This document shows, piece by piece, positions 1 through 64,000 of a stretch of DNA of 64,000 bases. The stretch is from Alkalihalobacillus pseudalcaliphilus. GTDB taxonomy: Bacteria > Bacillota > Bacilli > Bacillales > Bacillaceae_D. The DNA lies in contig LFJO01000005.1 in assembly GCA_001038565.1 (NCBI GenBank), positions 806,711 through 870,710 of the forward strand, written 5' to 3'. Position 1 is the first letter of the stretch. Each line of letters opens with the position of its first letter. Both the position numbers and the translations under genes were made by a program. The notes beneath the pieces were generated by a model that made no database searches, was not told where the DNA came from, and saw nothing but the letters and a program-made list of their open reading frames with translations.

Positions 1-78
1 GAATCTCGGGGTTGCGGGCTGAAAAAGGAGTAGCAAGCCCGAGCAAACAAGGAATCTCGGGGTTGCGTGCTGAAAAAG
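1..78. repeat. Tandem direct repeat, 51-bp period, cut by the window edge
   Basis: The string GAATCTCGGGGTTGCG followed by GCTGAAAAA occurs at 1 and again at 52, giving a 51-bp period with one mismatch (GGGCT against GTGCT). The first copy starts at the window edge, so more units may lie to the left. No coding potential is seen. It adjoins the dispersed repeat modules that fill the rest of the gap up to 478. Confidence 0.6.
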
Positions 79-91
79 CGGCATGATGTCA

Positions 92-190
92 CAATGAGCT
101 CTTGAAATTAAGAATTAGTCGTACCCTAGCGAAGCATAATTTTCGGTAGCGACGAGTAACGCTCCATGTTCGCACTAACTTTCATACAAA
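92..190 (+). repeat. Dispersed repeat, P module (copy 1)
   Basis: This is a degenerate copy of a repeat also seen at 15333, 21940, 41650, 46805 (minus strand) and 59690. Shared landmarks are GAATTAGT, then GAAGCATAATTTTCGGTAGCG, a GCTCC return arm, and an ACTTTCATA end. It is joined directly to the H-type module at 190-400 and lies upstream of the ABC gene at 479. It carries no credible gene; a 64-codon reading frame here is only the repeat read through. Confidence 0.6.
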
Positions 191-400
191 AACCCACATG
201 GCGAAGCCCCATTCACTTCGCCACCAACAAAGATGAAAGTAGTGGCGACTGTTCAAACTGTTGGCACGTATACAACTCGATCACCATCAGGAGTCGGCCT
301 GAACAAACAGAGAGCACTTTCCTGCTAAGGTCATTTATCTCGAGATGGATGACGAGCTAACTTCAGGGCACAAACTATCGCCCATAAGTAACTTTTATAT
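190..400 (+). repeat. Dispersed repeat, H module of about 200 bp (copy 1)
   Basis: The same ~200-bp sequence recurs on the minus strand at about 9864-10060 and 37614-37830. It has a hairpin with arms GGCGAAGC and TTCGCC followed by CACCAACAAAGATGAAAG. Near its right end is ACTTTTATATAAAAC, like the end of the P module. Similar translations in all three copies reflect repeat identity, not a gene. Confidence 0.65.
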
Positions 401-478
401 AAAACTTATGAAACCTAAAGCTGCTATTATACGTAAGCATAAGGGTGGGTTGAATCAAAACAAAGGAGGAAATAAAGA

Positions 479-1405
479 ATGGTTGCAATTCTAAAGGTCG
501 AAGGACTAGGAAAATCATTTAAGGATAAAAAAGTCATTGAAGACATCGGCTTTGAAGTCCAAAAGGGTGAAATTATGGCAATCCTAGGACCTAACGGGGC
601 AGGAAAGTCAACATCTATTCGTAGCATATTAGGGATCATGTATACAGAAGAAGGGAAGATTTTGTACGAAGGGAAAGAAGTACGCCATGTCCCAAGAGAA
701 AAAATAGGCTACTTACCTGAAGAAAGAGGACTCTATAAAAGTGTCAAAGTCATTGATTTATTATTATATTTTGCCGATTTAAAAGATTATCCATTACATA
801 AGGCGAAAACAAGAGCGTTAGAGTTGTTGGAGAAATTAGGATTAGAAGGCAAAGATAAAAGTTCTATTGAAGAACTATCAAAAGGAATGGCACAAAAAGT
901 ACAATTTATCGCTTCGATTATTCATGAGCCAGAGCTCTTAATTTTGGATGAACCATTTTCAGGGTTAGATCCTGTCAGCCAAGATCTATTTAAGAAGGAA
1001 ATAAAAGCACTAGCTGATCAAGGAACAGCGATCCTATTATCCTCACATCAAATGAATATCGTTGAAGAGTTGTGTGACCGCTTATTTATGATCAATAAAG
1101 GCCGCAAAGTCATCTATGGAACATTAGATGATGTGAAAAGGAAATTTGCTAACTTTAAATGTACGATTCAAGGTGTGAACGAAAAGAATGCTCTAGAAAA
1201 AATAGCTCATGTTGTAAGAGTGGAGCAAACAGGTGATAGGGCAACTCTCTTTTTAGAAAACGATGTCGATGTGAATAAATGGATTCGACTAATACCTTCT
1301 GAATTAGATATACAGGAACTAAAAATTGATCGAATTTCCTTACACGAAATCTTTATTGATATTGCTTCTGATCGTCTTAAAGGAGGGTATGTATATGAAA
1401 AATAG
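479..1405 (+). CDS. ABC transporter ATP-binding protein (NatA/YhaQ type)
   Basis: This 308-residue protein is the ATPase of an ABC-2 type exporter and should work with the permease that follows. Visible motifs are Walker A GPNGAGKST at residues 37-45, signature LSKGM near residue 140, and Walker B LLILDEP near 158. A C-terminal domain of about 80 residues follows, as in the NatA/YhaQ/CcmA-like group. ATG 479 has a good AAAGGAGG site. Its end overlaps the next start by 11 bp, so the pair is translationally coupled. The substrate is not evident; sodium or drug export is typical of the family, but that is inference. Confidence 0.9.
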   Translation: MVAILKVEGLGKSFKDKKVIEDIGFEVQKGEIMAILGPNGAGKSTSIRSILGIMYTEEGKILYEGKEVRHVPREKIGYLPEERGLYKSVKVIDLLLYFADLKDYPLHKAKTRALELLEKLGLEGKDKSSIEELSKGMAQKVQFIASIIHEPELLILDEPFSGLDPVSQDLFKKEIKALADQGTAILLSSHQMNIVEELCDRLFMINKGRKVIYGTLDDVKRKFANFKCTIQGVNEKNALEKIAHVVRVEQTGDRATLFLENDVDVNKWIRLIPSELDIQELKIDRISLHEIFIDIASDRLKGGYVYEK

Positions 1406-2621
1406 TATGAAAGTAGCTAAATGGGAAATAAAACGTAACTTACGAAATAAATCATTTATCATTTCCATATTATCAACACCGCTTTTATTTATATTATTTT
1501 TCTCCATTCCGATGTTATTTAATTCAGGTGGTGAAACCGACCAAAATTCTTTAACTTTATATGTGGAGGATCCACTAGAGGTGTGGTCAACAATTGACTC
1601 TACAGGTTTAGCAGATTCATTAGATTGGGATGTAGAATTAACGACAGAGACGCCGTCGGCCGCTTTTTTAGATGATAAGGAAAATAGCGTTATGGTCTCA
1701 TTTCAAGAAGAACATATAAGGTCCGGTCAAATTCCAACATATCTGAGTGAGGATTTATCAGAAACTGATCTACACCAGCTTCAAGCGATACAGCCGTTTG
1801 TCAAACAAGCACAGTTAGAATTGTTTGGGTTCGAAAATGATGAAATTGAAATAGCGAGTATGCCTGTGTCATTTATCGCACAAGCTGAGTCGGAAACAGA
1901 TCAGGCTGAAGAAGCAGGAGGGGCTTTCTCCTTTTTAGAAAGGCTTGTTCCCGGAATATTTGCGGGTGTTATTCTATTTTCAGTTGTGATTACTGGCATG
2001 ATGATATTTACAAGTGCCTCACAAGAGAAGAAAGAAAAAGTGTCTGAAATGATTTTGTCATCAATCACACCCCATGAGCTCATGCAAGGTAAAATTATTG
2101 GATACTTTGTATTAGGTGTCATACAGGTTGCGAGTTGGATAGCGATTATTCTGCCATTCTTAACATGGTATGTTGACTTTCCATTATTGAGCTATTTATT
2201 TGTTCCAGAATTACTTGTACTTGTATTAATCGCTGTTGCAGGTTATTTATTATTTGCTGCTATATTTGTTGGGATAGGAGCAACGGTAGATGAAGTAAGC
2301 TCAACTAGCAACTTTCAAGGGATTATTTTTATGATACCATGGTTACCGTTCATTTTATTAGGTCCAATTCTTTCTGATCCTGAAGGGTTAATCGCCCAAA
2401 TTGGAAGTTATTTTCCGCTAACCGCCCCGGGTGTCTTGATTATACGTTTATCGATGCTTGAAGAGTGGCCGTGGATTGAAGTGATTATTTCAATGCTAAT
2501 CCTTTTTGTAACGATTTGGTTATTCATCAAATTAGCTGGAAAAGTATTTAAGACAGGAATTCTTATGTATGGTAAAAATGCTACACCAAAAGAAATACTC
2601 AAGTGGATGCGAGAAAGTTAA
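1395..2621 (+). CDS. ABC-2 type transporter permease (NatB/YhaP type)
   Basis: This 408-residue membrane protein pairs with the ATPase encoded just upstream. It has one N-terminal membrane segment (about residues 20-42), a large extracytoplasmic domain of about 150 residues, then five or six C-terminal segments, the usual NatB/YhaP layout. I chose ATG 1395 because AGGAGG at 1381-1386 sits 8 bases upstream; an in-frame start at 1326 would overlap the ATPase much more and has no such site. A hairpin terminator follows directly, so this is a two-gene operon. Confidence 0.88.
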   Translation: MKNSMKVAKWEIKRNLRNKSFIISILSTPLLFILFFSIPMLFNSGGETDQNSLTLYVEDPLEVWSTIDSTGLADSLDWDVELTTETPSAAFLDDKENSVMVSFQEEHIRSGQIPTYLSEDLSETDLHQLQAIQPFVKQAQLELFGFENDEIEIASMPVSFIAQAESETDQAEEAGGAFSFLERLVPGIFAGVILFSVVITGMMIFTSASQEKKEKVSEMILSSITPHELMQGKIIGYFVLGVIQVASWIAIILPFLTWYVDFPLLSYLFVPELLVLVLIAVAGYLLFAAIFVGIGATVDEVSSTSNFQGIIFMIPWLPFILLGPILSDPEGLIAQIGSYFPLTAPGVLIIRLSMLEEWPWIEVIISMLILFVTIWLFIKLAGKVFKTGILMYGKNATPKEILKWMRES

Positions 2622-2633
2622 TAAGAATTTTCT

Positions 2634-2681
2634 AGCTTGTCAGTGCTTCAGAAAAATGTGAAGCCTTGGCAAGCTTTTTTT
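2634..2681 (+). terminator. Rho-independent terminator of the ABC operon
   Basis: A two-part stem, AGCTTG...CAAGCT enclosing GCTTC...GAAGC, is followed by seven to eight T residues. It lies 13 bp after the permease stop and separates the ABC pair from the spoVA operon. Confidence 0.8.
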
Positions 2682-2713
2682 GTGCCATTAATCTGTGGAA
2701 ATCAATTCTATTC

Positions 2714-2743
2714 CGAATGAAAATATGACCTTGTCACATACTA
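2714..2743 (+). promoter_or_regulatory. Sigma-G-type promoter of the spoVA operon
   Basis: A -10 element CATACTA at 2737-2743, identical to the sigma-G consensus, lies 17 bp after CGAATG at 2714-2719 (consensus TGAATA). It sits 45 bp before the spoVAC start. This fits forespore expression of spoVA, known in Bacillus subtilis. It also argues that spoVAC does not start at the upstream in-frame GTG at 2695 and that the operon truly begins at spoVAC. Confidence 0.7.
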
Positions 2744-2787
2744 TCAAAGTCGAGAGTAGTACGGAAAATACGGAGGTTAGAGAAGCG

Positions 2788-3252
2788 ATGGCTGAACAAG
2801 ATTTGAAAAAAGTCAATCAATATCATAAAAATATCGAGCTATATCAGCCTAAGCGTGGCTTTTTTAATCGAGGTATCAAAGCGTTTGTTGTGGGCGGTAT
2901 ATTATGTGTTTTTGGTCAATGGCTTAGTAATCTATACCTCCTCTTTTTGGACATTAATGAAATAGAGGCAAGGGCATTAATGATGTCAACTTTTATCCTT
3001 TTAACAGCGATAATCACAGGAATTGGTTGGTTTGATAAAATCGCACAATTTGCTGGAGCCGGTACGTTAATTCCTGTTACCGGTTTTATGAATGCGATGA
3101 CCAGTGCAGCATTAGAATATAAAAGTGAAGGGCTTGTCTATGGTATTGGAGCTCATATGTTCAAATTAACCGGAGCCATTATTGCAATTGGGGTTTTGTC
3201 TTCTTATTTGGTAGGGCTTGTTCGTTTAATAATACACTACATTATTCATTAG
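2788..3252 (+). CDS. spoVAC: Stage V sporulation protein AC
   Basis: SpoVAC is a membrane component of the channel that moves Ca-dipicolinic acid into the forespore and out during germination; the B. subtilis protein has been reported to act as a mechanosensitive channel. This 154-residue protein (B. subtilis has about 150) has a polar N-terminus, then about four hydrophobic segments. It has the family-typical stretches AFVVGG (about residue 33) and FAGAGT (about 91). ATG 2788 is chosen because GGAGGT lies 10 bases upstream and the sigma-G promoter lies inside the longer frame. A paralogue is encoded at 48114. Confidence 0.93.
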   Translation: MAEQDLKKVNQYHKNIELYQPKRGFFNRGIKAFVVGGILCVFGQWLSNLYLLFLDINEIEARALMMSTFILLTAIITGIGWFDKIAQFAGAGTLIPVTGFMNAMTSAALEYKSEGLVYGIGAHMFKLTGAIIAIGVLSSYLVGLVRLIIHYIIH

Positions 3253-3273
3253 TTAGAAGGGGTATGGTCGGTC

Positions 3274-4269
3274 ATGAAAACGTGGACGTTTCAAAATGGG
3301 ATTTATGTAGAATCAAGCGGCACCGTTGCTGGTCCAAAAGAAGCGGCAGGCCCTCTTTCGGAATCATTTGACCAAACCTATCAAGATTTATATTGTGGCG
3401 AAGAGTCTTGGGAGCTAGCAGAAAGAAAGCTCATGGAAGATGCAATTACACATGCGTTAAAAAAAGCAAATAGGAAACAAGAAGACATTGATATTTTCAT
3501 TGCTGGAGATTTACTTAATCAGATGATTACTTCTAACTATAATGCAAGAAAATTAGCTATCCCTTATCTGGGGGTTTTTTCAGCATGTGCAACTGTAATG
3601 GAGGCGGTGGCGATTGGAGCAATGATGATTGATGGTGGCTTTGCCCATTCAATTTTACTAGCTACGAGTAGTCATCATGCTGCTAGTGAGAGACAATTTC
3701 GCTATCCAAATGAATTTGGCTATCAAAGGCAGGAAACGGCCTCATACACAGTTACTGGAGCAGGAGCATGTATATTGAGTCAGAAAAAGACGAACATAAA
3801 AATTTCAGCAGCAACGATTGGTGCAGTCGTCGATTATGATATGAAAAACCCGTTTCAGTTTGGAGCGACGATGGCCCCAGCAGCGGCTGCAACGATTAAA
3901 AGTCACTTAGACAATACGAAAACGTCTGTTGGAGATTATGATTGTATTTTGACGGGTGATTTGGCACGTGTAGGATCTGGGATTTTGCATAAGCTATTGG
4001 AAGAAGAGGAAATAAAGCTTTCACATACGTATGATGATTGTGGCACGATGATTTATTATACCGATCAAGCCGTCAATGCAGGTGGAAGTGGAGCAGCATG
4101 TTGTGCTGTCGTAACGTTTGGTCATGTATTTAAATTGATGAGGAAAGGTGTATTTAAAAAAGTTCTCGTTGTTGCAACGGGCTCTTTATTAAACCCTTTT
4201 ATGATTTATCAAAAGCAGTCGATTCCGACGATTGCCCATGCGGTTGCCTTTGAAAGAGAGGACATGTAA
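3274..4269 (+). CDS. spoVAD: Stage V sporulation protein AD
   Basis: SpoVAD is a thiolase-fold protein that binds dipicolinic acid and sits with the SpoVA membrane proteins in the spore inner membrane. The 331-residue length is normal for the family. Typical stretches are SGTVAGP near residue 15, SACATVMEA near 106 and TGDLARVGSG near 228. It follows spoVAC by 21 bp, and its stop codon overlaps the start of spoVAE (TAATG). The second operon encodes a 338-residue paralogue with the same landmarks. Confidence 0.95.
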   Translation: MKTWTFQNGIYVESSGTVAGPKEAAGPLSESFDQTYQDLYCGEESWELAERKLMEDAITHALKKANRKQEDIDIFIAGDLLNQMITSNYNARKLAIPYLGVFSACATVMEAVAIGAMMIDGGFAHSILLATSSHHAASERQFRYPNEFGYQRQETASYTVTGAGACILSQKKTNIKISAATIGAVVDYDMKNPFQFGATMAPAAAATIKSHLDNTKTSVGDYDCILTGDLARVGSGILHKLLEEEEIKLSHTYDDCGTMIYYTDQAVNAGGSGAACCAVVTFGHVFKLMRKGVFKKVLVVATGSLLNPFMIYQKQSIPTIAHAVAFEREDM

Positions 4270-4619
4270 TGGAATATCTCGCAGCTTTTATAGTTGGTGG
4301 TGTGATTTGTTTCTTAGGACAAGCTTTACTGGATCTCGTTCGCTTATCACCGATTCATACATTATGTGTATTAGTAACACTTGGTGCCATGTTAGATGGA
4401 TTTCATCTTTATGACCGAATTATTGATTTTGGCGGGGCAGGGGCTATTTTACCGATAACTAGTTTTGGGCATTCTTTCGTTCATGGAGCGATGCAAGAGG
4501 GTGGCAGAGAAGGGTTTATTGGAATAGGTATGGGGATGTTTGAGGTTACATCTGGTGGTCTCTCTTCTGCTATCTTATTTAGTTTTTTAGCTGCTATATT
4601 TTTTAAGGCGAGGGGGTAA
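4269..4619 (+). CDS. spoVAE: Stage V sporulation protein AE (AEb type)
   Basis: This small hydrophobic protein of 116 residues has about four membrane segments and belongs to the SpoVA channel. The conserved FGGAGA-PITSFG stretch lies near residues 56-69 and resembles the FAGAGT-PVTGF stretch of SpoVAC. The ATG overlaps the spoVAD stop by one base, which points to coupled translation. Length and order match spoVAEb of Bacillus. Confidence 0.93.
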   Translation: MEYLAAFIVGGVICFLGQALLDLVRLSPIHTLCVLVTLGAMLDGFHLYDRIIDFGGAGAILPITSFGHSFVHGAMQEGGREGFIGIGMGMFEVTSGGLSSAILFSFLAAIFFKARG

Positions 4620-4625
4620 TGGTGT

Positions 4626-5207
4626 TTGGAGCAAAAGCAAGTAATTGTAGTTACCGATGGGGACGCGGCTGCATTAAAAACGATTCAATATGTAGCCAAT
4701 AAAATAGGTGGACTTTGTATAGCTCAATCCGCAGGAAATCCAACGCATTTAACAGGGCAAGAATTAATTGAATTAATCTTACAAGCAGATAAAAACCCAG
4801 TTTTTGTCATGTTTGATGATTGTGGCTCAAGATATGAGGGGCTTGGTGAACATGCGATGAGGATTGTGTACGATGAGCCTATGATCCAAGTCATTGGAGC
4901 AATTGCTGTAGCATCTGCGACACATAGTAAGGAGTGGGCCAAAGTTGATATTTCTATAGACCGTTTTGGCCATTTAACCGAGTATGGAGTCGATAAAAAT
5001 GGTTTCCCAGACTTAGAAATTGGCAGAATTAACGGAGATACTTTATATATTCTTGATGAATTTGAGATACCAGTAGTCGTAGGCATTGGTGATATAGGTA
5101 AAATGGGAGGTTTTGATGATGTGAAAAAAGGTGCCCCGATCACAATGCAAGCAGTACAAATTATTTTAGAAAGGAGTGGTAACCTTGACAAAAAAAAGAG
5201 ATTATAA
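4626..5207 (+). CDS. spoVAEA: Stage V sporulation protein AEa
   Basis: This is a soluble protein of 193 residues starting at TTG 4626, with an AGGGGG site overlapping the end of spoVAE. The N-terminus has the VVTDGDAAAL stretch, followed by SAGNPT near residue 35 and the VGIGDIGKMGG stretch near 160, all usual in SpoVAEa. Its role in B. subtilis spores is not well defined; it is co-transcribed with the channel genes. It overlaps spoVAF by 23 bp. The second spoVA operon in this window has no counterpart. Confidence 0.9.
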   Translation: MEQKQVIVVTDGDAAALKTIQYVANKIGGLCIAQSAGNPTHLTGQELIELILQADKNPVFVMFDDCGSRYEGLGEHAMRIVYDEPMIQVIGAIAVASATHSKEWAKVDISIDRFGHLTEYGVDKNGFPDLEIGRINGDTLYILDEFEIPVVVGIGDIGKMGGFDDVKKGAPITMQAVQIILERSGNLDKKKRL

Positions 5208-6675
5208 GGATGAACCGCTATTTTATAAGAGCTATCGAGACAATATTGCCTATCTAGAAGAACGGCTAAAGCTAGATATTTCTTTCGATATCGGTGTTCG
5301 TGAGTTAGAAATCCTAGATCATCGGATTGGGATTTATTATGTAACAGGTCTTACTGATAACTTATATATCATTGAGATTATGAAAGAATTAATGGATCTA
5401 GGCGCTAGGAACCGAAAATCTTCAGATGTATTTGGTGCTATAAAAAACCATCTCACACATGTCCAAGTCGAAGAGACGAGAGAAGTCAATAATGCGATTA
5501 AACAAATGCTTTCGGGATTAATATTTATTATCGTTGAAGGATATGATCAAGCATTTATTATCGATGTTCGTCAATATCCTGGGCGTGGACCTGAGGAACC
5601 AGACACAGAACGTGTCGTTCGTGGTGCACGTGATGGTTTTACTGAAAATATCATCATGAATACGGCCTTAGTGCGAAGAAGGATTCGAGATGAGCGTTTA
5701 CGACATGAAATTACTCAAGTCGGCGTACGCTCTAAAACAGATATTTGTATTTCTTATATAGATGGTATTGCCGATCCTGACCTAGTTGATATTATTAGAA
5801 AAGAGTTAGATTCGATTGAAATAGACGGACTAACGATGGCCGATAAGGTGATTGAAGAGTACATTGTTAAACAAGGTTATGATCCATTTCCTCTTGTTCG
5901 TTATACGGAGAGGCCAGATGTAGCGGCAACCCATTTATTAGAAGGTCATGTTGTGATTATGGTTGATACATCTCCAAGTGTCATTATTACACCGACCACT
6001 TTCTTTCATCACATACAGCATGCGGAGGAATATAGGCAAGCACCTGCAGTCGGATCATTTTTACGCTGGGTACGAACAATCGGAATTGCAACGTCTTTAT
6101 TTATCATTCCTTTTTGGTTGTTGCTCGTTATTGAACCTACTTTATTACCTGCAGCTCTAGATTTCATTGGTCCTGAGGAGACGAATAATATCCCGATTCT
6201 TTTACAAATCTTATTTGCTGAATTTGGGATTGAGCTACTGAGGATGGCGGCTGTTCATACACCTTCACCATTAGCCACAGCCCTTGGCTTGGTCGCAGCT
6301 TTATTAATAGGTGAAATGGCGATTGAGGTAGGTTATTTTACAACAGAAGTTATCTTGTATGTCGCTTTAGGTGCTATTGGTATGTTTGCTACACCTAGTC
6401 ATGAACTAGGGGTGGCTTTGCGAATCATTCGAATTGCCCTTGTCTTATTAGTTGGGATATTTAAAGTTCCTGGTTTTGTTGTGGGAACGTTAATACTAAT
6501 CTTCTGTTTGACGGCAATAAAACCATTTAACAAGCCTTATTTTTGGCCATTTATTCCTTTTGACCCACCGGCATTATGGCAAATCTTAATTAGAGCCAAT
6601 GTTCCATCGATGCGTTGGCGTCCAAGTATTGTAAATCCACAGGATCCTGTTAAACAGGATTTAAAAAATGAATAG
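5185..6675 (+). CDS. spoVAF: Stage V sporulation protein AF (GerA-family A subunit paralogue)
   Basis: This 496-residue protein is related to the A subunits of nutrient germinant receptors. A soluble N-terminal half carries the family stretch GARDGFTE near residue 150, and about five membrane segments fill the C-terminal half from about residue 295. I chose TTG 5185 because AAGGAG at 5171-5176 is 8 bases upstream; an in-frame GTG at 5176 lies inside that site. SpoVAF is reported to help amplify germination in B. subtilis. It is the last gene of the operon and is followed by the lysine riboswitch. Confidence 0.92.
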   Translation: MTKKRDYKDEPLFYKSYRDNIAYLEERLKLDISFDIGVRELEILDHRIGIYYVTGLTDNLYIIEIMKELMDLGARNRKSSDVFGAIKNHLTHVQVEETREVNNAIKQMLSGLIFIIVEGYDQAFIIDVRQYPGRGPEEPDTERVVRGARDGFTENIIMNTALVRRRIRDERLRHEITQVGVRSKTDICISYIDGIADPDLVDIIRKELDSIEIDGLTMADKVIEEYIVKQGYDPFPLVRYTERPDVAATHLLEGHVVIMVDTSPSVIITPTTFFHHIQHAEEYRQAPAVGSFLRWVRTIGIATSLFIIPFWLLLVIEPTLLPAALDFIGPEETNNIPILLQILFAEFGIELLRMAAVHTPSPLATALGLVAALLIGEMAIEVGYFTTEVILYVALGAIGMFATPSHELGVALRIIRIALVLLVGIFKVPGFVVGTLILIFCLTAIKPFNKPYFWPFIPFDPPALWQILIRANVPSMRWRPSIVNPQDPVKQDLKNE

Positions 6676-6700
6676 TCTACATATATGAGGCATGTTGGTG

Positions 6701-6729
6701 TTGCGAACGGCGTATGATTATGGTAAAGT
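6701..6729 (+). promoter_or_regulatory. Possible sigma-A promoter for the lysA leader
   Basis: TTGCGA at 6701-6706 and TAAAGT at 6724-6729 are 17 bp apart and lie about 35 bp before the lysine riboswitch core. The match is moderate, but the position is right for a riboswitch-controlled transcript. Confidence 0.4.
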
Positions 6730-6761
6730 TAGAGCAACAATTTCATGAACCTCATGTAAAA

Positions 6762-6950
6762 GTGGGGTAGAGGCGCAGGAAGAATCAGTATACTTATGGA
6801 GCGGGTGGAACGCATAGATATGAGTAGAAAGGTCGACTTGCCGAAGCCTACATATGTACCACATTATGTAGAGCTGGGGTGTTATTGAAGAAATAACGCA
6901 CTGTCACTGAGGAATCAGTGGAGGACTATTCATTTTTTAGTGGGGTTACG
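6762..6950 (+). ncRNA. Lysine riboswitch (L box)
   Basis: The conserved L-box strings occur in order: GGTAGAGGCGC near 6766, a GTATAC-like segment, GACTTGCCGAAGC near 6834, AGCTGGGGTG near 6872, and the closing ACTGTCACTGAGG near 6900. These match the class that binds lysine and controls lysA and lysC in Bacillus. It lies between spoVAF and lysA, with a terminator hairpin directly after it. Expected behaviour: lysine binding favours termination before lysA. Confidence 0.9.
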
Positions 6951-6956
6951 TCGGCG

Positions 6957-6986
6957 AACAGCTAGGTAACACTAGCTGTTTTTTCT
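6957..6986 (+). terminator. Riboswitch-controlled terminator before lysA
   Basis: A perfect 9-bp stem, AACAGCTAG/CTAGCTGTT, with a 6-base loop is followed by a T-rich run. It lies directly 3' of the L-box core and 78 bp before lysA, as expected for the expression platform. Confidence 0.85.
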
Positions 6987-7063
6987 TTTACCTTTTAACA
7001 GAAATGAACAATCCAGTCGTGATGTGTTGATTATATAGAGAGAACAAATGAGGGAGAGATATT

Positions 7064-8386
7064 ATGTATATACATGGAACTAGTCATATTAATCAGTTTG
7101 GACACTTAGAAATCGGAGGAGTAGATACGGTTCAACTTGCCAAACAATTTGGAACACCACTTTTTATTTATGATGTATCTCTTATTCGAGAGCGAGCAGC
7201 TGCTTTCCAACAAGCCTTTATTGATGAAGGGATACCTTACCAAGTGGCTTATGCAAGTAAAGCGTTTAGTTGCCTCGCGATGTTTCAATTAGCGGATGAG
7301 CTTGGACTAAGCCTTGATGTTGTTTCTGGTGGAGAACTATTTACGGCGATACAAGCAGGTGTACCAATGGAGAAGGTTCACTTCCATGGCAATAATAAGA
7401 GTATAGCTGAATTAGAAATGGCGGTAGACGCTGGGATTGGTTGTGTGGTCGTTGATAATTTCTATGAGCTTGATCAGTTATCGCGTATTAGTTGGGAGAA
7501 AGGGAAGTTGATGAAAATCTTGCTCCGGATTACTCCAGGGATTGAAGCACATACTCATGAATATATTTCTACAGGTCAAGAGGATTCGAAGTTTGGATTT
7601 GATATTGAAAGTGGGCAAGCAACGGAAGCAGTGAAACGAGCATTAAAGGCAGAATACATTGAATTATTAGGCGTTCATAGTCATATTGGGTCACAAATTT
7701 TTGAATCGGCTGGTTTTGTTATGGCTGTAGAGAAGGTTTATCGCTCTCTTGAGCAATGGCGGGATGAGCTTGGTTTTGAGTCTTCCGTCTTGAATTTAGG
7801 TGGCGGTTTTGGTATCCGTTATACAGAAGAGGACCAACCTTTACCGGTCGGAAATTATGTACGTGAAATGATTGCGATCGTGAAACAAAAATCGGCCGAA
7901 TTAGGAATGAATATTCCTGAAATTTGGATTGAGCCAGGTCGTTCATTAGTCGGCGATGCTGGAACGACGTTATATTCTATCGGTTCTTCAAAAGAATTAC
8001 CTGCTATTCGTAATTATTTATCTGTTGATGGTGGAATGAGCGATAATCTGCGACCGGCATTATATCAAGCCAAATACGAAGCGGTGCTCGCCAATCGTGT
8101 CAATGATCGAGCAGAAGAAGTATATTCGATTGCGGGAAAGTGCTGTGAAAGTGGCGATATGTTAATTTGGGATTTACCGTTACCGAAAGCCAACCATGAA
8201 GATATTTTAGCTGTATTTTGTACGGGTGCTTATGGTTATTCAATGGCGAATAATTATAATCGTATTCCAAGACCTGCCGTTGTTTTTGTTGAAAACTCAG
8301 AAGCTCACATCGTGATTGAGCGTGAAAGTTACGCTGACTTAGTTCGGTTAGATCGTCCGCTTGCGAAGGTTGTTAATCATTTATAA
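7064..8386 (+). CDS. lysA: Diaminopimelate decarboxylase
   Basis: This PLP enzyme converts meso-diaminopimelate to L-lysine and CO2, the last lysine step. The 440-residue length is typical. The PLP lysine is K66 in YASKAF; HSHIGSQ lies near 206, the glycine-rich LGGGFG near 245, EPGRS near 289, and GKCCESGD near 360, which supplies the conserved active-site cysteine. ATG 7064 has a GGGAGAG site. The gene stands alone between the L-box terminator and its own terminator at 8486. The spoVAF-lysA order matches B. subtilis. Confidence 0.96.
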   Translation: MYIHGTSHINQFGHLEIGGVDTVQLAKQFGTPLFIYDVSLIRERAAAFQQAFIDEGIPYQVAYASKAFSCLAMFQLADELGLSLDVVSGGELFTAIQAGVPMEKVHFHGNNKSIAELEMAVDAGIGCVVVDNFYELDQLSRISWEKGKLMKILLRITPGIEAHTHEYISTGQEDSKFGFDIESGQATEAVKRALKAEYIELLGVHSHIGSQIFESAGFVMAVEKVYRSLEQWRDELGFESSVLNLGGGFGIRYTEEDQPLPVGNYVREMIAIVKQKSAELGMNIPEIWIEPGRSLVGDAGTTLYSIGSSKELPAIRNYLSVDGGMSDNLRPALYQAKYEAVLANRVNDRAEEVYSIAGKCCESGDMLIWDLPLPKANHEDILAVFCTGAYGYSMANNYNRIPRPAVVFVENSEAHIVIERESYADLVRLDRPLAKVVNHL

Positions 8387-8485
8387 ATCTCAAGTTCATT
8401 AGCCGTATAAAGCTCATGATATAAACACTCAATTAGAGTGATAAAACCAATGAAATGCCAAGAAATGAAAGATACATGGAGCAGA

Positions 8486-8517
8486 AAACGCTTGGAGTTG
8501 ACCAGGCGTTTTTTTGT
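8486..8517 (+). terminator. Rho-independent terminator of lysA
   Basis: The stem ACGCTTGG...CCAGGCGT (one G-T pair) with a 6-base loop is followed by seven T residues. It lies about 100 bp after the lysA stop. Confidence 0.8.
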
Positions 8518-8669
8518 TATGTGAGATTATTCTGGAATTATCTATCCATATAAGGTGAGAAGAACCAAATATTCATAATAAATGTCCACGAATCACTCTA
8601 AAAGCATGATTATACAATCTATTAAATGGGAATGGTGTTGTAAAGATTTTCTTATTGGTAGGTGATAAC

Positions 8670-8756
8670 ATGAAGTCAAAATATGTATGGGTTTTTGCTC
8701 TCGCTTCGCTGGGGGGGTTAATAGGTATTGTCATTTCTAGGTTAGTTTTTCAATAA
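8670..8756 (+). CDS. Small hypothetical membrane peptide, 28 residues
   Basis: The frame encodes a short basic N-terminus (MKSKYVW), then one hydrophobic segment ending in arginine and a short tail. An AGGTGA site lies 5 bases before the ATG. It is isolated between the lysA terminator and the T-box promoter. One membrane span with a positive N-terminus fits a small membrane protein, but the length makes chance possible. No function is assigned. Confidence 0.4.
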   Translation: MKSKYVWVFALASLGGLIGIVISRLVFQ

Positions 8757-8924
8757 ATATGCTTCTTATCATTACCGTAATAATAAATACCTAACGTTGA
8801 TGACTTTAAACATAATAATAAAAAGATTAGGTTATTATGGGGTATTAAATATACTTGATTTTTATAAGGTGTCATTCTTTTCTTTTTTATTAAAGGAGCA
8901 AAAGAGTGCAAACAGAAAATTGCA

Positions 8925-8953
8925 TTGACTTATTTCAGAAAATTACATATAAT
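8925..8953 (+). promoter_or_regulatory. Sigma-A promoter of the T-box leader
   Basis: TTGACT at 8925-8930 and a consensus TATAAT at 8948-8953 are 17 bp apart. The T-box leader starts within about 15 bp downstream. Confidence 0.8.
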
Positions 8954-8959
8954 TTAAAA

Positions 8960-9262
8960 AACTAAAAAGCGATGATGAGAAGAGTACTTGTGCACAAGCA
9001 TAACAGAGAACTCCAGATAGTGGGAATGGAGGATGTAATGGCATAAGGAAACAAGCCTCTGAGCTGTACAAAGGATCTTTTATTGCAAAGTGATGGTGTA
9101 CCGGGTTCTCCCGTTATAGAGATTAGTATAACCATGTTTACATGACGTACTTGAAAAGGTTATTGTAGCGATACAATAACTAACTGGGGTGGCACCGCGA
9201 ACTTTTAACAATCAGAAGTCTCGTCCCCAAGGATTAAAACCTTGGGGGGTGAGACTTTTTTC
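8960..9262 (+). ncRNA. T-box leader with terminator, probable glutamine specifier
   Basis: Class features run in order. AGAGTA at 8981 forms the loop-E side of the specifier loop. An AGAGAA...CTCC...GGAG distal hairpin lies near 9005-9032. The GAA element is at 9048-9050. The T-box sequence is at 9182-9199 (ACTGGGGTGGCACCGCG). The terminator stem spans 9216-9257 and is followed by a T run. Laying the right arm against the Geobacillus glyQ leader from memory puts the specifier at 9052-9054, CAA (Gln), followed by a purine. The antiterminator bulge TGGC pairs with a tRNA ending GCCA, so the discriminator base is G; that fits Gln and excludes most others. AGC (Ser) three bases on is the alternative. 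The downstream gene is a GNAT acetyltransferase, not a synthetase. Confidence 0.9.
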
Positions 9263-9392
9263 TATGTTCAAAGATATCGTTGGAGTAGTGCTCGTTGAAT
9301 GAAAGAGCTACTTTCTTTTGCTTGAGGGTATAATCCATTCATTTAAACTCCTTAAGGCTTATCCACAAAAATTGATGTAGAGGTGAATATTC

Positions 9393-9851
9393 ATGAAGCA
9401 GATAACAATTAAAAATCTAACGATGAACAATATATACAAGTGTTTGGATTTAAAGTTAGCGGCTGATCAAGTTAAACGAGTTGCTCCGAATGTTTATTCG
9501 ATTGCAGAATCAAAGGTAAATCCTCTTTTAACACCTTATGTTATTCATTTGGATGATGAAGTTATAGGTTTTGTTATGACGGAATGTGATCCAAATGAGA
9601 TCGAAGAGAGGAGGTATTGGATCCCTAGATTTATGATTGATGTCTCTTATCAAAGAAAGGGTTACGGTAAAGAGGCCATGCAACAAGTCATAGATATTTT
9701 GAAAATGAATGATGAGTGTAACTACATCGGTCTTTCAACAGAGCCAGATAATGATTCTGCCATTCATTTCTATGAGTCACTTGGATTCGTCAATACAGGA
9801 GAATTATTAGAAGGAAAAGAAGTTATTTTGAAACTAACAGTTAGACGCTAA
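9393..9851 (+). CDS. GNAT family N-acetyltransferase
   Basis: This 152-residue protein has the GNAT acetyl-CoA-binding pattern, with the pyrophosphate loop QRKGYGKEA near residue 88 and the late NDSAIHFYESLGF stretch near 129. The overall shape resembles polyamine acetyltransferases of the PaiA/BltD group, but the substrate cannot be read from sequence. The ATG has an AGGTGA site. It is the first gene after the T-box leader (130 bp), with no promoter or terminator evident between, so it is probably controlled by the uncharged tRNA the T-box senses. That would suggest an amino-acid-related substrate, which is inference. Confidence 0.85.
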   Translation: MKQITIKNLTMNNIYKCLDLKLAADQVKRVAPNVYSIAESKVNPLLTPYVIHLDDEVIGFVMTECDPNEIEERRYWIPRFMIDVSYQRKGYGKEAMQQVIDILKMNDECNYIGLSTEPDNDSAIHFYESLGFVNTGELLEGKEVILKLTVRR

Positions 9852-9863
9852 TGAGTTGTTAAT

Positions 9864-10060
9864 GACTTAGGGCAATAGTATGTGCTTTGAAGTTAGCTGG
9901 TCATCTATCTTGCGATATCTGACCTTAACACAGATCCCTGCTTGTTCGTGCGACTTCTGCTGGTGATAGAGTAGTATAAGTGCCAATTGTTTAAGAAGTC
10001 ACCATTATTTTTTCTTTGATGGTGGCGAAGTGAACGTGCTTCGCCATCTAGGTTTTGAAT
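9864..10060 (-). repeat. Dispersed repeat, H module (copy 2)
   Basis: On the minus strand this matches the ~200-bp module at 190-400 and the one at 37614-37830. The hairpin arms GGCGAAG...TTCGCC and the CACCATCAAAG stretch are kept; the middle is diverged. It fills the gap between the GNAT gene and the next gene. Confidence 0.6.
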
Positions 10061-10122
10061 GTAAGTAAGAGCTGCAAGTGTTTGTTTATAATTTCAATCG
10101 GTCAAACGGTGGAGGGATTATT

Positions 10123-11586
10123 TTGTTAGATAAATTAAAGAAATTTATCGATTTACCCGTAAAAAGCTTAAACGCTGAGGATGAACGATTGACATCGGTG
10201 TTAGTTGATGAAAAAACAAATGAAGAAGTAGGAAGTTATAAGGTTAATAGTGGCGGAGAACTTGTTCATTTTTATTTTCACAGACATCGTAAGGGTGATA
10301 AAAATCCTCTCACCATGGATCGATGCGTGGAGAAGGCGAAGACATTTATTAAAGCGTTTTATCCACACCAAAACTTAGCTGCACCAACATCTGTACAAGA
10401 GATTGAGGGTCATTTCCTATTACAATTTCAAGATAAAGATGAACAATATGGACTTTCTTTACCTGAGTCTGGTTTCAGTATTTCTGTTAATCAATATGGT
10501 TGTATTCCTTATTTTTATAAGGCAGAAGAAGAATATGAGGTCAATTATGTAAATATCATAACTTCACCGCAAGAGGCACTTGGCCAGTTTATTGATGAAT
10601 TGGATTTTGAACTAAGGTATGAAAAATTTTCAAGAGCTTTGTTTAAAAATGGTGACAACCGTTATCATTTAGCCTACTGTGTTACAGGCCATGTTATGGA
10701 AATACCGGTTGATGGCACAGACCCTGGAAAGTCGTTTTCAGATCTTTCACTTGAGAAGGACGTACAATGGGAAGCTACAACAAATCAATCTATTTATGAG
10801 TTAGTGGGAATCAACGAACAATATGAATGTTTAGACCGGTTCGTAAATAATGGAAAAAGACTAGAAATCTGGTCGAAAAACCGTCATAAAGTAGAGGCGT
10901 TTACTACTACCATGGATGATGCTGAACCTCATATAGTGAAGCTTTGCTTTGAACAATCTTCGAATCGCCTTATTCAAGTGCTTCGTTATGAACATGATGA
11001 AAAAAGGAAAGAGAATATGAGTCAGGAACAAGCAAAAGAATTGGCGATTCAAGCTCTTTTAACCTTTGATCCGTCTGCACCCAATTATTTAAAAATGGCT
11101 CGAGTTGAGGAAGAGTATGAAGATGAGAATCCATTTGACGAAATGTATGATAAGGTGGAGGAACCAATCGAAGTAGATATTGAACCGACCTGGGAAGAAT
11201 ATGAGCTGATTGAAGAGGAAGCCGCTTATATGTTTATCTTCTATTTCTATCATCAAGATGTACGGGTTGAAGGTCATCAAGCAAGTATTTCAATCGGAAA
11301 AGAAACGGGTAGGGTTATGTACGCTGTGATCGATATACCTCATGAAAAAAATCTAAAGAATATCTCACAAGTCCCTAACATTAGCTTAAGTGAGGCGAAG
11401 GATATTTTTAAGGAACAGCTCGAAATGCTTTTATCATTTTCGTATCAATATGACCTAGAAGGGCAAAAGAATTATCAACTCTGTTATGTTCCCACTTTTA
11501 AACATATTTCTGGTCATATTCGAGCCATTGATGCAAAAACTGGTCAATACTTTTATGTGGAGGAAGAGAGTAGCTTGTTTTTTTAA
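10123..11586 (+). CDS. YcdB/YcdC-domain protein
   Basis: This acidic cytoplasmic-looking protein of 487 residues has no signal peptide or membrane segment. It appears to hold two diverged repeats of the YcdB/YcdC-type domain (DUF4901-like), with late SLSEAKDIF and YVPTF-KHISGHIRAIDAKTG-type stretches like PepSY-related modules. TTG 10123 is chosen because GGAGGG lies 6 bases upstream; an in-frame GTG at 10078 has no such site and sits next to the repeat. Function is unknown. It converges on ppiB with a shared bidirectional terminator. Confidence 0.7.
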   Translation: MLDKLKKFIDLPVKSLNAEDERLTSVLVDEKTNEEVGSYKVNSGGELVHFYFHRHRKGDKNPLTMDRCVEKAKTFIKAFYPHQNLAAPTSVQEIEGHFLLQFQDKDEQYGLSLPESGFSISVNQYGCIPYFYKAEEEYEVNYVNIITSPQEALGQFIDELDFELRYEKFSRALFKNGDNRYHLAYCVTGHVMEIPVDGTDPGKSFSDLSLEKDVQWEATTNQSIYELVGINEQYECLDRFVNNGKRLEIWSKNRHKVEAFTTTMDDAEPHIVKLCFEQSSNRLIQVLRYEHDEKRKENMSQEQAKELAIQALLTFDPSAPNYLKMARVEEEYEDENPFDEMYDKVEEPIEVDIEPTWEEYELIEEEAAYMFIFYFYHQDVRVEGHQASISIGKETGRVMYAVIDIPHEKNLKNISQVPNISLSEAKDIFKEQLEMLLSFSYQYDLEGQKNYQLCYVPTFKHISGHIRAIDAKTGQYFYVEEESSLFF

Positions 11587-11618
11587 AAACATCAATTTGA
11601 CTGACCACATATAGCAAC

Positions 11619-11651
11619 TAAAAAGCCTTGGAATCTCTCCAAGGCTTTCAT
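11619..11651. terminator. Bidirectional terminator between the YcdB-like gene and ppiB
   Basis: The stem AAAGCCTTGG/CCAAGGCTTT at 11622-11631 and 11639-11648 has an A run on one side and T residues on the other. It can serve both convergent genes. Confidence 0.8.
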
Positions 11652-11656
11652 CATTT

Positions 11657-12091
11657 TTACTCTTCCCAAACCTTCACTTCTTGCATAACGTCACCTTGCT
11701 TAATACGGTAAACAGAATCAAGACCTTCTACAACTTGTCCAAAAACGGTATGAACACCATCAAGGTGAGGTTGTGGCTCATGAACGATAAAGAACTGACT
11801 ACCACCAGTATTTTTACCAGCGTGTGCCATTGACAGGGCACCAGCTACGTGCTTATGCGGGTTTCCAGCTGTTTCACAATCGATAGAATAACCAGGGCCA
11901 CCTGTACCATTTCCAGTCGGACATCCACCTTGAGCAACAAAGCCAGGAATTACACGGTGGAATGTTAGGCCATTGTAATAGCCTTTATTTGCTAAATCTT
12001 CGAAGTTTTTCACTGTATTTGGTGCAGCATCTTCGTAGAAATCAATGACGAGTTTTTCGCCGTTTTCAAAAGTAATCGAACCTTTTTTCAT
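11657..12091 (-). CDS. ppiB: Peptidyl-prolyl cis-trans isomerase B (cyclophilin)
   Basis: This 144-residue cytoplasmic cyclophilin catalyses cis-trans isomerisation of proline peptide bonds. The family core is complete: [13 protein letters not shown] near residue 45, SMAHAG near 86, SQFFI near 97, and HTVFG near 113. The ATG at 12091 is chosen because GGAGGT lies about 9 bases upstream and the length matches B. subtilis PpiB (143). The longer frame adds an unlikely 22-residue extension. In B. subtilis ppiB also lies near lysA. Confidence 0.95.
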
Positions 12092-12252
12092 AATATGTAT
12101 ACCTCCAATATTTAGATTCACCTTATTGTACACGATTCTTATCGTAAAGGGAAACAATCTAAATAGATTCTGAAGAGCTTGTGATTTATTTGTATATATA
12201 AAATTTTCTATTTCTTCTATAATGATATAAATGACAAGGAGGATGAGCCAAT

Positions 12253-12651
12253 TTGAAAGTAATCAAATGGTCGTTGATTTTACTAATTGTCTTCGTTTCT
12301 CTTTTTTATGTGTTTGATTTTATAAGGTATAGTTGGTTTGATATGAAAAGACAAGTAGTTGAGGTAGCAGAAGAAACCATTTATTTAGCTGGTTTAAGAA
12401 CATACAGAGATGCTGGTAATGTGATAGATAAGATCAAAATAACGGAAGAAACAAAGTTTACAGCAGTAGGGTTAGGCTCTTTTTTTATAGACGATAAAGA
12501 AGATTTAGTTCACGGTCATAAAGTAAGAGTCTGGTTATCGAGTGAAGCAGACGATACCGCAGAAAAAATAATCGTTTATAACATTTTACCTTTGTCATTG
12601 ACCAAGCGATTAAAAATAAAATTCAAGATGTTTTATTTTAAGCTAGTTTAG
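12253..12651 (+). CDS. Hypothetical membrane-anchored protein, 132 residues
   Basis: An N-terminal hydrophobic segment (about residues 5-23) after two lysines anchors or exports a small domain with the stretch GHKVRVWLS near residue 95. This resembles the small DUF3221-like or OB-type lipoprotein domains of bacilli, but there is no lipobox cysteine. The start is TTG 12253 with an AGGAGG site about 8 bases upstream. No family is confidently recognised. Its stop codon lies in a hairpin at 12646. Confidence 0.65.
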
Positions 12652-12671
12652 CGTCCTTTTTGACGCTAAAC
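12646..12671. terminator. Hairpin at the end of the small membrane gene
   Basis: A perfect 10-bp stem, GTTTAGCGTC/GACGCTAAAC, overlaps the stop codon. T residues lie in the loop rather than directly after the stem, so intrinsic termination is plausible but not certain. Confidence 0.5.
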
Positions 12672-12731
12672 ATACCATATTTTTGCTAGGTTTAGGTTTT
12701 CCAGAACTGCATCAAGTGATCAATTAGACTA

Positions 12732-13601
12732 CTACAAAGCCTTTACATCCACTGTTTGAATAAATTCAACAAAAGCCTTCACAACATTAAGCTGAAGAGT
12801 TGACTCCTGATAATACATGGAAGTTGCTCGCGTAACAGTCTCTCCATTCGGCAAAGTTAATGGCAAAGTAATAATTTCGGGATAAGAACGAACGACGAGA
12901 TTTGCTAAAATACCATAACCTAATCCATTTAAAATCATTTCCTTACAGGTTTCCACTTGATTTACTTGAATGTTAATATTAGCTGGCTTCTGATAATTCC
13001 TATACCACCATGAATCAACTAACTGTTTCATTTGCTCATCTGTACGATAATCAATGCGTGGTAGTTCAGGTAGTTGTTCTAATGTGAAATCCCAAGGGGC
13101 CGCAATACAAATTTCTTCTTCATATAATAATTGCTTTTTACCTTTCCAAGAAAAATCTCCTTTAATAAAACCGATATGAACATCATGATTTAAGACAAGC
13201 CGATACATGTCACTACTCCAACCTGTCACTACCTGGAATTCAACATGTGGGTAGCTTTGTTTGAATAGACGGAGGAGCTTCGGAATTTTATGTGTCGCAA
13301 AAAAGTTAGAGACACCAAGCCTTAATGTGCCACTTACTTGTTTTTTTGAATGATGGATCGCTTCTTCTATTTCCCGCTCTTGTCGTAATTGTATTTTTGC
13401 ATGTGCACATAATAATTCTCCCTCAGGGGTAAACATGATCCCTCGTTGTTTTCGAATAATCAAAGCGACCCCGTAATGCTGCTCTAACTTTTGAATACGT
13501 GAAGTTAGTGTAGGTTGTGAAACAAATAGTTGTTCAGCAGCAAGGGTTATGTTTTCGGTTTGTTCAAGAGCTACTAGCATTTGCCAATCTTCGGTTTTCA
13601 T
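12732..13601 (-). CDS. LysR family transcriptional regulator
   Basis: This 289-residue protein has the N-terminal winged helix-turn-helix (about residues 5-62, with FVSQPTLTSRIQKLE) and a C-terminal periplasmic-binding-like effector domain. It is divergent from prpC, with 240 bp between, the usual arrangement for a LysR activator of the neighbouring operon. The effector could be a methylcitrate-cycle or propionyl-CoA-derived acid; this is inference from position. The start ATG at 13601 has a GGAGG site about 7 bases upstream. Confidence 0.88.
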   Translation of the reverse strand: MKTEDWQMLVALEQTENITLAAEQLFVSQPTLTSRIQKLEQHYGVALIIRKQRGIMFTPEGELLCAHAKIQLRQEREIEEAIHHSKKQVSGTLRLGVSNFFATHKIPKLLRLFKQSYPHVEFQVVTGWSSDMYRLVLNHDVHIGFIKGDFSWKGKKQLLYEEEICIAAPWDFTLEQLPELPRIDYRTDEQMKQLVDSWWYRNYQKPANINIQVNQVETCKEMILNGLGYGILANLVVRSYPEIITLPLTLPNGETVTRATSMYYQESTLQLNVVKAFVEFIQTVDVKAL

Positions 13602-13782
13602 CGAATTGCCTCCAGATATAGAAAAAATTTATGGTTCATGATAAAAATTATATATTTTTCTAATTGTTGAATCAATTTTATAATGAAAAAGAACGGAAAA
13701 TTGTGATTTTTTGGTCGTTTTAAAGGTTTCAAATAACTTGTCGAGAAATGATTGACTAGTAGTAATGAAAAGCTTGTCTAGA

Positions 13783-13796
13783 TGTAAGCGTTTTAA
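13783..13796 (+). promoter_or_regulatory. Candidate CcpA cre site before prpC
   Basis: TGTAAGCGTTTTAA matches the cre consensus TGWAANCGNTNWCA at all defined positions but one. It lies 45 bp before prpC, where CcpA could repress the methylcitrate genes on glucose, as reported for the B. subtilis mmg operon. Confidence 0.55.
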
Positions 13797-13841
13797 ATTC
13801 TGTATGAACCAATTCCAAAAAATGAATTAGGAGGAAGTACG

Positions 13842-14945
13842 ATGAGTTTAAAAGAGTATGGTCCTGGTTTGGAAGGTGTTATTGCTACAGAAACAAAGCT
13901 TTCTTTTTTAGATACCGATGTGGAGAAAATTATCATTTGTGGGCATGACTTGATAGAGCTTTCAAAAAAACATCAGTATTTAGATGTTGTTCATCTTTTG
14001 TTAGAAGGTGAGCTACCAAGCTCTACGGAAAGGGCAGGGGTAAAGGAACTTTTACAAACGAATTACCATATTCCTGTTGATGTGACGACACTTTTAAAGC
14101 TACTACCGAAAAAAACACATCCAATGGATGGTATGCGAACTGGCCTTTCTGCTTTAGCTGGCTATGATGATGAAATTGATAACCGTGAGCAGGCTGTCAA
14201 TAAAAAACGTGCTTACCAACTTTTAGGACAACTGCCTACCGTTACCGTTAATGCTTATCGCATTATAAAAGGAGAGGATCCGGTAAATCCTGACCCGACA
14301 TTAAGTTATAGTGAGAATTTCTTGTATATGATTACAGGAAAAGTACCAAGTAAAGTAGAGGCTGAAATTTTTGATCGCTCACTTCTTTTGTATAGTGAAC
14401 ACGAAATGCCCAATTCTACTTTTACCGCGAGAGTAATCGCTTCCACTCAGTCAGATATGTACGGGGCATTAACGGGCGCCGTCGCTTCTCTTAAAGGACA
14501 TTTACATGGCGGAGCAAATGAAGCTGTGATGTATATGTTAAATGAAGTTGAAACCGTCACACAATTTGAAGAGCTGCTTTATCAAAAGTTAGTCCAAAAA
14601 GAGAAGATTATGGGATTCGGCCACCGTGTTTATATGAAAAAAATGGACCCAAGAGCTTTAATTATGAAAGAGTCTTTAAAACAACTCTCTGATTTAGATG
14701 GTGACCATCTACTGTTAGAGATGTGTGAGGCGGGCGAACGCGTTTTGCGTGAAGAAAAGGGTTTGTATCCAAACTTAGATTACTACGCAGCACCTGTCTA
14801 CTGGAAGTTAGGAATTCCAATAGAATTATACACACCCATCTTTTTCAGTGCTAGAACGGTTGGACTTGCTGCACATGTGATTGAACAACATGACAATAAT
14901 CGCCTCTTCAGACCACGCGTCCGTTATATAGGAAAAGATTATTAA
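13842..14945 (+). CDS. prpC: 2-methylcitrate synthase (citrate synthase family)
   Basis: The 367-residue protein is a short bacterial citrate-synthase-fold enzyme. Catalytic regions are visible: GHLHGGANEAV near residue 218, GFGHRVY near 263, and NLDYYAAPVYW near 308. Beside prpD and prpB it most likely joins propionyl-CoA and oxaloacetate to give 2-methylcitrate, like MmgD of B. subtilis. The ATG has an AGGAGG site. Plain citrate synthase activity cannot be excluded by sequence. About 1.1 kb of repeats separates it from prpD. Confidence 0.9.
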   Translation: MSLKEYGPGLEGVIATETKLSFLDTDVEKIIICGHDLIELSKKHQYLDVVHLLLEGELPSSTERAGVKELLQTNYHIPVDVTTLLKLLPKKTHPMDGMRTGLSALAGYDDEIDNREQAVNKKRAYQLLGQLPTVTVNAYRIIKGEDPVNPDPTLSYSENFLYMITGKVPSKVEAEIFDRSLLLYSEHEMPNSTFTARVIASTQSDMYGALTGAVASLKGHLHGGANEAVMYMLNEVETVTQFEELLYQKLVQKEKIMGFGHRVYMKKMDPRALIMKESLKQLSDLDGDHLLLEMCEAGERVLREEKGLYPNLDYYAAPVYWKLGIPIELYTPIFFSARTVGLAAHVIEQHDNNRLFRPRVRYIGKDY

Positions 14946-15049
14946 ATCTGAAACCAGAGAAATCCAAAACAGAGCCCTAGTATACCAGTACCAGTCAGCC
15001 AATAAGCAAAAAAATGATTCATGAACTCTAACCAAAGTAACTAATCACC

Positions 15050-15120
15050 AACAAACATGAAAGTAGTGTTTGGCTCTTTAACTGGTGTCATTTCATTCAA
15101 TTTGGGTTTTGAATGAGAAG
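15050..15120 (+). repeat. Partial H-type repeat fragment
   Basis: CACCAACAAACATGAAAGTAG, then GGCTCTTTAACTGGTG and TTTTGAATG, match the right half of the H module found at 15600 and 41760. The hairpin arm is missing, so this is a truncated copy. Confidence 0.55.
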
Positions 15121-15157
15121 CAAATGAACCAAAGAGTCGGCACTAAAAGGTTCCATC

Positions 15158-15330
15158 GTGTCAGTTACTCAAAGGAAGTAGGTGAGTAACTGCACGAAAA
15201 GGGCTGATCGTGTCAGTTACTGAAGGTAAGAGGGTGAGTAACTACACGAAAACGGCTAATCATGTCAGTTACTCACAGGAAGTAGATGAGTAACTGCACG
15301 AAAACGGCCAATCATGTCAGTTACTCAAGG
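15158..15330 (+). repeat. Tandem array of a 52-bp unit with an internal palindrome, 3.3 copies
   Basis: Units start at 15158, 15210, 15262 and 15314 (partial), with an exact 52-bp period and few mismatches. Each unit holds CAGTTACTC and GAGTAACTG, nearly flanked by GTG and CAC, so each can fold into a hairpin of about 12 bp. There is no spacer variation of the CRISPR kind and no cas gene is near. Confidence 0.85.
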
Positions 15331-15332
15331 GG

Positions 15333-15670
15333 TATGTTGTCACAATGAGCTTTTGAACTTAATGATTAGTCGTAACCTGTAACACTGGAAGTGAACTTGA
15401 GAATTAACAGTAACCTAGCGGGCGAGTCATGCGGAGACTCCCATCGGACGTCATGGCAGAGATGAAATCCGCTGACTGCACCGATTAGCTCAGTGCCAGC
15501 CCACAGGACGCGTAGCATGATTTTCGGTAGCGATGAGTAAAGCTCCGCACATGAGTATCAGCATCAACTTTCAATAAAACGCTCATGGCGGAGCCAAAAC
15601 CAGCTCCGCCACCAACAAACATGAAAGAATGGTTTTGCTCTTTGACTGGTGGCTTTTCATTCATAAGCGG
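15333..15670 (+). repeat. Dispersed repeat, P plus H modules (copy 3, best preserved)
   Basis: This is the fullest copy. It starts with CACAATGAGC and GATTAGTCGTAACC, runs through CCGCTGACTGCACCGATTAG, then GTAGCATGATTTTCGGTAGCG and the GCTCCGC arm (P module). An ACTTTCAATAAAAC link follows, then the H hairpin GGCGGAGC/GCTCCGCC and GCCACCA/TGGTGGC. A second ACTTTCATATAAAA end lies at 15990, directly before the prpD ribosome binding site. Confidence 0.7.
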
Positions 15671-15822
15671 TTTTGAGGATTCTCACGTTTGGCTGTAGCC
15701 CCGCCACTTTTTGAGATAGCTCGTAAGAGCAATCCCAAAAAGATTCAGCGCACCGCACAAACAGCCACAACCAACAAAAAGAGAGAGTAGTCACTCATCA
15801 GGATTAGTATCCAATATCCAAG

Positions 15823-15956
15823 TGTTTTTGGGCCGTTAGCCAAGCTCGCTTGGCTACTTCACGCCATGGCGTGAAGTTTTGAAAATCGAAATGCCATTCA
15901 GATGAATCCTTTCATCTGATAAGGCGATTTCGATTTTCAAAAACGGACCAAAAACA
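15823..15956. repeat. Large nested palindrome (cruciform element)
   Basis: The outer arms TGTTTTTGGGCCGTT (15823-15837) and AACGGACCAAAAACA (15942-15956) enclose several further hairpins: AGCCAAGC/GCTTGGCT at 15838-15855, CTTCACGCCA/TGGCGTGAAG at 15857-15876, GAAAATCGAAAT/ATTTCGATTTTC at 15881 and 15927, and CAGATGAA/TTCATCTG inside that. A diverged inverted match to its right flank, including the GGTCAAC stretch, lies near 47122-47170. It has no coding potential. Confidence 0.75.
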
Positions 15957-16021
15957 AAGACAGAAAGGTCAACACGCAATGAGTACCATCACTAACTTTC
16001 ATATAAAAAGGAGAGAATACC

Positions 16022-17458
16022 ATGTTACAAACAAATGAAAAAACAAAAACTGACAGTCTTCTAGAAGAAATCGCAGACTATGTAATAAACTATGAAATCA
16101 CAAGCGAAGAAGCCTATTCAACCGCCCATTATGTTCTCATTGATACGATTGGCTGTGGAATATTAGCCTTAAATTATCCCGAATGTACAAAATTACTAGG
16201 ACCGATTGTACCTGGTACAATTGTGCCAAACGGAGTACGTGTCCCAGGAACTTCTCACGTACTTGATCCTGTGCAAGGAGCCTTTAATATTGGCACGATG
16301 ATCCGTTGGTTAGATTATAACGATACATGGCTGGCGGCTGAATGGGGTCATCCTTCAGATAATCTAGGGGGAATACTGGCTGTAGCCGATTATGTCAGTC
16401 AACAACGTCAAGCGAAGGGTGAAGAGCCTCTAAAAATGAAAGAAGTTCTTGAGATGATGATTAAAGCACATGAGATTCAAGGGGTTTTAGCTTTAGAAAA
16501 TAGCTTAAATCGCGTTGGTTTAGACCATGTTCTTTTCGTGAAAATCGCTTCAACCGCTGTAGTAACCAAGATGCTCGGCGGCGGTCGTCAAGAAATCATC
16601 AATGCCTTATCTAACGCTTGGATTGATAATTCGAGCTTACGCACCTATCGTCATGCCCCCAATACAGGGTCAAGAAAATCGTGGGCAGCAGGAGACGCGA
16701 CAAGTCGAGCGGTTAGACTTGCTTTAATGGCTGTAAAAGGTGAAATGGGCTATGAAACAGGTTTAAGTGCACCTGGTTGGGGTTTCCAAGATGTTCTTTT
16801 TAAAGGAAAAGAGCTTGTTCTTAGTCAGCCTTTAGGCACATATGTGATGGAAAACGTCTTATTTAAAGTGTCATATCCAGCAGAATTCCATGCTCAAACA
16901 GCGGCAGAGGCAGGGGTCGCTCTTCATCACGCTATCAAAGACCGCCTTGATGATATTGACAAGATTACGGTTTCCACACATGAGTCAGCGATTCGAATTA
17001 TTGATAAACGAGGTCCATTGCATAATCCAGCCGATCGTGATCATTGCCTTCAGTACATTACAGCGGTCGCTTTATTAAATGGAACAATTGTTGCCGAAGA
17101 TTACGAAGATGCCGCTGCAGCGAATCCGCGTATTGATGAATTAAGAGAAAAGATGGTCATTAGCGAAAACCAAACATATACAGCTGATTATTTGGATCCG
17201 AAAAAGCGTTCAATCGCTAATGCTGTCCAAGTATATTTTAAAGATGGGTCAACAACAGATGAGGTTGCGTGTGAATATCCTTTAGGTCACCGCTTCCGTC
17301 GTGATGAAGCAAAACCAAGGATTATAGAGAAATATCAATATAATTTAACAACTCAATATGCAAAAAAACAATTACAAGAAATTGAAGAAATCAGTTACGA
17401 CATTGATACATTAGCTAACTTAACTGTGCAGGCTTTTGTAGAATGTTATGTGAAGTAA
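16022..17458 (+). CDS. prpD: 2-methylcitrate dehydratase (MmgE/PrpD family)
   Basis: This 478-residue MmgE/PrpD-fold enzyme dehydrates 2-methylcitrate to 2-methyl-cis-aconitate. Typical features are DTIGCG near residue 40, [11 protein letters not shown] near 96, GHPSDN near 110, and [11 protein letters not shown] near 285. The ATG has an AAGGAGAG site; the leader just before it is the end of a dispersed repeat. It is followed by prpB at 15 bp. Together with prpC these genes recycle propionyl-CoA to pyruvate and succinate. Confidence 0.94.
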
Positions 17459-17473
17459 GGAGGGGGTGCTAAG

Positions 17474-18391
17474 ATGGTCTGGATTGTCGATAAAGGACAT
17501 ACACAAGAAGAGCTAGCTAAACAGTTCAGAGAAAAAATAGCTGCAAAACCAATTTTACAAATTCCTGGTGCCCATGATGCGATGGCAGGATTAGTAGCTA
17601 AAAATGCTGGATTTGAAACGTTATATTTGTCGGGAGGTGCTTATACGGCAAGTAAAGGGCTTCCTGATTTAGGCATGCTCCAGTCAACTGAAGTTGCAGA
17701 GCGAGCACAAGAGATTGTTCGAGCGACGAATTTACCAATACTTGTAGATATTGATACGGGGTTTGGGGGCGTTTTAAATGCAGCGAGAACGGCGGTTGAA
17801 ATGTATGAAGCAAGAGTAGCGGCCGTGCAAATTGAAGATCAGCAATTACCGAAAAAATGTGGGCATCTCAACGGAAAGCAGTTAGTAACCACAGAAGAAA
17901 TGTTCCAAAAAATTCAAGCATTAAAAAAGACGGTGCCGAGTTTAGTTGTCGTAGCTAGAACGGATGCCTTAGCAAGTGAAGGGCTTGATGCAGCGATAAC
18001 AAGAGCTAAAGCGTATGTTGATGCCGGTGCCGATGCGATCTTCCCAGAGGCACTCCAGTCGGAAAAAGAGTTTAGTCAATTTAAAGATCACATTCAAGTA
18101 CCATTATTAGCCAATATGACTGAGTTTGGAAAGACACCATACTTAACAGCTAAGCAATTTGAAGATTTGGGTTATGGGATGGTCATTTACCCAGTGACCT
18201 CCTTACGAGTGGCGGCAAAAGCGTATGAACACGTCTTTACACTCATAAAAAACGAAGGAACACAAGTAGGAGCATTAGAACATATGCAAACGAGAAAAGA
18301 GCTATATGATACGATTGCTCACAATGATTTTGAAGACTTAGATAAACGTATTGCGAAAACGGTTTTGGATGAAAGTCATTCTCCTTCATAA
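17474..18391 (+). CDS. prpB: 2-methylisocitrate lyase
   Basis: This 305-residue enzyme cleaves 2-methylisocitrate to pyruvate and succinate. It shows the isocitrate lyase/PEP mutase fold motifs: metal-binding DIDTGFGG near residue 94 and the catalytic KKCGH with Cys129. ATG 17474 follows AAGGAGGGGG. The isocitrate lyase in this window (33789) has the same motif but is 425 residues, so the two are distinct. A strong terminator follows. Confidence 0.94.
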   Translation: MVWIVDKGHTQEELAKQFREKIAAKPILQIPGAHDAMAGLVAKNAGFETLYLSGGAYTASKGLPDLGMLQSTEVAERAQEIVRATNLPILVDIDTGFGGVLNAARTAVEMYEARVAAVQIEDQQLPKKCGHLNGKQLVTTEEMFQKIQALKKTVPSLVVVARTDALASEGLDAAITRAKAYVDAGADAIFPEALQSEKEFSQFKDHIQVPLLANMTEFGKTPYLTAKQFEDLGYGMVIYPVTSLRVAAKAYEHVFTLIKNEGTQVGALEHMQTRKELYDTIAHNDFEDLDKRIAKTVLDESHSPS

Positions 18392-18407
18392 GTATAACAA
18401 TCAGGAG

Positions 18408-18446
18408 GCTGGCTAGTGATTACCCTATCACTAGCCAGCTTTTTCT
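18408..18446 (+). terminator. Terminator after prpB
   Basis: A 13-bp perfect stem, GCTGGCTAGTGAT/ATCACTAGCCAGC, with a 6-base loop is followed by TTTTTC. It lies between convergent prpB and the minus-strand ABC operon. Confidence 0.85.
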
Positions 18447-18448
18447 AT

Positions 18449-19141
18449 TTATTCTACATAACGTTTCTTCATCCAACCAACAATATCGGTTCCTTCTTGC
18501 TCGCGAATTGTATCGACACTTTCATGTCCAATAATCTGTCCGTTTTTGATGAGAATGACCTCATCTAAAATCATTTCAAACTCTTTGATCTCATGGGTCG
18601 TGATTAAAATTAATTGCTTTTCTAAATCTACAAAAGAAACAAGGCTTTTCATGATAGAGTCTCGAACTAGCGGGTCTAAGCCTGAAAGGGGCTCATCCAT
18701 GACCACGATGGGAACATCTCTAGATAAAGCCAATACGATTTTTAACCGGCCACGATTGCCCTTTGATAATTTTTTTACTTTATCTGTTAATGTTAATTCC
18801 ATAAAAACTAACATATCTTCCGCTTTCGAACGATTAAAGTCGTTAAATTGTCCTTGATAAAAATCTAAAACATCTTTGACAGTCATGTAAGAATAAAACA
18901 TATCTTCATCAGATAGAAAACTAACATGGCTGGCGATTCGCCTTGAAACAGGTTGCTCAAAGACGTGAACCGTTCCACTACTAGGAGAAGTTAACCCAGC
19001 AATGAGTTTTAGTGTTGTTGATTTACCACTACCATTCTCGCCTATTAACCCAATGATTTTCCCTTTTTCAAGGTGGAGGTCGATATCTTTTAGAGCTGTT
19101 TTCAAACCGTATTTTTTCGTGACTTGCTTTAGTTGAATCAT
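18449..19141 (-). CDS. ABC transporter ATP-binding protein (YtrB type)
   Basis: This 230-residue ATPase has Walker A GENGSGKST near residue 34, signature LSKGNRG near 126 and Walker B VVMDEP near 147. It is the last gene of a three-gene minus-strand operon with a GntR regulator and a permease, the organisation of ytr-like systems that answer cell-wall-active compounds. Its start overlaps the regulator gene by 4 bp. The signature deviates from the classic SGGQ, as is usual in this group. Confidence 0.9.
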   Translation of the reverse strand: MIQLKQVTKKYGLKTALKDIDLHLEKGKIIGLIGENGSGKSTTLKLIAGLTSPSSGTVHVFEQPVSRRIASHVSFLSDEDMFYSYMTVKDVLDFYQGQFNDFNRSKAEDMLVFMELTLTDKVKKLSKGNRGRLKIVLALSRDVPIVVMDEPLSGLDPLVRDSIMKSLVSFVDLEKQLILITTHEIKEFEMILDEVILIKNGQIIGHESVDTIREQEGTDIVGWMKKRYVE

Positions 19142-19521
19142 TCAAAATCACCTCGTTTTGATAATTGTAAGAAGGTCTGAAGTCCTTCAATAATTTCGGG
19201 TTCACGATAACCCATTTCTTTCATACCGATGACAAATCGTTCGATTTCAATTTGTTTTGTTGATTCTCTCATTTTCGTTAAAATCGTGCTATCTTCAGTC
19301 ACAAATGTACCTTGGCCCCGCCTTGATTCAGCAATCTTCTCATGCTCCAGTTCCCTATATGTTCTTTGAACCGTATTAGGGTTAACGCCTGACTGAACAG
19401 CTAATTCACGTACAGATGGCAATTTGTCACCGGGTTTGAGTTCGTCACGCATAATTTCTTTTTTGATTCGCTCGACAAGTTGTAAGTAAATCGGTTGATT
19501 CGTCTGAAAAGTGTCAGTCAT
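19138..19521 (-). CDS. GntR family regulator (YtrA subfamily)
   Basis: This short GntR protein of 127 residues has an N-terminal winged helix (about residues 10-78, with LPSVRELAVQSGVNPNTVQRTY split over two helices) and only a short C-terminal dimerisation tail, as in the YtrA subfamily. Such regulators normally repress their own ABC operon. A palindromic operator candidate lies over the operon promoter at 20345-20372. It sits between permease and ATPase genes with 3-bp and -4-bp spacing. Confidence 0.92.
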   Translation of the reverse strand: MTDTFQTNQPIYLQLVERIKKEIMRDELKPGDKLPSVRELAVQSGVNPNTVQRTYRELEHEKIAESRRGQGTFVTEDSTILTKMRESTKQIEIERFVIGMKEMGYREPEIIEGLQTFLQLSKRGDFE

Positions 19522-19524
19522 TTT

Positions 19525-20322
19525 TTACACCTCAAGCTTTCGATCCAAAATCCAACTCGAAGTGGCAAACAAAATGATTAGAAGAATACCCTGAATAACA
19601 AAGTCACCGACATAGAGTGATACTTCTGTATTAGCTCCAGACATCTCTAAGCCTGTTTGGTCAAAGGAGAAATTGAACTCACCAAATTGAATCGTTTGGC
19701 TGACATAACCCCATTGGGTAAGCGTCTGAAAAAAAGCTGTTTCTGTTAGTTCACCGTAAAAATACATGGAAGTAACAAATAAAACGGCTGAAACAATAAA
19801 GCTAAGCGTAGGCTTTAAATATTTTTTGAACAATAGGTAGAGTATATAAAAGAACAATAGGACGATTGTCATCGAAATGGTAAATTGAAAAAGCATAAAC
19901 AAAAACATAGCCATAATTTGTGTGACATTAAGTGCGAAAATTTCATTTAATGGTAATTCTACGAGACCTAAGAGAATAGGGATAAAAATAAACAAGCTTG
20001 TGAATAGTAGCGAAATGAACATCGAGATTAACCCTGCTACAAGTTTAGCTCCAAGCAAAGCGTACCCCGGTAATGTATTATGAAGCCATACATGTAGATT
20101 TTCTTTTTGCATACTATGATAGAAATAACCGAGCAGGAATAATATATGGAAAGCCATCAGAAATAAAGCGGTCATAGAAACGTGGGAAAGCCCAATCCCA
20201 AAGTAGCTTTCAGTCAAAATATAAGACAAGCTTGTGATGATAATCGTAGCAATCATAGCACCGTACAGCATGCCTTTTCCTAAATGAAATTCCTTTTTAA
20301 TTAAATGTAACCAAGTATTCAT
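19525..20322 (-). CDS. ABC transporter permease
   Basis: This 265-residue membrane protein has about six hydrophobic segments and is the first gene of the GntR-ABC operon. It has no recognised family signature beyond general ABC-2 permease shape. The ATG at 20322 has an AAGGAGG site. It probably forms the transporter with the ATPase at 18449. Substrate is unknown. Confidence 0.82.
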   Translation of the reverse strand: MNTWLHLIKKEFHLGKGMLYGAMIATIIITSLSYILTESYFGIGLSHVSMTALFLMAFHILFLLGYFYHSMQKENLHVWLHNTLPGYALLGAKLVAGLISMFISLLFTSLFIFIPILLGLVELPLNEIFALNVTQIMAMFLFMLFQFTISMTIVLLFFYILYLLFKKYLKPTLSFIVSAVLFVTSMYFYGELTETAFFQTLTQWGYVSQTIQFGEFNFSFDQTGLEMSGANTEVSLYVGDFVIQGILLIILFATSSWILDRKLEV

Positions 20323-20344
20323 AAGAACCTCCTTAATTGTGTTG

Positions 20345-20387
20345 GTGTATTAATTAGATAGTACACTAATACAAGATATGTTGTCAA
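20345..20387 (-). promoter_or_regulatory. Sigma-A promoter and GntR operator of the ABC operon
   Basis: On the minus strand, TTGACA (20387-20382) and TACTAT (20363-20358) are 18 bp apart. A palindrome, GTATTA...TAATAC over 20347-20372, with GTGTA/TACAC arms at 20345 and 20362, covers the -10 region. That is where an autorepressing GntR/YtrA protein would bind. Confidence 0.65.
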
Positions 20388-20512
20388 TATATTTTTGCCA
20401 CAAGGATTTTCAAGTTTTTTCTTTAAAAAACAAGTAAACAAGTCATGTGGTGCAAATACTTTACAGAAGTGTGGGAATCAGTAAAAATAAGAGAAGATTA
20501 AAAGGAGGGAGT

Positions 20513-21010
20513 ATTATCGCACATTTTATTGCATACATCATCATTTTTTTAGCAGCAGCGACACCTTTTATTGAGGTTGTTTTTACAATTCCGGTAGGGG
20601 CTATTGCTGGATTGAATGTTTGGCTCGTGACATTTGTAGCAACGTTTGGGAATGTCCTAACGGTTGTTATTGTTATAGCATTAGCCGATCGTATTAGAGA
20701 ATGGCAAAGACGAAGGAATGCAGAAAAAGGAAAGGTTAATAAGAAAAATGAACGGGCAGAAAAAATCATGAGTCGATTTGGATTACCGGGTCTTGCGCTA
20801 TTAGGTCCTGTATTTGTCGGGAGTCATTTAGCTGTGCTATTAGCTATATCACTAGGAAGTAGCAAAAAACACGTTACCTCTTGGGTACTAGGTAGTGTCA
20901 TTGGCTGGGGAATTATTACCGGTATTGCTTCTTATTATGCTTTAGATTTTTTCCAATTTGAGCAAGAAAGTGGCTTTTTGTATGACTTAATCGAGCGCTT
21001 CAATCAATAA
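20513..21010 (+). CDS. Small multidrug export family protein, probable ATT/ATC start
   Basis: This hydrophobic protein of about 165 residues has four membrane segments and the ITGIASYYALD-type C-terminal region; it resembles the small multi-drug export family (PF06695). The strong site AAAGGAGGGA at 20501-20510 is followed in frame only by AGT, ATT (20513) and ATC (20516), then AHFIAYI, the natural hydrophobic start. The frame runs back to GTG 20447 and GTG 20471, but neither has a ribosome binding site and both add basic residues. I therefore favour a rare ATT or ATC start; a sequencing difference is the alternative. Confidence 0.75.
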   Translation: MIAHFIAYIIIFLAAATPFIEVVFTIPVGAIAGLNVWLVTFVATFGNVLTVVIVIALADRIREWQRRRNAEKGKVNKKNERAEKIMSRFGLPGLALLGPVFVGSHLAVLLAISLGSSKKHVTSWVLGSVIGWGIITGIASYYALDFFQFEQESGFLYDLIERFNQ

Positions 21011-21082
21011 GTGGTTTAAGAGTAATGAAATGAGGAAAAATATAAGCAAATAACGATGAGTAGTCGATTTGGAGGGCTTCAG

Positions 21083-21817
21083 TTGAAAAAGCACCCTATT
21101 TTAGTGACATGGACTTTACTTTGTTTAATTGTTACCTTAAGTGTGAATTACTTCTTACCAGTCAGTAGGAATGTTTCAGATGTAGCGAATGCTTTGAATA
21201 ATGAGATTGAACCTGCCGGATATGCTTTTGCGATTTGGGGCCTTATATACGTATTGATGGCGATTTGGATTATTCGAGCTTACTTTGTTCGTGGTTATCA
21301 ACAGGAATTATATGGGAAAGTCTTAGGATGGACTTCGATCAATTTATTGTTTAATGGATTATGGGTTATCAGCTATGGTTCTGGGCAAATCATTGTAAGC
21401 CTCGCCATCATTGTCGTCATTTTATTAACACTTATTATGATTTATCGGATCATCTCTGTAAATAATGAAGAAGTGAAGCCATTTATGAGATTACCGATTT
21501 CCTTGTATATGGGTTGGGTTTCGGTTGCAACGATTATTAATGTGTTTAATGTATTTACAGATCGCGGCATTGAATCATTCCTATTTCTTGATGAAATTGC
21601 GTGGACCATTATTATGCTTGTTATTGGATGGTTATTAGCTTTTACACTGATGAAGAGATTTGATGACATCATTTACCCTCTACCATTCATTTGGGCATAT
21701 GTTGCTATCTATGTGGAAAGTACGAATATGTATGTTCAATACGTAAGCTTAGGACTTGCGATTGTCGTCGGATTATTTGTCCTGTATCAGGTCATATTGA
21801 GATTAAAGAACCGGTAA
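21083..21817 (+). CDS. Tryptophan-rich sensory protein (TspO/MBR family)
   Basis: The 244-residue protein has about six to seven membrane segments and the family stretch EPAGYAFAIWGLIY near residue 44, with further tryptophan-rich segments (WTSINLLFNGLW near 87, MGWVSVATIIN near 145). TspO-type proteins bind tetrapyrroles or other ligands in the membrane; this longer group is of unclear role. TTG 21083 is chosen because GGAGGG lies 6 bases upstream. It follows the small export protein by about 70 bp. Confidence 0.82.
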   Translation: MKKHPILVTWTLLCLIVTLSVNYFLPVSRNVSDVANALNNEIEPAGYAFAIWGLIYVLMAIWIIRAYFVRGYQQELYGKVLGWTSINLLFNGLWVISYGSGQIIVSLAIIVVILLTLIMIYRIISVNNEEVKPFMRLPISLYMGWVSVATIINVFNVFTDRGIESFLFLDEIAWTIIMLVIGWLLAFTLMKRFDDIIYPLPFIWAYVAIYVESTNMYVQYVSLGLAIVVGLFVLYQVILRLKNR

Positions 21818-21850
21818 AAGAACGATATTTTTACAAATTAATAATTCGGT

Positions 21851-21893
21851 TCCGTTATTTTGAGCTAAGATGCTAAAGGTAACGGATTTTTTT
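21851..21893 (+). terminator. Terminator after the TspO-like gene
   Basis: TCCGTTA and TAACGGA enclose a partly paired loop (GAGC against GCTAAAG) and are followed by seven T residues. Confidence 0.7.
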
Positions 21894-21939
21894 ATATAAA
21901 AGCAAGGAAAGGTGCCAGTTGTTGTAGGAAAAGCCCGGA

Positions 21940-22045
21940 AGTAACAGAGCGAGTTCGGCGTCATGTGATTGTCGCGGAGCATGATTTTTCGGTAGCGGTG
22001 AGCAAAGCTCCGAATACCAGCTGTAAGCAACTTTTATATAAAACC
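21940..22045 (+). repeat. Dispersed repeat, P module (copy 4)
   Basis: GCGGAGCATGATTTTTCGGTAGCGG and its return arm AAGCTCCG, then ACTTTTATATAAAAC, match the other P modules. It lies directly upstream of the Fur-boxed promoter of the ABC exporter and points toward that gene. Confidence 0.65.
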
Positions 22046-22047
22046 CA

Positions 22048-22094
22048 TTGAATTTTTCATCATTTCAGTTTATAATTGATTATCATTATCAATT
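22048..22094 (+). promoter_or_regulatory. Sigma-A promoter overlapped by a Fur box
   Basis: TTGAAT (22048-22053) and TATAAT (22071-22076) are 17 bp apart. Directly over and after the -10 is the palindrome AATTGAT-TATCATT-ATCAATT (22074-22094). Its core TGATTATCATTATCA differs at one base from the Fur 7-1-7 consensus. Iron-dependent repression of the ABC gene at 22175 is the expected result. Confidence 0.72.
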
Positions 22095-22174
22095 AGAATA
22101 TTATATAAAGGGAAAGAGTATTTTTTTTGGACTTTTTTATTTCGTAGGTCTAAATAAAATTCTGAGAGAAGGGG

Positions 22175-23899
22175 TTGGAGAAGATACAATTACTAAGAAG
22201 ATTTTTCTCATATTATAAACCATATAAGTGGCTATTTATTTTAGATTTTTCATGTGCCATTTTAGTAGGTTTATTAGAATTAGCATTTCCATTAGCCGTT
22301 AACCAAGTCATTGACCGCTTATTACCGATGGGTGAATGGACGATTATTTTATGGGCATGTTTAGGTTTATTATTTATTTATGCACTTAATACTTTCTTAC
22401 ACTTTGTCGTTACATATTGGGGTCACAAGTTAGGAATCAATATTGAGACAGATATGAGACAAAAGCTTTTTACTCATATGCAGAAACTATCATTTGGCTA
22501 CTATGATAATAATAAAACAGGGCACTCTATTTCGAGGCTTACTAAGGATTTAGAGGAAATTGGGGAAGTAGCCCATCATGGACCAGAGGATGTTTTTGTT
22601 GCTGTCATGACACTTCTTGGAGCCTTTTTAATTATGTTAGGGATTAACTGGAAACTTGCATTAATTTCGTTTGTTGTTATTCCATTATTGATGATTTTTG
22701 CCATTCATTTCAATAAAAAAATGACTGGAACTTTCCGTAAGATGTTTGGTGATGTTGCCGAAATTAACTCTCGTGTAGAGGATAGTATTGGTGGAATCCG
22801 TGTCGTACAAGCTTTCGCTAATGAGAAGTACGAGCAAAAGCAATTTTCCAATAACAATCAAAAATATCGTCAAACAAAGCTGGAATCGTATAAAATCATG
22901 GCCCAAAATATTATGTCAAACTATATGTTTATGCGAATTGTGACGTTATTTACACTAATTGGTGGAACCTATTTTGTGCTTGGTGGCCAATTAACAAATG
23001 GTGAATTTGTTGCTTTTATCCTATTATCCAATGTTTTATTAGGCCCTATTCAAAAAATAAATGCCGTTATTGAGAGTTACCCGAAAGGTATTGCTGGGTT
23101 TAAACGTTATTGTGAAATTTTAGATACCGAGCCTGATATTAAGGACAATCCAAATGCAAAGGATATCCAAGTGAATGGTGCTATTTCCTATAAACAAGTA
23201 TCTTTTGGTTATACGCAGCATGACAAAATTTTAAATAATATTAGTCTTTCCATCTCACCTGGAGAAACAGTAGCTTTTGTTGGACCTTCTGGTGCAGGTA
23301 AAACAACACTTTGTTCTTTGTTACCTCGTTTTTATGAAGCGACGAGTGGTGATATTCAAGTTGATGGGCATTCAATTAAGGATATTACCTTAGAATCACT
23401 CCGGACCCAAATTGGGATCGTGCAACAGGATGTATTTCTATTCTCAGGGACAATTAGGGAAAATATTGCTTACGGTAAACTAGATGCTAGCGATGAAGAG
23501 ATTTATGAAGCAGCGAAAAAAGCACAGCTGGATGATTTCTTACAGTCTCAACCTGATGGTTTACAGACGGTGATCGGGGAAAGGGGTGTGAAATTATCAG
23601 GAGGGCAAAAGCAGCGTTTAGCCATTGCTAGAATGTTCTTGAAAAATCCACCAATCCTTATTTTAGATGAAGCGACTTCTGCTCTTGACACGGAAACAGA
23701 AATGGCTATTCAACAGTCATTAACAGAACTGTCTAAAGGTAGAACGACACTCGTTATTGCACATCGTTTGGCAACGATAAAAAATGCTGACCGCATTGTA
23801 GTTGTTACAAAGGATGGAATTAAAGAGCAAGGTAAACACGAGGAATTGATTGAAAAGGAAGGCGTTTACCGTAGGTTACACTTAGCTCAATTCGGTTAA
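22175..23899 (+). CDS. ABC exporter with fused membrane and ATPase domains
   Basis: This 574-residue half-size exporter has an N-terminal six-segment domain (about residues 15-310) and a C-terminal ATPase with Walker A GPSGAGKTT at 370-378, signature LSGGQ near 474 and Walker B ILILDEATS near 497. It should act as a homodimer, as no partner gene is adjacent. TTG 22175 follows GAGAAGGGG. The Fur box upstream suggests a role under iron limitation, such as siderophore or haem-related export; this is inference. A terminator follows at 23926. Confidence 0.92.
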   Translation: MEKIQLLRRFFSYYKPYKWLFILDFSCAILVGLLELAFPLAVNQVIDRLLPMGEWTIILWACLGLLFIYALNTFLHFVVTYWGHKLGINIETDMRQKLFTHMQKLSFGYYDNNKTGHSISRLTKDLEEIGEVAHHGPEDVFVAVMTLLGAFLIMLGINWKLALISFVVIPLLMIFAIHFNKKMTGTFRKMFGDVAEINSRVEDSIGGIRVVQAFANEKYEQKQFSNNNQKYRQTKLESYKIMAQNIMSNYMFMRIVTLFTLIGGTYFVLGGQLTNGEFVAFILLSNVLLGPIQKINAVIESYPKGIAGFKRYCEILDTEPDIKDNPNAKDIQVNGAISYKQVSFGYTQHDKILNNISLSISPGETVAFVGPSGAGKTTLCSLLPRFYEATSGDIQVDGHSIKDITLESLRTQIGIVQQDVFLFSGTIRENIAYGKLDASDEEIYEAAKKAQLDDFLQSQPDGLQTVIGERGVKLSGGQKQRLAIARMFLKNPPILILDEATSALDTETEMAIQQSLTELSKGRTTLVIAHRLATIKNADRIVVVTKDGIKEQGKHEELIEKEGVYRRLHLAQFG

Positions 23900-23925
23900 T
23901 GTCTAGTATGTATTCATAGATAAGG

Positions 23926-23964
23926 AAAGTTCTTGCTTATAGATAGGCGAGAGCTTTTCTTTTT
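23926..23964 (+). terminator. Terminator after the ABC exporter
   Basis: The stem AAAGTTCTTGCTT/AGGCGAGAGCTTT forms with several G-T pairs and is followed by TTCTTTTT. The remainder of the gap to 24208 holds an A/T-rich stretch with short inverted repeats (GTGAA-N11-TTCAC near 24094) and no gene. Confidence 0.65.
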
Positions 23965-24208
23965 GGTGAATTTGTTGCTTATGCTTTTTTACGTTTACCT
24001 TTTGAGCTTTGAATGTTTGTACTTTTGTATTTGCCTATTCATTTCTTGTGAAAATGGAGGGTTTTATCGATTAGAAAAATAATCGATGAAACATTGTGAA
24101 CAACACAGTGCTTCACATATTTTATAATCATGTAGTATCAAGGTCATTCAGGTATGGTGTATAGTTGTCATGAATAGACTGATAGTGTGGGTGAAAGGAG
24201 AGAATGAG

Positions 24209-24838
24209 ATGTTTTTGGAAAAGGGTTTAAATCGAATCGTTGTTTATGGGAAAGGAATTGTTCGTGATGCACCAAATGTTGCCTTTGTTGTGGTAGGAGT
24301 TGAAACAGAAGGCAAAGAGGTGGAACAGGTTCAAACAGAGAATGCTGAGAAAATGCAAAGCATTTTGTCCGTTTTACAACAGGAAGGCATTCCGAATGAA
24401 CTCATTCGTACGATCGAATATCAGTTACAGCCGATTTATGACTTTCATAATAACCAGCAACTATTTAGTCATTATCGTCTTACGCATCTTCTAGAAGTGG
24501 AAATAGAGGATATTCAGAAAACAGGTCAAGTTCTTGACAAAGTTGTTCAAGCAGGTGCGAACCGCACACAATCTGTACAGTTTAAAAGCAATCGAGAAAA
24601 TCAATTATATCGCCAGGCCCTTACGAAAGCGGTTGAAGATGCTAAAAAAAAGGCGATTGAATTAGCAGCGAGTAATCAGGTCAAATTAAAACAAACACCG
24701 TTATTGATACACGAACAAGGCCAAGTTGCTCAACCGTTCAGTCCAAGGCTCCAAACATTTGAAGCCGCATCAACACCGATCTCAACTGGACTACTGGCTA
24801 TTGAGGCGAACGTAGAAGTTGTATATGAATATGAGTAA
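24209..24838 (+). CDS. SIMPL domain-containing protein (DUF541)
   Basis: The 209-residue protein starts with the VVYGKGIVRDAPNVA stretch and has the late SIMPL pattern (ALTKAVEDAKKKA near residue 142, LLAIEANVEVVYEYE at the end). No signal peptide is seen with the chosen start. ATG 24209 is preferred because AAAGGAG at 24194-24200 lies 8 bases upstream; an earlier in-frame start at 24170 lacks one. Members of the family are linked to stress tolerance and surface layers, but this one has no clear context. Confidence 0.85.
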   Translation: MFLEKGLNRIVVYGKGIVRDAPNVAFVVVGVETEGKEVEQVQTENAEKMQSILSVLQQEGIPNELIRTIEYQLQPIYDFHNNQQLFSHYRLTHLLEVEIEDIQKTGQVLDKVVQAGANRTQSVQFKSNRENQLYRQALTKAVEDAKKKAIELAASNQVKLKQTPLLIHEQGQVAQPFSPRLQTFEAASTPISTGLLAIEANVEVVYEYE

Positions 24839-24906
24839 GAATCAATCATAGGGACTAACAGGCGGGACATGGCTAATGAATAGTCGCCATTTTAGTTCGA
24901 TAGAAA

Positions 24907-24938
24907 GTGCCCTGTCTAAGAGCAGGGCATTATCTTTT
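24907..24938 (+). terminator. Hairpin after the SIMPL gene
   Basis: TGCCCTG at 24908-24914 pairs with CAGGGCA at 24923-24929, followed by TTATCTTTT, a weak T tract. It lies 70 bp after the stop. Confidence 0.55.
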
Positions 24939-25073
24939 AGTTAAGAAACCCCTTACATAAAAAAATCATCAATGAAACATTCTTTTTAGTTTCATTTTTT
25001 GATAGGATATAGAAAAACAACATGAAATCCATAAAAAGAAAAGAAGTATCCATGGACTTAGAAAGAAGGAAAT

Positions 25074-26042
25074 ATGTTAAAATTTATTCTTGCAATTGCA
25101 ATTATTATTGGTGGACTACTAGTTGGTCGGTTACTTCGCCTTTTTATTCAGAAAAATGGTCAATCATCACGTATTCCTTTTGATAAAATGATTCAAAAAA
25201 TGATTCCATTTGTTCTTTTAGGGATCAATCCCATTATATTATTAGCTGCCTTTTGGATTGTAGAAATCGAAGAAATGAAGTTTCTTTTACTTCCCGTTCT
25301 TGGCATATTCGCTCTGATTATTGGTGGAGCACTAGCGATACTTTCCTCAAGACTTTTACGGCATCAACCGGTCCAAACAGGTGCGATGTTTGTTAGTGGT
25401 AGCTTCTCCAATTGGGGAGCATTTGGAATGCTATTTTGCTTTTTATTATTAGGTGAGATGGGCTTAGCATTCGCGGCCATGGTTCGTCTATTTGAGGAAT
25501 TATTTTATTACACAGTTTGTTTCCCGGTTGCTAAAGGGTACGGCCCTAATGCTAAGCAAGACCAAGCACCTTCCCGTTTTAAAAAAATAGTGACCGATCC
25601 GTTTATTCTCGTCACGTTTTCAGCAATTAGTATCGGTGCGATATTAAACTTCTCGGGCATTGTTAGGCCTGAACTAGTCGGTAATCTTAATGAATTTCTT
25701 GTACCGCTAGCTTCCTTTTTATTAGTGGTGCCTTTAGGGTTTACGATGAAGGTCAATTCAGTGAGGAAGTATTATAAAGAAGGATTGATTATTTCTAGTA
25801 TTAAATTTATTAGTGTTCCTATAATAACTGTATCAGCCGCTTGGCTATTAGGCTTGGGTGCTTATCAAGATGGATTATTAATTTATGTTCTTTTAATCTT
25901 ATCTGCAATGCCTCCAGCGGTGATGTCACTCGTTCCAGCACAGCTATATAAGCTTGATATTGAACTAGCGAATGCTAACTGGATAGTCAGTACGTCCATG
26001 TTACTCGTTGTATTACCTATTTTATATTTACTGATTCCTTAA
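25074..26042 (+). CDS. AEC family transporter (auxin efflux carrier type)
   Basis: This 322-residue protein has about ten membrane segments in two five-segment halves. The central gap (about residues 150-175) and the ends of the halves fit PF03547. Conserved polar positions include NWGAFGM near 120 and SAMPPAV near 280. Bacterial members carry organic acids such as malate or malonate; the substrate here is not evident. The ATG has an AGAAGGA site. It abuts the SMI1-like gene directly (18 bp to that start), so the two are probably co-transcribed. Confidence 0.88.
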   Translation: MLKFILAIAIIIGGLLVGRLLRLFIQKNGQSSRIPFDKMIQKMIPFVLLGINPIILLAAFWIVEIEEMKFLLLPVLGIFALIIGGALAILSSRLLRHQPVQTGAMFVSGSFSNWGAFGMLFCFLLLGEMGLAFAAMVRLFEELFYYTVCFPVAKGYGPNAKQDQAPSRFKKIVTDPFILVTFSAISIGAILNFSGIVRPELVGNLNEFLVPLASFLLVVPLGFTMKVNSVRKYYKEGLIISSIKFISVPIITVSAAWLLGLGAYQDGLLIYVLLILSAMPPAVMSLVPAQLYKLDIELANANWIVSTSMLLVVLPILYLLIP

Positions 26043-26060
26043 ATGAGGGAGGTTTTGTTG

Positions 26061-26531
26061 ATGAGAATGGATGATAGAGAGTTAATGAAGGTTTGGAAAG
26101 AAAGAAGTGCCTACGAACCCGGGCAAATTGTAACAGACGATAAAATTGATCACATTGAGAAAGCGATTGGTTTTCGTTTGCCTCATATCTATAAACAATT
26201 AATGAAGCTACAAAATGGTGGGGAAATGGTTATACCTATATATCCGGATGATGAGCTACCATTTGTTATTCAGTATTTGCAAGAATTAGAGCTAGACAAA
26301 GGTGTAGGGTTATCTACAATCTTTGTTGAAGAATTGCACTTACCAAAAGATCTCGTATTGATTACAGGTGACATGTATAATTGGTTAGCTCTTGATTACC
26401 GAGTTGAATTTAAAGAGGAGCCTTCTGTTGTTTTTTTATATGAAGGAGAAGATAGTAATTGGAAAGAGATTCTCGTAGCCGAGACGTTTGAAGAGTTAAT
26501 CACGGATCTATTGTTAGAAATCAAATCATAG
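26061..26531 (+). CDS. SMI1/KNR4 family protein
   Basis: The 156-residue acidic protein has the SMI1/KNR4 (SUKH) pattern: IEKAIGFRLPHIYKQLMKLQNGG at about residues 30-52 is the usual opening helix and turn. ATG 26061 is used because GGAGGT lies 7 bases upstream, after the AEC transporter stop. SUKH proteins often act as immunity to contact-dependent toxins, but no toxin gene is nearby, so a housekeeping or orphan role is possible. Confidence 0.82.
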   Translation: MRMDDRELMKVWKERSAYEPGQIVTDDKIDHIEKAIGFRLPHIYKQLMKLQNGGEMVIPIYPDDELPFVIQYLQELELDKGVGLSTIFVEELHLPKDLVLITGDMYNWLALDYRVEFKEEPSVVFLYEGEDSNWKEILVAETFEELITDLLLEIKS

Positions 26532-26602
26532 AAATGTAAACACGCTTAAAAATGGGTAAATAAAATTCTATTATCTCATTTAAATTTTCTTATTATGAAG
26601 GG

Positions 26603-26655
26603 AAAGCTGATTCTTCAAGGTTATTCATATGACTTTTTGAGAACAGCTTTTTTTC
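26603..26655 (+). terminator. Terminator after the SMI1-like gene
   Basis: AAAGCTG and CAGCTTT enclose TTCTTCAA/TTGAGAA pairing and are followed by seven T residues. Confidence 0.65.
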
Positions 26656-26690
26656 TTGAATTTTCCACCATCATTGATTATGATAAATAT

Positions 26691-26715
26691 GTATCAAAAA
26701 ATGATACCGCTTACA
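26691..26715 (+). promoter_or_regulatory. Candidate cre site and adjoining palindrome before the leucine operon
   Basis: TGATACCGCTTACA at 26702-26715 matches the CcpA cre consensus TGWAANCGNTNWCA at all defined positions but one. It overlaps the palindrome GTATC-N7-GATAC at 26691-26707, which could be a second regulator site. Both lie about 170-190 bp before the acyl-CoA dehydrogenase. No convincing sigma-A promoter was picked out in the gap 26716-26882. Confidence 0.5.
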
Positions 26716-26882
26716 TTACTTGTCCTACTTAACCTCACGCGTACCCTACTTCTATGACTGCTTTACTTATTCATTAACGTTCTCTTTATTCTCTTTAACT
26801 ATGTAGCAAGCCTAGCCGTATGATAAGTTTTATAGTTTTTTGTTCTTAGAATGACTATGCTAACAGAAAGGGCTGAAGCCAT

Positions 26883-28028
26883 GTGCATTTTGAATTAACG
26901 AAAGAACAAGCGATGATTAAAAAGTTGGTTCGTGATTTTGCTTTAAACGAGGTCGCACCTGAGGCAGATGAGCGTGATAAAAGTGGAGAATTCCCTTTAC
27001 AGCTTTTTAAAAAATTATCTGCATTAGGGTTAATGGGATTACCTTTTCCAGAGAAATATGGAGGTGCCGAAGCGGACACAATTTCCTTTGCTCTTGTCGT
27101 CGAGGAGTTGAGTAGAGTTTGCGGATCAACCGGTATTACGTATTCCGCACATATTTCTCTTGGTGGTGCACCGCTATATTTATTTGGTACAGAAGAACAA
27201 AAGCAAAAATATTTGACGCCTTTGTGTACAGGTGAATATTTAGGAGCTTTTGGTTTAACGGAGCCTAATGCTGGTTCTGATGCTGGTGGAACACAAACCA
27301 AAGCGAAGAAGCTTGGTGATCATTGGGAGATTAATGGGACAAAATGTTTTATTACGAATGCAAGCTATGCGAAAAACTTGGCATTAACAGCCGTAACGGA
27401 TTCATCAAAAGGGATCAATGGAATTAGTGCTTTTATTGTTCCCACCGCTGCTGAAGGATTTACGGTACTAAATCAATATGAAAAGCTGGGCCTGCATTCA
27501 TCAAACACGACGGAACTTGTATTAGAAAATGTAAGCGTTAATCAAGAGGCGTTATTAGGTGTTGAAGGTGAGGGCTTCAAACAATTTTTAGCGACATTAG
27601 ATGGGGGAAGAATTGGAATCGGTGCAATGGCGGTAGGGATAGCTCAAGCTGCTTATGAAAAAGCATTAGCTTACGCAAAGCAACGGAAACAATTTGGTCA
27701 GTCATTATCTTCCTTTCAAGCTATTCAATTTAAGTTGGCAGATATGGCTATGCATATTGAGTTAGCTCGAACGATGGTATATAAAGCAGCATGGTTGAAA
27801 GATCAAGGTAAAAGATTCAAAAAAGAAGCAGCGATTGCTAAGCTATACGCGTCAGAAATATGTATGAAAGCATGTGATCAAGCGATTCAAATTCATGGTG
27901 GCTATGGTTATATGAAAGAATACCAAGTGGAAAGATTTTTCCGCGATGCAAAGCTTTTAGAGATTGGTGAAGGAACTTCTGAAGTGCAAAGAATGGTTAT
28001 TGCAAAAGAAATAGGGTGTACATCTTAG
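26883..28028 (+). CDS. Acyl-CoA dehydrogenase (branched-chain/isovaleryl type)
   Basis: This 381-residue FAD enzyme oxidises a short acyl-CoA to the 2-enoyl-CoA. It has the LTEPNAGSD stretch near residue 127, a QIHGGYGYMKEY-type stretch near 335 and GEGTSE near 362. Position in front of a carboxylase and HMG-CoA lyase points to isovaleryl-CoA and leucine breakdown (compare yngJ). However, Glu363 is at the catalytic position of short- and medium-chain dehydrogenases, where classic isovaleryl enzymes have a small residue, so broader specificity is possible. The start is GTG 26883 with an AAAGGG site 10 bases upstream. Confidence 0.88.
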   Translation: MHFELTKEQAMIKKLVRDFALNEVAPEADERDKSGEFPLQLFKKLSALGLMGLPFPEKYGGAEADTISFALVVEELSRVCGSTGITYSAHISLGGAPLYLFGTEEQKQKYLTPLCTGEYLGAFGLTEPNAGSDAGGTQTKAKKLGDHWEINGTKCFITNASYAKNLALTAVTDSSKGINGISAFIVPTAAEGFTVLNQYEKLGLHSSNTTELVLENVSVNQEALLGVEGEGFKQFLATLDGGRIGIGAMAVGIAQAAYEKALAYAKQRKQFGQSLSSFQAIQFKLADMAMHIELARTMVYKAAWLKDQGKRFKKEAAIAKLYASEICMKACDQAIQIHGGYGYMKEYQVERFFRDAKLLEIGEGTSEVQRMVIAKEIGCTS

Positions 28029-28053
28029 GTTATAAAGAATTGGAGGCATCAAA

Positions 28054-29394
28054 ATGTTTCATAAAATTCTTATTGCCAATCGTGGTGAGATAGCTGCACG
28101 GATTATCCGAACGTGCGAAAAATTAAATATTCAAACGGTGGCAGTGTATTCAGAAGCAGATAAAGAAGCGACTTTTGTAAGAGCAGCAGATGAAGCCTAC
28201 TTAATTGGGGGCCCACGTGTCTCAGAAAGTTATTTAAATATCGAAAAAATCATCGAAGTGGCAAAAGCTGCTCACGTAGAAGCCATTCATCCTGGATATG
28301 GATTATTATCAGAAAATCCTGAATTCGTAAAAAGATGTGAAGAGGAAGGTATCGTTTTTATCGGTCCAACAGCAGCGACTATCGCAAAAATGGGCAGTAA
28401 AATCGAAGCAAGGAAAGCAATGGCTTTAGCAGATATTCCGATTGTTCCAGGAATCGAGCATCAGCTTTTAAATGTAGAAGATGCTGTTTTTACAGCTCAA
28501 AAGATAGGTTATCCAGTCATGCTTAAAGCATCTGCTGGTGGCGGTGGGATTGGCATGCAAGTCGCCTTTAATGATGTAGAGTTAGAAAAGGCTTTTATTA
28601 GCAATCAAAAGCGTGCTCTCAACTTTTTCGGTGAAGGATCGATGTATATGGAAAAATATATTGAAAATCCACGTCATATTGAAATCCAAATCATCGCTGA
28701 CAAGTTAGGAAATACCGTTTATTTATGGGAGCGTGAATGCTCGATCCAAAGAAGACATCAAAAAGTGATTGAAGAAGCTCCGTCACCATTTTTAAGTGAG
28801 GAAACAAGAAGGCAGATGGGTGAATCAGCGGTGCTTGCAGCCAAGGCTATTGGTTATGAGAATGCCGGAACGATTGAATTTATTGTCGATGAGGAACAAA
28901 ACTATTATTTTTTAGAAATGAATACGAGATTACAAGTGGAACATCCGGTGACGGAAGAAATTACAAAATTGGACCTTGTGGAACAACAAATTAAAATTGC
29001 ATGCGGTGAAAAGCTCACTTATGGACAGAAGGATATTAGTAAAGAGGGTCATGCCATCGAGGCACGTATATATGCAGAAGATCCGGTCACTTTTTTTCCT
29101 TCACCAGGAACGATTACAAACTTAGAGATTCCAAACGGTCCAGGGATTAGACATGAGCTCGGTGTTGAAACGAACTCAACTGTGACACCGTTTTATGATC
29201 CAATGATTGCGAAATTAATCGTTACAGCCAATACGAGAAATGAAGCCATTGAGTTAATGGTCCATGCCTTACAAAATTATGAAGTGACAGGTATTAAAAC
29301 GAATATTCCATTACTGCTGGACATCTTTGAACATGAAGCTTTTGCAGCCGGCAATACAACAACGAATTTTATTGAGAAAACATTAAAAGTATGA
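28054..29394 (+). CDS. Biotin carboxylase subunit of an acyl-CoA carboxylase
   Basis: The 446-residue ATP-grasp protein carboxylates the biotin on the small carrier protein encoded next. It has the N-terminal NRGEIAARIIRT stretch, the glycine-rich ATP loop KASAGGGGIGM near residue 159, the ERECSIQRRHQK stretch near 228 and the EMNTRLQVEHPVTE stretch near 288. Gene order matches yngH of B. subtilis. In this operon it probably serves methylcrotonyl-CoA carboxylase. Confidence 0.93.
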   Translation: MFHKILIANRGEIAARIIRTCEKLNIQTVAVYSEADKEATFVRAADEAYLIGGPRVSESYLNIEKIIEVAKAAHVEAIHPGYGLLSENPEFVKRCEEEGIVFIGPTAATIAKMGSKIEARKAMALADIPIVPGIEHQLLNVEDAVFTAQKIGYPVMLKASAGGGGIGMQVAFNDVELEKAFISNQKRALNFFGEGSMYMEKYIENPRHIEIQIIADKLGNTVYLWERECSIQRRHQKVIEEAPSPFLSEETRRQMGESAVLAAKAIGYENAGTIEFIVDEEQNYYFLEMNTRLQVEHPVTEEITKLDLVEQQIKIACGEKLTYGQKDISKEGHAIEARIYAEDPVTFFPSPGTITNLEIPNGPGIRHELGVETNSTVTPFYDPMIAKLIVTANTRNEAIELMVHALQNYEVTGIKTNIPLLLDIFEHEAFAAGNTTTNFIEKTLKV

Positions 29395-29406
29395 GGAGGA
29401 ATAATT

Positions 29407-29619
29407 GTGGCAGTAATTACAGCTAGTATGGCAGGAAATGTATGGAAATTATTGGTAGGTAAAGGAGAAGCAGTAAAGGCTGGAGATGAGGTAGCTATCT
29501 TAGAATCAATGAAAATGGAGATACCGATTACAGCTGAGCAAGATGGAATTGTGAAAGAAGTAAAAACGAGCGAAGGGGACTTTATCAACGAAGGCGATGT
29601 TTTATTTGAAATGGAATAA
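29407..29619 (+). CDS. Biotin carboxyl carrier protein, 70 residues
   Basis: This stand-alone biotinyl domain has the attachment lysine K36 in ESMKME. It is only 70 residues, as in yngHB of B. subtilis, and lacks the proline-rich linker of AccB. The start is GTG 29407, with AGGAGG 8 bases upstream and 12 bp after the carboxylase gene. It carries biotin between the subunits encoded on either side. Confidence 0.93.
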   Translation: MAVITASMAGNVWKLLVGKGEAVKAGDEVAILESMKMEIPITAEQDGIVKEVKTSEGDFINEGDVLFEME

Positions 29620-29633
29620 AAGGATGTGATTCC

Positions 29634-30548
29634 ATGACTTTACCAAAGCAAGTCACGATTAAAGAAGTTGGACCTCGTGATGGTTTACAAAATGAGCAAA
29701 AATGGTTAGCCACTGAAGATAAAGTAGCTTGGATTAATCAATTATCAGCTTGTGGCTTCAATACGATAGAAATCAGCTCGTTTGTATCACCAAAATGGAT
29801 TCCGGCATTAAAAGACGCGGAAGAAGTTGCCCGGTTAATTGAACGTAAAAATGGGGTTACTTATTCAGCTTTAGTCCCAAATCAACGTGGATTAGAAAGA
29901 GCATTGCATGTGGGCGTTGATGAAATCGCAGTTTTTATGTCAGCGAGTGAAACGCATAATCAAAAGAATATAGCTAAATCGATTTCAGCAACATTGCCTG
30001 TATTAGAAGAGGTTGTGAGGGGTGCTAAACAAGAAAATAAAAAAACACGTGCTTATGTATCGACTGTTTTTGGATGCCCTTATGAAGGTGAGATATCACC
30101 TGAAAATGTTCTTTCCATTGGAGACGCATTGTTTGAGATGGATATAGATGAGATTTCATTAGGGGATACGATCGGTGTCGCAAATCCAAAACAAGTAGAA
30201 GATTTTCTCTCATTGTGGCAAAGGAACTTTCCAAAAGAAAAGTGTGCGTTACATTTTCATGATACGCGTGGTTTAGCCCTTGCTAATATTCATGCAGCTT
30301 TGACACTAGGCTATACGACTTTTGACGCTTCAACGGCAGGTTTGGGTGGCTGTCCTTATGCTCCAGGAGCATCGGGGAATGTAGCAACGGAAGATTTACT
30401 TTACATGCTTCATCATATGGGCATTGAAACGGGCTTAGATGAGCAGGCGATCCTACAGGCGAGCGCATTCGTTTCAAAGAAATTAGCCAGAAAGCAGTTA
30501 AGTCATAACTTACAAGTATACATGACTGATAGAGAAACCTATTCCTAG
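29634..30548 (+). CDS. Hydroxymethylglutaryl-CoA lyase
   Basis: This 304-residue TIM-barrel enzyme splits HMG-CoA to acetoacetate and acetyl-CoA. The signature EVGPRDGLQNE starts at residue 11, the metal-binding HFHDTRG lies near 206, and the catalytic cysteine is C240 in GLGGCPYAPG. It is the last step of leucine breakdown and matches yngG. It follows the carrier gene by 14 bp. Confidence 0.95.
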   Translation: MTLPKQVTIKEVGPRDGLQNEQKWLATEDKVAWINQLSACGFNTIEISSFVSPKWIPALKDAEEVARLIERKNGVTYSALVPNQRGLERALHVGVDEIAVFMSASETHNQKNIAKSISATLPVLEEVVRGAKQENKKTRAYVSTVFGCPYEGEISPENVLSIGDALFEMDIDEISLGDTIGVANPKQVEDFLSLWQRNFPKEKCALHFHDTRGLALANIHAALTLGYTTFDASTAGLGGCPYAPGASGNVATEDLLYMLHHMGIETGLDEQAILQASAFVSKKLARKQLSHNLQVYMTDRETYS

Positions 30549-30560
30549 TAGGAGGACTAA

Positions 30561-32102
30561 ATGAAAACAAATAACGAAGAAGTTAAGACACTTGAAGAAC
30601 GAGCTCAGCGCATTTACCAGGGTGGTGCACAGAAATATCACGAACATAATGAAAAGCAAGGTAAACTTTTTGTGAGAGAACGTTTGCAGTTATTGTTTGA
30701 CCCAGATTCTTTTGTTGAAGAGGCTCTGTTTGCTAATAGTGAGGCTGATGGTTTACCTGCTGATGGTGTTGTAACAGGTTATGGAAAAATCAATGGTCAA
30801 ACGGTATGTGTTATGGCTAATGATTCAACCGTGAAAGCCGGTTCATGGGGACAAAGAACCGTTGAAAAGATTATTCGTATTCAGGAACGTGCAGAACGTC
30901 TCCAAGTGCCGATGTATTATTTAGTAGATTCTGCCGGTGCTAGAATTACGGATCAAGTTGAAATGTTTCCAGGTAGAAGGGGAGCAGGTCGAATTTTTTA
31001 TAATCAAGTAAAGCTTTCAGGACAGATACCCCAAATTTGCTTATTGTTTGGTCCGTCTGCTGCTGGAGGAGCATACATTCCAGCCTTTTGTGATATCGTC
31101 GTAATGGTCGACCAAAATGCGTCCATGTATCTAGGTTCCCCTAGAATGGCGGAAATGGTGATAGGCGAAAAAGTTAGTTTGGAGGAAATGGGTGGTGCAA
31201 GGATGCATTGTTCTATTTCTGGATGTGGAGATATTTTGGCATTGAATGAACAAGAAGCAATTGAAATGGGCCGAACATACTTAAGCTACTTTCCAGCAAA
31301 TTTTGCCGAAAAGCCAAAACAAGTAAAGGCAGAGGAAGCTGTAATATTTGAAAAAACGATTGAGGATATTATTCCTGCAAATCAGAATGTACCTTTTAAT
31401 ATGTATGAATTAATTGATAGAATCATTGATGAAGGAAGCTTTTTTGAGATAAAGAAGCTTTTTGCACAAGAAGTCATTACTTGTTTTGCGAGACTGAGTG
31501 GTCGTTCAGTCGGCATTGTCGCTAACCAACCGAAAGTAAAAGGTGGTGTACTTTTCCCTGACTCGGCTGATAAAGTCGCAAAATTTGTACAATTATGTGA
31601 TGCCTATCATATTCCGTTAGTGTTCTTAACAGACGTTCCGGGATTTATGATTGGTACAAAAGTAGAGAGAGCAGGAATAATCCGTCACGGTGCTAAAATG
31701 GTTGCGGCCATCTCAGAAGCAACGGTACCTAAAATTTCAATCATTGTAAGAAAAGCGTATGGAGCAGGCTTATATGCGATGTGTGGACCTGCATTTGAGC
31801 CTGATTGTTGCATAGCCTTACCAACAGCACAAATTGCAGTCATGGGTCCTGAAGCAGCCGTAAATGCCGTGTATGCCAAGAAGATTAGTGAGCTTGATGA
31901 AGGGGATAGAGCCGCTTTTATTGAAGAAAAAAGACGTGAGTATAAGGAAAACATTGATGTATATCGTCTTGCATCTGAACTCGTTATTGACGGCATTGTC
32001 CATGGAAATGAGCTTCGAAATGAGTTGATCGACCGATTAGATGTGTATGCTTCCAAACAGCAAATTTTTAGCCATAGGAAACATCCGGTATACCCTGTGT
32101 AA
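30561..32102 (+). CDS. Acyl-CoA carboxylase carboxyltransferase subunit (methylcrotonyl-CoA type)
   Basis: This 513-residue protein has the two crotonase-like halves of biotin-dependent carboxyltransferases, with the oxyanion-hole stretches FGPSAAGGAYIPA near residue 165 and RKAYGAGLYAM near 396. It resembles yngE and PccB/MccB. Operon context favours 3-methylcrotonyl-CoA over propionyl-CoA. Spacing to the HMG-CoA lyase gene is 12 bp. Confidence 0.9.
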   Translation: MKTNNEEVKTLEERAQRIYQGGAQKYHEHNEKQGKLFVRERLQLLFDPDSFVEEALFANSEADGLPADGVVTGYGKINGQTVCVMANDSTVKAGSWGQRTVEKIIRIQERAERLQVPMYYLVDSAGARITDQVEMFPGRRGAGRIFYNQVKLSGQIPQICLLFGPSAAGGAYIPAFCDIVVMVDQNASMYLGSPRMAEMVIGEKVSLEEMGGARMHCSISGCGDILALNEQEAIEMGRTYLSYFPANFAEKPKQVKAEEAVIFEKTIEDIIPANQNVPFNMYELIDRIIDEGSFFEIKKLFAQEVITCFARLSGRSVGIVANQPKVKGGVLFPDSADKVAKFVQLCDAYHIPLVFLTDVPGFMIGTKVERAGIIRHGAKMVAAISEATVPKISIIVRKAYGAGLYAMCGPAFEPDCCIALPTAQIAVMGPEAAVNAVYAKKISELDEGDRAAFIEEKRREYKENIDVYRLASELVIDGIVHGNELRNELIDRLDVYASKQQIFSHRKHPVYPV

Positions 32103-32121
32103 ACGGAAGAAGGGATGAATT

Positions 32122-33297
32122 ATGAGAACCGTTATAGTTGGAGGGGCAAGAACGCCTTTTGGTAAATTTGGAGGACATCTAGCCTCTCTTACAGCTATGG
32201 AACTTGGTGGAATCGCTATTAAGGAGGCGATTCTACGAAGTGGTATTGAGAGCAGTTGGATTGATGAGGTAATTATCGGTCATGTTTTACAAGCGGGCCA
32301 GGGACAAATCACTTCTCGCCAAGCAGCGAAAGAAGCAGGGCTTGCTTGGGATGTTACCACAGAAACCATTAATAAAGTGTGTGCCTCTGGTTTACGAGCG
32401 TTATCACTAGCTGACCAGATTATTCGTTCCGGCGATGAACAGGTTATCGTTGCAGGTGGGATGGAGTCAATGTCACATGCCCCGTACCTTAACAAGGCAA
32501 TGAGGTGGGGAGCAAAAATGGGTGACATAAAAATGCACGACTCGATGCTAACAGATGGGTTAACATGTGCGTTTACCGGCGTTCATATGGGCTGCTATGG
32601 TAATGAAACAGCGAATAAATTTAACATCACAAGGGAAGCGCAGGACGAGTGGGCTTTGAGAAGTCACTCATTAGCTATCAAAGCACAAGAGCAAGGTCAT
32701 TTTGCAGAAGAAATCGTGCCTGTTTTAATTAAAAATAGGAAAGATGATTCTGTTTGGGTAAAAGCGGATGAAGCTCCTCGAGCAGACACAAGTTTAACGA
32801 AGCTTGGACAACTGAAGCCGGCTTTTGGGGCGAATGGTTCCATAACAGCAGGTAATGCACCAGGAGTGAATGATGGGGCTTGTGCGATGGTAGCGATGAG
32901 TGAGGACAAAGCTAAGCAATTAGGTATTCAACCGATAGCAACGATTATCGCTCATGCTTCAGTGGCAGTAGAAGCGTCAGACTTTCCAGAAACACCTGGC
33001 TTGGTCATTCAACAATTGTTAAAGAAAGCTAATATGAATGTAGCTGATATTGATTTATTTGAAATTAATGAAGCATTCGCAGCAGTAGCTTTAACCACTC
33101 AAAAACTCGTTGATATTGATGAAAATAAAATCAATGTGAACGGAGGAGCTATTGCACTCGGTCACCCAATCGGTGCAAGTGGGGCAAGAATCGTCTTAAC
33201 ACTAATTCATGAACTGAAAAGAAGAGGCGGAGGCTACGGTATCGCCTCCATCTGCAGCGGCGGCGGCCAAGGAGATGCGATTTTACTAAAGGTTTAA
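32122..33297 (+). CDS. Acetyl-CoA C-acetyltransferase (thiolase)
   Basis: This 391-residue thiolase has the nucleophile region NKVCASGLRAL near residue 88, NEAFAA near 315, HPIGASGARI near 348 and the second cysteine in CSGGGQG near 378. It cleaves acetoacetyl-CoA or makes it from acetyl-CoA. As the last gene of the operon it could process acetoacetyl-CoA from leucine, once acetoacetate is activated by an enzyme not encoded here. Confidence 0.93.
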   Translation: MRTVIVGGARTPFGKFGGHLASLTAMELGGIAIKEAILRSGIESSWIDEVIIGHVLQAGQGQITSRQAAKEAGLAWDVTTETINKVCASGLRALSLADQIIRSGDEQVIVAGGMESMSHAPYLNKAMRWGAKMGDIKMHDSMLTDGLTCAFTGVHMGCYGNETANKFNITREAQDEWALRSHSLAIKAQEQGHFAEEIVPVLIKNRKDDSVWVKADEAPRADTSLTKLGQLKPAFGANGSITAGNAPGVNDGACAMVAMSEDKAKQLGIQPIATIIAHASVAVEASDFPETPGLVIQQLLKKANMNVADIDLFEINEAFAAVALTTQKLVDIDENKINVNGGAIALGHPIGASGARIVLTLIHELKRRGGGYGIASICSGGGQGDAILLKV

Positions 33298-33476
33298 CTC
33301 CATCACAATAAAAGTAGTTCATCTCATTTAAGCTTGTTCAACCGAAAACGAACATAGGAAGTACTCTTTCATCTTTTTTGGTATTTTGTCAACTGCCATT
33401 ATACTGGATTTGGGGAGGTGCTACTTTCTATAGTCGAAAGGTCAAATCAGCTTGAAAATGTGTATCACTTTTATAC

Positions 33477-33509
33477 AAAAGACGACATTTCCACGATGTC
33501 GTCTTTTTT
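33477..33509 (+). terminator. Terminator after the leucine operon
   Basis: A 12-bp stem, AAAAGACGACAT/ATGTCGTCTTTT, with a short loop is followed by further T residues. It lies 180 bp after the thiolase stop; nothing else is seen in 33298-33476. Confidence 0.8.
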
Positions 33510-33604
33510 ATGAAAAAAATATAAAAAAATACTAATCACTCATGTTCGTTTTTTAAATCGGAATCAATGGACTGAACGGAGCCTAATAAGTTAAAACACA
33601 ATCT

Positions 33605-33688
33605 GTTACATAACAATTTAACTTTTATATAACAATTTCAAAAATCTTTTATAAAACAGTTCACAAAAGATCGTTACTGTTATATAAT
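33605..33688 (+). promoter_or_regulatory. Promoter of aceA with upstream direct repeats
   Basis: TTCACA (33660-33665) and a consensus TATAAT (33683-33688) are 17 bp apart, about 100 bp before aceA. Upstream, ATAACAATTT occurs at 33610 and 33629, exactly 19 bp apart, with a weaker third copy (ATAAAACAGTT) near 33651 touching the -35. This looks like an array for a transcription factor; which one is unknown. Confidence 0.6.
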
Positions 33689-33788
33689 ACAAATATCGGA
33701 AGGGAAGGTTGTTCTAGTACAAGTTAAATTCAGAATTTTAATGCTTTTCCTTCAAGAAAATAGAAAAGTTTAGGAAGGGGAAAAAATC

Positions 33789-35066
33789 ATGGCTAACCAA
33801 GAACAAGTAAAGGCATTAGAAGAACACTGGGAGAATGAAGCACGATGGCAGAATATCACGCGACCATATTCAGCTCAGGATGTGTTCAAATTACGTGGTT
33901 CACTACAAATTGAATACACGCTAGCACAACACGGAGCTCAAAAGCTATGGAAGCTTGTAAATGAAGAGGACTATGTCAATGCATTAGGTGCTTTAACCGG
34001 TAACCAGGCCGTTCAACAGGTGAAGGCAGGACTTAAAGCTATTTATTTAAGTGGATGGCAAGTTGCTGCAGACGCAAATTTAGCCGGTCAAATGTATCCA
34101 GATCAAAGTTTATATCCAGCTAATAGTGTTCCTTCTGTTGTGAAAAGAATCAACCAAGCTTTACAAAGGGCCGATCAGATTGATGTGTTAGAAGGTAAAG
34201 AAGGCTCTGATTGGTTTGCCCCGATTATAGCAGATGCAGAGGCTGGCTTTGGTGGTCAACTAAATGTATTTGAATTAATGAAAGCCATGATTGAAGCAGG
34301 AGCAGCGGGTGTTCATTTTGAAGATCAACTTGCCTCAGAGAAAAAGTGTGGACACTTAGGAGGAAAGGTTTTATTACCGACACAGCAAGCGGTTAAAAAC
34401 CTAATCTCTGCAAGACTTGCGGCGGATGTATTAGGTGTTCCAACGGTTTTAATTGCTAGGACCGATGCTAATGCTGCTGACTTAATTACAAGTAATATTG
34501 ATGAATATGATGCTGAATTTATTACGAAGGAAAGAACACCGGAAGGATTTTACCGAACAAATCCTGGAATTGATCAGGCGATTTCAAGGGGTTTAGCGTA
34601 TGCACCTTATGCTGACTTGATTTGGTGCGAGACGTCGGAGCCCGATCTAGATGAAGCAAGGAGATTTGCAGAGGCTATTCATGAAAAGTTCCCGAATAAA
34701 TTATTAGCGTATAATTGTTCCCCGTCCTTTAACTGGAAGGCTAAATTAGATGATGACACGATCGAAAGTTATCAGAAGGAGCTTGGTAAGATGGGGTATA
34801 AGTTCCAATTTGTAACATTAGCAGGATTCCATGCGTTAAATCATAGTATGTTTGAATTAGCTCGGGGCTATCAGGAAAGTGGGATGGCAGCCTATTCAAA
34901 ACTTCAACAAGCTGAATTTGCGAGTGAAAAATACGGGTATACAGCGACGAGACATCAACGTGAAGTGGGAACTGGATATTTTGATGAAGTATCGCAAATT
35001 ATTAGTGGTGGTACATCGTCTACAACAGCGATGAAAAATTCAACAGAAGCGGATCAATTTGTTTAA
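33789..35066 (+). CDS. aceA: Isocitrate lyase
   Basis: This 425-residue glyoxylate-shunt enzyme splits isocitrate to succinate and glyoxylate. It has DAEAGFGG near residue 151, the active-site KKCGH with Cys187, and the YNCSPSFNW stretch near 309, all typical of true isocitrate lyases. ATG 33789 follows GGAAGGGG. With malate synthase downstream it lets the cell grow on acetyl-CoA, fitting the acyl-CoA degradation genes next door. Confidence 0.96.
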
Positions 35067-35142
35067 TTTGTCAATATCAACTCATTCAGAAGTGAGCAAA
35101 TAATGATAATAGTAAAAATTATCGATAGGAGGGGGCTATTTT

Positions 35143-35262
35143 ATGAAAAAAGCTCAGCATGTAACAACAATGATTTGTGCAGATTGTGGACATCAAGTGA
35201 AAGCACCTCATGATTCGTATACAACAAAATGTGATCATTGTTTAAGAAAAGAAGTAGAATAG
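35143..35262 (+). CDS. Small zinc-ribbon protein, 39 residues
   Basis: The frame encodes MKKAQHV, then CADCGHQ (about residues 12-18) and CDHCLRKE at the end, giving two CxxC pairs 15 residues apart, a plausible zinc ribbon. AGGAGGGG lies 7 bases before the ATG, a strong site. It lies 76 bp after aceA and 112 bp before malate synthase on the same strand. Function is unknown; a small regulator or chaperone for the shunt is possible but unproven. Confidence 0.75.
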   Translation: MKKAQHVTTMICADCGHQVKAPHDSYTTKCDHCLRKEVE

Positions 35263-35374
35263 AACCAATCTAATGTAACTTATTACTAGTTGTGTCACTT
35301 TTGGATGAAATAAAACTGAATGTTCAAAAAAGGGAGTGAGCTCTTCCTTTTTTGAATTTTAGAGGAGGAAAACA

Positions 35375-37549
35375 ATGAAGTATCAACATTTGGGGCGTAT
35401 AGATGTAGCAGAGGAGCTTTATGATTTTATTGAAAAAGAGCTTAGGGTAGGATCGGCAATTAGTTATGAGTCATTTTGGCACGGAGTCGAGAGCTTAATT
35501 GCGGAATTGACGCCAAAAAACGAACAATTGTTGAAAAAGAGAGTAAAGCTTCAAACTCAATTAAATAATTGGTATCAAAAAGAGGGTTTCTCTCAGACAA
35601 CCTATGAACCATATCTACGTTCCATCGGATATTTAGAAGAAGAAGTAGCTGATTTTAAAATTTCTACGAGAAATGTTGATACAGAAATTACACATCAAGC
35701 AGGTCCACAGCTCGTCGTACCATTAGATAATGCGAGATATGCCTTAAATGCGGCTAATGCTAGGTGGGGGAGTTTATATGATGCATTATACGGAACAAAT
35801 GTAATATCAGAAGAGGAAGGCTGTGAAAAGGGAACAAGTTATAATCCAAAAAGAGGGGAAAAAGTTATTGCATTTGCCAAAAACTTTCTCGATGAGATAA
35901 TCCCATTAGAAGTTGGCAGTCACTTTGACGTATCGGAGTATCACGTAGGAGAGAGAGGCTTAGAGATTATACTAGCAGATGGTCAAAAAACTAGCTTAAA
36001 ATCACCTGAAAAGTGGCTAGGATTTAATAGAGTAAACAACAAGATTGAGTCACTTTTATTTATCAATCATCATTTGCATGTAGAGGTTCAAATAGACCGT
36101 GAGCACTTCATTGGTCAAGGCGACAAAGCGGGTGTAAAAGATGTCCTATTAGAAGCAGCTCTAACGACGATTATGGACTGTGAGGATTCCGTTGCTGCTG
36201 TCGATACAAAAGATAAACTCCGCCTCTACCAAAATTGGTTAGGGCTTATGAAAGGTGATTTACAAGAAAGTTTTATCAAAGATGGAAAGACGATAACAAG
36301 AAAGCTCGCTCCTGACCGCTCCTTTCAAAAGCTAAATGGAGAACGTCTAACTTTATCCGGGCGGTCATTGCTCTTTATCCGTCATGTCGGACATTTAATG
36401 ACAACGAATATGATTCTATTAGATGGAAAAGAAGTGCCTGAAGGTATAGTTGATACGATTGTGACGTCATTTATTGCGAAATACTCCTTAGTTGGTCGGT
36501 CTAACAGAATAAATTCTCAGCAAGGTTCTGTTTATATTGTTAAACCAAAAATGCATGGATCAGAGGAGGTAGGTTTTGCTAATACATTATTTAACCGTGT
36601 TGAGGATTTAATAGGTTTAGAGAGAAATACGTTAAAAATAGGTGTGATGGATGAAGAAAGACGAACCTCTGTTAATTTGAAAAACTGTATTTATCAAGTT
36701 CGCAAACGGATCGTTTTCATTAATACAGGTTTTCTTGATAGAACGGGTGATGAAATTTTTACTTCCATGGAACTCGGTCCAGTGGTCAGGAAGTCGGCTA
36801 TGAAACAGCAAGTTTGGTTAGAGGCGTATGAACAATCAAATGTTTTATGTGGGCTTAGTACAGGTTTTTACCATTCTGCTCAGATTGGTAAAGGGATGTG
36901 GGCGATGCCTGACCAGATGAAAGAAATGCTGGATCAGAAGAAAAACCATCCTCAAGCAGGTGCTAATACCGCTTGGGTACCTTCACCAACAGCTGCAATA
37001 TTACATGCTCTTCATTATCATCAAATTGATGTATTCACTATTCAAAAAGAAAAGCAGCATAATAAGTATGATTTAATTAGTCATATACTCACACCGCCAC
37101 TAGCCACCAAGGAAAGCTGGTCACCTGCAGAAATTCAAGAAGAGCTAAATAATAATATTCAAGGTATATTAGGTTATGTAGTACGTTGGGTCGATCATGG
37201 TGTCGGTTGTTCTAAAGTTTTAGATATTCATCATATTGGATTAATGGAGGATCGAGCGACCTTAAGAATCTCCAGTCAACATATTGCTAATTGGCTCCAC
37301 CATCGTATTTGTACGGAGGAGCAAGTGAATGAAACATTTATAAGTATGGCAAAAGTTGTAGATAAGCAAAATGAGCAAGCTTCCAACTATCGCTCATTAT
37401 TAAGAGGGGAAAATGGCTCCAATGCTTTTCAAGCAGCGTTAGCGTTAGTTTTTGAGGGCAAAAATCAACCGAGTGGATACACGGAGCCAATCTTACATCG
37501 TTTTCGCTTGAAAGAGAAAGAAGAGGCACTATTAAATAGAAGTTTTTAA
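35375..37549 (+). CDS. glcB: Malate synthase G
   Basis: This 724-residue enzyme joins glyoxylate and acetyl-CoA to malate. The length is the long G form, not the ~530-residue A form. Features include GPQLVVPLDNARYALNAANA split over residues 110-130, IMDCEDSVAAVD near 266 with the metal-binding acids, and GKGMWAMPD near 507. The ATG has an AGAGGAGG site. It completes the glyoxylate shunt with aceA. Confidence 0.95.
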   Translation: MKYQHLGRIDVAEELYDFIEKELRVGSAISYESFWHGVESLIAELTPKNEQLLKKRVKLQTQLNNWYQKEGFSQTTYEPYLRSIGYLEEEVADFKISTRNVDTEITHQAGPQLVVPLDNARYALNAANARWGSLYDALYGTNVISEEEGCEKGTSYNPKRGEKVIAFAKNFLDEIIPLEVGSHFDVSEYHVGERGLEIILADGQKTSLKSPEKWLGFNRVNNKIESLLFINHHLHVEVQIDREHFIGQGDKAGVKDVLLEAALTTIMDCEDSVAAVDTKDKLRLYQNWLGLMKGDLQESFIKDGKTITRKLAPDRSFQKLNGERLTLSGRSLLFIRHVGHLMTTNMILLDGKEVPEGIVDTIVTSFIAKYSLVGRSNRINSQQGSVYIVKPKMHGSEEVGFANTLFNRVEDLIGLERNTLKIGVMDEERRTSVNLKNCIYQVRKRIVFINTGFLDRTGDEIFTSMELGPVVRKSAMKQQVWLEAYEQSNVLCGLSTGFYHSAQIGKGMWAMPDQMKEMLDQKKNHPQAGANTAWVPSPTAAILHALHYHQIDVFTIQKEKQHNKYDLISHILTPPLATKESWSPAEIQEELNNNIQGILGYVVRWVDHGVGCSKVLDIHHIGLMEDRATLRISSQHIANWLHHRICTEEQVNETFISMAKVVDKQNEQASNYRSLLRGENGSNAFQAALALVFEGKNQPSGYTEPILHRFRLKEKEEALLNRSF

Positions 37550-37569
37550 TACATGATTGATTAATGGAC

Positions 37570-37612
37570 TACACATCGACTGATTCATCAATTTTGTCGA
37601 TGTGTATTTTGT
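37570..37612 (+). terminator. Terminator after malate synthase
   Basis: ACACATCGAC at 37571-37580 pairs with GTCGATGTGT at 37596-37605, followed by ATTTTG. The T tract is short. Confidence 0.65.
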
Positions 37613-37613
37613 A

Positions 37614-37830
37614 TGAAAGTGGACTTAGGGGCGATAGGTTGTGCCTTAAAGTTATCTGGTCATCCATCTTACGATAGACGACCTTAACAGGACAATGCTC
37701 CCTTTTTGGTCGTGCGGACTCCTCATAGTGATGGAGTTGTAAACGGGCCAACTGTTTAAATAGTCGCCACTACTTTCATCTTTGTTGGTGGCGAAGTGAA
37801 TGGGGCTTCGCCATGTGGGTTTTGTATGAA
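37614..37830 (-). repeat. Dispersed repeat, H module (copy 5)
   Basis: On the minus strand this closely matches 190-400, including the hairpin GGCGAAGCcccattcacTTCGCC and the CACCAACAAAGATGAAAGTAG stretch. The rest of the gap to 38050 holds a short hydrophobic frame (near 37940-38020, VLIGSTVLIIAIQ) without a ribosome binding site; it may be a decayed membrane gene. Confidence 0.7.
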
Positions 37831-38054
37831 GGTGTAACTGGGGAGGCGGCCCACCTAAATTCATTTTCAAGATTCATAAACTGGTAAATGGTGAATTAGC
37901 ATTCAGTTTATAAAATGATGGGAACACATTATCTACAGCAGTTATGGTTTTAATAGGTAGTACGGTATTGATTATTGCTATTCAATTTCTGACATGTAGA
38001 GAGAATCACCGCTTTTAACATTGATAATAGTTTTTAACGGAGCAATTCTTTTTC

Positions 38055-38083
38055 TTGCCTTTCGAGATTAACAGTGATAAAAT
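38055..38083 (+). promoter_or_regulatory. Probable sigma-A promoter of the riboflavin operon
   Basis: TTGCCT (38055-38060) and TAAAAT (38078-38083) are 17 bp apart, about 60 bp before the FMN riboswitch. Confidence 0.55.
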
Positions 38084-38144
38084 TCAAACCAATCTAAGGT
38101 ATAAATATCTTAGAAGACAATCATTATTATGATAATTAAATAGT

Positions 38145-38285
38145 TTCCTTCGGGGCCGGGTGAAAATCCCGACCGGCGGTGATGAGGTCAACCTCTAAGT
38201 CCGTGACCCGGACGCTATACAAGCGGACGGTGGATCTAGTGAAAATCTAGAGCCGACAGTGAAAGTCTGGATGGGAGAAGGAAGT
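38145..38285 (+). ncRNA. FMN riboswitch (RFN element)
   Basis: The conserved RFN strings are in order: CTTCGGGGCCGGGTGAAAATC near 38148, CCGACCGGCGGTGATG near 38170, AAGTCCGTGACCCG near 38196, the GGACGGTGGATCTAGTGAAA stretch near 38225, and the closing GCCGACAGTGAAAGTCTGGATGGGAGAAGGA. It controls the rib operon by sensing FMN. A terminator lies 130 bp downstream. Confidence 0.95.
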
Positions 38286-38410
38286 GAAAGCACCTAGACA
38301 CAGGAGAGATCTAAAATTTTTTAGAGGAACTGTGGTTTATTTGTTTTTCAAAAAAGTGGTAATTTCTTTTTTGAATGTGCAAATACATAGGTTTATTTTG
38401 TGCTAGCATT

Positions 38411-38445
38411 TTGCCTCCCCAATGAACAATCGGGAGGCTTTTTTA
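38411..38445 (+). terminator. Riboswitch-controlled terminator before ribE
   Basis: GCCTCCC (38413-38419) pairs with GGGAGGC (38432-38438), followed by six T residues. It is the expected off-state terminator of the FMN leader. Confidence 0.85.
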
Positions 38446-38532
38446 TGTTCTGTTTCACAAATAAACGTCAGCGTGCAATGTTGCCCTCCCAATCATAATG
38501 AGTGATGTAAAGAGAATGAAAGGAGGGGTTTG

Positions 38533-39186
38533 ATGTTTACAGGAATTGTTGAAGAAATGGGTGAAGTGCAAAGCATCCGTCAAGGGCAAGAGCAATTTGT
38601 TTTAGTTGTGAAAGCCAATCATATTTTAGAAGATTGTCATGTAGGCGACAGTATAGCAGTAAATGGGGTATGTTTAACCGTTACGCAACTAAAGCCACCA
38701 TATTTTACGGCAGATGTTATGCCAGAAACATTAAAATCATCTAATTTACAACAGGTTAGAAGTGGCCAACGTGTTAATTTAGAAAGGGCGATGGCTGTAA
38801 ATGGACGTTTTGGTGGACATATCGTTTCAGGTCATGTTGATGGTACAGGTAGAATTCAGCTTATAAAAAAAGAGAAAAACGCTGTTTATATTCATGTGGA
38901 CGTCTCTAAGAGTTTAACGAAATATATGATTCTAAAAGGTTCAATTACGGTTGATGGGATCAGTTTAACGATTTTTGACGTGAGTGATGATTCGTTTACG
39001 ATTTCCATTATTCCACATACGTTCAGTCAAACGGTTTTAAAAAACAAGAAAGTTGGTGATTGGGTCAATATTGAGTGCGACGTTTTGGCGAAATATACGG
39101 AAAAATTATTAAGTCAATCACAGACATATAAGGAAGAAAAAACGAACATTACGAATGAATTTTTAGAGAAAAATGGATTTATTTAA
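38533..39186 (+). CDS. ribE: Riboflavin synthase, alpha chain
   Basis: This 217-residue enzyme dismutates two 6,7-dimethyl-8-ribityllumazine molecules to riboflavin. It starts with the typical MFTGIVEE and shows the internal twofold repeat of lumazine-binding domains (AVNGVCLTV near residue 40, TVDGISLTI near 138). ATG 38533 is used; AGGAGGGG lies 5 bases upstream. It is the first gene after the FMN leader; ribD, which precedes ribE in B. subtilis, is not present. Confidence 0.95.
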
Positions 39187-39202
39187 AAAAGGTGGTGAAG
39201 AG

Positions 39203-40459
39203 ATGGAGAAAAAAGAAGAGCGGTTTGATCCAATTGAAGAGGCTTTAGTGGCCTTAAAAAAAGGAGAAGTCATTATTGTTTGTGACGACGAGGATCGTGA
39301 AAATGAAGGTGATTTCTTGGCATTGTCGGAAAAGATAACGCCTGAAATTGTGAACTTTATGGTTACGTTTGGTCGAGGACTTGTTTGTGTACCGATTACT
39401 GAAAAGCGTGCTATGGAGTTGGATTTGAAGCCGATGGTCGATACGAATACAGACCCACATGGCACAGCATTTACAGTTAGTGTCGATCATGAACAGACGA
39501 CGACAGGAATTTCAGCTTATGAACGTTCACTAACGATTCAAAAGATTATCGAACAATCGGAAACGAAATCCTCATTTAAACGTCCTGGCCATATCTTTCC
39601 ACTCATCGCTAAAGACGGTGGAGTCTTAAGACGAGCCGGACATACGGAAGCGGCCGTTGATTTAGCCCATTTAGCAGGTGCAGAGATAGCTAGTAGTGTG
39701 ATTTGTGAAATTATGAATGATGACGGAACTATGGCGAGAGTACCTGAATTAAGAAAAATCGCCGAAACACATCAATTAAAAATGATTACCATTAAAGACT
39801 TGATTGAATACCGTCTTAAAAAAGAAACGTTTATACAAAGAGAGGTCGTTGTAGATTTACCATCGGAATACGGACACTTTAAAGCTGTTGCTTATACGAA
39901 CCAAATCGATCAAACAGAAAGTATAGCATTAGTAAAAGGGGAGATAAATGGTGAAACACCTACGCTCGTAAGGGTACATTCCGAGTGTTTAACAGGAGAT
40001 ATCTTTGGTTCGAGACGTTGCGATTGTGGCCCGCAACTGCAAGCGGCTCTTCATGAAATTGAGCGAGCTGGAACTGGCGTTTTGTTATATATGAGACAAG
40101 AGGGGCGTGGCATTGGTTTAATTAATAAACTCAAAGCTTACAAACTGCAGGAAGATGGTTATGACACAGTTGAAGCAAATGAAAAACTTGGTTTTAAAGC
40201 GGATTTAAGAGAGTATGGGATTGGAGCACAGATTTTACGTGACCTCGGTATTAAACAAATGCGACTACTTACGAATAATCCACGCAAAATCACAGGGTTA
40301 AGTGGGTATGGCTTATCAATTATCGAACGTATGCCTTTACATTTTCCTGCTGTGAAAGAGAATCAATCATATTTACAAACCAAATCAGAAAAGCTCGGTC
40401 ATTTATTTAACATCGACGAATTATTGAGAAATGAAGGAGGAGTTCAGAATGGTCAATAG
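39203..40459 (+). CDS. ribBA: Bifunctional DHBP synthase / GTP cyclohydrolase II
   Basis: The 418-residue fusion makes 3,4-dihydroxy-2-butanone 4-phosphate (N-terminal half, with [10 protein letters not shown] near residue 28) and opens GTP (C-terminal half, with zinc cysteines in SECLTGD and RRCDCGP near 260-280 and RQEGRGIGL near 300). ATG 39203 is chosen because AAAGGTGGTG lies just upstream; an in-frame start at 39173 overlaps ribE. It overlaps ribH by 11 bp. It is called ribA in B. subtilis. Confidence 0.95.
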
Positions 40460-40922
40460 ATTAGAAGGACATTTGATTGGAACAGACTTAAAAATTGGAA
40501 TTGTAGTAGGAAGGTTTAATGAATTTATTACGAGTAAATTATTATCAGGGGCAGAAGATGCCTTGAAACGACATGGTGTTTTAGCAAGTGATATTGATAT
40601 TGCGTGGGTGCCAGGTGCTTTTGAAATCCCATTCGCGGCGAAAAAAATGGTGGACAGCAACCGCTATGATGCGGTAATCACGTTAGGTACCGTAATTAGA
40701 GGTGCGACACCACATTTTGATTACGTATGTAATGAAGCAGCCAAGGGTATCGCTTCTTTATCTCTATCTTCAGGGAAACCAGTTATTTTTGGCATTTTAA
40801 CGACAGATTCTATTGAACAAGCGATTGAAAGGGCTGGTACAAAAGCTGGAAATAAAGGCTGGGAATCGGCTACAGCTGCGATAGAAATGGCAAATTTATC
40901 AAGAGCATTTGATCAAGAATAG
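40449..40922 (+). CDS. ribH: 6,7-dimethyl-8-ribityllumazine synthase
   Basis: This 157-residue beta subunit condenses the butanone phosphate with the pyrimidine amine. It has [11 protein letters not shown] near residue 20, WVPGAFEIP near 55 and [14 protein letters not shown] near 82 with the catalytic histidine. ATG 40449 is preferred, 7 bases after AAGGAGGAG; the upstream in-frame ATG at 40431 lies before that site. It ends the operon. Confidence 0.96.
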
Positions 40923-40929
40923 GAAATGA

Positions 40930-40970
40930 AGAGGTGAGCCAAGCATGTGTTGGCTCACCTGTTTCTTTGT
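40930..40970. terminator. Terminator between ribH and the DUF309 gene
   Basis: AGGTGAGCCAA and TTGGCTCACCT form an 11-bp stem, followed by a mixed T-rich tract. It lies between convergent genes and ends within the start of the next gene's tail. Confidence 0.7.
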
Positions 40971-40971
40971 T

Positions 40972-41520
40972 TTAAGAGTTTTTTCGTTTTATTTGATTCT
41001 GGCGTTCTGCGATAACGTCAGATCGGTCTCTCAGTTTATGTTTATGAATAATATAAGGCTCCGTGAATTCAGGTTGCTGCCAGCTAATGCCTAATTCCTC
41101 ACTTCTCTTTTGTATAAGCTCATGAATTTGTTGATCAAAAAAGGGAATTTTTATTGGCTGGAAAAGAACCTGTATGTGCTGTGCTTGTTCGGGCTCAGAG
41201 TTAAGTATGGTTGAAATAGTGTGAATGTGGTTGGAAATATCTGCTGCTAATTGGTCATAATCAATATTTAACTGACGAACAGATTCTGCTTCAGCCATTA
41301 AATAATTTCTTGAGCTGAGTAGCATCTTTTTAGCTCCAGCATAATTGCCTCTTCTTTCATGGTAAAGTCCAACAGAAAGCTGAATTAAACCGACCCAGAC
41401 AGGGTGCCGCTGACTTTCCTCCGCCTCTTTCCAATATTCTTCAAGCACTTCATGGCATTCAAAATAATCATAATTAGCGTGGAAATAAACTAGATAATCT
41501 AAAAATGGTTTAGGGTACAT
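40972..41520 (-). CDS. ypuF: DUF309 family protein (YpuF-like)
   Basis: This helical protein of about 182 residues has the DUF309 opening pattern YFECHEVLEEYWK near residue 20 and GLIQLSVGLYHERRGNYAGA near 45. Four ATG codons run in tandem at 41529-41518; TAAGG ends just before the first, so the third or fourth ATG has the best spacing. It lies between the rib operon and scpAB as ypuF does in B. subtilis. Function is unknown. Confidence 0.85.
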   Translation of the reverse strand: MYPKPFLDYLVYFHANYDYFECHEVLEEYWKEAEESQRHPVWVGLIQLSVGLYHERRGNYAGAKKMLLSSRNYLMAEAESVRQLNIDYDQLAADISNHIHTISTILNSEPEQAQHIQVLFQPIKIPFFDQQIHELIQKRSEELGISWQQPEFTEPYIIHKHKLRDRSDVIAERQNQIKRKNS

Positions 41521-41649
41521 CATCATCATCCTTAACTCTCAATACTAAAAACAGATAAACTCAATACTGCTAGTTTATCATTGAAGCCATACAAATGTGA
41601 AGAAAAGACCGCCCAAGATGCTCCAACAAGGCAGTTAAGCAAGAAAGTG

Positions 41650-42015
41650 GGTGAGTTATACTACAGCATGATCGGTAGCGATGAGCAGAGCAAAGCTCCG
41701 CATATGAGCATCAGCATCAACTTTCATATAAAACGCCCATGTCGGAGCTAAAATGCTGTGCCACCAACAAAATGAAAGTAGAGTTTAGCTTTTAACTGGT
41801 GGCTTTTCGTTCACTTTGCCTTTGTTCTTTTTCATTTTAAAAGAATGATGTTAGACTGTTTTTACTTGAGAATTAGTAGAAACCCAGCAGACGGTGGCGG
41901 GCTGAAATCCACTGGCTGTGCCAGTTAGTTCAGCGCGACGTGATTGACGCACAGCATGATTTTCGGTAGCGGCGAGCAAAGCTCCGCACATGAGTACCAG
42001 CATCAACTTTCATAC
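41650..42015 (+). repeat. Dispersed repeat, P-H-P arrangement (copy 6)
   Basis: A P-module end (GCATGATCGGTAGCGATGAGC, GCTCCGC, ACTTTCATATAAAAC) at 41660-41735 is followed by a decayed H module (CACCAACAAAATGAAAGTAG near 41761, TTTAACTGGTGGC near 41790). A second, better P module follows (GAATTAGTAGAAACCCAGC near 41872, GCATGATTTTCGGTAGCGG near 41953, ACTTTCATAC at 42006). It ends about 90 bp before scpA, pointing toward it. Confidence 0.7.
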
Positions 42016-42102
42016 AGAAAATCAAAGATAGGGTCTATCGACAAAATATGATATAATTTCTATGAAAATACTAATCATTTAGGAAGTGCTTGTGATGGAC
42101 TT

Positions 42103-42873
42103 ATGAATACATACGAAGTAAAGCTTGATAGCTTTGAAGGTCCACTTGACTTATTACTTCATCTTATTAATCAAGCAGAAGTTGATATATATGATATACC
42201 CGTTGCCAAAATTACTGACCAATATTTAGCATATATACATACAATGCAAGAAATCCAATTAGATGTGGCTAGTGAATATTTAGTGATGGCGGCGACGCTA
42301 CTCGCGATCAAATCTAAAATGCTTTTACCAAACCAAACGTTAGAGCTTGAGGAAGAAGCGATTGACTATATAGACGATGACGATCCCCGTGATGAACTCG
42401 TTCAACGATTAATTGAATACCGGAAATATAAAGATGCTGCCACAGAATTAAAAGAACGAGAGGAAGAAAGAAGCTTCGTTTTAACACGAGCACCAGAGGA
42501 TTTAGATCCTTATGTAACAGATGAAGAAAAAAGAGATATCTCCATACAAGGAGTATCGCTGTTCGATATGCTTGCTGCTTATCAAAAACTAATGAAAAGA
42601 AATAAACTGAAAGCCCCGCAAACAAGAACGATTAGGAATCAAGAATATTCTATTGATATACGAATGACGGAAGTTTTGGACTTTCTACAAAAATCACATG
42701 GTCAATGTAAGTTTGAGCAATTATTTGTGCCGGAGGATAAATCTCAAATGGTTGTAACATTTTTAGCCATTTTAGAATTAATGAAAACAAATACGATTAC
42801 CTGTCAACAGAACTCAAATTTTGAAAGCATTATGATTTATGAAATGAATAAGGAGAACGTAAATGGAGAATAA
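42103..42873 (+). CDS. scpA: Segregation and condensation protein A
   Basis: This 256-residue kleisin links the SMC heads and ScpB in the bacterial condensin. The N-terminal FEGPLDLLLHLI stretch (about residues 9-20) and the C-terminal winged helix (about 195-250) are typical. The ATG has only a weak ribosome binding site. It overlaps scpB by 11 bp, as in most bacilli. Confidence 0.95.
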   Translation: MNTYEVKLDSFEGPLDLLLHLINQAEVDIYDIPVAKITDQYLAYIHTMQEIQLDVASEYLVMAATLLAIKSKMLLPNQTLELEEEAIDYIDDDDPRDELVQRLIEYRKYKDAATELKEREEERSFVLTRAPEDLDPYVTDEEKRDISIQGVSLFDMLAAYQKLMKRNKLKAPQTRTIRNQEYSIDIRMTEVLDFLQKSHGQCKFEQLFVPEDKSQMVVTFLAILELMKTNTITCQQNSNFESIMIYEMNKENVNGE

Positions 42874-43447
42874 GGCGTTAATTGGAGTTATTGAAAGCTT
42901 ATTATTTGTATCTGGAGACGAAGGGTTATCAGAAAACCAATTATTGGAAATCATTGATGCGGAGCCTATGCAAATTCAACTTGCCGTGCAACATTTAAAA
43001 GACGAGTATCAACAAAAATCACGTGGATTGCAATTAATTGAGATTGCTAATACGTATCGACTGGCCACTAAACCAGAGCATTTGAGTTATATAAAAGCAT
43101 TGGCGGTTTCTCCGATACATAAGGGGCTTTCACAGGCTGCTCTTGAAGCACTAGCAATCGTTGCTTATAAACAACCGATCACACGCGTTGAGGTTGAAGA
43201 TATTCGTGGAGTAAAATCTGAAAAAGCCTTGCAATCTTTAATGACGAAACTTCTAGTGAAGGAAGTCGGGCGAGCGAAAGGCACAGGTAGACCGATTTTA
43301 TATGGAACGACACTTCAGTTTTTAGATCATTTTGGTTTAAAGACGTTAGCTGATTTACCACCACTACCTGATCATGTTGATGAAAATGATGAAGAGGAGG
43401 AAGATGTAGATTTATTTATAAAAGAATTAGAAACAGAAGAAACATGA
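42863..43447 (+). CDS. scpB: Segregation and condensation protein B
   Basis: The 194-residue protein has two winged-helix domains and dimerises to bind ScpA. Landmarks are IESLLFVSGDEGL near residue 11, the QAALEALAIVAYKQPITR stretch near 91, and VGRAKGTGRP near 132. The acidic C-terminal tail is usual. AAGGAG lies 8 bases before the ATG. A terminator follows directly. Confidence 0.96.
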   Translation: MENKALIGVIESLLFVSGDEGLSENQLLEIIDAEPMQIQLAVQHLKDEYQQKSRGLQLIEIANTYRLATKPEHLSYIKALAVSPIHKGLSQAALEALAIVAYKQPITRVEVEDIRGVKSEKALQSLMTKLLVKEVGRAKGTGRPILYGTTLQFLDHFGLKTLADLPPLPDHVDENDEEEEDVDLFIKELETEET

Positions 43448-43478
43448 AGAACTGCAGAGTACTGTAGTTCTTTTTTTT
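43446..43478 (+). terminator. Terminator after scpB
   Basis: AGAACTGCAG and CTGTAGTTCT (one G-T pair) form a hairpin with a 4-base loop, followed by eight T residues. Confidence 0.85.
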
Positions 43479-43554
43479 GATCAAAATGAAAATGAGTTCA
43501 CATTTGGGCTTTTTATTCATAAACTATAAAATGATGTTTTTTAAGGGGGATGAC

Positions 43555-44418
43555 ATGAGTATTTATATTAGTGAAGTAAAGCGTTGGTACGAAGACAATA
43601 AAGATTTTTTGTATGCTGAACTGAATCACTTATCTGAACAGGAAAAAGGAGAACTTCGTCAACTGTTAACTCAAATTGAACAAGTATTATCATTAGAGCA
43701 CAGAAGTCATAATCAGATATCCGATGCGAGTTTATCACATTTATTAGATTCCGTTTACATGCTAATTGAAGGGAATTTGAGTCGTGGGGAACGGGCTCCT
43801 GTGCCGATTGGTGGTCATACTCTACCACCTTTGCCGTATGCGTATAATGCTTTAGAGCCGTATATCTCGGAAGATATTATGTACTTACACCATGATAAGC
43901 ATCATAAAAGCTATGTGGAAGGCTTAAACAAAGCAGAATTAGAAATGCAGACGGCCAGAGAAACAGGGAATTATGATCTTATTAAACATTGGGAACGAGA
44001 AGCGGCATTTAATGGAGCGGGACATTATTTGCATTCTATCTTTTGGGAGATTATGTCTCCGAACGGTGGGGGTGAGCCAACAGGTGAGCTATTAAGTGAA
44101 ATTAATCGTTCATTCGGTAGCTTTGATAAAATGAAAGAGCATTTTACTCACGCGGCAGATGCAGTTGAAGGTGGGGGATGGGCAATTTTAGTATGGTCAC
44201 CAAGGGCTAAACGTTTGGAAATTTTGCAAGCGGAAAAGCATCAGCAACTTTCCCAACAAGATGCGATTCCTCTCCTTGTACTTGATGTGTGGGAGCATGC
44301 TTATTATTTACAATATTTAAATGAGAAAAAGGATTATGTGAATGAATGGTGGAACATTGTGAATTGGCCAGCAGTAGCGATGAGGTATGAGAAAGCTAAG
44401 CTTGTCCAGTGGAATTAG
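43555..44418 (+). CDS. sodF: Superoxide dismutase, Fe/Mn family with N-terminal extension
   Basis: This 287-residue protein has the Fe/Mn superoxide dismutase core from about residue 85, preceded by an ~80-residue helical extension, as in B. subtilis SodF (281 residues). Metal ligands are visible: HHDKHH near 109, a histidine in GAGHYLHSIFW near 154, and LDVWEHAYY near 247. ATG 43555 is used because AAGGGGGATG precedes it; longer forms start in the scpB terminator. The metal (Fe or Mn) cannot be decided by eye. Confidence 0.9.
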   Translation: MSIYISEVKRWYEDNKDFLYAELNHLSEQEKGELRQLLTQIEQVLSLEHRSHNQISDASLSHLLDSVYMLIEGNLSRGERAPVPIGGHTLPPLPYAYNALEPYISEDIMYLHHDKHHKSYVEGLNKAELEMQTARETGNYDLIKHWEREAAFNGAGHYLHSIFWEIMSPNGGGEPTGELLSEINRSFGSFDKMKEHFTHAADAVEGGGWAILVWSPRAKRLEILQAEKHQQLSQQDAIPLLVLDVWEHAYYLQYLNEKKDYVNEWWNIVNWPAVAMRYEKAKLVQWN

Positions 44419-44423
44419 ATAGG

Positions 44424-44470
44424 AAAAAAAGACGGATCGTATCAACTATTGACACGATCCGTCTTTTGTT
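44424..44470. terminator. Bidirectional terminator between sodF and cls
   Basis: AAAAGACGGATCGT and ACGATCCGTCTTTT form a 14-bp stem with A residues before and T residues after, suited to both convergent genes. Confidence 0.85.
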
Positions 44471-44472
44471 TT

Positions 44473-45927
44473 TTATAGAATAGGAGAAAGTAGTCTGGAT
44501 ATAGACTCTTTAAATCGAATCCAGCTTGAACGATTCTCATATAACTCGGGTGTTAATTCAAACGATAATTTCATATCCTCCTCAAACATTAGAGCTAAAT
44601 TTTCAGAAGTATTCATGTCATATATAAAAGCTGTAACCTCAAAATTTAATTTAAAGCTTCGCATATCAATATTCGCTGTCCCCACAGCATTAATACTTCG
44701 ATCAATAATTAATGTTTTGGCATGGATGAAGCCATTATCATAAATATAGACTTTGGCACCTGCTTTTAATAACTCTCCAACATAAGAGTATGTTGCCCAA
44801 TAGACAAATGGATGATCAGGCTTATTAGGTATCATCACACGTACGTCTACACCGGATAATGCAGCGATTCGAAGAACATCAAATAAGGTTTGATCAGGGA
44901 TGAAATAGGGGGTCTGAATAAAAATGGAATCATTGGCTTCTGAGATCATTTTTACATAACCGTTTTTAATTTGCTCCCATTCTGAATCCGGACCACTTGA
45001 TACGATTTGCATAGGCACATTATTTTCTTGTTCAAAATAGTTTTCAGGAAAATAACGCTCCTCGTATTCAATCTCTTTTTTCTTAGCGGCTTGGTTCCAA
45101 TCTAAGATAAAGCGTGTCTGGATAGCGTGAACAGATTCACCTTGTAAGCGTAAGTGAGTATCGCGCCAATACCCGAATCTCTCTTTCTTGCCAAGGTATT
45201 CATTACCGACGTTAAATCCCCCAATATAGCCAGTTTTTCCATCTATATTGACTAACTTTCGGTGATTTCGGTAATTTAATCGTAAGTTAATAATCGTAAA
45301 ACTTGAAGGAAAGAAAACAGCGACTTCTCCACCCGCGTCTTCAAATTCCTTAAGATGTTTTTTCCTTAATTTCCTTGAGCCTAAATCGTCATATAAAAGC
45401 CTAACGGTGACACCCTGCTTAGCCTTTTTAGTTAATAACTTGATTAATTTTTTCCCGAGATCATCATGCTTCAAAATATAATATTGGATGTGAATATAGG
45501 AGGTTGCTCGATCAATATCCTCAAATAAAGTATTAAATTTTTCTTTACCATCATAGAAAATATCGATGTGGTTATGCTTGGTGAGAAGTGCGTCATTACT
45601 CATCAAATGTAAATAAATTAGATCGCGGTTTTTTTGAACCATTTCATTTCTGAATTGGAATTGAGGGTCGATGAGTTGTTCCTTTTGTACGGAAATAGAA
45701 TCCTCTAAGCCTATTTTTTTAATACCTTCCCAATAAAAAAGCTTACTTCGTGTTAAGTTTTGTCCAAGTAATAAATAAATGACAAATCCTAAAAATGGAA
45801 TAAAATAAAGGACTAATAGCCATGCCCACGTTGCAGCAGGATCTTTCCTTTCAATAAAAATAAGGACTGTTGCAAAAATGAAATTTAAAATAAAAAGTAC
45901 GGTGACGAGTGTTGAAAAAATGTCCAT
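44473..45927 (-). CDS. cls: Cardiolipin synthase
   Basis: This 484-residue membrane enzyme joins two phosphatidylglycerols to cardiolipin. Two N-terminal membrane segments (about residues 5-25 and 35-55) precede two phospholipase-D motifs, HRKLVNIDGKTG near 222 and HAKTLIIDRS near 400. The length is typical of ClsA. The ATG at 45927 has an AGGTAGG site. It is transcribed alone from the minus strand. Confidence 0.95.
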   Translation of the reverse strand: MDIFSTLVTVLFILNFIFATVLIFIERKDPAATWAWLLVLYFIPFLGFVIYLLLGQNLTRSKLFYWEGIKKIGLEDSISVQKEQLIDPQFQFRNEMVQKNRDLIYLHLMSNDALLTKHNHIDIFYDGKEKFNTLFEDIDRATSYIHIQYYILKHDDLGKKLIKLLTKKAKQGVTVRLLYDDLGSRKLRKKHLKEFEDAGGEVAVFFPSSFTIINLRLNYRNHRKLVNIDGKTGYIGGFNVGNEYLGKKERFGYWRDTHLRLQGESVHAIQTRFILDWNQAAKKKEIEYEERYFPENYFEQENNVPMQIVSSGPDSEWEQIKNGYVKMISEANDSIFIQTPYFIPDQTLFDVLRIAALSGVDVRVMIPNKPDHPFVYWATYSYVGELLKAGAKVYIYDNGFIHAKTLIIDRSINAVGTANIDMRSFKLNFEVTAFIYDMNTSENLALMFEEDMKLSFELTPELYENRSSWIRFKESISRLLSPIL

Positions 45928-46097
45928 AATTTACCTACCTACATTGTTCTGACATGAAAGCGTATGAACCTTATATCAGAGGAAATATTTACTTTCTTCT
46001 ATCATACCCGATTCATAGGTAGGATGAAACGAATTTCCCTTTAAATATCCGATTCTTTATATTCAAAATGATATATTCTTTGCTTGTAGTATGTTTG

Positions 46098-46778
46098 TTA
46101 ATATTTCTGGATTTCGAAACCCTCATTTTCAATCCAATCAGCATAAAGGACGGCGGTTGGACCCGCAATCCCCCTTCGTAATAATTCATCCATTAACCAT
46201 GATTCCTTTCTGTTTAAGAAGTTGAGGCTTTCGTAAATAATTTCACCATCCATAATGAGTGCAATCGGCAAATGACTGCTTTTTGCAGGAATTCGTAAGT
46301 CTTCGTTTTTAGGTGTATTGTAATTGAATTTTTTCATTACACTTAATGTGCCATTTGTTTCGAGAATGCCATTTTGTACCTCTCGTATCGAAAAGACGTC
46401 CTTTTCTCTTAATAAATGCTGTAATTGATTGAGATCAAGTTTATTCTTCTTAAGTTCTTCATATTGAATTTTGCCGTTAACAATGATAAGTGAAGGCTTT
46501 CCTTCTAAGAGGGCTCTAGATTCACGGATTTTTTGTGTAATCATTTCGATGAAAAAAATTAATGCTCCCCAAAAACAAATGGCATACAGAACATAATGTA
46601 AGCCAATTTCAGGATCGTATATAGCGTTACCTACGAGTTCCCCAAGTACTAATGCAGAGATGAAGTCAAAGGGAGTTAATTGTGTAATTTGGTTTTTGCC
46701 TAGAAATTTGGTTAAGGCTAATAAAGCGAAAAAGCCGATTAATAATTCTACTGTTAAGGAGACAAAGTTCATATTCAT
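46098..46778 (-). CDS. YetF/DUF421 membrane protein
   Basis: The 226-residue protein has three N-terminal membrane segments (about to residue 85) and the DUF421 C-terminal domain with LIIVNGKIQYEEL near 98, LRE/LRQK-type KDVFSIREV near 125, and LIMDGEIIYESLN near 175. The ATG at 46778 is preferred, with GAGGTG 9 bases upstream. The end of a dispersed repeat lies directly 5'. DUF421 proteins affect spore germination or resistance in some bacilli. It is one of three in this window. Confidence 0.88.
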   Translation of the reverse strand: MNMNFVSLTVELLIGFFALLALTKFLGKNQITQLTPFDFISALVLGELVGNAIYDPEIGLHYVLYAICFWGALIFFIEMITQKIRESRALLEGKPSLIIVNGKIQYEELKKNKLDLNQLQHLLREKDVFSIREVQNGILETNGTLSVMKKFNYNTPKNEDLRIPAKSSHLPIALIMDGEIIYESLNFLNRKESWLMDELLRRGIAGPTAVLYADWIENEGFEIQKY

Positions 46779-46804
46779 ATGCGTTTGCACCTCTGTTTTT
46801 ACTT

Positions 46805-46985
46805 TTGTATGAAAGTTTATGGAGCGTTAATCAACGCTACCGAAAATCATGCTCCGAGACATCACGTGGCGCTGAGCTAATCGGTGCAGCCAGCGGATCT
46901 CATCTTTGCCATTACGTCCCATGGGAGTAGATATTTCCGTCCGCTTCGTATTGCTAATTCTCAAGTAAAAAAATCTAACATTATT
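46805..46985 (-). repeat. Dispersed repeat, P module (copy 7)
   Basis: On the minus strand this reads TTGAGAATTAG, a CCGCTGGCTGCACCGATTAG stretch, CGGAGCATGATTTTCGGTAGCG, CGCTCC and AAACTTTCATAC. It ends 26 bp before the DUF421 start on the same strand. A plus-strand 74-codon frame here is a shadow of the repeat. Confidence 0.7.
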
Positions 46986-47121
46986 CTTTTAAATGAAAAG
47001 GACAAAATCAAATTAAACGAAAAACTAACTGTTAACCAGTCAAGGATCAATAATTTGGCGGCGGAGCAGTTAGCTGCGTCTAAGGTTAATAAGATGGCTG
47101 GTATTTGATTTTAAATAATTG

Positions 47122-47230
47122 TTGACCTTTCCGACTTTAATTTTGGTCCGTATTTGAAAATTAATCTGGTTATTTTAGTTTGCCATGTGTTAATTAGCTT
47201 TTTGGCTGATTTACTGTCTTGTTGCTTGGC
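47122..47230. repeat. Diverged copy of the cruciform-element flank
   Basis: GTTGACCTTTC, then TTTGGTCCGTATTTGAAAA, is the inverse of the right side of the palindrome at 15923-15975 (TTTTCAAAAACGGACCAAA, GAAAGGTCAAC). The rest is strongly diverged. No gene is seen between 46986 and 47389. Confidence 0.5.
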
Positions 47231-47307
47231 TAGATTGAATTCGATTTTTTATTAGCATGTACCTTACTTCTCATTATTATTTCTCGAAGTAGTAGTTGAA
47301 ACAATTA

Positions 47308-47339
47308 ACATAATTTGTAACTAATAGTTTGGCAATAAT
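47308..47339 (+). promoter_or_regulatory. Weak forespore-type promoter candidate before the second spoVA operon
   Basis: GGCAATAAT at 47331-47339 resembles a sigma-F/sigma-G -10 region and ACATAA at 47308-47313 a -35, with 17 bp between. The match is poor; a forespore promoter is expected here from the gene content. Confidence 0.25.
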
Positions 47340-47389
47340 GTTGAAAAATATAGAAGAAGTTCGAATATAAATAAAAAGGAGTGAGAGTT

Positions 47390-47593
47390 ATTACTGTTAT
47401 TGCGAAAATACAACAAACGATGGTGGGATTAAAAAGTGCTCAAGCAAGCTTAGAAAGCTTTGCTTTAGAGACAGATAATCAACAAGCCAAACAATTATAC
47501 CAACAGCTTTCACAACAAACACAAGCCATTGTGGATAGCTTAGAACCGAGAGTACAGCAAGTGATGCAAGAAGAACCACAGTATCGACAATGA
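47390..47593 (+). CDS. DUF1657 protein with probable ATT start
   Basis: This helical protein of 67 residues belongs to DUF1657, with the late EEPQY stretch shared with the copy at 49966. The strong site AAAAGGAG (47374-47381) is followed 8 bases later by ATT at 47390. Aligning the two paralogues without gaps puts this ATT at the other's initiator methionine (TVIAKIQQTMVGLK against TIGKQVKGTLATLK). A GTG at 47381 is in frame but lies within the ribosome binding site. It is the first gene of the spoVA2mob-type operon. Confidence 0.82.
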   Translation: MTVIAKIQQTMVGLKSAQASLESFALETDNQQAKQLYQQLSQQTQAIVDSLEPRVQQVMQEEPQYRQ

Positions 47594-47602
47594 TCCATTT
47601 TA

Positions 47603-47634
47603 CAGCCTCCATCATTGATCGGAGGCTCGTTTTA
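47603..47634 (+). terminator. Hairpin between DUF1657 and the lipoprotein gene
   Basis: AGCCTCC (47604-47610) pairs with GGAGGCT (47621-47627), followed by CGTTTTAC. The T tract is weak, so it may lower expression of downstream genes rather than stop it. Confidence 0.45.
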
Positions 47635-47671
47635 CATATTTTACAATTATCTAAAAGGGAGGCGAGGAGTT

Positions 47672-48106
47672 ATGAAGACTAAAAGCAGATGTATCGGATT
47701 TTTTGTTCTACTTCTTCTATTAAGTGCTTGTTCGAATGGAGATTCACCAACCGTACAATCGTTACTGGTGGATCATAAACAATTTGAACAAACGGAAGCT
47801 AACGAGAGTAAGAAAAAGTTAATGGAGCTAGATGAGTTTATTGATGTACATGGGGTATCGATTGAAGATCGGATTTATTTATCACCTAAAGTTAAACAAT
47901 TGGCACGTTTTCGATTAAATGGACTTAGGAAACAATCCTTTGATCAAATTAAAAACCTATATCCCGAACACGAAATACATGTATCTACAGATAAAAAAGT
48001 GTATATGGAACTAGAGAAATTAGAGCAAAGATTAAAGGACGGCAAAATTACAGAAGAAGAGCTTAAGAAAGAGCTTGATAAAATTGAAAAGCATATGAAG
48101 GGGTGA
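47672..48106 (+). CDS. YhcN/YlaJ family sporulation lipoprotein
   Basis: This 144-residue lipoprotein has a signal peptide with lipobox LLSAC and modified cysteine C20, then a short domain with a VYMELEKLEQRL coiled C-terminus. It matches the YhcN/YlaJ lipoproteins of spore membranes. ATG 47672 is used, with GGCGAGGAG upstream; the longer frame runs back into the hairpin. In spoVA2mob operons a YhcN/YlaJ gene is found in this same position before spoVAC. Confidence 0.85.
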   Translation: MKTKSRCIGFFVLLLLLSACSNGDSPTVQSLLVDHKQFEQTEANESKKKLMELDEFIDVHGVSIEDRIYLSPKVKQLARFRLNGLRKQSFDQIKNLYPEHEIHVSTDKKVYMELEKLEQRLKDGKITEEELKKELDKIEKHMKG

Positions 48107-48113
48107 CTAAACA

Positions 48114-48593
48114 ATGTCAAACAGTAAACAAAAACAAGCGACGCCAACACAGCAGGCTTATCAAGCGTTAGCAAATAGGTACGAAATAAAAAGACCGGTT
48201 CTAAAAAACTGTATCAGGGCATTTATAGTCGGAGGCTTGATCTGTATAATCGGACAAGCCATAAATATCTTCTTTTATACATTTTTTGATTTTACGGAGC
48301 GCACGGCTAGTAACCCAACCGTTGCTGTGCTTATTTTACTGGCCGCATTATTTACTGGATTTGGGGTGTACGATCGGTTTGCCCAGTTTGCTGGAGCCGG
48401 TACAGCCGTCCCTGTAACAGGATTCGCTAACTCAATTACATCAGCTGCCATCGAACATCGAACAGAAGGTTACGTATTAGGTGTCGGTGGTAATATGTTT
48501 AAATTAGCAGGCTCTGTGATCGTATTTGGTACCGTCGCTGCTTTTTTGATTGCTTTAATTAAAACCATACTTATCCAATGGGGAGGGCTGTAA
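48114..48593 (+). CDS. spoVAC: SpoVAC, second copy (spoVA2mob type)
   Basis: This 159-residue paralogue of the protein encoded at 2788 shares RAFIVGGLICIIGQ near residue 37 and FAGAGTAVPVTGFANSITSAAIEH over 90-115. It should form a second dipicolinate channel component. The ATG lies 7 bp after the lipoprotein stop. The shared motifs are clear, but the N-terminus is diverged. Confidence 0.92.
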   Translation: MSNSKQKQATPTQQAYQALANRYEIKRPVLKNCIRAFIVGGLICIIGQAINIFFYTFFDFTERTASNPTVAVLILLAALFTGFGVYDRFAQFAGAGTAVPVTGFANSITSAAIEHRTEGYVLGVGGNMFKLAGSVIVFGTVAAFLIALIKTILIQWGGL

Positions 48594-48596
48594 ACG

Positions 48597-49613
48597 ATGT
48601 TACAAGGTCATCAGTCGTGGATTTTTCCTAATAAGCCAGTCATTCTATCAACCGGTACAGTAGCAGGACCATTTGAAGCCAACGGTGCAATCGCTCATGA
48701 CTTTGATAAGCTACATGACAACCTTTGGCTTGGGGAGGATTCATATGAGAAAGCTCAGAAAGTATTAATTGAAGAAGCGGTAACCATTGCGATTGAGAAA
48801 GAAAAGTTAACCAAGGAGCAAATTACATTCATGCTGTCAGGTGATTTAGTGAATCAACTAACTCCTTCGTCCTTTGCAGGACGCACCTTGCAAATCCCAT
48901 ATCTAGGTGTATTTGGTGCTTGTTCAACCTCAATGGAGGGTTTAGCTTTAGCGGCTTTTATAATTAATAATCGCGGGGCGAACTATATCGCTACAGTAGC
49001 ATCTAGTCATAATGCAGCCACAGAAAAACAGTTTCGTTACCCTACTGAATATGGTGGTCAAAAACCTCCAACATCGCAATGGACCGTGACAGCAGCAGGA
49101 GCAGCTATCGTCGCTCCACAAGGAATAGGTCCTGTCGTTACATCGGCAACGATTGGAAAAATTGTTGATATGGGTATTTCCGATCCTTTTAATATGGGGG
49201 CAGCGATGGCTCCGGCTGCTGCTGACACGATAGAAGCCCATTTTCGGGATAGACAATTACCCTTTGATTATTATGATTTAATTGTCAGTGGAGACTTAGG
49301 GAAAATTGGTCTGAAAATAACGCGAGAATTATTAAAAGAAAAAGGTATGGTTTACTCAGACGAACAGTTTCAAGATTGTGGATTATTAATTTACCGTGAA
49401 GGCCAGCCTGTTTTAGCAGGTGCGAGTGGGCCAGGCTGTTCAGCATCGGTGGTGTATGGACATTTATTAAAGAGAATGAGTCAAGGTGAATTTAAACGGA
49501 TTCTTGTTGTGGCAACGGGTGCTTTATTGTCTCCTTTATCCTTTCAACAAAAAGAAAGTATACCAACGATAGCTCATGCTGTTTCGATTGAAAGGGGAGT
49601 GAATATCGAATGA
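48597..49613 (+). CDS. spoVAD: SpoVAD, second copy
   Basis: The 338-residue thiolase-fold protein is paralogous to the one encoded at 3274. It has STGTVAGP near residue 19, [14 protein letters not shown] near 112 and [12 protein letters not shown] near 232. It follows spoVAC by 3 bp and overlaps spoVAEb by 4 bp. By analogy it binds dipicolinic acid at the inner membrane. Confidence 0.93.
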
Positions 49614-49960
49614 TTTTCTTATGGGCTTTTCTAGTTGGAGGTTTAATTTGTGTCATTGGACAATTATTAATGGATGTGGGCAAACTGACCCCTGCACATA
49701 CGATGACGGTTTTGGTTGTGTCAGGTGCGATTCTTGATGGCTTTGGTTTGTATGAACCTCTTATCGATTTTGCAGGTGCAGGTGCAACGGTTCCAATTAC
49801 GAGCTTTGGTAATTCACTTGTGCACGGGGCAATGGCAGAAGCCGAGGCTAACGGACTAATTGGGGTGATTACCGGTATTTTTGAAGTAACAAGTGCAGGG
49901 ATTTCAGCGGCGATCATTTTTGGATTTTTTGCGTCACTTATTTTTAAACCGAAAGGGTAG
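49610..49960 (+). CDS. spoVAEB: SpoVAEb, second copy
   Basis: This 116-residue membrane protein has about four segments and the [21 protein letters not shown] stretch near residues 56-76. It has the same length as the copy encoded at 4269. No SpoVAEa or SpoVAF gene follows; instead a DUF1657 gene does, which is the mark of the spoVA2mob layout. Confidence 0.93.
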
Positions 49961-49965
49961 ATTTT

Positions 49966-50172
49966 ATGACTATTGGAAAACAAGTGAAGGGGACTTTAGC
50001 CACATTAAAAGGGATGGAAGCGACGATTGCAGCGATAGCACTCCAAGGTGACGGAATTGAGAAGCGAAGTCGTTTCCATGAGGCAAACTTAAAAGTTAAA
50101 GCTGTCATTCATGAAATCGAAAAAAGAGTAGCAGAGCTCGAAAGAGAAGAGCCACAGTATAAAGGGAATTGA
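49966..50172 (+). CDS. DUF1657 protein, second in operon
   Basis: The 68-residue helical protein has TLATLKGMEATIAAIAL near residue 10 and ends in EEPQYKGN. It is paralogous to the protein encoded at 47390. It has a normal ATG with an AAAGGGTAG site. It lies between spoVAEb and the DUF421-DUF1657 fusion. Function is unknown, but the family is tied to spores. Confidence 0.88.
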   Translation: MTIGKQVKGTLATLKGMEATIAAIALQGDGIEKRSRFHEANLKVKAVIHEIEKRVAELEREEPQYKGN

Positions 50173-50182
50173 GGTGGAAAAT

Positions 50183-51031
50183 ATGCCTGGATGGTTAGAA
50201 GTAACTGTTAGAACAATTGCAGCCTTAGTTAGCTTATTTATCATTTCAAAAGTTGTCGTGAAAAAACCGATTGGAGAAAGCTCATTTTTAGAATTTGCTT
50301 TATTTACAGGTACGGTTATGATTGCGGCCATTAGTGCTGTCATGTTAAGTATTCCACCAGTTTTAGCTTTATTAGCATTAGTTATTTGGACTTTGTCAAT
50401 TGTATCTATTTATTTTATTGCAATTAAAAGTGCCTCATTTCGAACATTCTTTTTTGGGAAGGGTACCGCAGTCATTCAAGAAGGAAAAATATTAGAGGAT
50501 GCATTAAACAAACAGCATATTACGGGTGATGAATTGTTAAGAAAGCTAAGGCAGAAAGATATTTTTCGATTTGCTGATGTTGAATTTGCTCTTTTAGAAA
50601 CAAATGGTGAGTTAAATGTTTTACTAAAAGATGAGAAGGTCCAAGTGATAAAACGAAAAAGTGTTAAACAAAGTAAACAGCCTGAAACGGTTATTGCTGA
50701 TGGGCGTATTTTGGATGAAAGCCTCGGCAATAGAGGATTGAATCGAGATTGGTTGCAAACAGAATTAGCGAAACAAGACATTTCACTTGAGAATGTTTTT
50801 TTAGGACAAATTGATGAGAATGGCGATTTATATGTTGATGTATTCGATGATAGCTTACAGCAAGTTGAACCTGTAACCTTACCATTATTAAAAGCACAAA
50901 TTCATAAAGTACAGGCCGATTTACAATCTTACGCATTAGATACAAACAATCCAGAAGTAAAACAAACCTATCAATGGTGCTATAACCAAATCACTGAAGC
51001 ATACTTAACGTTAAAAGGCGACCTTCATTAA
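50183..51031 (+). CDS. 2Duf-type protein: DUF421 fused to DUF1657
   Basis: The 282-residue protein has two or three N-terminal membrane segments, the DUF421 domain (AVIQEGKILEDAL near residue 95, VIADGRILDESL near 170) and a C-terminal DUF1657-like helical unit (LPLLKAQIHKVQADLQSYAL near 232). This fusion is the 2Duf protein of spoVA2mob operons, reported as a main contributor to high spore heat resistance. ATG 50183 follows GAGGTGG. It ends tail to tail with the minus-strand DUF421 gene, with a 4-bp overlap. Confidence 0.88.
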   Translation: MPGWLEVTVRTIAALVSLFIISKVVVKKPIGESSFLEFALFTGTVMIAAISAVMLSIPPVLALLALVIWTLSIVSIYFIAIKSASFRTFFFGKGTAVIQEGKILEDALNKQHITGDELLRKLRQKDIFRFADVEFALLETNGELNVLLKDEKVQVIKRKSVKQSKQPETVIADGRILDESLGNRGLNRDWLQTELAKQDISLENVFLGQIDENGDLYVDVFDDSLQQVEPVTLPLLKAQIHKVQADLQSYALDTNNPEVKQTYQWCYNQITEAYLTLKGDLH

Positions 51032-51744
51032 TGTTGAATAAGCTGAATATGTGTATCTTCTCGTGTATATGCGAGAGTAAGCTGTTGGTTAGGGTCGCTC
51101 GTACAAAGAAATACATCTTCAATTCGAGCAATACCTTTGTCATAAATAAAAGATAAAATATAATCCTTGTTAATGGAAAGCTCTTTCATTACTTCTAATT
51201 GAAAAAGACCATCGATAATGACAGGGTAAGTAATCCCTGAAGAAACCTTACGTAATCCCATATCTTCTAAGGCCGGAGACGCTTTTTCTGGCTTTTTTTG
51301 TATACTGATATCTCCATTAGCTTCAATAATACCTATCTCTACTTCATCAAGATCAAAAACACCCTTTTGTCTAAGTAACTGCAAGATATTATCAATCGTA
51401 TAACGAATCGATTCAATGTTTTGGACGAGTAATTTTCCATTTTTAATAATGACAGTAGGCTCAAAAGTAATCCATTTGCCCATTTTTCTATTCTTGATTA
51501 ACATACGAGCGATTAATTTCTGAAATAATGCGATCACCATAATGGCAAATACAGTATGGATGTGAGGGATCGTAGGATCAGCAATATCAGCACCTGTTAC
51601 GGAGGCTAAACTCATAATAATTAAGAAATCAAAAATCGGTAGTTCACCAATTGATCGCTTACCCATTATAAGTGTAGCAAATAATAATAAAGGGAAAATG
51701 GAAATGATTCTTAAAAAAATGATGGCAAATTCTTGCAGTAACAT
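51028..51744 (-). CDS. YetF/DUF421 membrane protein
   Basis: This 238-residue protein has N-terminal membrane segments (FLRIISIFPLLLFATLIMG near residue 9, then two more) and the DUF421 domain with VIIKNGKLLVQNI near 98 and PVIIDGLFQLEV near 175. The ATG at 51744 is used because AAGGAG lies 11 bases upstream on the minus strand; the longer frame adds 29 residues with no such site. It is the third DUF421 gene in 5 kb. Confidence 0.85.
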   Translation of the reverse strand: MLLQEFAIIFLRIISIFPLLLFATLIMGKRSIGELPIFDFLIIMSLASVTGADIADPTIPHIHTVFAIMVIALFQKLIARMLIKNRKMGKWITFEPTVIIKNGKLLVQNIESIRYTIDNILQLLRQKGVFDLDEVEIGIIEANGDISIQKKPEKASPALEDMGLRKVSSGITYPVIIDGLFQLEVMKELSINKDYILSFIYDKGIARIEDVFLCTSDPNQQLTLAYTREDTHIQLIQH

Positions 51745-51846
51745 GTAAGAGCAGCTCCTTAAAATTTCCACATAATGGCTAGTGTGTGCGGTAATTGGTT
51801 TTATTATGAATCTGTTTTGATAAAAAGGCATAAGTAAGCTTGTCTA

Positions 51847-51876
51847 GCATACATTTTTTAAGAAGAGACATGCTAT
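51847..51876 (+). promoter_or_regulatory. Sigma-E-type promoter candidate of dacB
   Basis: GCATACA (51847-51853) and CATGCTAT (51869-51876) are 15 bp apart and resemble the sigma-E elements. They lie about 50 bp before dacB, whose B. subtilis operon is sigma-E dependent. Confidence 0.5.
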
Positions 51877-51924
51877 AAGAATCAAAGTGCTTAGATAAGA
51901 TGAATTTGGAATGTAGGTGATCGT

Positions 51925-53082
51925 ATGAAACGAATGAAGTGGTTAATGATTGTTATGGCAATGTGTATTCTTTTACCAAACGTAACGACAGTGAAAGCAG
52001 TGAATGACCGGAATTTCTCCGTATCGGCCCAGGCTGCTATTTTGATGGAGCAATCTTCAGGACGCATTTTATACGCGAAGGCAGAGCATGAACCGTTAAG
52101 AATCGCTAGTATCACAAAAATTATGACAGCGATTCTTGCCATTGAATCAGGTATGTTAGATGAAACGGTCGTTGTTTCTGATCGAGCGATTCGAGCAGAG
52201 GGCTCATCGATTTATTTACGTGCCAATGAAAAAATTAAATTGCATGACCTTGTTTATGGATTAATGCTTAGGAGTGGAAATGATGCTGCTGTAGCGATAG
52301 CTGAACATGTGGGTGGAAGCTTAGATGGATTTGTTATGCTTATGAACCAAAAAGCAGAAGAAATTGGTATGGAACATACAAGTTTTAAAAATCCGCATGG
52401 CTTGGATGATCATGAGGACCATTACTCAAGTGCTTATGATATGGCTTTATTAACTCAATATGCGATGAATAATGAGAAGTTCAGGACCGTATCAAGCACG
52501 AAGTCCTATAAAAGTTTAAACCTAGATGAGGAAATACGTGTATTCAAGAATAAGAATCGTTTATTAACAGAGCTCTATCCCCACTCAACAGGTGGAAAGA
52601 CAGGTTACACCAAAAGAGCGAAAAGAACGCTTGTGTCGACAGCATCCAAAGAGGATATGGATTTAATTGTCGTAACGATTAATGCACCGAGTGATTGGCA
52701 TGATCATATGAATTTATTTGAATGGGCGTATGACCAATATGAATTAGAGGCAATCTTACCTAAAGGAAAGGTCGAGGATGTGGGCGATGAATTTTATCGT
52801 GACCATGTGATCAGCAAAAACGAACTTACCTACCCGTTGACTGAATCTGAAAAAGGACAGCTTCATAAAAAATTTACCTTTTTAAAAATACCAGAAAAAA
52901 GGGTAGAGCATTCATTTCAAAAAAATAAACCCGTAGGTAAAGTTGAATTTTATCTAGATGAACAACTGATAGAGAAGATGGCCCTTTATTATGACGGTCC
53001 TTTTGAGGAAAAGAAAAAAGGTTTTTGGTCAAGGTGGTTTCATATTTTTATTCATACAATAGGAGTCGATCGTTATGATTAA
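51925..53082 (+). CDS. dacB: D-alanyl-D-alanine carboxypeptidase (PBP5*, sporulation)
   Basis: This 385-residue exported penicillin-binding protein trims cortex peptide stems and controls cross-linking. A signal peptide spans about residues 1-25. The three active-site motifs are SITK (Ser62, Lys65), SGN at 117-119 and KTG at 225-227. A basic C-terminal amphipathic tail fits membrane attachment. Position before spmA-spmB, overlapping spmA by 8 bp, identifies it as dacB. Confidence 0.94.
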   Translation: MKRMKWLMIVMAMCILLPNVTTVKAVNDRNFSVSAQAAILMEQSSGRILYAKAEHEPLRIASITKIMTAILAIESGMLDETVVVSDRAIRAEGSSIYLRANEKIKLHDLVYGLMLRSGNDAAVAIAEHVGGSLDGFVMLMNQKAEEIGMEHTSFKNPHGLDDHEDHYSSAYDMALLTQYAMNNEKFRTVSSTKSYKSLNLDEEIRVFKNKNRLLTELYPHSTGGKTGYTKRAKRTLVSTASKEDMDLIVVTINAPSDWHDHMNLFEWAYDQYELEAILPKGKVEDVGDEFYRDHVISKNELTYPLTESEKGQLHKKFTFLKIPEKRVEHSFQKNKPVGKVEFYLDEQLIEKMALYYDGPFEEKKKGFWSRWFHIFIHTIGVDRYD

Positions 53083-53671
53083 TATCATTTGGGTATCGTT
53101 ATTGTTGGTTGGCTTAATTTATGCAGCCTTTAATGGAACAATGTCAGACGTAAATGAGGCTGTATTTACTGGAGCCAAAGAGGCTGTGACCATATGTATT
53201 GGCTTAATAAGTATATTAGTTTTTTGGTTAGGGTTAATGAAGATTGCGGAGAATTCAGGTTTACTACGTAGTTTCTCGAAATTATTAAGACCAATCTTTA
53301 GAAGATTATTCCCTGAAGTACCTTCCGATCATCCAGCAATGGGTTATATCTTATCAAATATGACAGCTAATATGTTTGGTTTAGGAAATGCCGCGACGCC
53401 AATGGGTATTAAAGCGATGGAAGAACTAAAGGTACTGAATGGTGGACAAGATTATGCAAGTCGTTCCATGATTACATTGTTAGCAATTAATACGGCTGGT
53501 TTATCTTTAATTCCAACAACCGTTATTTCCATACGTATGACCTACGGTTCAGTGAACCCTACAGAGATAGTAGGAACGACTTTAATCGCTTCTCTTATAT
53601 CAATGATCGGTGCCATTTTAATTGACCGTTACTTTTATCATAGACGGAGGAGGAAGGGGCGTGTGGTATGA
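53075..53671 (+). CDS. spmA: Spore maturation protein A
   Basis: This 198-residue membrane protein of the nucleoside-recognition (Gate domain) family is required for full spore core dehydration in B. subtilis. Features are about four membrane segments, NMFGLGNAATPMGI near residue 104, and a basic C-terminus. It overlaps dacB and spmB, forming one operon. Confidence 0.94.
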   Translation: MINIIWVSLLLVGLIYAAFNGTMSDVNEAVFTGAKEAVTICIGLISILVFWLGLMKIAENSGLLRSFSKLLRPIFRRLFPEVPSDHPAMGYILSNMTANMFGLGNAATPMGIKAMEELKVLNGGQDYASRSMITLLAINTAGLSLIPTTVISIRMTYGSVNPTEIVGTTLIASLISMIGAILIDRYFYHRRRRKGRVV

Positions 53672-54198
53672 CGTTTATTACGGAAGTATCAACATGGATT
53701 ATCCCTGCATTAATTGCGTTTATCTTGATATATGGTACGTATAAGAAAGTACCAACCTATGAAACTTTTGTACAGGGAGCGAAGGATGGATTTGGTCTTG
53801 CGATCTCTATTATTCCTTTCTTAGTTGGCATGCTTGTAGCCATATCCGTATTTCGAGCTTCTGGAGCTATGGACTTTATTGTTGACTTATTAAGACCCTT
53901 ACTTTCATTTGTCGGTGTTCCTGCTGAAGTTGTACCACTCGCAATGATTCGGCCGATATCAGGCACAGGGGCATTAGGCATGACGACTGACTTAATTGCG
54001 ACACATGGTCCTGATTCTTTTATTGGTCGCCTCGCAGCAACTATGCAAGGAAGTACAGATACGACTTTATATATATTAACTGTTTATTTTGGTGCGGTGG
54101 GCATTAAGAAAATGGGCGATGCACTAAAGGTAGGTTTACTGGCTGATATTGTTGGTTTAGTTGCAGCCATTGTTGTCGTCACTCTCGTTTTTGCTTAA
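53668..54198 (+). CDS. spmB: Spore maturation protein B
   Basis: The 176-residue membrane protein is the partner of SpmA, with a Gate domain, RPISGTGALGMTTDLI near residue 92 and GSTDTTLYILTVYFG near 128. Loss of either gene in B. subtilis gives spores with higher core water and lower heat resistance. It starts 4 bp inside spmA and is followed by a terminator. Confidence 0.94.
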   Translation: MTFITEVSTWIIPALIAFILIYGTYKKVPTYETFVQGAKDGFGLAISIIPFLVGMLVAISVFRASGAMDFIVDLLRPLLSFVGVPAEVVPLAMIRPISGTGALGMTTDLIATHGPDSFIGRLAATMQGSTDTTLYILTVYFGAVGIKKMGDALKVGLLADIVGLVAAIVVVTLVFA

Positions 54199-54242
54199 AG
54201 TAGATTCATAGTTTCAAAGAGAGCTAATCTCGTTATTCAAAC

Positions 54243-54285
54243 ATAAAACGAGTTCGATGAATTCATCGGGCTCGTTTTATTATTT
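54243..54285 (+). terminator. Terminator after spmB
   Basis: An almost complete 19-bp stem (ATAAAACGAG...CTCGTTTTAT enclosing GATGAA/TTCATC) is followed by TATTTATTT. The T tract is interrupted. Confidence 0.75.
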
Positions 54286-54357
54286 ATTTAGAAGTAACCT
54301 CATAGTCTTATTATTCGTTAGGTTCAAGCTTATGAAGTTTGTGTAAAAGTAGGTTCA

Positions 54358-54387
54358 TGAATAGTAATGACTTACATGGATACAATA
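54358..54387 (+). promoter_or_regulatory. Sigma-G-type promoter of the first ger operon
   Basis: A consensus -35 TGAATA at 54358-54363 is followed after 17 bp by TACAATA at 54381-54387 (consensus CATACTA). It lies 33 bp before the first germination gene, as expected for forespore expression of ger receptors. Confidence 0.6.
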
Positions 54388-54419
54388 CCCATTAGTAATA
54401 AGTGGTAGGGGTGAAGGTC

Positions 54420-55550
54420 GTGTATAAAATATCGAGCTATGAATTATTTTGGATGCTAACGCTTATGTCAATTGGTATGACCGTGTTAATTACCGTCCAA
54501 CCAGCTATCCATTATGCGGGACATTATGCATGGATATCGATGTTATTAGCAGGAGCTGCTGCGACATTTATTACCTATCAAGCGACCGTATTAGCCAAGA
54601 AGTATGAAGGAAAGTCGTTTGTTGCGATGTGTGAACAGTTGCTTGGTAAATGGCTATCTAAGCTAGTTATCATTAATTACTTATTAATGTGGTTAAGTGT
54701 TACAGCCATTATATTAAGGATCTCAAGTGAATTAATTTATGAATTTATATTATATAAAACACCATTAATTGTAATAGTGGGATGTTTAAGCCTATTGATT
54801 TTATATGGTGCACATTTAGGCATCGAAGTACTTTCAAGAAGTGCAACGATTTTTGGTCCTTTTGTTATCTTGAGTATTCTAGCCACGTTAGTCTTTAATA
54901 TTCATAATGTTGAATTAGACCATATAAAACCCATTATTGCGACACTAGAGTGGCAGCCTGTATTAATGGGTGCTTTAACACCTGTCTCTTTATTAGGGGA
55001 AACGGTTATTATTATTGCTCTTACAGCTTTTATTAAAGATGCCAAGATGAGTCAAGGAGCTTTTATGGCAGCAATTATCGGTACATCTTTATGCTTAACA
55101 TTCGTTACACTTTTTGTTGTTGCTGTGCTGGGTGTTCCTTTTGCTGTTCATCAAATATTCCCTTACTTTACGATGGTTCGGAATATCTCGATTTTTAACA
55201 TCCTTCAAAGATTGGATGCTTTGGCTATTGTCATCTGGATTATGAGCATTTTTTTTAAAATGAGCTTATATACATATTGTTTTAGTCATGTCGCTCAAGA
55301 TGTAACAAAAGCAACTAATAGATTTATTATCACGACATCTTTTGTTATCGCTGTCTTATGTCTTTCACTTATACCTAACAACTATGTGATAGATGAGTTA
55401 TTTTACCGTACTACTTATTGGATTCAGTATGCTTTACCAATTAATATGATCGGAATTCCACTTTTGCTCATCTGCATTCATTATATAAAAGAAAAAATGA
55501 GAAAAAGAAAAGAAAAATCAAAAACTCATTCAAATGTCATACAAACATAA
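54420..55550 (+). CDS. Germinant receptor B subunit (GerAB family permease)
   Basis: This 376-residue protein has about ten membrane segments with the amino-acid-permease fold of GerAB proteins. Landmarks are ISSYELFWML at the start and WQPVLMGALTPVSLLGE near residue 176. B subunits are thought to bind the nutrient. The start is GTG 54420 with GGGGTGA upstream; earlier in-frame GTG codons lie within or before that site. It is the first gene of the operon, which is in B-A-C order. Confidence 0.9.
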   Translation: MYKISSYELFWMLTLMSIGMTVLITVQPAIHYAGHYAWISMLLAGAAATFITYQATVLAKKYEGKSFVAMCEQLLGKWLSKLVIINYLLMWLSVTAIILRISSELIYEFILYKTPLIVIVGCLSLLILYGAHLGIEVLSRSATIFGPFVILSILATLVFNIHNVELDHIKPIIATLEWQPVLMGALTPVSLLGETVIIIALTAFIKDAKMSQGAFMAAIIGTSLCLTFVTLFVVAVLGVPFAVHQIFPYFTMVRNISIFNILQRLDALAIVIWIMSIFFKMSLYTYCFSHVAQDVTKATNRFIITTSFVIAVLCLSLIPNNYVIDELFYRTTYWIQYALPINMIGIPLLLICIHYIKEKMRKRKEKSKTHSNVIQT

Positions 55551-55559
55551 GGAGGAGTT

Positions 55560-57170
55560 ATGCCTAAGTTAACATCGATTTTAAAAAAGCATCGTCGGTA
55601 TCCAATGACTCCTTTAAAAAGTAAACAGCAAAAATCTATGAATAGAGAAGGTCAGGAGATTCATTCAAAATTAATACGTAATGTCAATTATCTAAAAGAG
55701 AAAACGGGAAACAGCCAAGACCTCATATTTCGCACACTAACATTTATGGAAGGGCAGCAATATTTGATTTCAATTGGTTATATAGCGGAGCTAACCGAGC
55801 AACCTTTCATTGAACAATTAATTCAGAATGTATTAATGAAAGAAGTGAAAGAATATCTAAATAAAGAGAATACGACTGCTTTTAAATTGTTTCAGTATTT
55901 GAAGCATTACGCATTGCCAATTGATGCTCATCAACAATTAACCACACTTGATGACGTTTTTGATTATCTCTTTAATGGTGACATCATCTTATTCATTGAT
56001 GGTGTGCCGCATTGTTTAGTTATTGGTGCGGAATTAAAAGAAGGTAGAGGGGTTGAGGAGCCTACATCACAAACGTTAGTCAGAGGACCAAAAGATGGAT
56101 TCACTGAAACGATTAGTGTCAATAAGTCACTGATACGAAGAAGAATTAAAGTGCCTGATTTGTGGATGGATAAAATGATAATTGGTCGAAAAACAAAAAC
56201 AGAAGTAGCCATCGTATATTTAGAAACTGTTGCTGATAAAAAAATGGTTGATGAGTTAAAAAGTAGAATGAAGAAAGTAGATATTGATGGGTTGCTAGAG
56301 GGTGGTCAATTAGAAGAGTACATTCAAGATGCTACATTCACACCTTTTCCAACGATCATGAACACAGAAAGGCCAGATGCGGCCACAACGGCGATACTAG
56401 ATGGAAAAATTGTTGTGATAGTGGATGGCTCACCTTTTGTGCTTATATTACCTGCTGTGTTTGCGAATTTCTTTGAAACGAATGAAGATTACTACCAAAG
56501 AGTGGATATTAGTACAGCACTAAGAATTTTACGTTACCTAGCTTTTTTTCTCGCCTTACTTGTCCCTTCATTATATATTGCCGTAACCACCTACCATCAA
56601 GAAATGTTGCCGACGGCCCTATTAATAAGCCTTGCCGCACAAAGGGAAGGTATTCCTTTTCCAGCGATTATTGAAGTTTTTATGATGGAAATTGCTTTTG
56701 AGATTCTACGTGAAGCAGGAATTCGTCTACCGCGTGCTGTTGGTTCAGCTATTTCAATTGTAGGCGGTCTAGTGCTTGGACAAACAGCGGTAGAGGCTGG
56801 TATTGTTTCATCAGCGATGGTTATTGTTGTTTCATTAACAGCGATTAGTAATTTTGTTTCGCCTTCTTTTAACTTAGCCATTTCTGTCCGATTATTACGG
56901 TTTCTGTTCATAATTTTGGGTGGGATTTTGGGGTTATATGGAATTATCCTAGGCTTAATCGGGCTTGTTTTACACTTAACAAGTTTACGTTCTTTTGGTG
57001 TTCCTTATATGACACCTTTTGCTCCTTTTATATTAAAAAATCAAAAAAATACGTTATTGCGATTTCCTTTATGGGCACTCAGAGATCGTTCTTTATTCAT
57101 TTCTAAGAAAAATACAAAACGTGCAAATACGGAGAAACCGGCTCCGCCATCAAAGGGGGCATCATCATGA
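55560..57170 (+). CDS. Germinant receptor A subunit (GerAA family)
   Basis: This 536-residue protein has a basic N-terminal leader, a soluble domain with GPKDGFTE near residue 177, and about five membrane segments from about residue 320, as in GerAA. TERPDAATTAILDGKI near 270 and REAGIRLPRAVGSAISI near 382 are family stretches. The ATG has an AAGGAGG site, 9 bp after the B gene. Its end overlaps the C gene by 4 bp. Confidence 0.93.
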   Translation: MPKLTSILKKHRRYPMTPLKSKQQKSMNREGQEIHSKLIRNVNYLKEKTGNSQDLIFRTLTFMEGQQYLISIGYIAELTEQPFIEQLIQNVLMKEVKEYLNKENTTAFKLFQYLKHYALPIDAHQQLTTLDDVFDYLFNGDIILFIDGVPHCLVIGAELKEGRGVEEPTSQTLVRGPKDGFTETISVNKSLIRRRIKVPDLWMDKMIIGRKTKTEVAIVYLETVADKKMVDELKSRMKKVDIDGLLEGGQLEEYIQDATFTPFPTIMNTERPDAATTAILDGKIVVIVDGSPFVLILPAVFANFFETNEDYYQRVDISTALRILRYLAFFLALLVPSLYIAVTTYHQEMLPTALLISLAAQREGIPFPAIIEVFMMEIAFEILREAGIRLPRAVGSAISIVGGLVLGQTAVEAGIVSSAMVIVVSLTAISNFVSPSFNLAISVRLLRFLFIILGGILGLYGIILGLIGLVLHLTSLRSFGVPYMTPFAPFILKNQKNTLLRFPLWALRDRSLFISKKNTKRANTEKPAPPSKGASS

Positions 57171-58363
57171 CCTTGATCAAAAAGAGTGCCATTTATATTT
57201 TAATGATGTGTATGTTAACGGCTTGTTGGAGCAATGTCGAATTAAATGAAATAGGCATCGTCACAGCCATTGGCATTGATTATATAGATGAGGAATATGT
57301 GGTTTCGATGCAAATATTAAATCCTTCAGAGATTGCTCAGAATGGAAGTTCTAATCAAATTCCCGTTTTCGTATACTCCATGAAAGCGGACTCGGTTTTG
57401 GAAGCTGTTAAAAAAATGAGTACGCTCGTATCTAGAGAAATTTATATTGCTCATACGAGAACCGTCATTGTTAATGAACAATTGGCCGAAAATGGGATTT
57501 CCGAAATTTTAGACTTTTTTACGAGATATAATGAGATACGTCCTGATTTTTTTCTATTAATCGCTAAGGACTACCGGGCAGAGGAGATTATTAGTATTTT
57601 AACTCCATTAGAAAAAATACCTGCAAATAAAATGTATACATCTTTACTGTTATCTGAAGACGTGTGGTCTCCAACAAGAGGGATAAAAATGAATGAACTG
57701 ATTAACTCATTGGCAACAAAAGGGTTAGAACCTGTATTAACAGGGGTTACCTTATATAGCAGTAGTAATCAATCAGAAGGCGAATCTGAATCAAATGTTA
57801 AACAAGTGAATCAATATGAAGATTTACAGTTAACAACATTAGGTGTTTTTAAAGATGATCAATTAATTGGGTGGTTAAATGAACGTGAAAGTATTGGCTT
57901 AAATTATTTAAAAGCGGAACAATTTTCGGTATTAGGACCGATCAATTGTCAAGAAGGGGATAAGCATAATTTCACTATGGAAATAACAGGTGGGAATCTA
58001 AGAGTCGGGAGTACGATTCAAAACGGAAAGCCTGTTTTTCAAACAAAAGTATATGTAAAAGCAGAATTGGCTGAAACATCTTGCCGATATAACCCAATTT
58101 TGAAAAACGACTTAAAGAAATATCAACTCATGGCTGAGGAAGAATTATACGATATCCTCGTAGAAACATTTGAGGCGATTAAAAAGTATCAATCTGATTT
58201 TGTTGGTTTAGGTGATTTATTAAAAAAGGAGCATCCAGACTACTGGGCAGAAAATGAAGAAATTTGGCAAGAACGATTACAAGATTTTGAAGTAGAATTG
58301 GATATTGAGGTGAAAATCAAAAGGTTTGGTACGACAACAGCCCCTTACCAATTTAAGCAGTGA
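57167..58363 (+). CDS. Germinant receptor C subunit (GerAC family lipoprotein)
   Basis: This 398-residue lipoprotein has the lipobox LTAC with C20, and the family opening CWSNVELNEIGIVTAIGID over residues 20-38. The C-terminal Ger(x)C domain (about 200-395) includes KKYQSDFVGLGD near 345. It sits on the outer face of the spore inner membrane with the A and B subunits. It is followed directly by an unrelated small gene. Confidence 0.92.
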   Translation: MTLIKKSAIYILMMCMLTACWSNVELNEIGIVTAIGIDYIDEEYVVSMQILNPSEIAQNGSSNQIPVFVYSMKADSVLEAVKKMSTLVSREIYIAHTRTVIVNEQLAENGISEILDFFTRYNEIRPDFFLLIAKDYRAEEIISILTPLEKIPANKMYTSLLLSEDVWSPTRGIKMNELINSLATKGLEPVLTGVTLYSSSNQSEGESESNVKQVNQYEDLQLTTLGVFKDDQLIGWLNERESIGLNYLKAEQFSVLGPINCQEGDKHNFTMEITGGNLRVGSTIQNGKPVFQTKVYVKAELAETSCRYNPILKNDLKKYQLMAEEELYDILVETFEAIKKYQSDFVGLGDLLKKEHPDYWAENEEIWQERLQDFEVELDIEVKIKRFGTTTAPYQFKQ

Positions 58364-58468
58364 ATGGAATTCCAATTTTTAACATGGTCAAAAAAGCCGT
58401 TTATTGATAGACTAGACGATTGTAAAGGACTAGACAGAAATAATGGAATACAAGTAAGGAGTAGTTTT

Positions 58469-58846
58469 ATGAGCAAAGTAATCACACAGGCAGATGTAAA
58501 GGTTCGATCGAAGAAAAAGAGAATCCGTAATAAAGTAGCAAAGAGAGTCATTCAAAACCCCCATCGTGTTGAGGTGGTCATGAAACAAGAAAGAATACCA
58601 GAATCAAAGCCAGCTTTTCAAGAAGAGAATAACGAGGAACTTAACCAATTTGATAAAATGCCTATCACGAAATTATTAAAGCTAGGAAAGAATTTTATTA
58701 AAGAAGAAGAAGTCATTAAATATTATTACACAGCAGGAAAAGATCCTTATTATAAAAATAAACCTCTATTAGTTAAAACCATTAAGAAAAACATGATTCA
58801 GCTAACAGAAGAAAAACAAAACGAACTAATGAAGCTTGTTCAATAG
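58469..58846 (+). CDS. Hypothetical basic protein after the ger operon, 125 residues
   Basis: The predicted soluble protein is rich in lysine and arginine (KVRSKKKRIRNKVAKR near residue 12), with a helical C-terminal half containing YYYTAGKDPYYKNKPLLVKTIKK. No family is recognised. ATG 58469 is used because AAGGAG lies 7 bases upstream; the frame is open back to 58364, adjoining the C gene stop, but without a ribosome binding site. Co-directional position and a shared terminator suggest it belongs to the ger operon. Confidence 0.65.
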   Translation: MSKVITQADVKVRSKKKRIRNKVAKRVIQNPHRVEVVMKQERIPESKPAFQEENNEELNQFDKMPITKLLKLGKNFIKEEEVIKYYYTAGKDPYYKNKPLLVKTIKKNMIQLTEEKQNELMKLVQ

Positions 58847-58850
58847 TTAT

Positions 58851-58895
58851 CTAAAAAAACTTACCAAACCCAAGGGGATGGTAAGTTTTTTTATG
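58851..58895. terminator. Terminator after the first ger operon
   Basis: AAAAACTTACCA pairs with TGGTAAGTTTTT, giving an A run before and seven T residues after a 12-base loop. Confidence 0.85.
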
Positions 58896-59031
58896 GCCGG
58901 TGTTGTAGGGAGAGCCCGAGTAAAATGAGGACCTTGTGATATAGAAAAGCGCAGAAACGTAAGCAATTACTTTGTAAGCACCTTTACTATTTGGGTATAC
59001 TTATAATTGAAAATCAAAAGGAGGAATTTAC

Positions 59032-59520
59032 ATGGCATTTCAAAGTAAGCAAGCATTTTTAGCAGAATGGGCAACAGAAACAGAAAGAACAACAATGGTT
59101 TTACGCAATTTAACAAACGAAACACTATCTCAATCGATTGTCGAAGACCATAATTCTTTAGGTTGGTTAAGTTGGCACTTAGTAGTTTCTATCTCAAGCC
59201 TTGGTCAATTGGCTGGCATTTCATTTTCTTCAGTAAAACAACAAGCCGATAATCCCAATGATGCCGAACAGATTTTAGCTACATATCAACAAGTAACCAA
59301 GGATGTTAATCACTTTGTCGATTCTAATTGGACGGATCAGAACTTAGCTAAAGAAATCGATATGTATGGAGAAGCGATGACAGTTGGTCGTCTCCTCCAA
59401 TTGGTTTTATTACATCAAACACATCACCGTGGGCAAATGACCGTATTAATGAGACAAGCAGGACTAAAAGTACCTGGTTTATTTGGACCAACAAAAGAAG
59501 ATTTAGAAGCGTACAAATAA
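59032..59520 (+). CDS. DinB family protein
   Basis: This 162-residue four-helix-bundle protein has the DinB/YfiT metal-site pattern: LGWLSWHLVVSISSLG near residue 44 and LLHQTHHRGQMTVLMRQAG near 124, giving three histidines for a metal. The ATG has an AAAGGAGG site. DinB proteins of bacilli are often thiol-related transferases (bacillithiol transferases) or stress proteins; which applies here is open. It stands alone between two ger operons. Confidence 0.9.
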   Translation: MAFQSKQAFLAEWATETERTTMVLRNLTNETLSQSIVEDHNSLGWLSWHLVVSISSLGQLAGISFSSVKQQADNPNDAEQILATYQQVTKDVNHFVDSNWTDQNLAKEIDMYGEAMTVGRLLQLVLLHQTHHRGQMTVLMRQAGLKVPGLFGPTKEDLEAYK

Positions 59521-59549
59521 GCAGTAATACTAGTTATGAGCATACAAAA

Positions 59550-59860
59550 CGCCGATGGTTGAGCAAAATCAGCTCCACCACTAACAAAGAGGAATGTTGA
59601 GTTTGGCTCTTTGACTGTTGACACTCAATTCAATTAGTTTTTGTTCATTTTCATTTTAAATAAATGGTGTTAAATTGTTTTGAGAACTTGAGAATTAGTA
59701 GTAACCAAGCGGACAAAATATGCGGAGACTCACGCGGGACGTTGTGGCGGGCTGTAATCCACTGGCTGTGCAGTTAGTTCAGCACCAGCCCACAGGACGC
59801 GGAGCATAATTTTCGGTAGCGCTGAGCAATGCTTCATGTTCGCACTAACTTTATACAAAT
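59550..59860 (+). repeat. Dispersed repeat, H then P modules (copy 8)
   Basis: A decayed H module (ATGGTTGAGC/GCTCCACC, CACTAACAAAG, CTCTTTGACTG) is followed by the linker TTCATTTTAAA and the P module from about 59690. That module reads GAATTAGTAGTAACCAAGCGG, then GCGGAGCATAATTTTCGGTAGCG and ACTTTATACAAA. It ends directly at the ribosome binding site of the oxidoreductase. Confidence 0.7.
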
Positions 59861-59877
59861 CGAGAGGAGATTTTCGA

Positions 59878-60876
59878 ATGACAACTTTTAAAGCGTTTTG
59901 GATTGAGCAGAATGAAGAAACGAAGGAAATAAAAAGAGGAATTCGAACAATCACATTAGAAGATTTACCACCTGGGGAAGTCTTAATCAAGGTCCATTAT
60001 TCGAGTGTTAATTATAAGGATGGTATGACATTATTAACCAACAATAAAGTAGTTACTAAATATCCGATGATTCCTGGTATCGACTTAGCTGGAGAAATTG
60101 TATCCTCACAAAATCAGCAATTTCAAGCAGGCGAACCGGTGATTGTCACTAGCTATGACTTAGGAACTGGTCATTTTGGTGGTTATGCTGAATATGCTCG
60201 TGTTCCTAGCAATTGGGTTGTACCGTTACCAGCTAATCTTACATTAGAGGAGGCGATGATATACGGCACAGCTGGATTTACAGCCGCTTTATCGATAAAA
60301 CGCTTACTTGATGAAGGGGTCGATCCAAACAAAGGTCCTGTGCTAGTAACAGGGGCAACGGGTGGTGTTGGTAGTTTAGCCGTTTATATGTTATCAAGAC
60401 TTGGTTTTGATGTTACGGCTAGCACAGGAAAAGAGAGTGAAACTTCTTATTTGCGCAAACTAGGGGCTCAATCAGTCATTGAACGTCAAACGTTGTCAGA
60501 AGCCAATACACGTCCTTTGCAAAAAAGTCACTGGCAAGCTGCCGTTGATCCAGTAGGTGGCCAAACTTTGGCGAATGTATTGGCTCAGCTAGCGTATAAT
60601 GGGACTGTTGCCGTAAGTGGTTTAACGGGAGGAGTCTCTATCCCAACGACAGTGATGCCATTTATATTACGTGGTGTTAATCTAGTAGGGATCGATTCTG
60701 TTCATTGTCCGAGCGAAACAAGGTTAGCGATATGGAGCTTCATTGCGGACAAATTGCATGATCCTGAGCAAATAAAAGAGCTTAAATCTGTTGTGCCTTT
60801 ATCTGAAGTAGAACACGTTTTAACGAAGATAACAGCAGGGACGCATAAAGGACGAACCGTTATAAAAGTAAAATAA
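59878..60876 (+). CDS. Quinone oxidoreductase / acrylyl-CoA reductase, YhdH family
   Basis: The 332-residue zinc-free MDR enzyme has VHYSSVNYKDGMTLL near residue 43, GIDLAGEIVSS near 75, and the nucleotide loop TGATGGVGSLAVYML near 161. The HCPSETR stretch near 283 is typical of the YhdH/AcuI group that reduces acryloyl-CoA or quinones with NADPH. ATG 59878 is used, with AGAGGAG 8 bases upstream. A longer frame would run into the repeat. If AcuI-like, it would feed propionyl-CoA to the prp genes; this is inference. Confidence 0.88.
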   Translation: MTTFKAFWIEQNEETKEIKRGIRTITLEDLPPGEVLIKVHYSSVNYKDGMTLLTNNKVVTKYPMIPGIDLAGEIVSSQNQQFQAGEPVIVTSYDLGTGHFGGYAEYARVPSNWVVPLPANLTLEEAMIYGTAGFTAALSIKRLLDEGVDPNKGPVLVTGATGGVGSLAVYMLSRLGFDVTASTGKESETSYLRKLGAQSVIERQTLSEANTRPLQKSHWQAAVDPVGGQTLANVLAQLAYNGTVAVSGLTGGVSIPTTVMPFILRGVNLVGIDSVHCPSETRLAIWSFIADKLHDPEQIKELKSVVPLSEVEHVLTKITAGTHKGRTVIKVK

Positions 60877-60898
60877 TCTCCTACTATTATTCTCCTAT

Positions 60899-60944
60899 AA
60901 AAGCTCGACCCTTTGTTGAAAAACGAAAGGTCAGGCTTTTTTTA
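60899..60944 (+). terminator. Terminator after the oxidoreductase
   Basis: AAAAGC, GACC and CCTTTGT pair with ACGAAAGG, GGTC and GCTTTT around a GAAAA loop and are followed by seven T residues. Confidence 0.8.
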
Positions 60945-60972
60945 TGCTTCTTTGTTTCAAAGAAAGATTAGA

Positions 60973-61004
60973 TGCATAATATGACCTTCTATTGGGGGAA
61001 GTTA
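60973..61004 (+). promoter_or_regulatory. Forespore-type promoter candidate of the second ger operon
   Basis: TGCATA at 60973-60978 and GGGGGAAGTTA starting at 60994 are 15 bp apart, close to the sigma-F/sigma-G pattern (GCATA, N15, GGNNAN). It lies about 35 bp before the B-subunit gene. Confidence 0.5.
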
Positions 61005-61038
61005 ATCATAAAGGATATGTACAGTGAGGAGGAATCTT

Positions 61039-62154
61039 ATGATTAGCAAAAGTGAAATGACGATTAAACAAGTATTTTTTATCTTGCTATTATCTATAGG
61101 GCTTGTCAATCATGTCCAAATGATTCCTATTCTCTTACAAAATTCAGGGAAAGATTCTTGGATTGCTGTATCAATCGCTTTTCCGATTATTGTAATTTTT
61201 GTTTGCCTAATTGGGTTCGTTATGAAACGTCTAGGTCATACTCCATTTCTTGTATGGGTAGAACAAAAAAGTAACCATTTTTTAGCGGTAGTCGTAGCTC
61301 TTTTATTTTTTTTCCACTTTTTTATTAACGCACTTTTAACATTAAAAGGAGTGATTGATTGGACACAGGTTACATATTTAAGACAAACTCCCCTTCTTGT
61401 GACAACTTTAGCCTTACTTTTCTTAGTCTTGTTTTTAGTGATTAAAGGTTTAAGGACAATTGGAATCGTCGCAACGATATTACTCCCTTTTGTCCTTCTT
61501 GCTGGATATTTTGTGATGACTGCCAATTTTCAGTATAAAGATTACCAGTTATTATTTCCGCTATTCACGCAGTCTTTTAATGATATTGCCATAACAATCT
61601 TATATATTGTAGCATCTACACTGGAATTAATATCAGTTTTGTTTATTCATCACCATTTAAATAAAAAACTTAAAACAAGTCATTTAATATGGTTAAGTTT
61701 TTTATTAATAGGCTTAACTTTAGGTCCTTTAATGGGTTCCATTGCTGCATTTGGCCCCTTCTCTTCTTTAATGAGATTTCCGGCATTTGAACAATGGCTA
61801 CTCGTTCAAATCGGTGATTATATATCAAATGTCGATTTTTTATCTATTTATCAATGGTTATCTGGAGCATTTATACGTCTAGCTTTTGAATTTTATTTGC
61901 TTGGTGAAATTGCCAAATATCTATTTAAACTTAAACAGATAATCTATGTCTATGTAATCGTTGCGGTTATCTATTTATTTGTGACGATCTCTCCTATTAC
62001 TTTTATAACTGATTCAATTTGGTTTTACGAAGTCTATATGCAGAGCGTATTTTCATTTTATATGTTTTCTATCTTAATATTTGTTCTCTTAGCTATTAGG
62101 AAAAGGAAAGGAGGTAGTCATTATGAAAAGACTAACAAGAATGAGAGCATCTAG
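61039..62154 (+). CDS. Germinant receptor B subunit (GerAB family), second operon
   Basis: The 371-residue permease-like protein has about ten membrane segments and is diverged from the one encoded at 54420. ATG 61039 is chosen, with GAGGAGG 5 bases upstream; the earlier GTG at 61024 precedes that site. It overlaps the A gene by 32 bp. The nutrient is unknown. Confidence 0.88.
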   Translation: MISKSEMTIKQVFFILLLSIGLVNHVQMIPILLQNSGKDSWIAVSIAFPIIVIFVCLIGFVMKRLGHTPFLVWVEQKSNHFLAVVVALLFFFHFFINALLTLKGVIDWTQVTYLRQTPLLVTTLALLFLVLFLVIKGLRTIGIVATILLPFVLLAGYFVMTANFQYKDYQLLFPLFTQSFNDIAITILYIVASTLELISVLFIHHHLNKKLKTSHLIWLSFLLIGLTLGPLMGSIAAFGPFSSLMRFPAFEQWLLVQIGDYISNVDFLSIYQWLSGAFIRLAFEFYLLGEIAKYLFKLKQIIYVYVIVAVIYLFVTISPITFITDSIWFYEVYMQSVFSFYMFSILIFVLLAIRKRKGGSHYEKTNKNESI

Positions 62155-63610
62155 TGAAGAAAATGACCAAGCCATTAATGAACAGTTATTTGACCAACAT
62201 TCATTATCAGATTGGGACTTGGCAAAGCTAAAAAATGAATTTAAAAATGCTGAGGACTTTGAATTTGTAACGGTGAATTATCGAGACGATCTTGTAGTGA
62301 CCTTTATTTATTCAGATGTCATGGTCGATTTAAAGCAATTAAATGAATATGTTTTACCGCAAGCAGCAGAGATGAATAATCATGACGCGGATGTGAGTTT
62401 TGTTTTTTTACATAAATTAGCTTTTCATAGCATTGAAACAGACCGTGGCTTATTTGAACGTTTATTATCAGGTGATTTAGTCATTTTCATAGAACATGAA
62501 AGTGAAAAATCACTATTATATAGAAAGATGTCTGATATCGCGAAGCGTGAAACGGAAGAATCGGCTACAGAAATCTCGATAAAAGGGCCGAGGGATGGGT
62601 TTACCGAGGAACTGGATACGAATATTTCACTATTAAGAAAAAGACTTAAAACACCGTTACTTAAGAACCGCGAATTTTTATTAGGTGAAAAAAGTCAAAC
62701 GACCATTGCTTTGGTTTATTTGGAGAAAACGATTAGCACTGAATTGATAGAAATTGTTATTGAAAGACTTAACTCATGTAAAATTGATTATTTGGAAAGT
62801 AGTCAGCAGCTAGAAGAATATTTGGGTAATAATCGTTTGTCTTTATTTCCTTTGGTGAATTATTGTGGGAGGGCTGATTTTTTAGCACAAAGCTTAAGAA
62901 GGGGAAGATTTGGGATTATTATTGATGGATCTCCTATGGCATTAATTGCACCTTCTAATCTCACTGAACAAATTAAATCACCTGAGGACTTCTATCATCC
63001 TTTTTATTTTGTTGCTTTAGAAAGGTTACTACGCCTTTTTGCTTTTATAGTAGCCATATTTTTACCTGGATTTTATATCGCATTAGCTTCCTATAATGTC
63101 GAACAAATACCTTTATATTTACTAGCAACGATTACAAATTCTAGATTCGGTATCCCATTCTCAGGTCCAATGGAAGCCTTCTTAATGATTTGGATGTTTG
63201 AGATTTTTAGGGAAGCAGGTGTTAGGCTGCCTAAATCAGTAGGACAAACCATTGCAGTAATTGGAGGACTTATTGTTGGAGATGCTGCAATTCGGGCTGG
63301 GTTAACATCTCCGACCTTACTAGTTGTTATGGCTGTTGCCGCTGTTGCTCAATTTACATTAATTAATCAATCTCTATTAGGTTCTGTTACAATTTTTCGG
63401 TTATTTGTTTTAAGTGGTGCTTCTTTACTAGGTATGTATGGCTTTTTCTTAAGTTTATTTTTTATTGTTGTGTATGCAGCTGGCCTCACTTCTTTTGGTG
63501 TGGGATATTTGGAACCGATCGCTCCGGTATCCTTTAAAGAATGGATAGCCGCTATATTAGATCGACCGAAAAGCTCACACGTCGCTCTCCCAAAAATGTT
63601 AAAGAAATAA
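62123..63610 (+). CDS. Germinant receptor A subunit (GerAA family), second operon
   Basis: This 495-residue protein has GPRDGFTEELD near residue 154, a soluble N-terminal half, and about five membrane segments from about residue 295 (REAGVRLPKSVGQTIAVIGG near 365). It is shorter at both ends than the protein encoded at 55560. The ATG has an AAAGGAGGT site inside the B gene. Together with SpoVAF it is the third GerA-A-type protein in this window. Confidence 0.92.
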   Translation: MKRLTRMRASSEENDQAINEQLFDQHSLSDWDLAKLKNEFKNAEDFEFVTVNYRDDLVVTFIYSDVMVDLKQLNEYVLPQAAEMNNHDADVSFVFLHKLAFHSIETDRGLFERLLSGDLVIFIEHESEKSLLYRKMSDIAKRETEESATEISIKGPRDGFTEELDTNISLLRKRLKTPLLKNREFLLGEKSQTTIALVYLEKTISTELIEIVIERLNSCKIDYLESSQQLEEYLGNNRLSLFPLVNYCGRADFLAQSLRRGRFGIIIDGSPMALIAPSNLTEQIKSPEDFYHPFYFVALERLLRLFAFIVAIFLPGFYIALASYNVEQIPLYLLATITNSRFGIPFSGPMEAFLMIWMFEIFREAGVRLPKSVGQTIAVIGGLIVGDAAIRAGLTSPTLLVVMAVAAVAQFTLINQSLLGSVTIFRLFVLSGASLLGMYGFFLSLFFIVVYAAGLTSFGVGYLEPIAPVSFKEWIAAILDRPKSSHVALPKMLKK

Positions 63611-63624
63611 TAAGGATGGTCAAT

Positions 63625-64000
63625 ATGTGTAAAAAAATTATCGTGAAGGTGATCATAGTGTTGTTGACCGTATGCATGTTGACTGGTTGTTGGGATTTAT
63701 ATGATATACAAGACGTCAATTATGTAGTAGCTGTCGGATTAGATTATGATCAAGAAAGAGATATATTTATCTCATTTGCTCAGATGTTAGATTTTACATT
63801 CGTTGCAAGAAACGAACAACCTCCTGGCTCAGAACCAATCGTCTTTATAGGGCGTGGTGAAGGGAAAACGGTTAATATGGCATTAACAGACCTTTATAAA
63901 ACAGCTCAAATGAAAACTATGTGGAGTCACGTTACATCAATCGTGTTTTCACAAAGACTATTAGAGAATGGTATCGATGAAGTGATTGATGGATATATTC
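63625..64000 (+). CDS. Germinant receptor C subunit (GerAC family), 3' end outside window
   Basis: This is the first 125 residues of a GerAC lipoprotein. It has a signal peptide with lipobox LTGC and cysteine C22, then CWDLYDIQDVNYVVAVGLD, the family opening. It lies 14 bp after the A gene with an AAGGATGG site and remains open to the window edge. It completes a second B-A-C receptor operon. Confidence 0.9.
   Translation, partial: MCKKIIVKVIIVLLTVCMLTGCWDLYDIQDVNYVVAVGLDYDQERDIFISFAQMLDFTFVARNEQPPGSEPIVFIGRGEGKTVNMALTDLYKTAQMKTMWSHVTSIVFSQRLLENGIDEVIDGYI

Follow-up and report, generated by a model that had tools for sequence, protein, structure and literature searches.

A complete spoVA2 (5A2) operon was found at 47390-51031 of the window, the 64-kb stretch of DNA analysed here. 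Taken jointly, the evidence makes it likely that this chromosomal spoVA2 operon is ancestral and was passed on vertically, that its channel tetramer imports dipicolinate (DPA) at least equally to the canonical channel, and that its DUF1657 and 2Duf genes form a separable module. Profile searches of the window confirmed that the genes are real and that their order and coordinates hold (Table 1). All seven spoVA2 genes occur in sequence, namely DUF1657, a YhcN-like lipoprotein, SpoVAC, SpoVAD, SpoVAEb, a second DUF1657, and 2Duf, and the spoVA2mob gene order read by the earlier note was thus borne out by profile matches.

Table 1. Features of the spoVA2 locus and of the canonical-type spoVA operon (window positions)
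Feature	Coordinates	Strand	Evidence
Canonical-type spoVA operon, spoVAC-AD-AEb-AEa-AF, without spoVAA and spoVAB	2695..6675	+	profile matches
Cardiolipin synthase-like (PLDc_2) gene	44473..45927	-	PF13091
YetF homologue 1 (DUF421), conserved neighbour	46098..46790	-	PF04239, PF20730; syntenic in relatives
Conserved block ahead of the operon, presumed to hold the promoter	47305..47350	+	alignment with relatives
DUF1657a, stand-alone	47390..47593	+	PF07870 E 3.5e-22; ATT start at 47390, in-frame GTG at 47381
YhcN/YlaJ-like lipoprotein	47672..48106	+	PF09580 18.3 bits; aligns with 31 relatives
SpoVAC, spoVA2 type (C2), membrane channel subunit	48114..48593	+	TIGR02838 206 bits; SpoVAC/AEb match 1.9e-39
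SpoVAD, spoVA2 type (D2), cytoplasmic plug	48597..49613	+	PF07451 514 bits, E 1.4e-154
SpoVAEb, spoVA2 type (Eb2), membrane channel subunit	49610..49960	+	TIGR02839 177 bits; SpoVAC/AEb match 9.2e-39
DUF1657b, stand-alone	49966..50172	+	PF07870 E 1.9e-7
2Duf, DUF421 (YetF) domain with C-terminal DUF1657	50183..51031	+	PF04239 E 2.8e-36, PF07870 E 1.5e-9
YetF homologue 2 (DUF421), convergent with 2Duf, 4-nt overlap	51028..51831	-	PF04239
dacB-spmA-spmB, backbone genes marking the locus	51925..54198	+	PF00768 for dacB; spmA and spmB named by eye

The DUF1657a gene begins with ATT in the window, where all nine aligned relatives have ATG at the same place, and the in-frame upstream GTG would be an alternative start. 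For 2Duf, alignment with relatives makes the ATG at 50183 the more likely start. The SpoVAD protein scored 605 bits against the PRK12404 subfamily and 354 bits against PDB 3lm6. The lipoprotein fell below the Pfam cut-off of 26.3 bits for Spore_YhcN_YlaJ (PF09580), and its sister-species orthologue, at 29.3 bits, lay above it. A lipobox-like cysteine was aligned in all 32 rows of alignment A2, drawn from 46 candidates, and this conservation lends weak support, since every row had been chosen for a cysteine near the start. In position it corresponds to SpoVANJ2 (NJ2), which caps the channel.

In the conserved block upstream of the operon, the -10 part differs from the sigma-G-like CATnCTA seen in several relatives. 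Scored against the sigma-G consensus, the best box before the window operon reached 9/12, no better than in shuffled sequences, which, like the ATT start of DUF1657a, counts against the role proposed for the operon. At the loci of relatives, scores of 11-12 occurred in 48 of 85 cases, with some genomes contributing twice, compared with five of 85 shuffled ones. A sigma-F promoter in place of sigma-G was rejected, as its best score of 9/11 had a P of 0.34 in shuffles.

The genome encodes four SpoVAC/AEb genes and two SpoVAD genes and hence two operons, so the cell does have two sets of DPA-channel genes, as had been proposed. The set at 2695-6675 was earlier called the canonical spoVA operon, a description that holds for spoVAC-AD-AEb-AEa-AF and fails for spoVAA and spoVAB. 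By the criterion of seven genes, spoVAA to spoVAF, placed after sigF and before lysA, this operon falls short of the full set, because SpoVAA (PF12164) had no match in the entire genome. The lysA gene follows it; no match to sigF was found upstream in the window, and the genes preceding the operon resemble an ABC transporter by eye.

Across the family, canonical spoVAC, AD, and AEb were present in 39 of the 40 genomes examined, making their loss an exception; spoVAEa and spoVAF were kept in all 40, and SpoVAA/AB were missing in 24. G036, an 86% complete draft, was left out. Evolutionary rates were compared among the 35 of 41 family genomes in which all eleven genes were long enough. The tree length in genera g1, g2, and g7 divided by that in genera g3, g4, and g5 (18 versus 16 of these genomes) was 4.25 for canonical SpoVAC and 4.70 for canonical SpoVAEb, against 1.12-2.01 for ten other genes. 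Canonical SpoVAC and SpoVAEb, and not the spoVA2 core, thus appear from these sequences to be unusually fast-evolving in the window's clade, an observation that is new relative to the literature searched. Weighing against a diminished canonical channel, canonical and spoVA2 SpoVAC were equally conserved in genus g4 (84.6 versus 84.7%), and genus g2, despite a divergent canonical SpoVAC, retains SpoVAA/AB.

The exception is G027, a draft genome of about 200 contigs with 5% contamination. No spoVAC-AD-AEb was found between its spoVAB and spoVAEa, which are separated by a gap of 113 bp, and the single SpoVAD and two SpoVAC/AEb genes that it does have all belong to spoVA2. As judged from the draft, the canonical core is absent and the spoVA2 core alone is kept, which is likewise new to the literature searched. 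G027 looks like a natural case of a spoVA2 core replacing the canonical DPA channel, and its remaining spoVAA, AB, AEa, and AF presumably serve that core.

In the B. cereus group, spoVA2 has been demonstrated to act as the main dipicolinate importer, composed of C2, D2, and Eb2 with a YhcN-like cap (2026, PMC13059800), and C2, D2, Eb2, and NJ2 co-purify there as a complex that imports DPA. By analogy, SpoVAC and SpoVAEb of the window would form an inner-membrane channel, with SpoVAD as its cytoplasmic plug and the lipoprotein as its outer cap. The tetramer is predicted, from orthology with the B. cereus group, to import DPA into the forespore and to be able to release it at germination. The evolutionary patterns suggest that in the window's lineage it probably at least matches the canonical channel in DPA import and may even be the main importer, and that the canonical core may have been partly relieved of duty. 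The two DUF1657 proteins and 2Duf would constitute a second module that probably alters inner-membrane properties, as suggested by loss patterns and published work on 2Duf and YetF. The chances are about even for a stronger version, in which spoVA2 is the principal DPA channel of the family, the canonical core is turning dispensable, and DUF1657/2Duf form a separate membrane-protection module that accompanies the channel, although neither requires the other.

It is rather doubtful that the canonical channel is instead the main importer in this organism, with spoVA2 auxiliary or condition-specific and the fast change of canonical SpoVAC and SpoVAEb reflecting adaptation without relaxation. The full frames of the canonical core genes in the window, the universal retention of AEa and AF, and the lack of a strong sigma-G box before spoVA2 are compatible with such a role, but G027 has no canonical core, SpoVAA/AB are frequently missing, and in the B. 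cereus group spoVA2 serves as the main importer (PMC13059800).

The preferred division of the operon into a DPA channel and a membrane module draws on gene losses within the family. No DUF1657 match was found anywhere in 16 of the 41 family genomes, 15 of which keep the lipoprotein, SpoVAC, AD, and AEb of spoVA2, a combination apparently new to the literature searched. Judged by these losses, the operon appears to consist of two modules that can be separated. As a point against this division, the tree requires two joint losses only for the neighbouring genes DUF1657b and 2Duf. Under a competing account, which is unlikely, the DUF1657 proteins and 2Duf are integral to the spoVA2 channel, and YetF homologues have taken their place in the genera that lack them. 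Operon linkage favors this account: among the 96 2Duf loci with full flanks (112 minus 16 with short flanks), 66 had SpoVAC, AD, and AEb no more than 4.5 kb away, and YetF homologue 1 flanks the operon even where DUF1657 has been lost. Against it, 13 of the 96 had no SpoVA gene within that distance, the published co-purified complex comprises C2, D2, Eb2, and NJ2 (PMC13059800), and spoVA2 SpoVAD is kept in the 15 genomes without a DUF1657 match. Relaxed selection on the window's 2Duf was also considered and rejected, as its distance to the sister species was ordinary (ratio of 1.06 to other inter-genus distances, with G021 and G011 left out for broken frames).

The genomic context and phylogeny of the operon point to a chromosomal spoVA2 and no trapped transposon, since its core holds the same position in most of the family, its tree follows the backbone tree, and neither a Tn transposase nor a terminal repeat was found. 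In 39 of 41 family genomes, counting that of the window, the spoVA2 core lies between a yetF homologue upstream and dacB-spmAB downstream. Five named genomes from beyond the family set, and one belonging to another family, likewise have dacB-spmAB after the core, and Alkalihalophilus pseudofirmus OF4 has the same locus. YetF homologue 2 occupies the same place in most, not all, relatives, and in genera g2 and g7 a cardiolipin synthase-like gene likewise stands next to the locus (the 16 loci there). The trees of the spoVA2 core and the backbone (46 rows) had 30 of 43 splits in common, compared with at most three in 500 shuffles. Profiles built from two transposase and six resolvase seeds of the Tn1546 type matched nothing in the window, and the best match to the 38-bp Tn terminal repeat at 40001-56000 was 21/38, as in shuffles. 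Of the two origins raised in the earlier note, the ancestral chromosomal form is upheld by shared neighbours, tree congruence, and absent terminal repeats, and the old integration is not; the placement within conserved backbone was also read correctly. The suggestion that a chromosomal copy is unusual found no support: a 2Duf query hit 253 of the 397 genomes sampled from the order, some hits perhaps being YetF homologues that lack DUF1657, with a second match in genomes G152, G175, and G299, and a chromosomal form has been described for the B. cereus group (PMC10126465).

An old Tn1546-like integration that later lost its transposase and ends is highly improbable. It would account for the gene order, which equals that of the Tn3-family element on pDMB05-2, an element whose terminal repeats also enclose pieces of cls and yetF. 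In addition to the absent repeat, it conflicts with neighbours that are identical across genera and families, with the congruent tree, and with the SpoVAD phylogeny, which places the window protein in another clade. Grouping it with four Tn/plasmid-type copies was rejected (AU 6e-70), and since the sister species stayed outside the constrained group, the test speaks against a recent Tn origin of the window copy. The idea that Tn1546 arose from a shared cls-yetF-spoVA2 cargo was rejected as well: the cls of the Tn is only about 30% identical to that of the window and the order and orientation differ, so proximity of cls and yetF was dropped as proof of kinship, leaving a possible recurrent association of these genes with spoVA2. 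The possibility that the canonical spoVA genes of this genome were recently duplicated, named beforehand as the outcome that would overturn the earlier interpretation, deserves next to no credence, as the sets share the order spoVAC-AD-AEb but their SpoVADs lie on opposite sides of a branch with 100% support, a constraint joining the window SpoVAD to canonical copies was rejected (AU p 0.008), and canonical SpoVAD is nearer to 3lma and 3lm6 (409 and 401 bits) than spoVA2 SpoVAD is (338 and 354 bits).

The operon therefore represents one more case of the chromosomal spoVA2 known from the B. cereus group (PMC10126465). As described, that operon has the same seven genes in the same order and is chromosomal and second to a canonical-type spoVA (PMC13059800; PMC10126465). 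Compared with that description, the window has dacB-spmAB downstream, yetF homologues on both sides, a canonical partner without spoVAA-AB, and no clear sigma-G box. The spoVA2mob of Tn1546-like elements (PMC5133452) shares the gene order and nearby cls and yetF genes, but its 2Duf is 40% identical to that of the window, which has no Tn transposase, resolvase, or terminal repeats. In Clostridium sporogenes PA 3679, SpoVAC-AD-AEb with DUF1657 and DUF421-DUF1657 proteins are described outside Tn1546 (PMC5376575); that operon has five genes and is patchy in group I strains, whereas here there are seven genes and the core is near-universal in the family.

Spore wet-heat resistance is relevant to food safety. 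In spoVA2mob strains 2Duf is considered its main contributor (PMC10126465), and the same source leaves open whether 2Duf requires the surrounding genes. The losses reported here bear on this question, which becomes testable because the channel tetramer and the DUF1657/2Duf genes are separated in nature. Similarly, G027 would allow the division of labour between both channels to be studied without engineering. The organism, an alkaliphilic spore-former, carries, beside its standard DPA-loading genes, an old and well-conserved second gene set, the two parts of which can be lost independently, as its relatives show, and this second set probably does much of the DPA loading.

The spoVA2 operon consists of seven genes, and their identities as listed in the earlier note (DUF1657a, a YhcN-like lipoprotein, SpoVAC, SpoVAD, SpoVAEb, DUF1657b, and 2Duf) were confirmed by annotation and domain profiles. 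DUF1657a starts with ATT, not ATG. No convincing sigma-G box was found upstream of the operon, although relatives share a conserved block there. The source genome comprises 4,485,366 bases, its genus is represented by two genomes in the collection, and its closest named relative by 2Duf was Alkalihalobacillus trypoxylicola (57% identity). Two minus-strand YetF homologues, yetF1 and yetF2, flank the operon, with scpAB, sod, and cls beyond them on one side and dacB-spmAB on the other. Pfam domains confirm the names sod, dacB, cls, and YetF; scpAB, spmAB, sigF, lysA, and the ABC transporter were named by eye.

Coordinates of the features within the window
Feature	Position	Remark
ABC transporter-like genes	479-2695	named by eye; precede the canonical spoVA operon
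Canonical spoVA operon	2695-6675	spoVAC-AD-AEb-AEa-AF
cls-yetF1 region	43477-46790	
spoVA2 operon	47390-51031	

The spoVA2 core (SpoVAC, SpoVAD, and SpoVAEb) was found downstream of yetF1 and upstream of dacB-spmAB in 39 of the 41 genomes of the family (its genera are labelled g1, g2, and so on), the window counted, with additional genes between these elements at some loci. On the yetF1 side, sod was present at 34 of the 39 syntenic loci; in the five g2 stretches no scpAB or sod match was found and cls alone matched. In the two remaining genomes, the locus is broken by a contig end (G035; L073 and L230) or the sequence fell outside the comparison (G036). G014 and G016 have an extra spoVA2 copy at another site (L069 and L070). 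Beyond the family set, the operon was followed by dacB-spmAB in Alkalihalobacterium (L092, L093), Alkalihalobacillus sp. BA299 (L097), Anaerobacillus (L090, L099), and one genome of another family (L247); upstream, scpAB, sod, and yetF were all unmatched in L090, and L099 was without yetF. The cls gene adjoins yetF1 in the window's genus, g2, and g7. At L050 (g4) and L052 (g3), an alkaline-phosphatase-superfamily-like gene (named by eye) takes its place, and L050 also has a glycosyltransferase-like gene adjoining yetF2.

Two trees of 46 rows were compared, one of the spoVA2 core and the other of the backbone proteins DacB, SpmA, SpmB, ScpA, and ScpB. They had 30 of 43 splits in common, where the maximum among 500 label shuffles was three, and the window's genus was sister to g2+g7 in both (support of 92 and 89, respectively). 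In a SpoVAD tree of 59 rows, 14 canonical copies stood apart from 45 spoVA2 copies with 100% support, and the AU test rejected a tree in which the window's spoVA2 copy joins the canonical ones (p 0.008). Grouping it with four Tn/plasmid-type copies was also rejected (p 6e-70). Both constraints leave the sister species outside, and they therefore argue against a recent origin of the window's copy. On pDMB05-2, a Tn3-family element encloses spoVA2mob, cls, and yetF pieces within 38-bp terminal repeats (35 of 38 positions alike); the best match to this repeat in the window was 21 of 38, at shuffle level, and Tn1546-type transposase and resolvase profiles had no match there.

Chromosomal spoVA2 is already on record in the B. 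cereus group and clostridia. A block including 2Duf, SpoVAC, SpoVAD, SpoVAEb, and cls/YetF pieces was 97.6-99.4% identical over 7-12.5 kb among four Paenibacillus species, and Brevibacillus reuszeri shares 1.5 kb of it at 98-99% identity (L144, L145, L149, L151, L152). This block could be another mobile spoVA2 element, one not of the Tn1546 type, or, given that only two of the five contigs are not short, could be contamination. A Klebsiella grimontii plasmid record (L047, pNY3A, CP079755.1) with Bacillus-type spoVA2, 2Duf, and spore-germination genes is probably mislabelled or a mixed assembly.

The channel core and the DUF1657/2Duf genes look like two separable modules. No DUF1657 (PF07870, E <= 0.01) was found in 16 of the 41 family genomes, namely every g2 genome (five) and 11 of the 13 g7 genomes. 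Fifteen of these retain the spoVA2 SpoVAD, and their loci also carry the YhcN-like protein, SpoVAC, and SpoVAEb; the sixteenth is the incomplete draft G036. The core was also retained in G031 (g7), whose one DUF1657 match lies at another place, and G035 (at the base of g7) and G026 retained DUF1657b and 2Duf with DUF1657a gone. The trees require two joint losses of the adjoining DUF1657b and 2Duf genes, and therefore few independent events. When 397 genomes sampled from the order were queried with a Tn-borne 2Duf, 253 of them, spread over 97 of the 135 genera, gave a match (E <= 1e-45). Part of these matches may be YetF homologues; G002, G003, and G006 had a 2Duf match despite no DUF1657. With the window's 2Duf as query, 24 of the 41 family genomes matched at E <= 1e-45.

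The surroundings of 2Duf were surveyed at 96 distinct loci with complete flanks, a non-random set drawn by 2Duf similarity; a stand-alone DUF1657 lay within 4.5 kb of 2Duf in 90. Within the same distance, all of SpoVAC, SpoVAD, and SpoVAEb were present in 66, some in 17, and none in 13. Two of these 13 (L062, L066) are extra 2Duf copies with a full operon several kilobases upstream of them. A second 2Duf match also exists in the genomes from which L233, L242, L248, and L249 come; in the case of L233 (G292), it is part of a full operon on L232. Judging by the surveyed loci, DUF1657b would be the most probable partner of 2Duf. Three g4 genomes (L062, L065, L066) carry extra DUF1657 genes and YetF homologues between 2Duf and yetF2, where L062 and L066 have their second 2Duf. 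Reduced operons occurred in two sets of loci (L077, L081, L133, and L241; L091, L094, L095, L098, and L104): one form is DUF1657-SpoVAD-DUF1657-2Duf without full SpoVAC and SpoVAEb (L241 has a short SpoVAC-like piece), and the other has SpoVAC and SpoVAD with SpoVAEb missing.

The canonical operon varied as well. In G027 it reads spoIIAB-sigF-spoVAA-spoVAB-spoVAEa-spoVAF-lysA on one contig, with spoVAC, spoVAD, and spoVAEb absent and a spoVAB-spoVAEa gap of 113 bp. The only SpoVAD and the only two SpoVAC/AEb matches of this genome are within its spoVA2 operon; elsewhere in the family the number of SpoVAC/AEb matches is four to six, except for two in the draft G036. G027 looks like a natural replacement of the canonical core by spoVA2. 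A literature search, mostly outside subscription journals, found neither a published genome with the canonical core lost nor a spoVA2 core without DUF1657/2Duf published for the family. Of 40 genomes examined, 24 lack both SpoVAA and SpoVAB, the window's genome among them, and SpoVAA was missing genome-wide in 25 of 41; spore-formers without them are already known (PMC3533761). Many relatives have a spoIIA-sigF operon upstream of canonical spoVA, unlike the window, and the sister species (L252) has no sigF either within the fetched stretch.

Evolutionary rates were compared on a fixed tree as the ratio of total length in g1+g2+g7 to that in g3+g4+g5 (18 and 16 genomes, respectively). Canonical SpoVAC and SpoVAEb gave ratios of 4.25 and 4.70, respectively. 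The remaining ten genes ranged from 1.12 to 2.01; canonical SpoVAD stood at 1.96 and spmB at 2.01, and the genes of the spoVA2 core fell between 1.12 and 1.38. Mean identity between the window and g7 was 40.6% for canonical and 75.2% for spoVA2 SpoVAC. A simple story is argued against by g4, where both SpoVAC copies are conserved to an equal degree, by g2, which retains SpoVAA/AB, and by the two species of the window's genus, where only canonical SpoVAC was somewhat fast (ratio of 1.53), with canonical SpoVAD at 1.02 and canonical SpoVAEb at 1.18.

According to PMC13059800, B. anthracis needs its spoVA2 locus to reach wild-type DPA levels, and this locus is sufficient for them; spoVA1 is dispensable, and either alone is enough for DPA release. 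The paper also describes B. cereus C2, D2, and Eb2 co-purifying with the YhcN/YlaJ protein NJ2, a predicted cap (PMC13059800). Because the window's genes are positional and family counterparts of these, its spoVA2 operon would, as the best inference, work by the same mechanism as that of the B. cereus group.
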